From IMG/VR virus record IMGVR_UViG_3300025120_000437, positions 1-27,232 of that record: a DNA stretch of 27,232 nucleotides, one strand, 5' to 3'. The position numbers and the translations under genes are program-made. How positions within the stretch are numbered: the stretch's first letter is position 1; every line of letters starts with the position of its first letter. The notes under the pieces are model-generated. The model saw nothing but the letters and a program-made list of their open reading frames with translations, did not search any database and was not told where the DNA came from. Shown one piece after another: positions 1 through 27,232 of the stretch. Source of the stretch: a virus.

Positions 1-1
1 A

Positions 2-106
2 ATAATTACAGTACAATATTTTGAGGAAACTCACAATGATAAAGGAGGCATATCATTAAGATTTCCAACAGTTAAAATAGTACATGGGGATAAAAGAGAA
101 GTATAA
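2..106 (+). CDS. 3' end of a gene, possibly ATP-dependent DNA ligase (partial)
   Basis: The frame is open from base 2 to the TAA at 104-106 and gives 34 residues; the start lies outside the window. The tail reads SLRFPTVKIVHGDKREV, with ITVQYFE before it. This resembles the C-terminal OB-fold of ATP-dependent DNA ligases, where a basic/hydrophobic RFPxxxxxRxDK stretch follows motif V. Such ligases seal nicks during phage DNA replication. The nucleotidyltransferase core and its KxDG lysine motif are not in the window, so the identity is an inference from about 20 residues. The next gene starts 15 bases downstream, so both are probably on one transcript. Confidence 0.4.
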   Translation: MITVQYFEETHNDKGGISLRFPTVKIVHGDKREV

Positions 107-121
107 TTAAAAATTAATAAA

Positions 122-589
122 ATGGCAGTAATAAAACAAACAAAAAAGAAAAAAGAATATGTTGAAAATCATGATATATTAGTAACACATGGTGAAGAAG
201 CATTAACTTTTAGAAAAGATGATCCTAGAACACAAGAATATCTTGACAAGAAAAAAGAAGATAATTTAAAACAATTAAAAGAAGAAGGAAGTGTGAATTT
301 ATGGGCAGGAATCTGTTTAAGTAATGAGCGTCAAGATAAAGAAGGGTGGGATGAATATAAAGATCGTTTAAAAACTAATAAAAATTTATGGAAGATTTAT
401 AAAAAACTAGGAAATGAAGAAGCTAAAAAACAATTTCCTCATGGGTTTGCATACGCCGTGTATTATGATATGCAAAAACATTATGAAAAAACACATGATG
501 AAAAAGATCAACAATTTACAGCTACAGTAGATGGACCAGATGGGAAACAAGAAAATATACCAGTAATAATTAAAAATAATAAAAAATAA
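122..589 (+). CDS. Hypothetical protein, lysine-rich, 155 aa
   Basis: I do not recognise this protein. It has 155 residues, is strongly charged with many Lys and Glu, and has no signal peptide or membrane segment. It starts with a basic run (KQTKKKKEY, residues 5-13) and ends with another (IIKNNKK). The middle, around residues 58-125, holds aromatic residues (LWAGICLS, LWKIYKKLG, FPHGFAYAVYYDM) that could form a small helical fold. The start ATG follows an A/T-only leader (taattaaaaattaataaa) with no Shine-Dalgarno, as for most genes here. It sits between the ligase-like tail and a 51-codon gene, so it probably belongs to the early/middle accessory genes. Codon use and gene packing support a real gene; function is unknown. 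Confidence 0.8.
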   Translation: MAVIKQTKKKKEYVENHDILVTHGEEALTFRKDDPRTQEYLDKKKEDNLKQLKEEGSVNLWAGICLSNERQDKEGWDEYKDRLKTNKNLWKIYKKLGNEEAKKQFPHGFAYAVYYDMQKHYEKTHDEKDQQFTATVDGPDGKQENIPVIIKNNKK

Positions 590-593
590 ATAT

Positions 594-749
594 ATGAGTG
601 AAAATCAAATTACCCAAGAAGAAGCACAAGCTAACCATGACGCATGGTGGGATAGCTTAACAAATGAAGATAAGGAAAGACTATATAACGAAATGGTTCA
701 ATCCGAAGTAACATATTATGAAGGTAAACTTACCGAAAATAAGTCATAA
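594..749 (+). CDS. Small hypothetical protein, 51 aa
   Basis: A 51-codon frame runs from ATG 594 to TAA 747-749, four bases after the stop of the preceding gene and six bases before the tRNA. The leader is A/T-rich (aaaaaataaatat), like those of its neighbours. The product is acidic and hydrophilic, starting MSENQITQEEAQANHDAWW and continuing with a helix-prone Glu/Lys/Asn sequence. It has no membrane segment or recognised domain. Tight packing on the same strand and an initiation context like its neighbours argue for a real gene, but so short a frame could occur by chance. No function can be assigned. Confidence 0.6.
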   Translation: MSENQITQEEAQANHDAWWDSLTNEDKERLYNEMVQSEVTYYEGKLTENKS

Positions 750-755
750 TATTAT

Positions 756-829
756 GGGGGATTAGCTCAGCTGGCTAGAGCGCCTGCCTTGCACGCAGGA
801 GGTCATCGGTTCGACTCCGATATTCTCCA
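756..829 (+). tRNA. tRNA-Ala (anticodon UGC)
   Basis: A full cloverleaf can be folded by eye. Acceptor strands 756-762 (GGGGGAT) and 822-828 (ATTCTCC) pair with two G-U wobbles. The D arm is GCTC/GAGC (765-768, 778-781), the anticodon stem CCTGC/GCAGG (783-787, 795-799) with loop CTTGCAC, and the T stem ATCGG/CCGAT (805-809, 817-821) with loop TTCGACT. The anticodon TGC at 790-792 reads GCA and other GCN alanine codons. The discriminator base is A829. The following bases are CAC, so CCA is not encoded and must be added by a host enzyme. GCA is a frequent alanine codon in the downstream structural genes, so this tRNA may supplement host supply. Confidence 0.95.
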
Positions 830-840
830 CACCTTTATTG

Positions 841-884
841 TACTCATCTAAGTTGATTAAAATCGCTTGGATGGGTATTTTTTT
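841..884 (+). terminator. Intrinsic terminator after the tRNA
   Basis: A 12-bp stem is formed by TACTCATCTAAG (841-852) and CTTGGATGGGTA (866-877), with two G-U pairs and a 13-base loop. It is followed directly by seven T (878-884). It lies 11 bases after the tRNA and before the next gene, so it probably ends the ligase-to-tRNA transcript. Confidence 0.85.
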
Positions 885-885
885 G

Positions 886-893
886 TATTTATA
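886..893 (+). promoter_or_regulatory. Possible TATTTATA promoter element (weak)
   Basis: TATTTATA follows the terminator T-run directly and lies 23 bases before the ATG at 917. It resembles the elements at 3601, 7701 and 22718 but ends TATTAA instead of TATAA. Its position at the start of a new transcription unit is suggestive. The surroundings are very T/A-rich, so chance is a real alternative. Confidence 0.25.
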
Positions 894-916
894 TTAACCT
901 AATCCATTCTATAAAA

Positions 917-1375
917 ATGAAAATTAAGAATATGTATAATAAAATGATTGATATGACTAACATATTCGGGTTATTCTTACCGGGAGAGGAATTGGATGGG
1001 GGGAATACTAGTGAAACCTTAAATGAATTACGTGAAAAGCCAATATTTCATATAGGAATGTATAAAAAACTTGTAATTAATCATATAAATTTTAATACTA
1101 AAGTACTTAATTTTTTCAAAAATTCAAACCAAGAATTTGATATTCATGATATTAAAGAAGCTGGAGAGTACGTTGTATTTAATAGAGCTTGGAGTTATAT
1201 ATCCAACGTAGACATTAAAGATAAAGGTTATATTGACGCCATTAAACATTATTCTGACGATCAACTCCACACGTCTCTTGATATGGGAATTGAATTCTTT
1301 CAAAAAGATGAATTGTATGAAAGGTGTGCATTTTTACTTAAAATAAAGAAAAAATCAATAAAACTTCAAAAATAG
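917..1375 (+). CDS. Hypothetical protein, 152 aa
   Basis: I cannot name this 152-residue protein. It is predicted soluble and mostly helical. The second half (about 84-142) has an aromatic-rich segment (EYVVFNRAWSYISN) followed by a helical hairpin, with SLDMGIEFFQKDELYERCA at 120-138. That end resembles the short UVR-type helical hairpin (E-x-Y-E-x-A/C-A-x-L-x-x-I), so a protein-interaction role is conceivable, but this is a weak resemblance. The upstream ATG is used because the next in-frame Met is at residue 6 and no alternative has a better leader. It lies alone between the tRNA terminator and a second hairpin at 1380-1403, so it is probably its own transcription unit. Confidence 0.8.
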   Translation: MKIKNMYNKMIDMTNIFGLFLPGEELDGGNTSETLNELREKPIFHIGMYKKLVINHINFNTKVLNFFKNSNQEFDIHDIKEAGEYVVFNRAWSYISNVDIKDKGYIDAIKHYSDDQLHTSLDMGIEFFQKDELYERCAFLLKIKKKSIKLQK

Positions 1376-1379
1376 CTTG

Positions 1380-1403
1380 GATACCACAAAATTTATTGGT
1401 ATC
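1380..1403 (+). terminator. Possible hairpin terminator
   Basis: GATACCA (1380-1386) pairs with TGGTATC (1397-1403) around a 10-base A/T loop, starting five bases after the stop of the 152-aa gene. The T tract after it is poor (TTCAAT), so termination may be weak, or the stem may instead protect the 3' end of the mRNA. Confidence 0.45.
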
Positions 1404-1406
1404 TTC

Positions 1407-1490
1407 AATATACGGGATTTAAGGAAATTAGGATAGAGAGATGGAGAAATAAAGGATATAAGGATAAGGGGTATAAGGGTACCCGACATT
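1407..1490 (+). other. Purine-rich non-coding spacer with a GGGTACCC palindrome
   Basis: This stretch holds no plausible open frame. The + strand is strongly purine-biased and repeats short variants of GGATA/AAGG (for example GGATATAAGGATAAGGGG at 1454-1471). It ends in the perfect palindrome GGGTACCC at 1477-1484. It leads into the TATAAATA-type element before the next operon. It could be a binding site for a transcription or replication factor; nothing in the sequence decides this. Confidence 0.4.
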
Positions 1491-1492
1491 AA

Positions 1493-1506
1493 TATAAATA
1501 TAAATA
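1493..1506 (+). promoter_or_regulatory. Two overlapping TATAAATA boxes (T4-late-promoter-like)
   Basis: TATAAATA occurs at 1493-1500 and again at 1499-1506, eight bases before the ATG at 1515. TATAAATA is the known late-promoter -10 sequence of T4, read by gp55. A gp55-like sigma gene lies in the operon that starts here. The distance to the ATG would leave at most a few bases of leader. The motif is made only of A and T in an AT-rich genome, so this is tentative. Confidence 0.35.
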
Positions 1507-1514
1507 ATAAAATT

Positions 1515-1709
1515 ATGGCATTACGCAACCCAGAAACTGTTTCACGTCTATTAGACAGATTAACAGGACAATGTAAAAATCTAAAACTAATGGTAAAATC
1601 TCAACAACCAGTTGATGATTTCATTAGAAAAATAAATGAAACAGAAGAAATAATCGATCAGTTAACTTCTACTTTAGAAAGAGAAGGATCACCATTAAGA
1701 AATGGATAA
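1515..1709 (+). CDS. Small helical hypothetical protein, 64 aa
   Basis: A 64-residue protein that is almost entirely helix-forming. Residues 6-55 show heptad-like spacing of Leu/Ile/Val (VSRLLDRL, LKLMV, FIRKI, IIDQL), so it may form a coiled coil or helical bundle. It contains one Cys and no membrane segment. The end, EREGSPLRNG, is likely disordered. I do not recognise a family with certainty. It is the first gene of a close-packed cluster with the HD hydrolase, a membrane protein and the sigma factor; the next gene starts 15 bases after its stop. The leader is A/T-only (aaataataaaatt) without a Shine-Dalgarno. Confidence 0.75.
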   Translation: MALRNPETVSRLLDRLTGQCKNLKLMVKSQQPVDDFIRKINETEEIIDQLTSTLEREGSPLRNG

Positions 1710-1724
1710 AAATAAATAAAAGTT

Positions 1725-2498
1725 ATGAGCATATCAGCAGAAAAAATATCATCAAATTGGGAAATATTTCAAGGATATATTAATAAGTATATTACTGGAG
1801 ATAGAAAGGATCAATTATTAGAATTCTATAATCAACATCAGGACGAATTAGTACTTATGCCTGCTTCGCATAAGACAGCGTATCATAACGCATTCCCAGG
1901 TGGATACATTGACCACGTTAATCGCGTGATTGAATGCGCTATTCAACTACATAGTGTGTGGGAAAAAATGGGAGCAGATACTACTACATATACTATAGAA
2001 GAATTAGTATTTGCTGCTATTAATCATGATTTAGGTAAAATGGGAGATGGTGTTGAATATTCTCATATACCCTCGAAAGATGAATGGAGAAAGAAAAATA
2101 TGGGTGAAATGTATCAATTTAATAAAAAAATTGCTTATATGTCAGTTCCAGATAGATCATTATTTTTATTATCCCAAGCAGGTATTAAACTAACATATAA
2201 TGAGCATTTAGCTATTAAGTTACATGATGGTTTATATGATCCAGCTAATGAGCCATATTTTAAAAGTTACATGGTTGAAACAAAACCTAGAACATCTTTA
2301 ATTTATATAGTACACCATGCAGATATGATGGCGGCAAGAATCGAATTTGAAAAAGAATGGCTTCCTTCATTAAAAAATGGATTGGATAAGCCAAAAAATA
2401 ATTATACATTGAAGTCAAATAAAAAAACAACCACTAAGTCTAAAGCATTAGGTACAATTAAAAGTGAAGGACTTAAAAATTTATTTGACAATTTATGA
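1725..2498 (+). CDS. HD-domain phosphohydrolase, YhaM-like
   Basis: A 257-residue protein with a complete HD metal-binding signature: GGYIDH (His64), INHDLGKMG (His101-Asp102) and HHADMMAAR (His197, His198, Asp200). A further His167-Asp168 (KLHDG) lies where many HD enzymes carry an extra ligand. HD-domain proteins hydrolyse phosphoester bonds using bound divalent metals. The spacing and wording (GG-x-x-x-H, HD-x-GK, HH-x-D-x-x-x-A) recall the YhaM family of 3'-5' exoribonucleases and related nucleotidases. Unlike YhaM, it has no N-terminal OB-fold. Residues 222-245 are a lysine-rich linker that could bind nucleic acid. It overlaps the next gene by four bases (ATGA), implying translational coupling. 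RNA decay, nucleotide salvage and counter-defence against nucleotide signals are all possible; the substrate cannot be read from sequence. Confidence 0.8.
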   Translation: MSISAEKISSNWEIFQGYINKYITGDRKDQLLEFYNQHQDELVLMPASHKTAYHNAFPGGYIDHVNRVIECAIQLHSVWEKMGADTTTYTIEELVFAAINHDLGKMGDGVEYSHIPSKDEWRKKNMGEMYQFNKKIAYMSVPDRSLFLLSQAGIKLTYNEHLAIKLHDGLYDPANEPYFKSYMVETKPRTSLIYIVHHADMMAARIEFEKEWLPSLKNGLDKPKNNYTLKSNKKTTTKSKALGTIKSEGLKNLFDNL

Positions 2499-2770
2499 TA
2501 ACAACAATAATAATACTAGCAATAATAGTCGTGGTTTTAGGATTTACGACTATTAATCTACTACGTAAAAATGAAAAACAAGAAGATATTCTATTAGGAT
2601 ATCTTAAATATTTAGATAACATATCTAGAGTAATCGAGGTTTCGGATGACAAAATTAAAAAAACAGACATTAAGGGTTCATTTGAAGGTGATGATGAAAT
2701 AGGACATTTCTTTAAAACAATTAAACAAATACAAGAAGTTCTTAATGATTTTAATATTAAAAAAATCTAA
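2495..2770 (+). CDS. Small single-pass membrane protein, 91 aa
   Basis: A 91-residue protein with one clear N-terminal hydrophobic segment, residues 2-22 (ITTIIILAIIVVVLGFTTI), followed by positive charges (LLRKNEKQ). This predicts N-out/C-in anchoring in the inner membrane with a cytoplasmic tail. The tail contains an acidic patch (FEGDDEIGHFF, around 63-73) and a helix (IKQIQEVLNDFNI). Similar short anchor-plus-DDEIG proteins seem familiar from other T4-like phages, but I know of no function. It starts inside the stop of the HD gene (ATGA overlap), so its translation is probably coupled to that gene. The next gene starts 6 bases after its stop. Confidence 0.75.
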   Translation: MITTIIILAIIVVVLGFTTINLLRKNEKQEDILLGYLKYLDNISRVIEVSDDKIKKTDIKGSFEGDDEIGHFFKTIKQIQEVLNDFNIKKI

Positions 2771-2776
2771 GAATAA

Positions 2777-3595
2777 ATGGATCACATAATTGAGAAGAAT
2801 AAAAGAGAGAGAAAGGGAAGAGTATATTTTTCAAAAGAAACAGAAGCAGCTATAGTAAAATATAATAGTTTAGATTCTGTTGAAGACGCTGATAAGAGAA
2901 GTGATATATATCAAGATCACATTCATTATCCTTTCTTTAAACTTACTCAAAATATAATCCATACCTTTAAATTTTATTATACAGAAGTTGAAAATTTAGA
3001 GCATCTCCAACATGAATTAATAACATTTTTATTATCAAAAATTCATTTATTTAACCCCGAAAATGGAGCTAAAGCGTATTCATATTTTGGGACTATAGTA
3101 AAAAGATGGTTAATAGTATATAATACTAAAAATTATGGTAAAAAAATACAAAATATTCAAATAAACGATTTAGCTAACTATTCAAATTTAGATTCAACAG
3201 ACCCAGGATTTATTTCATCTCAAAAAATGGATGAAAGTGTTGATAAAGTTATAGAGGGAGCATTTGAAGGAGATGAATTATCAAACCAAGGATACAAATA
3301 TGAAGACAAATTATCTATTTTTATAGATAAATATGTTATAGAATGTACCGAAAGAATATATGAAATTTTCCCTAAAGGAAATGATGCTAAAATTGCTGAT
3401 GCTATATTAGAACTATTTAGAAAAAGAGATGCTATTGATGTTTTTAATAAAAAAGCACTTTACATTTATATTAGAGAAATGATTGATGTTAAGACTCCAA
3501 AAATTACCAAAATAGCAAATGTTTTATATGGTATATTTAAGAAAAAATATTTATTTTATTTAGAACAAGGATACTACCCTACCTCAAAGATTTAA
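2777..3595 (+). CDS. Sigma-70-type RNA polymerase sigma factor, probable late sigma (gp55-like)
   Basis: A 272-residue protein with a sigma region-2-like core. Residues 76-91 (HLQHELITFLLSKIHL) followed by FNPENGAKAYSYFGTIVKRW (92-111) match the pattern in which helix 2.2, the core polymerase-binding helix, is followed by F-x-P-x-x-G-x-x-x-x-x-Y and the promoter-reading 2.3/2.4 helix. No typical region 4 helix-turn-helix is evident, as in T4 gp55. T4 gp55 is shorter (185 aa); the extra length is in the C-terminal half, residues 125-272. It probably directs host RNA polymerase to late promoters, which would serve the structural genes downstream. It is the last gene of its cluster and is followed by a candidate promoter at 3601. 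Confidence 0.75.
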   Translation: MDHIIEKNKRERKGRVYFSKETEAAIVKYNSLDSVEDADKRSDIYQDHIHYPFFKLTQNIIHTFKFYYTEVENLEHLQHELITFLLSKIHLFNPENGAKAYSYFGTIVKRWLIVYNTKNYGKKIQNIQINDLANYSNLDSTDPGFISSQKMDESVDKVIEGAFEGDELSNQGYKYEDKLSIFIDKYVIECTERIYEIFPKGNDAKIADAILELFRKRDAIDVFNKKALYIYIREMIDVKTPKITKIANVLYGIFKKKYLFYLEQGYYPTSKI

Positions 3596-3600
3596 TTTTC

Positions 3601-3612
3601 TTATATTTATAA
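3601..3612 (+). promoter_or_regulatory. Candidate late promoter element TTATATTTATAA
   Basis: TTATATTTATAA lies in the 26-base gap between the sigma gene and the first gene of the baseplate block and ends nine bases before the ATG at 3622. The core TATTTATAA is identical to the elements at 7704-7712 and 22720-22728. TATATTTA also fits the Bacteroidota -7 pattern TAnnTTTG except for the last base. No -33 TTG is seen at a suitable distance, which would suit a gp55-type sigma that reads only the -10 region. Confidence 0.5.
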
Positions 3613-3621
3613 CCAAAAACT

Positions 3622-3966
3622 ATGAGCCAATTAGAGTCAATTGTATTTGGGGATAAAAAATTTTCGGACATTTTGGAAGAAATATATAATAACCAAAAGA
3701 AAAAATCAGAACAGGTAACAGCTTTAATATCAGAATTAAAGCCATTAGTACAAGAAATAGGTGATGCAACCCTTATAGTACCACTAATAAAAGAGTATAT
3801 GGAGATCGGTGTGAAAAACGATGATGCTTTAATTAAAATGGCTACTATTATACAAAGAGTAGTTAATAATTCTAATGAAGATGGAGGGTTAGGGATAACA
3901 GATGATGAAAAAGATGCATTATTAGCTGAAATGGAAAAGATACAATCTACTAAAGACAAAGAATAA
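3622..3966 (+). CDS. Helical protein of the baseplate block, 114 aa
   Basis: A 114-residue, mostly helical, soluble protein. The centre (about residues 35-85) contains LISELKPLVQEIGDATLIVP and LIKEYMEIGVKNDDALIKMA. This recalls a conserved protein of unknown function found near the baseplate genes of marine T4-like phages; that recognition is from memory and not tested. It has no signal peptide or Cys. The C-terminus is charged (DDEKDALLAEMEKIQSTKDKE) and probably a helix. It starts the baseplate block, right after the TATTTATAA element. Its stop overlaps the start of the spike gene as TAATG, which implies coupled translation and perhaps a chaperone or assembly role; that role is inference. 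Confidence 0.7.
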   Translation: MSQLESIVFGDKKFSDILEEIYNNQKKKSEQVTALISELKPLVQEIGDATLIVPLIKEYMEIGVKNDDALIKMATIIQRVVNNSNEDGGLGITDDEKDALLAEMEKIQSTKDKE

Positions 3967-5201
3967 TGCCTAGAACACTTTTTGGATTCATAGCAAATGC
4001 GGCAGCAAAAGCAGTCAAATCAGATGTAGCAGGAATATTTTCTGCTAGAGTAACATATGCTATGCTTGAAGGTAAAACCCAACCAACAGTTTTCCAACAG
4101 TTTGGGGAATATGCTTCATTAGGTGGAGTATTCTTTACATCATTAAATGAACCAAGTGCAAATCCATCATTTACAACAGATAATTTTGCTCTTCCTTTAT
4201 TTCCAAACATGTCTAACGTTCCTTTAGAGAATGAAATTATATATGTTATAAATCTACCTAATAATAATGTACAAGCAAATGTTAATAGTGTTGGATTTTA
4301 TTACTTCCAACCTGTTAATTTATGGAATAGTTCTCACCATAATGCCATACCAGATCCTATTAATGGTAATGATATAGGTGGAGCACAAACTGGTGACTAT
4401 CAACAGGTAGGAGCAGGAACTGTAAGAAGAGTCTCAGATGGTGGAACAGAAATTCCATTAGGAGATACTTTTGATGAGAGGTTAAATATACGAAATATGC
4501 AACCTTATGAAGGAGATATAATATATGAAGGGAGATGGGGCCAATCTATGAGATTTGGTTCTACAGTATCTGGTAGTATTATTCCTAATCCTTGGTCTAG
4601 CACGGGTATAGATGGAGATCCAATAATTATGTTAAAGAATGGACAACATGAAGAACAAACAGAACCTTGGGTACCACAAGTAGAAGATGTTAATACAGAT
4701 GGTTCTAGTGTTTATTTATCATCAACCCAAATAATCCCATTAGAACCATCATCAAGAGATTATAAATCATATTTTCAACCCCCAATATTTGTTAATGAAT
4801 ATAATCAAGATCAAGTAATATTAAACTCAGGTAGATTAGTGTTCAATTCTAAGTCAGATTCAATTTTATTAAGTTCCTTTGATTCAATAAATTTAAATTC
4901 AATAAATAGTGTCAACATTGATTCTCCATCAATTATAGCTAATTCAAAAAAGATAGCTTTAGGAGATAAAAATGCTACTGAACCTATGATATTAGGTAAT
5001 AGATTTTTAAATGATTTTGAACAATTGTGTAGGGCTTTAAATTCATTAGCGGGATCTTTAACTGCACCTGTAGGAGCACCAGGATTAGTTTCTCCACCAG
5101 TATTAACAATACCTCCTGCAGCGGTACAACTACAATTACAGGCAGCTAAAATGTTAAGTAAAATAAAACAATATAAATCTACAATAACTACTAGTAAATA
5201 A
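3966..5201 (+). CDS. Baseplate central spike / hub protein, gp5- or VgrG-like
   Basis: A 411-residue protein. The N-terminal half has beta-rich segments with EIIYVINLP (90-98) and PYEGDIIYEGRWGQSMRFGS (180-199), typical of an OB-fold followed by the lead-in to a spike. Residues 283-335 form a short-repeat beta stretch (VILNSGRLVFNSKSD, SILLSSFDSINLNSINSVN) like the intertwined beta-helix needle of T4 gp5 and VgrG. The end contains Pro-rich and helical segments. A T4-type lysozyme domain is absent: there is no such insertion between the OB-fold and needle. The protein should sit at the centre of the baseplate and puncture the outer membrane. It is coupled by TAATG overlaps to both neighbours. 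Confidence 0.7.
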   Translation: MPRTLFGFIANAAAKAVKSDVAGIFSARVTYAMLEGKTQPTVFQQFGEYASLGGVFFTSLNEPSANPSFTTDNFALPLFPNMSNVPLENEIIYVINLPNNNVQANVNSVGFYYFQPVNLWNSSHHNAIPDPINGNDIGGAQTGDYQQVGAGTVRRVSDGGTEIPLGDTFDERLNIRNMQPYEGDIIYEGRWGQSMRFGSTVSGSIIPNPWSSTGIDGDPIIMLKNGQHEEQTEPWVPQVEDVNTDGSSVYLSSTQIIPLEPSSRDYKSYFQPPIFVNEYNQDQVILNSGRLVFNSKSDSILLSSFDSINLNSINSVNIDSPSIIANSKKIALGDKNATEPMILGNRFLNDFEQLCRALNSLAGSLTAPVGAPGLVSPPVLTIPPAAVQLQLQAAKMLSKIKQYKSTITTSK

Positions 5202-7687
5202 TGGGTTTAGATAAAATTATAGTAGGACAATTAGTTAAAGTCGCTAAAGATTCAGGTAAACTTAATGATGCTATAGATAAAATAAAATCTAATGTAGTAG
5301 AAAGAGGATTAGAGTTAGTAGAAGCAGCAGGAATAGATACTTCTTTACTACCAGTAGAAGTACCTGCATATTTAAAAGGAGAAGAAATTAATATCCCAGG
5401 TGAATTAACTACCCCAGAAAATATATGTGCTATGCCTGCTTTAAGTGTTCAACAAGAAGAAAATACTGTAAGATTAGCAAACCAAGCAGAAATAGAAATA
5501 GAGGAAATCTTTTCTACAACTAATACTATAAAAACAAATTTATTAGTTATTAAAGGACCCTTAAATGTTCTTAATGTAACTGTACCAAAAATAGATAAAG
5601 CAATAAGTACTGCATCTGCTGCTATTAATATAATAAAACTTATTCCCATCCCATCATCTGTTCCACCTGGAATTGGTGTGCCTCTTAGTGTTATAAATAC
5701 TTATGCATCTGTATTAGATAATTTAGCAAAATTATTAGATGTAGCAAAACAAAATATTAAAACCGTACCTGCAACCTTACAGATAATGACGGATTTAATT
5801 AATGTTACAACTGAAAAATTAAACCAATTAGATCTAGTAATAGATCCATTTTTAAAAGTTTTAACGTTTACTAGAACAACAGCAGAATTAAGAAGAAACT
5901 GTGTTGATCCTGGTTTAACACAAGATGATGTTGATAGAGTTAAAAATGGTTTATTAAATAGTATACAAGGTAATTTAGCAACAGCAGAGCTAGCAGTAAA
6001 TCCATTTCAACCATCTGATGATGAATTAGAAGAACAATTACAAGAAAATGCAGACCCAGGTTATTTTTATAAAAACTTTAGGTTTGTTGTTGAGTATGAT
6101 GAAAATAATACATTTTCTTTTCCAGCAAGAAGAATTAGATGTACTCGAAGTAATAAAGTAGGAGTAAGTTCTACAAGTGATTTTCCTGCTGTAGTTTTTA
6201 ATATCAACCCACAAACAAGTCCTTCTTTAGAAGAAGGAGCATACTCGTATACTGCGGGTTTAACAGTACTAGTTGATGAAGCAAAGTTAGCAATCGATGT
6301 GTATACTAATAATATAACACTTTGGACAGCTCCACCAGTAAGAGATAGAATAAGTGGGTCAGATGGTTCATTCGCATCAGTTAACTCAGGGAATTCAGAT
6401 GAGTTAGATGAATATTTGGAAAGTTTAGGTTTTATACCTTCAGGAATAACCCAACCACTTCCAACATTTATAAGATATGGAGGTACTAGTACTAATTTAA
6501 ATAATTCTCCTACAGATATAGAATTTGGAGCTGATAGATTAGTTGAAGATGGAAATTATAGTGGAGGATCAGGGTTAGAAGTTACATCATATATTCAATC
6601 AGGAACAATTCAAGTAAATGCTCCGGTTAATATTAGATTAAAAACCTTTGGGGGAGATGGAAGTGTAGATTCAAGTTATACTCGAGGATATACTGAATCT
6701 TTACTAACTATTAAAAGATCGTTTAGTATACAAGATAATATAAATCCTTTCACAGGAAGAATTGCAGGGTCAGAAGGTAGACAAGATACAATTGATCAGT
6801 TTGTTTTAGATAATGGAGCTAATTCTTTAAATATTTTAGATGCTTTATATGAAACATCTCAAGAGGATACTACTACCGATCTTTTAACTCCTGGTACTGA
6901 AGTTTATACTGGAAAGAAAAGCAATGGCAGTGATAGTCCAGGTCAACCTGTAGAGGGTATGAGTTTTGTAGATAAGTTAACATTTGTTAGGTATCAATAT
7001 GTAGCCAAAAATAGACGACCTAGTGGTGTTTATCAACTAATAGATGTTTTATATGAAAAAGCAAAACCTATACTTTATAACGAATCAGCATTATGGTTAT
7101 CAAAAAGATTATTTGGTACTGAAATTACCTCAAGAACTAATTATGATAGTAGAGTAGATAGAGGTGATGGTCATTTAAATGATGGTCTTAACTTATTTTT
7201 AAATGCCAAAGATGCAGCTAATGGTGTAGGTACTGGATATGATGGTTCTATTGATGATGAAAATACTAGTAATTTTATGAGAAAAAAATCTGTAATACTT
7301 AGTATGTTAGGGGAGGGTTTAAAACAATTTTTAGCAGTATATCGTAGTTTATATGGTGATAGGACAGATTATAATAATGGATCATGGGTAGGATCAGCAT
7401 CAACAATACCTGTTATTCCTTCAAATGTAGATGCAAGTAATGATGATATTCAAGTAGTAATACAAGAAACACAAATTACAGATGTTAGAGAAACTACAAA
7501 TGAAGTAGTAGGTACTTTAAGTTTACTTGGAACTTATACATACGATTTAGAAATACTAGATAGTATACCTGCAGTTGGGGGGCCTGAAGGAAATTATCCA
7601 ACTAATTTTACAAAGTTTTTTATAGAACCAATAGTATCACCTGTAGGATCAATACCTCAACCAGATAATTCATCATCCTCATCATAA
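5201..7687 (+). CDS. Large virion structural protein, probably baseplate, unknown family
   Basis: An 828-residue protein that I cannot place in a named family. Residues 1-250 are mostly helical and rich in Ile/Leu/Val/Lys/Asn, with a Pro-rich hydrophobic hinge around 147-160 (IPIPSSVPPGIGVPL) that looks like a loop more than a membrane span. The middle (about 285-600) is beta-rich with FYKNFRFVVEY and many Gly/Ser/Thr. Residues around 590-710 return to helix (YQLIDVLYEKAKPILY, MLGEGLKQFLAVYRSLYG). It ends in a serine run. Its place between the spike gene (TAATG overlap) and gp25 points to the baseplate hub or wedge. A gp27-like hub or tail-hub connector is possible, but I see no diagnostic motif. 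Confidence 0.7.
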   Translation: MGLDKIIVGQLVKVAKDSGKLNDAIDKIKSNVVERGLELVEAAGIDTSLLPVEVPAYLKGEEINIPGELTTPENICAMPALSVQQEENTVRLANQAEIEIEEIFSTTNTIKTNLLVIKGPLNVLNVTVPKIDKAISTASAAINIIKLIPIPSSVPPGIGVPLSVINTYASVLDNLAKLLDVAKQNIKTVPATLQIMTDLINVTTEKLNQLDLVIDPFLKVLTFTRTTAELRRNCVDPGLTQDDVDRVKNGLLNSIQGNLATAELAVNPFQPSDDELEEQLQENADPGYFYKNFRFVVEYDENNTFSFPARRIRCTRSNKVGVSSTSDFPAVVFNINPQTSPSLEEGAYSYTAGLTVLVDEAKLAIDVYTNNITLWTAPPVRDRISGSDGSFASVNSGNSDELDEYLESLGFIPSGITQPLPTFIRYGGTSTNLNNSPTDIEFGADRLVEDGNYSGGSGLEVTSYIQSGTIQVNAPVNIRLKTFGGDGSVDSSYTRGYTESLLTIKRSFSIQDNINPFTGRIAGSEGRQDTIDQFVLDNGANSLNILDALYETSQEDTTTDLLTPGTEVYTGKKSNGSDSPGQPVEGMSFVDKLTFVRYQYVAKNRRPSGVYQLIDVLYEKAKPILYNESALWLSKRLFGTEITSRTNYDSRVDRGDGHLNDGLNLFLNAKDAANGVGTGYDGSIDDENTSNFMRKKSVILSMLGEGLKQFLAVYRSLYGDRTDYNNGSWVGSASTIPVIPSNVDASNDDIQVVIQETQITDVRETTNEVVGTLSLLGTYTYDLEILDSIPAVGGPEGNYPTNFTKFFIEPIVSPVGSIPQPDNSSSSS

Positions 7688-7700
7688 AAAGAATTTAATT

Positions 7701-7715
7701 TAATATTTATAAATA
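7701..7715 (+). promoter_or_regulatory. Candidate late promoter element TAATATTTATAAATA
   Basis: In the 30-base gap before the gene at 7718 lies TATTTATAA (7704-7712), identical in its core to the elements at 3604 and 22720. It overlaps TATAAATA (7708-7715), the T4 late box. It ends only two to five bases before the ATG, so a transcript started from it would be leaderless or nearly so. Confidence 0.45.
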
Positions 7716-7717
7716 AA

Positions 7718-8068
7718 ATGAAGACATCAGCATTAAAAACAATAATAAAAGAAGCCGTTAGAGAGGCTATTCAAGAAGAATTGAAGGAAATTTTATTGGA
7801 AGCTGTTAAAACTCCAAAAGTTATAACTCAACCAACTTATACAGCACCAGTAATGGAAAGTCAAGCACCAGTAATGCCTCAAACACCAACAATGACAGCA
7901 GATGCTAAAAGATCTGCGTATGAAAATATATTAGGTGATACAGCAGCATTTAATACTAATAGTGTACAACAATTCCAACCACAACAAGGAATGGATGTAG
8001 CAAATGGTACTTTACCTGCTGGAGAGGTTGATATGAGTCAAATAGCAGGATTAATGGGTGGAAAATAA
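7718..8068 (+). CDS. Small virion-associated or assembly protein, 116 aa
   Basis: A 116-residue protein in two parts. Residues 1-31 form a long amphipathic helix (LKTIIKEAVREAIQEELKEI). Residues 32-116 are Pro/Gln/Met/Thr-rich and probably disordered, with a twofold APVM repeat (residues 43-46 and 50-53). It ends in a short helix with GLMGGK. Similar helix-plus-tail proteins beside gp25 seem familiar from other large phages, but I cannot assign a role; chaperone or baseplate linker are possible. It is the first gene after a candidate promoter and lies three bases before gp25. Confidence 0.65.
   Translation: MKTSALKTIIKEAVREAIQEELKEILLEAVKTPKVITQPTYTAPVMESQAPVMPQTPTMTADAKRSAYENILGDTAAFNTNSVQQFQPQQGMDVANGTLPAGEVDMSQIAGLMGGK
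7843..7876 (+). repeat. Two copies of a 13-base direct repeat
   Basis: AGCACCAGTAATG occurs at 7843-7855 and 7864-7876, in frame with a 21-base period. It encodes the repeated APVM inside the disordered tail of the 116-aa protein. It is probably a small replication-slippage product. Confidence 0.7.
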
Positions 8069-8071
8069 AAA

Positions 8072-8479
8072 ATGGCAAGAATAATACAGAGTAAATTTCC
8101 TATAGATCTTACCCCTAGTGTAGCGGTAGGATATGGATTTCCTATAAACGGACCTGCTGTATTTGTACCTACTTTTACTACAAGAGAACAAACTAAATCT
8201 AATTTGATTAACTATTTGTTAACTAATAAGGGAGAAAGAGTATTTAATCCTAATTTTGGGGCTGATTTAAGAAATTTATTATTTGAAAATATAGTAGACT
8301 CAACTCAGGATGACATAATAGTTATTATATCGGATTATATTCGTTTATTTTTTCCTACTGTAATTGTTAAAGAAATTAAATTTGTTAACGATCCAGATAG
8401 AAATACAATTAACTTTATTATGACATATCAAATATCAAATTTAGGAGAAGAAGATAGTATTAACATAGAATTACAATAA
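8072..8479 (+). CDS. 25: Baseplate wedge / sheath initiator gp25 (gpW, TssE family)
   Basis: At 135 residues it has nearly the length of T4 gp25 (132). It carries the family signature: NLINYLLTNKGERVFNPNFG (44-63), where the GERVFNPxFG stretch contains the conserved E-x-x/R-x-x-P-like core. This is followed by DLRNLLFENI and a C-terminal beta strand segment after FFPTVIVKEI (93-102). In T4 and in type VI secretion (TssE) this protein anchors the first ring of the contractile sheath to the baseplate. The gene overlaps gp6 as TAATG, matching the gp25-gp6 (gpW-gpJ) order of contractile-tail phages. The upstream spacer is three bases plus A-rich sequence. Confidence 0.9.
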   Translation: MARIIQSKFPIDLTPSVAVGYGFPINGPAVFVPTFTTREQTKSNLINYLLTNKGERVFNPNFGADLRNLLFENIVDSTQDDIIVIISDYIRLFFPTVIVKEIKFVNDPDRNTINFIMTYQISNLGEEDSINIELQ

Positions 8480-10356
8480 TGGCTAAATTAGATAGAGACA
8501 TAAGGTATACTGATAGGGATTTTAATTCTATCAAAAATCAACTAATACAATACTCAAAAACGTATTTTCCAAATACCTATAATGATTTTACAGAGACATC
8601 TACAGGTATGTTATTTATGGAAATGGCTGCTTATGTTGGTGATGTATTATCATTTTATCTTGATAATCAAATTCAAGAAACATATATTCAAAAAGCTAGA
8701 CAAACAACTAACTTATATGCTTTAGCTTATGGTTTAGGTTATGTACCTAAAGTAACTACAGTAGCAAAAGTTGATATTGATTATTTTCAACAAGTACCAG
8801 CTATAACAGTGGATGGAGTTTCAGTTCCAGATTATAATTATGCTTTATTAGTTCCTGAAAATACTCAAATTGCATCTAAAAGTAATCCTAATATAAAATT
8901 TCTAACAGAAGATGCAATTGATTTTTCATCCTCTAGTTCATTAGATCTAACAACAGTATCTGTTTATCAAATATCAGGAAACAACCCATCATATTATTTA
9001 TTAAAAAAGTCAAGAAAAGCAACATCAGCAACTATAAATACAACTACATTTACATTTACAAATGCTAAAAAGTTTGATACTGTAAGTGTTAATGATGCAA
9101 ATATAGTAGGTATATTAGATGTAGTAGATAGTAATGGAAATAATTGGTATGAAGTACCTAATTTAGCCCAAGAAAGTGTATATAATTCAATTAGAAACAC
9201 AAACACAAATGATCCAAATTTCGTATCAGACCCAGAAGTACCTTATTTATTAGAATTAAAAGCAGTACAAAGAAGATTTGTTTCTCGTTTTATGTCATCA
9301 GGTTCATTACAGTTACAATTTGGAGCAGGTAGTACTAATTCTACAACAGAAGAAATTATACCTAATCCTGATAATGTTGGTTTAGGTTTACCATTTGATA
9401 GAACTAAATTAACGACTGCTTTTTCACCTACAAACTTTGTATTTACAGATACTTATGGGATCGCTCCTTATAATACTACTTTAACAGTAAGATATTTAAC
9501 AGGAGGAGGAGCTGCTTCTAATGTAGTAGCTGGTGAACTAACAGGTGTAAATGATGCAGGTGTAACTTTCGTAAATCAACCTATTGTAACAACACCAGCA
9601 GTTACTTCAGCATTAGCAAACCAAATATTTTCATCACTAGCAACAAACAATCCTTTAGCTGCAGATGGTGGGGGAGATGGAGACACAGTTGAAGAATTAA
9701 GATTAAATGCTTTAGGTAATTTCCAGAACCAATTAAGAACTGTAACTACACAAGATTATTTAATTAGAGCATTATCTTTACCTGCTAATTTAGGTGTAAT
9801 TGCAAAGGCACATGCTCAACCTCAAAAGATAGGAGATTATTCATCAGGTGAATTACCATCAGTATTAGATTTATATGTTCTATCTTATGATGCAAATAGA
9901 AATTTAAGGACAGCATCTGTAACATTAAAAAGAAATTTAATGACTTATTTATCAGAATATAGAATGATAAATGATTCAATTAATATAAAAGACGCTTATA
10001 TAATTAATATAGGTGTTAGTTTTGAAATTGTAGTTAACCCTAACTTCAACAATAGTGGAACTTTAACAGGATGTATAACAACATTACAAGAATACTTTGA
10101 AGTAGATAAATGGCAAATAAATGAACCAATTATACTTAAAGATATTTTTGTTTTATTAAGTAAAGTAGAGGGAGTACAAATAGTAAAAAATATACAAATT
10201 AGTAATTTAACAGGAGAAAGTTTAGGATATAGTGATTTTGCATATGATGTAATTGCGGCCAATCAAAATGATGTGATTTATCCATCTCTAGATCCTATGG
10301 TGTTTGAAGTTAAATATCCTAATCAAGATATATTAGGTAGAGTAGTACCAATATAA
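8479..10356 (+). CDS. 6: Baseplate wedge protein gp6 (gpJ family)
   Basis: A 625-residue protein, close to T4 gp6 (660). The N-terminus shows the family's typical opening: IRYTDRDFNSIKNQLIQYSK (8-27), then FTETSTGMLFMEMAAYVGD (38-56), YLDNQIQETYIQKARQ (61-76) and LGYVPK (86-91). The middle is beta-rich with a conserved-looking GDGDTVEELRLNALGNF near 398-414. The C-terminal third is the mixed alpha/beta dimerisation part (YEVDKW-like EYFEVDKWQINEP). gp6 forms the backbone of the wedge ring that opens when the tail contracts. It is translationally coupled to gp25 and is the counterpart of P2 gpJ. Confidence 0.9.
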   Translation: MAKLDRDIRYTDRDFNSIKNQLIQYSKTYFPNTYNDFTETSTGMLFMEMAAYVGDVLSFYLDNQIQETYIQKARQTTNLYALAYGLGYVPKVTTVAKVDIDYFQQVPAITVDGVSVPDYNYALLVPENTQIASKSNPNIKFLTEDAIDFSSSSSLDLTTVSVYQISGNNPSYYLLKKSRKATSATINTTTFTFTNAKKFDTVSVNDANIVGILDVVDSNGNNWYEVPNLAQESVYNSIRNTNTNDPNFVSDPEVPYLLELKAVQRRFVSRFMSSGSLQLQFGAGSTNSTTEEIIPNPDNVGLGLPFDRTKLTTAFSPTNFVFTDTYGIAPYNTTLTVRYLTGGGAASNVVAGELTGVNDAGVTFVNQPIVTTPAVTSALANQIFSSLATNNPLAADGGGDGDTVEELRLNALGNFQNQLRTVTTQDYLIRALSLPANLGVIAKAHAQPQKIGDYSSGELPSVLDLYVLSYDANRNLRTASVTLKRNLMTYLSEYRMINDSINIKDAYIINIGVSFEIVVNPNFNNSGTLTGCITTLQEYFEVDKWQINEPIILKDIFVLLSKVEGVQIVKNIQISNLTGESLGYSDFAYDVIAANQNDVIYPSLDPMVFEVKYPNQDILGRVVPI

Positions 10357-10367
10357 TAAAATAAAAA

Positions 10368-12962
10368 ATGGCTAATAGAAAAATATTCCCTACAAAAGAT
10401 GCTTCAATGTATACTATATCCCAAGGTATGAATACTGGGTTGGATGAAATACTAGAAGCTACTACTGTTATACAAGAACAAAAACCTCAAGTTAGTAGAT
10501 ATTTACTTGAATTTTCACAAGATGAAATTAATACTTGGGTTACTTCTAGCGTATCAGGTTCAACTTTAGGTACAACAGCTGGAGTAATGGTACTTGCAGA
10601 TCCTTATTTAGTAAGACCAGAATCATATCAAAGATTTGAAACTAAAGGATTATCGTACCCAACAAGCTCAAGAAATAAATTTGATGCTGTAGTAGAGCCA
10701 TTATACTCAGGTAGTCAAAACCCAAATGAACCAATATATGCAGGTGGAAGCGGAACAGGTTTACAACTTTATTTAGCAACAGGTGCAGCATATTTTAAAC
10801 CAGGAGTTAGTTTAAGTGCATCAATAGCAACAAGCAATGCAGGTGGTCAACCTGCTGATAATGGTACAATTATGACAGCTCCAAACGGTAATTATGGTCC
10901 ATTTGCATTTAATAGAGGTGCAACAGGTGCTTTAGAAGCAGATACACAAGGTGCGACTGTAACACTTGTAGTTGAAAATAATAGATTTGAAAATGCAATT
11001 GTAGGAACAACAGCATTAACCTCAGGTGCTCAATTATTTGGAACAGATCTAACTGAAGGTGCTATTCCTTCTTATGGTGATTCTAATGCTGCAACAATGA
11101 CTGTTTTAGCTGCAGATTTAATAGCTGCAGGAATACAATTTCAAGGAGGTGGTTTAATTTTTAATCAAAATATTCTTAGTATAACAGGAGGAGCAGCAAA
11201 AACAGCAATGGGTGGTCAAACAGGACCATTTTTGGTAACTTTATTACCATCCATGGTATCTGGTGGGGTAATGCAAACAGGCGATTCAGCTATAGTATCA
11301 TTAACAGCTATTGCAAATGGTAATTTAACAGTAGCAACCGTTGATACTGCAGGAGATAAATATGTAGATGGTAATATAATAACAATACCACAAGCAACAC
11401 TAATAGCAGCAGGCTTTACTGGTGCTGTAGGTACTTTAACAATTACTTTAACAGCATCTAATATAACAGAAGATATAGGATCAAATGATGTTACTTTTAA
11501 TAATGGATTTGGACAATTAGATGATGATTGGGGTGTGTTTCCAATTATTACTTTAGCTGCAAATTATGATCCTAAATTATCAAGAGGTAAAGGATACAAA
11601 TATTCAGATAGATTATATATCCCTTCACAATCATTCCATGGATCAGAGGATTATTATTTTGAATTAGATAGATCAAATGCAGGAGACAATTCAGATACTT
11701 TTGAACCCGTTGAACATAAAATTACAATGGATAATTATGCAGCTGTAGTTACAGGTTTAGGAATGGATCAAACATTACAAGTTAGAGCAGCATCTGGAAG
11801 TTGGAATATGGGAACAGGAAAATTTAATAATAGTCCTGTTACAACAGATGGTGTAAGTTGGGAATATAGAAACTTTTCAGGGTCGGTTGCTGATGGAGCT
11901 ATTAAATGGGCTAAATCAGGAGCTATGACCACTTCAGCAGATCAACAAATAATATCTACAACAGTAGGTACTGCAGTTGGTACATTAAATAATATAGCTG
12001 GTAATGGGGGTAGAAGTGGAACGGGTGCACAATTTACAATTACAACTACTGGAGCACAATTTACAATTACAACAGTAACTTGCACAACAGCAGGAACAGA
12101 TTATATACCAGGAGATACAATAACAATATTAGCAGCAGCACTAACAGGTGGTGCTTTAGGAACAGTAACAACAGATTTAAAATTTAAAGTAACATCAGTA
12201 GTTGGATTTGGGGCATATTCAATAGCTTCATGGTCGGGTTCATTAGATGGTGCTGGAGGAAATTGGTATACAGGTTCAAATGTGGGGTTAGATATAGAAC
12301 AATCTAAAACATTTTCTTATGGACAAGGAATTGACCTTAATATTGATGTAACTAATACAATAAAAACATGGTATACTTACTCATTAGCAAGTAATACTAA
12401 AGGTTTTCCAAATAATGGATTTTTAGTTAAACAATCGAGTTCAAAAGAATTTGTAGATAATAGAAATTTCCAATCTACTTTTAGATACTTTTCAGTAGAT
12501 ACAAATACAATATATCCACCAGCATTAAATTTAATGTGGAATGATTATAATTTTGCAACAGGATCAAGCATACAAAAAGTATTATCAACACAAGAATCAT
12601 TTGTAAACATTTATAATAATTCAGGAACATATTATTCAGAAAGTGTACCTAGATTAAGAATATCAGCAATACCTAAATACCCCGATGTAGTATTTCAAAC
12701 GGCTTCGTTATATACTAATAACCATTACTTACCATATACTTCATCATTTTATGCTATTAAAGATACAGATACAAATGAGTACGTGGTTCCATTTTCAGAC
12801 CCATACACTAAAATAAGTGCAGATAATGTATCTAGTTACTTTGATGTAGAGATGGCTGGGTTGGAACCAGAAAGATATTATACTATATTGATTAAATCCA
12901 CAGTAGGTGGTACAGTAAAAGTATTTGATGAAGATATAATGTTTAAAGTAATTAATGGATAA
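10368..12962 (+). CDS. Virion structural protein with DNRLRE-like N-terminus and two GD modules
   Basis: An 864-residue, beta-rich protein. Residues 5-50 (FPTKDASMYT, NTGLDEILE, SRYLLEFSQDEI) resemble the start of DNRLRE-type beta-sandwich domains of surface proteins. Two copies of the recurring GD module occur, with cores AGDKYVDGNIITI (328-340) and AGTDYIPGDTITI (575-587); the second contains a tandem 9-residue duplication (GAQFTITT at 553-570). The C-terminal part has DNRNFQSTFRYFSVDTNTIY (697-716) and a beta-rich end. It lies directly after gp6 and overlaps the next gene as TAATG, so it is probably a baseplate-peripheral or fibre-attachment protein. I cannot match it to a single T4 gene. 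Confidence 0.75.
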   Translation: MANRKIFPTKDASMYTISQGMNTGLDEILEATTVIQEQKPQVSRYLLEFSQDEINTWVTSSVSGSTLGTTAGVMVLADPYLVRPESYQRFETKGLSYPTSSRNKFDAVVEPLYSGSQNPNEPIYAGGSGTGLQLYLATGAAYFKPGVSLSASIATSNAGGQPADNGTIMTAPNGNYGPFAFNRGATGALEADTQGATVTLVVENNRFENAIVGTTALTSGAQLFGTDLTEGAIPSYGDSNAATMTVLAADLIAAGIQFQGGGLIFNQNILSITGGAAKTAMGGQTGPFLVTLLPSMVSGGVMQTGDSAIVSLTAIANGNLTVATVDTAGDKYVDGNIITIPQATLIAAGFTGAVGTLTITLTASNITEDIGSNDVTFNNGFGQLDDDWGVFPIITLAANYDPKLSRGKGYKYSDRLYIPSQSFHGSEDYYFELDRSNAGDNSDTFEPVEHKITMDNYAAVVTGLGMDQTLQVRAASGSWNMGTGKFNNSPVTTDGVSWEYRNFSGSVADGAIKWAKSGAMTTSADQQIISTTVGTAVGTLNNIAGNGGRSGTGAQFTITTTGAQFTITTVTCTTAGTDYIPGDTITILAAALTGGALGTVTTDLKFKVTSVVGFGAYSIASWSGSLDGAGGNWYTGSNVGLDIEQSKTFSYGQGIDLNIDVTNTIKTWYTYSLASNTKGFPNNGFLVKQSSSKEFVDNRNFQSTFRYFSVDTNTIYPPALNLMWNDYNFATGSSIQKVLSTQESFVNIYNNSGTYYSESVPRLRISAIPKYPDVVFQTASLYTNNHYLPYTSSFYAIKDTDTNEYVVPFSDPYTKISADNVSSYFDVEMAGLEPERYYTILIKSTVGGTVKVFDEDIMFKVING
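12024..12077 (+). repeat. In-frame tandem duplication of a 27-base unit
   Basis: Two adjacent 27-base units (12024-12050 and 12051-12077) share GCACAATTTACAATTACAAC exactly (12027-12046 and 12054-12073). They encode GAQFTITTT then GAQFTITTV. The near identity of the DNA points to a recent slippage event. Confidence 0.85.
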
Positions 12963-13597
12963 TGGCAAAACCAGCTTACAAATTTAATTATCAAGGATTA
13001 TCTGCTATGAATAAGAATGCGGCTAATAAGGCTAATACTAATTCTAAAGTAAGTACAGGTATAGGAAATCAAAGTACTAGCACTACAAAATCAACACTTG
13101 GATATAGTCCAGCTGGTGCTGTTTCTGTTAGTCCTATGACTCCATTACCAGGTAGAGCTCTTCCAGAATCACCAGCAGGACAAGAAAGATTTAATGCTCC
13201 ACCTTTACTACCAGGTGAATCAGTATCTTTACAAAGACAAGCTTTTAATAGGCAACAATTTGATGATACTATTAACACAAATTTTACAGAATTAGGAGTA
13301 GCAAATGGACCAGATCCAGCTTCTTTTGATCCTAGCTTGGCTACCGTAGGAGATTTTTTTACCATATACCAATCACTATTTTTCCAAATACCGAAAGATG
13401 CTGATGTAAATTCACACTTATTTTTAGTTAAAGAAAGTAGTGAATTTTTACAATATGTAGCTCAACAAGAAGAAATAGATGCATTGCGAGAAGAAATACT
13501 TGATTTGCAACAACAAAATTTAGATCTAGCTACAGATATAGCAAATGTAACAAATGAATTAACAGCTGCTTTATCTGACGCATCAAACATAGGATAA
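12962..13597 (+). CDS. Structural protein with C-terminal coiled coil, 211 aa
   Basis: A 211-residue protein in three parts. Residues 1-95 are Ser/Thr/Asn/Pro-rich and probably disordered. Residues 100-165 form a compact segment with FDDTINTNFTELG, FDPSLATVGDFFTIYQSLFF and IPKDADVNSHLFLV. Residues 170-205 form a coiled coil (EEIDALREEILDLQQQNLDL). The middle segment resembles a conserved hypothetical protein I associate with the baseplate operon of marine T4-like phages. The gene is coupled by TAATG overlaps to both the 864-aa gene and the giant gene, so the three proteins probably assemble together, and the coiled coil could trimerise. No specific function is known to me. Confidence 0.7.
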   Translation: MAKPAYKFNYQGLSAMNKNAANKANTNSKVSTGIGNQSTSTTKSTLGYSPAGAVSVSPMTPLPGRALPESPAGQERFNAPPLLPGESVSLQRQAFNRQQFDDTINTNFTELGVANGPDPASFDPSLATVGDFFTIYQSLFFQIPKDADVNSHLFLVKESSEFLQYVAQQEEIDALREEILDLQQQNLDLATDIANVTNELTAALSDASNIG

Positions 13598-16500
13598 TGA
13601 TAGAAGACAACACAACACAAAATAATGATTCGATGGTTACATACTCTTCATCTGTCCAGGTAATAGACCCAGGAAAGATATTTGTAGATGGGTATGAATT
13701 ATCTAATCAAAATGTTATAGAAAGTGAAGACTTCCCAGGTTCCTTTACACAAGGTAGTAATACCATGGAATTTTATATATATGATGCTAGTAAGCAAATC
13801 ATATATTCTGATTATAACTTTCAAAATTATTTTGTTGATAGTGAGGCTGAAACATATTCTAATTATAATGTTAAAACACAAGAACAAACAATAACAACTG
13901 ATTCGATTGTTTTAACTCCCGAATCAGATATTGCAAATCAAGGTTTTACTAATGGTAATTTATATGCTATATATAATTTTATAAATTTAGAATTAAATTC
14001 ATCATTAGAAACTCCATATTATTTAGCTGAAATATCATCTGACAGAACAGAAATAAGACTTAAATCAAACGTAATTACAACGGGGCAAATGAAAGCTTCG
14101 TTTGTAAACCTAAATACAAGATTAAATACACCTAGTTATTTTGATGAAATTTATATTTCATTTGGTGATAATGACTATCATATAGGTGTAAATATAAAGT
14201 ATGATGATAGTTTAGGTCAAGTAAGCCCTAATGCTTTTTCAGTAGCAGGTAAGGGAAGTGTTCAAAAAGGTAACACTATTGGTCAAGCTTCAATATTATT
14301 AAAATTATATGATCCCCTACCAGTTGAATTTGAATTATTAGATTCTCTATATGTTTGTACTAAAACAGCAGAAACACAAGCTTATTTAGTTAATTTTGTT
14401 AACAATTATGGAACGGCTCAGGGAGGTGGTGTAGGAATAGGAGGTTCTGGTATTGATAATATAATACAATTAAAAGGTCCAAATTCAAACTTAAAAATAA
14501 ATGAATTTGTTAATGGACCTTCTACGTTTAAATCTAAAAAAGAATTATTAAGTACTAAATCAACAGGTTCAAAAGACCAACTTTTAAACAGGTTAGCCCA
14601 AACTGGGGTATCTTTAAATTTAGAATATACAACAGCATCATTTGCTGATTTTGTTAATTTTTCATCTGCTAAAGCAAGAGTAAGTAACTTTGTAGAAAAG
14701 GTATCTAGAATACAAGCATATGAAGCTGATATAGCTACAATTACAGCAACAACAGCATCCAACCCTGGTGTTCCTCAAATATCATCAAGTTTAGCAACAT
14801 TATATACTCAAATAGAAAATGAAATAGTAGCATTTGATGGTTTTGATTATTATCAATATTATGCTACATCTTCAGATGCTTACCCAAAAATAGGAACAGC
14901 ATTTCCAAGACCATTAGAAGCAACACAATCTGTTAACGCTCAAAGTTGGATATTAGCAACAGAAACATCAGCCTCTAGATTTGATGAAGATAATCAAAAT
15001 TGGTTATATTACACAATTCCTGATTTTATTAAAGAAAATACTTCAAATGCTAATTATTTAGAATTTGTAAATATGATAGGCCAATCTTTTGATGAGATGT
15101 GGTTATATACAAAAGCAATAGCTGAAAAAAATAATACTACAAATGAATTTGATAAAGGTGTTCCTTTACAATTAGCAGATGATGTAATAACCTCTTTAGG
15201 ATATACAGGGTATGGTAATAATTGGAATAACCAAGATAACTTTTTTGGATTAATTGGTAGTGATAATGGAGATTTTTTACCACCAACAGGGAGTGAATTA
15301 ATTACTCAATATATAGCCGTAAATGGACCTGGAGGAATTGTAAATTATTGGGAAGATTTTTATTCATTTGGGGATTATGTTCAACAATTAGACTCACCAG
15401 GATTTCCTTATCCTATAGATAAAGTAAGTAAAGAAATATTTAAGCGTCTTTATCATAATATGGCTTACCTTGTTAAGAAAAAAGGTACAGTATCTGGGTT
15501 AAGACAATTAATTAATATTTGGGGTATACCATCTACAATATTAAGAATAAATGAATTTGGGGGTAAAAATAAAGATGAGGAAGATGATTATGATTTATGG
15601 TATCAAAGATTTAGTTATGCTTACAAGCCAGTACCAGCATCTACTAATTATGCAAGTTCATCTGTAAGAATACCATGGCAACCTTTATATAGAAACTTTA
15701 TTAATGATCCTGTTGAATTAAAAGTAGGAGAAACAATAACATTATCTAGTACAGCTCTAACAGGAGCTACAAATAGTACAACTACAGGCCCAATATCTCT
15801 TGATGCTTTTTCAATTGATAATGGATCAGGTGGTACTTGTACATTAACATCAAATGGTTCAGGTGTAATTACAACTTTAACAATTTTATCTTCTGGTACA
15901 GGATATACAGATGGAACAGTAATAACTATAACAGCAGCAGCTATAAATGATTTATTAGGTTCTCCTTTTGGAACATCTGTAGCAGGAGGAGCTGGACAAG
16001 CTGTAGTAGCAAGTGCTGATGTTGAAGGTGGATATGTAGTACCTGATGGTTTAGGATTTAGATTTAAAACTACAGGTTACCCATCATCATCATATGCTGG
16101 TTTATTTAATACACAATCATTATTTGTTAAAAAATCCCAAACAGCAGACCCAGATGTAGCTGATTTAGGTATTGTTTTATATTACACAGGTTCAGTATCA
16201 GGTTCAGGAGCAGATGGTTTAGGACCTATGTATAGTGGTGGAGGTACTAACGCTTATGTTAATTATGGTGAGATGAGATTCTTACTAGCAGGTGATTTAG
16301 CTGAAGGTGGAACTGCAATATCCCCACCTATTTATTTACCATTTTTCGATAAAGGATGGTGGTCTGTAGTATTACAAAGAGATCAACATCCAACAGCTAC
16401 AGATGATAGTCAAAATACTACTTATACTTTATATGCTGCAAATAAAATTTATGATGGAGCTGATGGTAATCAAATTGGATTTACTGGATCTGTTAGCTTA

Positions 16501-19500
16501 ACAGTTAATGGTGCTACATCTTCTTCATTAAATGAATCTTGGAATAATTATGTTGCTACTAATAATGTAGCTGGTGGTTATTTAGGAGGTTGGGGTGATA
16601 CTTTAGGTAGTGGAGAAACAGGTAGTATAGGAACGGTAACAGCACCAGGAGGTAGACAAGCTGATTCCAATATTGGTATTGGTTTATCAGGTAAAAACTT
16701 TTCAGGATCATTTCAAGAATTTAGATATTATTCAAATGATATAAGTCAATCTGTGTTTAATGATTTTGTAATGAATCCTGAATCAATTGAAGGTAATAAT
16801 ATAACAGGGTCAGAAAGCTCATTTGATATAGTAAACTTTAGAGCGCCATTAGGTAATGAATTAGAAAATTTATTTACATCTTCATTAACTACAGCTAATA
16901 CTGATGTATTAACATCATTACATCCTGCAATAACAGGCTCTTCACCATTAACAATAACAGGATCATTTATAAACCCTGCAAATGGTTCTATCACATCTAG
17001 TTATGATGTAAATTATAATGCTAACACAGCAAAAAGAACATATAGTGAAACAAATAAAGAAACATATTTCTTAGATCAACCTTCAATAGGGGTAAGAAAT
17101 AGAGTAAGCAATAAAATAAGATATTCAACCAATTTAAATTTTGGTAAAGTATTATCAGATCAAGTTAGTATACAACAAGATCCACCTATGAGTCAAAGTT
17201 ATACTGATAATATTAATTTATTAGAAGTAGCATTTTCCCCAACAGATGAGGTAAATGATGATATAATTCAATCTTTAGGTTATGGAGCAATACAAGAAGT
17301 AATTGCTGATCCTAGGTTTAGATCATCATCAGATGATAATTACCCAGGATTACAAGCAATAGCAAAAGAATATTTTCAAAAATATTATACTAGCAATACA
17401 TTTGATTATTTACGATTAATTAGGTATTTTGATGATTCGCTATTTAGAGCGATTAAGAACTATGTACCTGCACGTACAAGTGTGTCTACAGGTATTGTAA
17501 TTAAACAAAACATGCTAGAACGTAGCAGATACCGAGAACCACAAGTTGACATAGTAACTACACAATCATACGCTCCATTTAATCAACCATTAACATTTAA
17601 AAATTTAGAGCTAACAGGTTCAATTACAACACATCAATTATGGAATAATGTAACTCAAAATACTTATTATTCATCTTCTGATATAGTTCAAATTTATGGA
17701 GGACCAGGAGGAAGTGTTAATCAATATAATGTATTAAAAGAAGGTGGAGCCTTTTTAATTACTGAAAATGACAATTTAGCATTAACTGCGGGCGCTGCAG
17801 CTATCTCATTACTTGAATCAGATCCATCAACGGAAACATCAAGTGATATAAACATAGTAAATGCAGGACCTTTAGAAGGAAAAGCAACCGCTATATTAAA
17901 ATTTACAGGTACTTCAGCAGCTCTTAGTACAGGAAATGCTAATTATGCTATAAGCAATGTTACAGATGGTTTTACTGTTAAATCATATGCAGCGGTTAAT
18001 GATGCTGCTCTCCAAAATCAAATAAATAATGGATTTGTATGTTTTTTAGGTAATGGTAATGCAGCAGCAAAATCAGCTGCTTTAGCTCAAGCAATTAACT
18101 CACCTAATGGACATGGAATAGAGGGATTAGGAACAATAACTACTTCTATATCAACAACTACTGTAACAAATGATACTTTAACACTTACAAACAATGAACC
18201 AGGTACAACTGGAAACGATGCATTTAAACCTACTATAGGAATATCAATAGCTGGTAGTGTTTCACTTGTTCAAGCATTCTCAGGTGGTACTAGTAGATTT
18301 AACAATGTATTTTTAAATACTGATAAGTCAGTAGAAACACCATTATATGTAGATTACTACTTTACTAGTATTCCAGCAAGTCCAATGAATTTAACAATTC
18401 AAGCTTCATCAAGTTTAAGAGGAGTTGTGATGACTAATGTATCAACTTATACAGTACAAGACCCACCAGGTGCAATTTTACCAAATTCTTTATTTACTAT
18501 ACATCCTGGAGAAGATATGTATATTTTAATTTCTACAGATGTAGCTATATCAATTGGTGCTTATCAAATTGCATTAGGAGAAAGTACAACTAAAATACCA
18601 GATTCTGACACAATACCTCAATCACAACAAGGTTATTTTACCTTCAACACAACATCTTTAGGTATAGATACCGTTTGGGATAGTTATCAAGAACAATTTT
18701 ATAATGGAGAATATAGTGGTAGTGAAATAAATGTTGAAAGTAAAGTTCAATATAATCCTTACAGAAAGGTAAAACCAAATTCAACGGCATTTAATAATAT
18801 TATAATTGACAATACAGATGCTTACGTATCAGCAAGTGCTCCTGTTAATGCTGGTGTAGCAACTGAAATATCTCTTTTAACTGGTGGATCAGTTTATAGT
18901 GTAGGAAATTTTTCTAATATATCAGCTGGAGGTGGAGGAGGATCAGGATTAAAATTAGATTATGTATCAAATGGTATTAGTGTAACTTCTGTATCTATAA
19001 CTAGTGGAGCAGGAAAAGGTGGAACAGGTTATGCTGCTGGAGAAACAGTAACTATACCTGGTGGAAGTACAACATTAGCAACAGCTAATATTGATAGTGT
19101 TGATAATGCTGCTTTACAATTTACTAGTGTAACAGCAAATGGGTTTACTTTTAACAATGCTACTTTTGGTCCAAATTTAAGATTAAGTAATCTTTTCTCA
19201 CAATCAATAATCCCAGGACAAAATTATCTTTTAACATATGATATAACTACAACAGCTGGTACAGCAGGAAAAACAGCAGGATTTAACCAGTTTAATACTT
19301 TTATTGATAACGGTAGTACAGTATCACGAAGAAATGGTATTGGATTTTTAGGTCAAGTTACTCCAGCTGAAGCTTATTTTCAAACTAGAGCAGCTTCATC
19401 AGGAACAGAAACAACAGCAATATCTCATTCGTTTAAAGGAACAAACTTAGCATCAAATGGTGAAGTTAATGAAAATCAATATATGGGAGCTATGTTTGAT

Positions 19501-22500
19501 GCTCAAAGTTCTGTAGTAGGAACAGTTTCAAATATGAATCTTCAAGGTGTAGGTGGTTTATATGATTTAATAAATGCACCAATTTTCTTCGATCAACAAG
19601 ATCAAGGATATGATAATCAAGCAGATTATCAAAATATGTCAAATGAAGATGCTCAAGGTAATATTATATCACCTATATTTTTAATTGAAAATTCTGAAAG
19701 TGTATTATTTAATAATTCAGATTATAACCCATTAAGTAATAATGTTAATTTAAATAGAAGTAGTAGTTATAGATATATACTTTCATATGGTGCTACTCAA
19801 TCAGTACCTAATAATTTTGATTTAGTAGTAACACAATCCTATTTCCCTTCATCTCCATCAGGTACATTCCCTGAAAGAGCAGATGTACCAGATAGTAATT
19901 ATACTATGCCTAGTAGTGTTAATTCTCGATATGGAGGAACTAAATTAAAAAGTTTAGACTATAACTTCTTTACACCTTCAGGATCAATAGGACCAGAAAT
20001 TTCACAACCTATTATGCCCGTAAATAGAAGCAAAAAACCTGTTGGGTTTAGAGTGGCAAATAACTTTTTAGATGGATCAGTTACATCATCATTTATTCAA
20101 ACAGAATTAGGTGGGGGTTCTGCTAGTTGGTCTGGTGATGATTTAGTACCAAGTGGTAGTGCCGTAATTGATAAACATCCAATTTATATGGCTCGTTTTG
20201 AAAATTCATATGAACAACTAGCATTATATAACTCATATCAATTTAATATTGACCAATTAATTGAAATTCCAAGAACAAGTATTGCAGGACAAGAAATAAC
20301 CCCTAATTCAATAACAATAGATGGGTCAAATGAAAACAAAAAATTCGTTTCTGCTATATTTGAACCTAACAGAAAAGCACAAGTAAGTTATTTAAATCCA
20401 AAGACAAGAGATATAGATTACTCTTCAATGCAGATTGGTAACTATAATATTGAAGGTGGTGCTGTAGAATTTATAACAATAAATGCTAATGCTAAAAGTA
20501 GAGTATCAGCTTCATTAGCTTATCAATATACATTAGGAAATAATCCTTCAACAGGAAGTAGATTCCAAACTCAAGATACTATTCAAATGGTTACAGGTAG
20601 TAATACTATAGCTGAACCAGGGCTTAGTGGTTTATTAACAGGAACATTAACAACTACAGGGGTAGTACCAACACTTTCTATAGGTGGTGTTGTAAGTATA
20701 CAAAATATTCCTTTAACCTCAATAGGAGGGCAAGGTTCAGGAGCTAGAATAACATTGTTATATACAAGTAATGCATTTGTTAGTGCTACTATTACTACAA
20801 ATGGACAAGGTTATAGTGCTGGGGATGTTGTAACAATATCACAATCAACTATAAATACATATTTAGCAAATACCAGTAAAGCAGGAGGAACTGCATCAGG
20901 TCCTATATCATTTTTATTAGCATCAGGTAATATAGTAGCAAATCCTAATGAAATTACTTCATTTGGGTTTATATTAAGTGGTAGTTTAACTACTGATTTA
21001 GGAACAGGAGCTAAAATTGGTAAAGTAGGATCTGTTATTACAGGTACTACTCCAGCAACAACCCCTAATGGACAGTATAATAATATTCTAACAGTAACTT
21101 CTGGATCAGGACGAAATATGTTTGTTAATGTTACAGTTAGTGCTGGAAATATTTCACAAATATCTATAGCAAGTACAGGATCAGGTGGTTTTGGATATCA
21201 AATAGGGGATGTAGTAACTATATTAGAATCAATACAAAACGAAAATGGTTTTACCCTTACAGTTGCTGGTGATTATGATTGTGCTGCTTTAACTGCAGAT
21301 GATTTAACAGGAGGTAATACTCCATTTATGCTTAATTTTAACCCTTCACCAGTATCATCTTCAAATACTGTAGATCCAACAGGTGTTATTCCAAGTTCAG
21401 TTCCAGGTGAACAACAATTGTTAATAGGAGGACCTCAATTAGCATTATATCATGCTTATAACGCAACAGTATCATCTTCTTTATATTCAATTAACCCAAA
21501 TCAAGTAGGAGTTACTGATGAAGGACCATTTACTAATTTATGGACTACATCAGGATCAAATCCTGCAAATGCAGAAAATTATTATAATTGGAACCCAGAT
21601 GGTTCTGATTGTACATCTTATCAAGATCCAAATTCTTCATTTTTAATAGAAAGAGGAGATGTACTTAGAGTTGAAGGTATTTTGAATACTATTGATACGG
21701 CAACTAGTGTGTCCCAATCTACTAATGTAATAGAGGATTTTATAGTTGAAGAAATTCAAGATTATTATTATACCTCCTCATTTGCCGATTCAGCACAAAA
21801 TGCTGGGGGGTTAGCAGGTATTATAAATTATCCTAGTGATCAAGTAGTTGGTAATGGTGGTTGTATGGCTACATCAGGAGGAAATCCAAGTACATTTACA
21901 AAAACTATAATAGATAATGGTGCAGCAGCGGGTAATTTTGTTTCAGCTTCTCAAGGTGATTCTACTGAACCATTTTTAGGAGGGGGAGGAACTATTACTG
22001 TAATTTCATCTGGAACTCAAGTGTGTCCTGGTTGGACACAAGCTACTATTACTGGAGGTTCTAATTATCAACCTGGTAATTATATAACAATACCAGAAAG
22101 TGTAATTGGTGATGCTGCTAATTGGACTGGTACTCCACCATCTCAAGGTAATAAAAATGCAGTAACTTTAAGAGTATTAGATATAAATATTATAAATGGT
22201 AATAATAATAACTTTACAGTAGGTGTTGATGTTGGTGCTCCAGCAGGTGCAACTGTATTAAGATCAGGATCAGTAAATCCTTATCATCTTTATGAAGAAG
22301 GAGAAGTTGCTTTAAAAGCACCTACATTTATAAGAACTACTAGAGACCCAAGAGTAGCTTTATCTGGGTTAATAGGTGGTGCAATAACTAAATTTACAAT
22401 AAGAAGACAAATAGAAGCTGATGATAAGGTAATGCTTAAACAAATACCACCACCATCAGGATCAGTAGGAGTTAATACTCCATCAGGTCAAGGTTTTTTA

Positions 22501-22674
22501 ATACCAAATGACTTTTCACCTGTACAAAAATCTAATGCATTAAATATTATTAATCAATTAAAAGCTAAAAATGCTTTTGATAAACCAGAAGAACCAGGAA
22601 TAACAAATAGTAATCCTAGTAATACGGGACCAATTGATTTTGAAGGTAGAGATGTTAATGATCCAATTAGATAA
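13597..22674 (+). CDS. Giant baseplate wedge protein, gp7/P2 gpI-like, with LamG-like domain and repeated modules
   Basis: At 3025 residues this is about three times T4 gp7 (1032). The N-terminus (1-300) is beta-rich and carries no recognised motif. Residues 608-655 (IFKRLYHNMAYLVKKKGT, LRQLINIWGIPSTILRINEF) match the K-G-T-x-x-x-L-R-x-L signature of P2 gpI/T4 gp7-type wedge proteins. Residues 815-1065 look like a LamG/concanavalin-type lectin (GWWSVVLQRDQ, FSGSFQEFRYYSNDISQSVF). Residues 1210-1320 form a helical conserved block with FDDSLFRAIKNYVPARTSVS. Five GD modules (cores at 766, 1808, 2402, 2530, 2820) and one EPGTTGN module (about 1427-1565) interrupt the rest. Its position after gp25 and gp6 fits gp7/gpI. 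The added domains probably decorate the baseplate and may bind host glycans; that is inference. Confidence 0.75.
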   Translation: MIEDNTTQNNDSMVTYSSSVQVIDPGKIFVDGYELSNQNVIESEDFPGSFTQGSNTMEFYIYDASKQIIYSDYNFQNYFVDSEAETYSNYNVKTQEQTITTDSIVLTPESDIANQGFTNGNLYAIYNFINLELNSSLETPYYLAEISSDRTEIRLKSNVITTGQMKASFVNLNTRLNTPSYFDEIYISFGDNDYHIGVNIKYDDSLGQVSPNAFSVAGKGSVQKGNTIGQASILLKLYDPLPVEFELLDSLYVCTKTAETQAYLVNFVNNYGTAQGGGVGIGGSGIDNIIQLKGPNSNLKINEFVNGPSTFKSKKELLSTKSTGSKDQLLNRLAQTGVSLNLEYTTASFADFVNFSSAKARVSNFVEKVSRIQAYEADIATITATTASNPGVPQISSSLATLYTQIENEIVAFDGFDYYQYYATSSDAYPKIGTAFPRPLEATQSVNAQSWILATETSASRFDEDNQNWLYYTIPDFIKENTSNANYLEFVNMIGQSFDEMWLYTKAIAEKNNTTNEFDKGVPLQLADDVITSLGYTGYGNNWNNQDNFFGLIGSDNGDFLPPTGSELITQYIAVNGPGGIVNYWEDFYSFGDYVQQLDSPGFPYPIDKVSKEIFKRLYHNMAYLVKKKGTVSGLRQLINIWGIPSTILRINEFGGKNKDEEDDYDLWYQRFSYAYKPVPASTNYASSSVRIPWQPLYRNFINDPVELKVGETITLSSTALTGATNSTTTGPISLDAFSIDNGSGGTCTLTSNGSGVITTLTILSSGTGYTDGTVITITAAAINDLLGSPFGTSVAGGAGQAVVASADVEGGYVVPDGLGFRFKTTGYPSSSYAGLFNTQSLFVKKSQTADPDVADLGIVLYYTGSVSGSGADGLGPMYSGGGTNAYVNYGEMRFLLAGDLAEGGTAISPPIYLPFFDKGWWSVVLQRDQHPTATDDSQNTTYTLYAANKIYDGADGNQIGFTGSVSLTVNGATSSSLNESWNNYVATNNVAGGYLGGWGDTLGSGETGSIGTVTAPGGRQADSNIGIGLSGKNFSGSFQEFRYYSNDISQSVFNDFVMNPESIEGNNITGSESSFDIVNFRAPLGNELENLFTSSLTTANTDVLTSLHPAITGSSPLTITGSFINPANGSITSSYDVNYNANTAKRTYSETNKETYFLDQPSIGVRNRVSNKIRYSTNLNFGKVLSDQVSIQQDPPMSQSYTDNINLLEVAFSPTDEVNDDIIQSLGYGAIQEVIADPRFRSSSDDNYPGLQAIAKEYFQKYYTSNTFDYLRLIRYFDDSLFRAIKNYVPARTSVSTGIVIKQNMLERSRYREPQVDIVTTQSYAPFNQPLTFKNLELTGSITTHQLWNNVTQNTYYSSSDIVQIYGGPGGSVNQYNVLKEGGAFLITENDNLALTAGAAAISLLESDPSTETSSDINIVNAGPLEGKATAILKFTGTSAALSTGNANYAISNVTDGFTVKSYAAVNDAALQNQINNGFVCFLGNGNAAAKSAALAQAINSPNGHGIEGLGTITTSISTTTVTNDTLTLTNNEPGTTGNDAFKPTIGISIAGSVSLVQAFSGGTSRFNNVFLNTDKSVETPLYVDYYFTSIPASPMNLTIQASSSLRGVVMTNVSTYTVQDPPGAILPNSLFTIHPGEDMYILISTDVAISIGAYQIALGESTTKIPDSDTIPQSQQGYFTFNTTSLGIDTVWDSYQEQFYNGEYSGSEINVESKVQYNPYRKVKPNSTAFNNIIIDNTDAYVSASAPVNAGVATEISLLTGGSVYSVGNFSNISAGGGGGSGLKLDYVSNGISVTSVSITSGAGKGGTGYAAGETVTIPGGSTTLATANIDSVDNAALQFTSVTANGFTFNNATFGPNLRLSNLFSQSIIPGQNYLLTYDITTTAGTAGKTAGFNQFNTFIDNGSTVSRRNGIGFLGQVTPAEAYFQTRAASSGTETTAISHSFKGTNLASNGEVNENQYMGAMFDAQSSVVGTVSNMNLQGVGGLYDLINAPIFFDQQDQGYDNQADYQNMSNEDAQGNIISPIFLIENSESVLFNNSDYNPLSNNVNLNRSSSYRYILSYGATQSVPNNFDLVVTQSYFPSSPSGTFPERADVPDSNYTMPSSVNSRYGGTKLKSLDYNFFTPSGSIGPEISQPIMPVNRSKKPVGFRVANNFLDGSVTSSFIQTELGGGSASWSGDDLVPSGSAVIDKHPIYMARFENSYEQLALYNSYQFNIDQLIEIPRTSIAGQEITPNSITIDGSNENKKFVSAIFEPNRKAQVSYLNPKTRDIDYSSMQIGNYNIEGGAVEFITINANAKSRVSASLAYQYTLGNNPSTGSRFQTQDTIQMVTGSNTIAEPGLSGLLTGTLTTTGVVPTLSIGGVVSIQNIPLTSIGGQGSGARITLLYTSNAFVSATITTNGQGYSAGDVVTISQSTINTYLANTSKAGGTASGPISFLLASGNIVANPNEITSFGFILSGSLTTDLGTGAKIGKVGSVITGTTPATTPNGQYNNILTVTSGSGRNMFVNVTVSAGNISQISIASTGSGGFGYQIGDVVTILESIQNENGFTLTVAGDYDCAALTADDLTGGNTPFMLNFNPSPVSSSNTVDPTGVIPSSVPGEQQLLIGGPQLALYHAYNATVSSSLYSINPNQVGVTDEGPFTNLWTTSGSNPANAENYYNWNPDGSDCTSYQDPNSSFLIERGDVLRVEGILNTIDTATSVSQSTNVIEDFIVEEIQDYYYTSSFADSAQNAGGLAGIINYPSDQVVGNGGCMATSGGNPSTFTKTIIDNGAAAGNFVSASQGDSTEPFLGGGGTITVISSGTQVCPGWTQATITGGSNYQPGNYITIPESVIGDAANWTGTPPSQGNKNAVTLRVLDINIINGNNNNFTVGVDVGAPAGATVLRSGSVNPYHLYEEGEVALKAPTFIRTTRDPRVALSGLIGGAITKFTIRRQIEADDKVMLKQIPPPSGSVGVNTPSGQGFLIPNDFSPVQKSNALNIINQLKAKNAFDKPEEPGITNSNPSNTGPIDFEGRDVNDPIR

Positions 22675-22717
22675 AATAGAAAAACAATAACAACTTGGAA
22701 TAAAAATAAAAAAATCA

Positions 22718-22728
22718 TATATTTATAA
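22718..22728 (+). promoter_or_regulatory. Candidate late promoter element TATATTTATAA
   Basis: It lies in the 70-base gap between the giant gene and the next gene, 16 bases before the ATG at 22745. TTG at 22695-22697 stands 20 bases upstream, so this copy also fits the Bacteroidota promoter layout (-33 TTG, -7 TAnnTTTG) apart from the final G. The rest of the gap is A-rich with no hairpin. Confidence 0.5.
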
Positions 22729-22744
22729 CTAAAACAATACAGTA

Positions 22745-23440
22745 ATGGGATATTTAAATAATCAGGTAGTAACAGTTGACGCTATCTTAACTAAAAAGGG
22801 AAGAGAATTACTAGCAAAAGGTGATGGATCTTTCAATATAACACAATTTGCTTTGTCTGATGATGAAGTAGATTACACTTTATACAACCCAAACCACCCT
22901 TCAGGATCGGCTTACTATGGAGAAGCAATTGAAAATATGCCTTTATTAGAAGCATTTCCAGATGAAACTCAAATGATGAAGTATAAGTTAGTTAGTTTAG
23001 CTAGAGGTACTGCAAAAATGCCTATATTACAACTAGGTCAAACGAGTTTAAATATTGCTAATGGAGCTCCATTTAACATTACACCAAACACAATTAATTA
23101 TCTAGATGGTCAAACAACAGAACCATCAGGATATCAATTTACAGTATCGGATATTAGAGTATTTGGTGCTTTTGTAGGTAGTGGAATTAATAGTGCAGCT
23201 GCAGTAGCTCAAGCTTCAACAAATGCAGCAACTATAATCACAAATGGAACAGCAACTTCTCAAACTGTTATTGGATTAACTTGTAGTGGAAATGGAACAT
23301 CAGTTCCAACATTATTTAGTACAACAAGTACTTTATATGCTACATTAACAGTAATAGGATTAGATTCAGGAGCAAGAGCACAAATTCCAGTATTCATATC
23401 AAATAAATCAATAGCAACTAAAACAGCTGCAGTATCCTAA
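22745..23440 (+). CDS. Conserved virion structural protein, 231 aa
   Basis: A 231-residue protein with a strongly conserved-looking N-terminus: VVTVDAILTKKGRELLAKGD (8-27), then FNITQFALSDDEVDYTLYNP (30-49). I recognise this pattern (new tail or baseplate component with LTKKGRELLA and D-D-E-x-D-Y) from virion proteins of marine T4-like phages, where no function is assigned. Residues 60-140 continue the conserved part (LVSLARGTAKMPILQL). The C-terminal third (145-231) is Ala/Thr/Ser-rich, beta-prone and looks variable. The gene begins a new block behind the TATATTTATAA element and is followed after 12 bases by the 497-aa gene. Confidence 0.75.
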   Translation: MGYLNNQVVTVDAILTKKGRELLAKGDGSFNITQFALSDDEVDYTLYNPNHPSGSAYYGEAIENMPLLEAFPDETQMMKYKLVSLARGTAKMPILQLGQTSLNIANGAPFNITPNTINYLDGQTTEPSGYQFTVSDIRVFGAFVGSGINSAAAVAQASTNAATIITNGTATSQTVIGLTCSGNGTSVPTLFSTTSTLYATLTVIGLDSGARAQIPVFISNKSIATKTAAVS

Positions 23441-23452
23441 TAAAATAAAATT

Positions 23453-24946
23453 ATGGCAAGACCTACAAATAGATCACAAGCAACAAGACAAGGAGCTGCT
23501 CCTAATTATACAAGAGTATCAGCTAACAACGGCACAGCAGCCGCAGGAGCATTACCAGCAGCTTCTTCACAAGGAGGGGCTTATGTAATATTAACAGCTG
23601 GGGATGTAGTAGTTAGTAATGACTCAGTAACTGCACCTATGTGGAGTAGTAATAATCCTACTTTAAATTTTTTCTACACTAGTTCAACACAAGTATCTAG
23701 TAATGTAGCAGAATATTATACATCAATTTACCAAACAGCATCAACAGAAGTATCTGCTGAAATACAGTTTGATATAGCTTATGGAGACCAAGTAGGTAGT
23801 GGTAGTCAATTTTTAAATAATTTAGTAACTGGATCCACACCTTCAAGAACAAATTATGGTCAATATAGAAATTTAGTATTAGGAGATGAAAATGCTTCAT
23901 TTGTATTTGGTGGTGTAACATCATCATATTGGTATGCAATGCCAATTGAAAGAGCAAGATATAAACAAGCTATTCTACCTGGAACATGGACATTAAATAT
24001 ATCAGGATCTACTAGTACACTATCAACTACAGCAGATCAAAAAGCATCTGTAATAACAGCTATGTCAGGCATGGATGCTGCTACTTATAATGATGTTACT
24101 TTAACAGGAGGTAGTGGAGGAACATCTGTTACTCATAATGGAGTTGCAGGCGTAAATGCAAGAGCAGACATTATCGTTGCTTCTGCTACAACATTAACAT
24201 CAATTATATTTGATCAAGGAACATATTATAAAGCAGGAGATATATTAACTATAGCAGCAGGTGCCTTATCAACAGGAGCTGGTTCAGCAGAAGTTCAAGT
24301 TAGATTAAATGCACCATTAGCATTTAAAAAGAATGCACAAGATTTAGGTTCTAGTGTACAATTAACAGATGATAGTAAATTATCTACAACCACACAATTT
24401 TGTGATGCAGGAAGAATTTTCCAAATAATATCAGGTTCAGCTGGTGTGCAAGGAGGAACAACTCAAAATGTAAATGGTTACACAGCAGGATCAGGATCAT
24501 ATGGTTTTTTATTACCAGACATTAATACATTAATATTAAATGGAGAAGCTTTAGATGCAATACCAGAAGTTGGGGGTATTAATTTTGGAACAAGTAGATC
24601 ATTTGATTCAAAAGGAAATAATTCATTACAATTAGTAGATGCATTACAAAGATCAGGTAATAATAATTTAGGATTTACTATAAATTCAAAAGAAGATTTA
24701 TCATCTGATTATATATTCTGTAGAGCTAAAAACTCAGAATATAACTACTCAGCAAATCCATCATTTATATCAAGTTCTACTGGAGCTGTGTTATTTAATG
24801 AATTTGTAGAAAACCCAACAACTTACATAACAACAGTAGGTTTATATAACATATCACAAGAACTATTAGCAGTAGCTAAATTATCAAGACCATTAGAAAA
24901 GAATTTTACGAAAGAATTACTTGTACGAGTTAAATTAGATTTTTAA
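23453..24946 (+). CDS. Conserved virion structural protein with one GD module, 497 aa
   Basis: A 497-residue protein. Its framework resembles a conserved baseplate/tail protein of marine T4-like phages: EYYTSIYQTAS and EIQFDIAYGDQVGSGS (residues 86-119), TPSRTNYGQYRNLVLGDEN (129-147), MPIERARYKQAILPGTWTLN (163-182), GRIFQIISGSAG, and the end YITTVGLYNISQELLAVAKL (458-477) followed by SRPLEKNFTKELLVRVKLDF. A GD module with core QGTYYKAGDILTI (255-267) lies between the PGTWTLNISG strand and GRIFQIISG, apparently as an insertion into this framework. The C-terminal 40 residues are paralogous to the end of the next gene. Probably a peripheral baseplate or tail-attachment component. Confidence 0.75.
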   Translation: MARPTNRSQATRQGAAPNYTRVSANNGTAAAGALPAASSQGGAYVILTAGDVVVSNDSVTAPMWSSNNPTLNFFYTSSTQVSSNVAEYYTSIYQTASTEVSAEIQFDIAYGDQVGSGSQFLNNLVTGSTPSRTNYGQYRNLVLGDENASFVFGGVTSSYWYAMPIERARYKQAILPGTWTLNISGSTSTLSTTADQKASVITAMSGMDAATYNDVTLTGGSGGTSVTHNGVAGVNARADIIVASATTLTSIIFDQGTYYKAGDILTIAAGALSTGAGSAEVQVRLNAPLAFKKNAQDLGSSVQLTDDSKLSTTTQFCDAGRIFQIISGSAGVQGGTTQNVNGYTAGSGSYGFLLPDINTLILNGEALDAIPEVGGINFGTSRSFDSKGNNSLQLVDALQRSGNNNLGFTINSKEDLSSDYIFCRAKNSEYNYSANPSFISSSTGAVLFNEFVENPTTYITTVGLYNISQELLAVAKLSRPLEKNFTKELLVRVKLDF

Positions 24947-24951
24947 GATGA

Positions 24952-27141
24952 ATGGCTGTTTACAAACAATTTAATACTAATGAAGTAGTAGTCTCCCCGT
25001 TTAAAGCTAATAAACGTTTTAGATTTGAGAACAGTCAGGTTTCGTCCTCAGATGTACAAATCGAATATTATCAATCACAACAGGGTACCTACTTATCTGG
25101 TTCATTTGACACTGGATTTAATACAATGCAAGATGGTGTAACCGTTTTTAGTAGTATTAAACAACTTTATTATTCAAATTACCTAACAGCATCTACAGGT
25201 GATCCTATGGTCACAGCTAGTTTTATACCAGGGCAAACAGGTCCACAAGGTCAAGATTTAGGATTTAGTCAATATGTTGGTAACACAACAGGTCCTAGAT
25301 TTGAAAACTTTTTACAATCATCATTAACACAAGATAGAAAATTTTCTCAATTTTCAGCATCTATGGCTCCAATTGGATTTGCAGGTACTAATACAGGAGT
25401 ATCTCAATCTGCTATAGCTGATCTTAATGCTAACATTAGTACAACTAAATTATCTTTTGTAACATTGCCTGATTTATTAGCAAAAGGAATTAATGAAACA
25501 TATGTTTTATCTCATGTAGAATGGCCTATAGCAGACATTGGTAACTCACCTTTTACATTAACAACAGGAGGTACTCAAATTACAACTGTATCAGCAAGTC
25601 AATTAGTAGAAGAAAGAATTGATCCAAATGTTAATGGTACATTAAGTGGTTTAACATTAAAAAATAATGATTTAGTTACTTTTATTAATGATGGTAGTGT
25701 TGGAGATGATATTACATTATATTATCTTCAAAAACCAAAAGGACCTTCTGTTATATCAATCCCATCAATGTTGTATGGTGAAGCAATTCAACCATCTTCA
25801 TTTCAATTTGAATATACATCTTCAATTAACTTTACACGTAGTATAGTTGATGATGATGGGCAAGGTAATTTAATTGTAACACAATCTAACTCAACAGGAG
25901 TACCTTTCTTTTCAGGAAGTATAGGTCAAATATTTTACTCACAAGGAATAGCAGTAATAACAGGACCAGATAGTGGTAGTTTAAGGGAATTTGCTCATAA
26001 TGTAGGGTATAAGGATAATATGAATCCTAATATAATGTCTTCTTCTTTATCATATTCGTCTTCAATAACAATAGATGAAAATCAATATAAATGTACAGTA
26101 AGAGATGATGAATTTTCATTTACAACAAACCCATCAGCTTTAGGACCTCCAGGAAAATTAACATCAACTACAAATCAATTATTTTCATCATTTGATGCTG
26201 GAAATTTAAATTTAGCTGCATCAGCAAATGATACTTATGCAGTTACACCTCGTAATAGAGTAGGTGATGTACAAGCAACTACATTTTATATCTTTGGAAA
26301 TAGAGCATCTAGAACTACATTTGGTCAACAATATAGAGTAGAGCTAGTATCAGCAGGAAATAATAGTTTAGAATTTGTAGGTTGGAATGGAAATAAAAAT
26401 GGAGGAAGAAATTCTTTAAATCAAGTACAATTCAATAGTACAGGTAGTGCTGTAGGGATAGCAAAAGGTTTTTGTGATGCTATAAATGGGGTAGATGGGT
26501 TTGCAGGTCAAATATCAGCTTCATTACAATCAACAGTTTCAGGTTTAGATACTGTAAAATTAACACAAGTAGAACCTGGAACAACAGGGAATACTAGAAT
26601 TAAATATGCAGATTCTTTTAATTTATTATTAGCATCAGGTACTAATTCACCAACACCATCTAGAGGACAAGAATATTTTGGAAATACAAATCAACCAGCA
26701 GGTAATCCTCAACCAGTTTCAGGAACAGATACTTTCCAATCTTCAAAGGGAGCTATATTAAATGTTGTAGTTTCAAGTAATGTTGTTACAAGTATAAATG
26801 TATCATCTTCAATAACACCAGGTGGAGTTTCACAATCATTTGCAGGTACTAATTACAGTGTAGGTGATAGATTAGAAATATTAGCTAGCCAAATAGGTGG
26901 AGGTGCAGGAGATCCTTTAGGAACAGGATCAATTCTATTAACATCCGGAGATGTAGAATTAGAAAAAAATACTCAAATATATCATGATTTTTGTACTGGG
27001 TCTTATTTTAGTCCTTATGTTACAACTGTAGGATTATATAATGAGAGCAACGATTTAGTATGTGTTGGTAAATTAGCAAGACCATTGCCAATATCACTTT
27101 ACACAGATACAACTTTTATGATCAATTTTGATACAAACTAA
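24952..27141 (+). CDS. Virion structural protein with two recurring modules, 729 aa
   Basis: A 729-residue protein. The N-terminus (YKQFNTNEVVVSPFKANKRF, 4-23; SSIKQLYYSNYL, 67-78) looks like a conserved attachment domain. Residues 434-563 carry the EPGTTGN module also found in the giant protein (EPGTTGN at 541-547). Residues 594-668 carry a GD module (core AGTNYSVGDRLEI, 631-643). The C-terminal 41 residues (YVTTVGLYNESNDLVCVGKL and on) are paralogous to the end of the 497-aa protein. The start at 24952 (ATG GCT GTT) is chosen because an ATG four bases upstream is out of frame and stops after eight codons. It is probably a tail-surface or baseplate-peripheral protein. Confidence 0.7.
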   Translation: MAVYKQFNTNEVVVSPFKANKRFRFENSQVSSSDVQIEYYQSQQGTYLSGSFDTGFNTMQDGVTVFSSIKQLYYSNYLTASTGDPMVTASFIPGQTGPQGQDLGFSQYVGNTTGPRFENFLQSSLTQDRKFSQFSASMAPIGFAGTNTGVSQSAIADLNANISTTKLSFVTLPDLLAKGINETYVLSHVEWPIADIGNSPFTLTTGGTQITTVSASQLVEERIDPNVNGTLSGLTLKNNDLVTFINDGSVGDDITLYYLQKPKGPSVISIPSMLYGEAIQPSSFQFEYTSSINFTRSIVDDDGQGNLIVTQSNSTGVPFFSGSIGQIFYSQGIAVITGPDSGSLREFAHNVGYKDNMNPNIMSSSLSYSSSITIDENQYKCTVRDDEFSFTTNPSALGPPGKLTSTTNQLFSSFDAGNLNLAASANDTYAVTPRNRVGDVQATTFYIFGNRASRTTFGQQYRVELVSAGNNSLEFVGWNGNKNGGRNSLNQVQFNSTGSAVGIAKGFCDAINGVDGFAGQISASLQSTVSGLDTVKLTQVEPGTTGNTRIKYADSFNLLLASGTNSPTPSRGQEYFGNTNQPAGNPQPVSGTDTFQSSKGAILNVVVSSNVVTSINVSSSITPGGVSQSFAGTNYSVGDRLEILASQIGGGAGDPLGTGSILLTSGDVELEKNTQIYHDFCTGSYFSPYVTTVGLYNESNDLVCVGKLARPLPISLYTDTTFMINFDTN

Positions 27142-27144
27142 CAT

Positions 27145-27232
27145 ATGAAACATATGCCAACTACCGCTACCTGGACTCACCAGGGAAGGGTTATAACGTC
27201 AATTAGTGATATGCCTGAAGGAACTTATGGAT
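27145..27232 (+). CDS. 5' end of a gene cut by the window edge
   Basis: An open frame starts at ATG 27145, three bases after the preceding stop, and continues past the end (29 codons seen). The visible product reads MKHMPTTATWTHQGRVITSI then SDMPEGTYG. A second in-frame ATG is at 27154. The DMPE-x-x-x-G end recalls proteins in which G-F-I/V-Y-K-I follows, as in some GIY-YIG-type phage proteins. That is only a guess from ten residues. Confidence 0.5.
   Translation, partial: MKHMPTTATWTHQGRVITSISDMPEGTYG

Follow-up and report, generated by a model that had tools for sequence, protein, structure and literature searches.

Copies of a probably mobile GxxYxxGD beta-rich module in four tail and baseplate proteins of a contractile-tailed phage

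The window analyzed here, a 27,232-base virus record taken at its full length, holds a baseplate and tail gene cluster of a contractile-tailed phage; all genes and modules located below lie on the plus strand. PHROGs matches identified a gp25-like gene (8072-8479), which sets the baseplate wedge context, and a gp6-like wedge gene (8479-10356). Downstream of the latter follow, in order, genes for an 864-aa protein of the tail and baseplate region (10368..12962), a 211-aa protein, a giant protein of 3025 aa (13597..22674), a 231-aa protein, and two tail proteins of 497 aa (23453..24946) and 729 aa (24952..27141). The nearest named relatives were picked from a phage collection via the wedge protein, which is 46% identical in Flavobacterium phage immuto, 45% in Microcystis phage Mel-JY01, and 39% in the uncultured jumbo phage LR756508. 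All three keep the gene order of the window, and about 160 syntenic IMG/VR loci were also found. Scans with Pfam and NCBIfam gave no named domain in the window proteins or in the module consensus described below, and Foldseek returned no match for the framework of the 497-aa protein.

Two further observations concern the annotation of this cluster. An 828-aa protein of the window (5201-7687), which sits within the baseplate gene cluster, aligns with immuto gp115 (L001, 6393-7508); the latter is labeled as DNA repair ATPase RecN, and we regard that label as doubtful. In addition, the 497-aa and 729-aa proteins have a common 41-residue C terminus (TTVGLYN...L.RPL; 24818-24940 and 27010-27132) with 41% identity, and for this reason they may be paralogues with a common attachment domain.

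The first-pass annotation had described nine segments built on a GxxYxxGD core in four of these proteins. All nine copies are present, in frame, in the four proteins named, although the strict pattern is matched by eight: G-x-x-Y-x-x-G-[DNE]-x-x-[TE]-[IV] fits 8/9 copies, and in the copy at 15895 Thr takes the place of D/N/E (GTGYTDGTVITI). The core starts given earlier each fall one codon upstream of the first Gly, which lies at 11352, 12093, 15895, 19021, 20803, 21187, 22057, 24218, and 26845. With a relaxed pattern, nine matches were observed, against a mean of 0.017 in shuffles of the four proteins (maximum 2 in 2000). When the segments were aligned as profiles, each omitted copy was found again by the profile of the other eight, over about 55-80 residues and with i-Evalues of 6e-10 to 8e-4. 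Taken together, the shuffles and the leave-one-out searches establish that the nine copies form one sequence family and not a chance motif. The domain core spans about 55-70 residues, and the copies are ~20-50% identical to one another, with the core G, Y, G, D, and T/I kept. The reported richness in Gly, Thr, and Ser holds in part, as the modules are enriched (33-49%, compared to 30-32% in whole proteins) but unevenly so.

A predicted structure was made for one module and reached moderate confidence (pLDDT 72, pTM 0.57). The model comprises four strands of 3 or more residues and one short helix; it has no fold match in the PDB and weak matches in BFVD (best E 0.1, probability 0.99). Since a single module was modeled, at moderate confidence, a common fold across all nine copies would rest on sequence. 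We considered whether short beta segments rich in Gly, Thr, and Ser had come to resemble one another through composition, a convergent origin that we judge highly improbable. The low complexity of the segments fits such an origin, as does the outcome of a tblastn search of phages with the module consensus and the low-complexity filter on, which gave no match; this failure is probably due to the filter, and a search with another copy returned cyanophages only, weakly. Against convergence stand the leave-one-out recovery, the shuffles, the similar models predicted in viral proteins, and the iterated profile, which collected about 300 copies among the matches listed.

The first-pass annotation had further proposed that the modules are mobile domains set in older frameworks, and this was borne out in all four protein families, in which most homologues lack the segment. 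The counterparts of the 864-aa protein have 369 aa in immuto, 386 aa in Mel-JY01, and 420 aa in LR756508; those of the giant have 1265, 1336, and 1400 aa, respectively; and the immuto counterparts of the 497-aa and 729-aa proteins have 337 and 357 aa. Across all loci, median lengths in the families come to 377, 1533, 338, and 335 aa, compared to 864, 3025, 497, and 729 aa in the window. The module profile is present in 6/117 members of the 864-aa family, 6/108 of the giant family, 3/116 of the 497-aa family, and 9/148 of the 729-aa family, raw counts that include the window and a few duplicate loci and that divergent copies may escape. Homologues with and without modules were compared site by site, and the framework closes neatly around the empty site, so that the segments are not integral parts of it.

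In the 497-aa protein, module 8 (24098..24340, residues 216-296) occupies a clean insert (24014..24343, residues 188-297) that, in the alignment, stands in place of a 0- to 5-residue beta turn of the relatives. An AlphaFold model places this insert, itself of low confidence, at a hairpin turn between strands 180-184 and 301-306. Module 3 of the giant (15778..16029, residues 728-811) is held by a clean insert (15706..16014, residues 704-806) that is missing in 4/4 closest relatives, although its flanks reach up to 78% identity with the nearest of them. A GTTGAA direct repeat found near both edges of this insert may mark recombination points or may be due to chance. The giant also carries module 4 (18922..19137, residues 1776-1847), module 5 (20716..20928, residues 2374-2444), module 6 (21091..21312, residues 2499-2572), and module 7 (21952..22200, residues 2786-2868). 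The 864-aa protein contains module 2 (11997..12239, residues 544-624; 85% identical to its orthologue in L169), most of which falls in a clean insert (11922..12203, residues 519-612) that is missing, between conserved flanks, in relatives of ~350-390 aa and in L091. Module 1 of the same protein (11256..11471, residues 297-368) lies in a larger extra segment of nearly 390 residues (10536-11711, residues ~57-448); other, shorter inserts occupy the same site in L010 and L091, making it a repeated insertion site. In one contig (G005; L173, 3001-5106), the 864-aa homologue is broken into several open frames, which reflects either a genuine disruption or faulty sequencing. Finally, module 9 of the 729-aa protein (26725..26958, residues 592-669) belongs to an insert (26182..26991, residues ~411-680) that is missing in most relatives, and the module is found there in the closest relative and in four other loci (L008, L010, L011, and L015).

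That this last site is filled in several relatives could be read as a trace of ancestral segments since lost from the short homologues, and at single sites such a loss may have occurred. We give this reading very little credence, as more than 90% of sampled homologues, and by length also the three distant named phages, are without the segments, and none of the four nearest relatives has the first insert of the giant.

Other extra segments accompany the modules. A second module type of ~120 residues, which ends near EPGTTGN, occurs in the giant (17887-18270, residues 1431-1558) and, within the insert that also holds module 9, in the 729-aa protein (26272-26628, residues 441-559). The two copies are 29% identical, and among the loci fetched this type was seen only in the window and in L085, its closest relative. 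The 729-aa protein also contains an extra segment at residues 137-262 (25360-25737) that is present in L085 and in no other relatives; it is without the GxxY module and has no family match.

The copies differ in their apparent age. The closest relative (contig G001) has orthologues of the modules in the 864-aa, 497-aa, and 729-aa proteins, with 59-85% identity. Because of these orthologues, the three sets of insertions predate the split from that relative and are not recent. The giant presents another picture. At three shared slots, the segment of the relative ranks 87, 90, and 177 by similarity among 295 family members, while much of the framework around the slots is 60-78% identical between the two. 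Modules at equivalent slots are thus no closer than random family members, which suggests turnover of cassettes; exchange is the simplest reading of the slot ranks given so similar a framework. Very fast divergence could mimic exchange at four giant slots, since those slots lie where relatives vary anyway, and the weak matches that L085 gives at two slots are possibly no modules at all. Duplication within the genome was considered as a source of the copies and rejected, as every copy has a best outside match that outscores its best match inside the window. Beyond the relatives, the best matches come from unrelated phages and not from the window.

Sporadic distribution, fast turnover in the giant, and low similarity among copies would also be expected of near-neutral spacers, that is, bulk spread through loops by recombination and without specific binding. 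We hold this to be improbable: the core residues (G, Y, G, D, and T/I) stay conserved at ~20-50% overall identity, and the modules of three proteins persist in the closest relative of the window at 59-85% identity.

To follow the family beyond this locus, IMG/VR was searched with a DNA pattern for GxGYxxGDxxTI. The profile domain was found in 116/120 loci among the matches listed, a fraction which, because the profile contains the pattern, indicates that the motif is seldom due to chance there and not how prevalent the domain is. Module members match 16 PHROG families, which include virion structural, baseplate wedge, head closure, head decoration, and tail fiber proteins. The same module thus occurs in unrelated frameworks of other phages, which further backs its mobility; a 1023-aa protein in L430, for instance, has the module alone in common with the giant (58% identity over 45 residues). 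Synechococcus phage S-SM2 carries five profile matches in its gp7 (4156 aa), a single match each in gp8 and a VrlC-like protein, and a tandem array of three in gp14; these proteins match at 3e-9 to 9e-4 and belong to the same iterated profile family. Among 120 pattern-selected loci from bacterial and archaeal genomes (L310-L429), in which phage and cellular contexts are pooled, 27 contain the profile domain, several of them in ~230- to 250-aa proteins of Bacteroidota, and the remaining loci look like chance motif matches. No model in Pfam or NCBIfam recognizes the family above cut-off.

A relationship to the T4 tail sheath emerged when the module profile was compared to all PDB sequences. The best six matches were T4-type tail sheath proteins gp18 (E 0.001-0.025), with alignments that fall at the start of domain I: YTISTPGSNYAVGDKITV. 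Among 16 T4 proteins, gp18 alone matches the profile, with a score of 21.4 against a maximum of 14.8 in 2000 shuffles. An hhalign comparison with gp18 domain I gave 85% over 25 columns, whereas two unrelated tail alignments gave 0.8 and 0.6%. The module consensus falls below the gathering cut-off of PF22639 in Pfam (17 bits versus 27), and 17/56 module members match PF22639 weakly (best E 0.0069). Since the consensus is below that cut-off and the module model has no fold match in the PDB, we consider the family a probable homologue of gp18 domain I and not a member of its family. Such kinship, if correct, supports an outward-facing position of the module.

From the common family, the empty sites, the cassettes replaced or quickly turned over in the giant, and the unrelated frameworks, all of them observed, we arrive at our main reading, to which we assign a probability of about 75%: the nine segments represent a single mobile, beta-rich domain, each acquired independently and from an external source, and they sit in surface turns of tail and baseplate-region proteins, where they form putative exposed knobs for accessory binding. 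Domain copies would arrive independently, from other genomes, in surface turns of older proteins, and each would fold as an autonomous, solvent-exposed knob. The framework would stay intact despite the inserted knob and keep its role in assembly, and the knob would bind weakly in an accessory role, with host-envelope glycans the likeliest target. We put the odds of this putative adhesive role, the likeliest one, at about even; docking of the phage's own fibers, as performed by T4 gp18 domain I, would be the next most likely. The proposal that shuffling of the module diversifies the phage surface is plausible.

Should docking be the main function, the module would hold retracted fibers or adjacent subunits within the virion and would not contact the host. 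The profile match to the fiber-binding gp18 domain I points this way, as does the insertion domain of a wedge protein in Anabaena phage A-1(L), which holds the long tail fiber (PMC10966104). We nevertheless think it rather unlikely, as head decoration and head closure members and the many copies per giant argue against one partner, and kinship with gp18 domain I is only probable. Returning to mobile, exposed accessory knobs, we would extend the proposal only tentatively to an uncatalogued mobile family, homologous to gp18 domain I, that serves as an exchangeable adhesion or docking cassette across nearly all of the contractile-phage exterior (neck, sheath, baseplate, fibers, and head decoration).

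Overall, the analysis defines a widespread virion domain that is unnamed in Pfam and NCBIfam, with boundaries now ready for expression, and explains much of the size of large tail proteins as short conserved frameworks with inserted cassettes. It also ties the module, as a testable proposal, to a T4 domain whose structure and position are known. Neither the module family nor the probable kinship with gp18 domain I is present in the curated libraries or open-access literature searched.

Shuffling of domains in phage tail and baseplate proteins is already known and recent (Smug et al. 2023, PMC10684548). That mosaicism is the same general phenomenon as described here, recorded in a survey built largely on ECOD domains. 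The Ig-like domains of phages resemble the module as small beta-domains that occur sporadically and are exchanged between the tail, head, and baseplate proteins of many kinds of phage, much as the module is scattered over unrelated virion proteins. They differ in that no Ig, Big, or Fn3 model of Pfam matches the module above cut-off (single sub-threshold matches, e.g., to Fn3_arc and TIG, were seen) and in that the module copies here are inserted internally; to our knowledge, a conserved GxxYxxGD core is no feature of Ig domains. The GxGYxxxP/GxGYxxGD repeats of cyanophage gp7, gp8, and gp14 (e.g., in Synechococcus phages S-SM2 and S-SCSM2R) belong to the same profile family and, like the window proteins, reside in very large virion proteins of a corresponding baseplate gene cluster. 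Their frameworks are different, and the gp14 copies stand in tandem, often with Pro replacing Gly-Asp.

The closest parallel in a characterized structure is gp18 domain I (PF22639; PDB 3FO8 and 3FOA), a six-stranded beta-barrel plus helix. It differs from the module in being present as one copy, in the sheath protein, and the confident match covers ~25 residues, extending weakly up to 60; the two folds may differ. A strand-GSNYAVGDKITV core, identically ordered, is common to both, and both are beta-domains set inside another domain, as the empty sites and the hairpin position indicate for the loop insertions seen here. In T4, domain I is lodged in domain II, forms a protrusion of the tail, and makes no inter-subunit contacts in the sheath; its binding partners are the baseplate and the long tail fibers in their retracted state, and mutations in it inhibit fiber retraction (PMC3004832). 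For extra sheath domains in general, a role in adhesion has been proposed (PMC9230969). Domain I thus protrudes from the virion, and the module would be exposed likewise.
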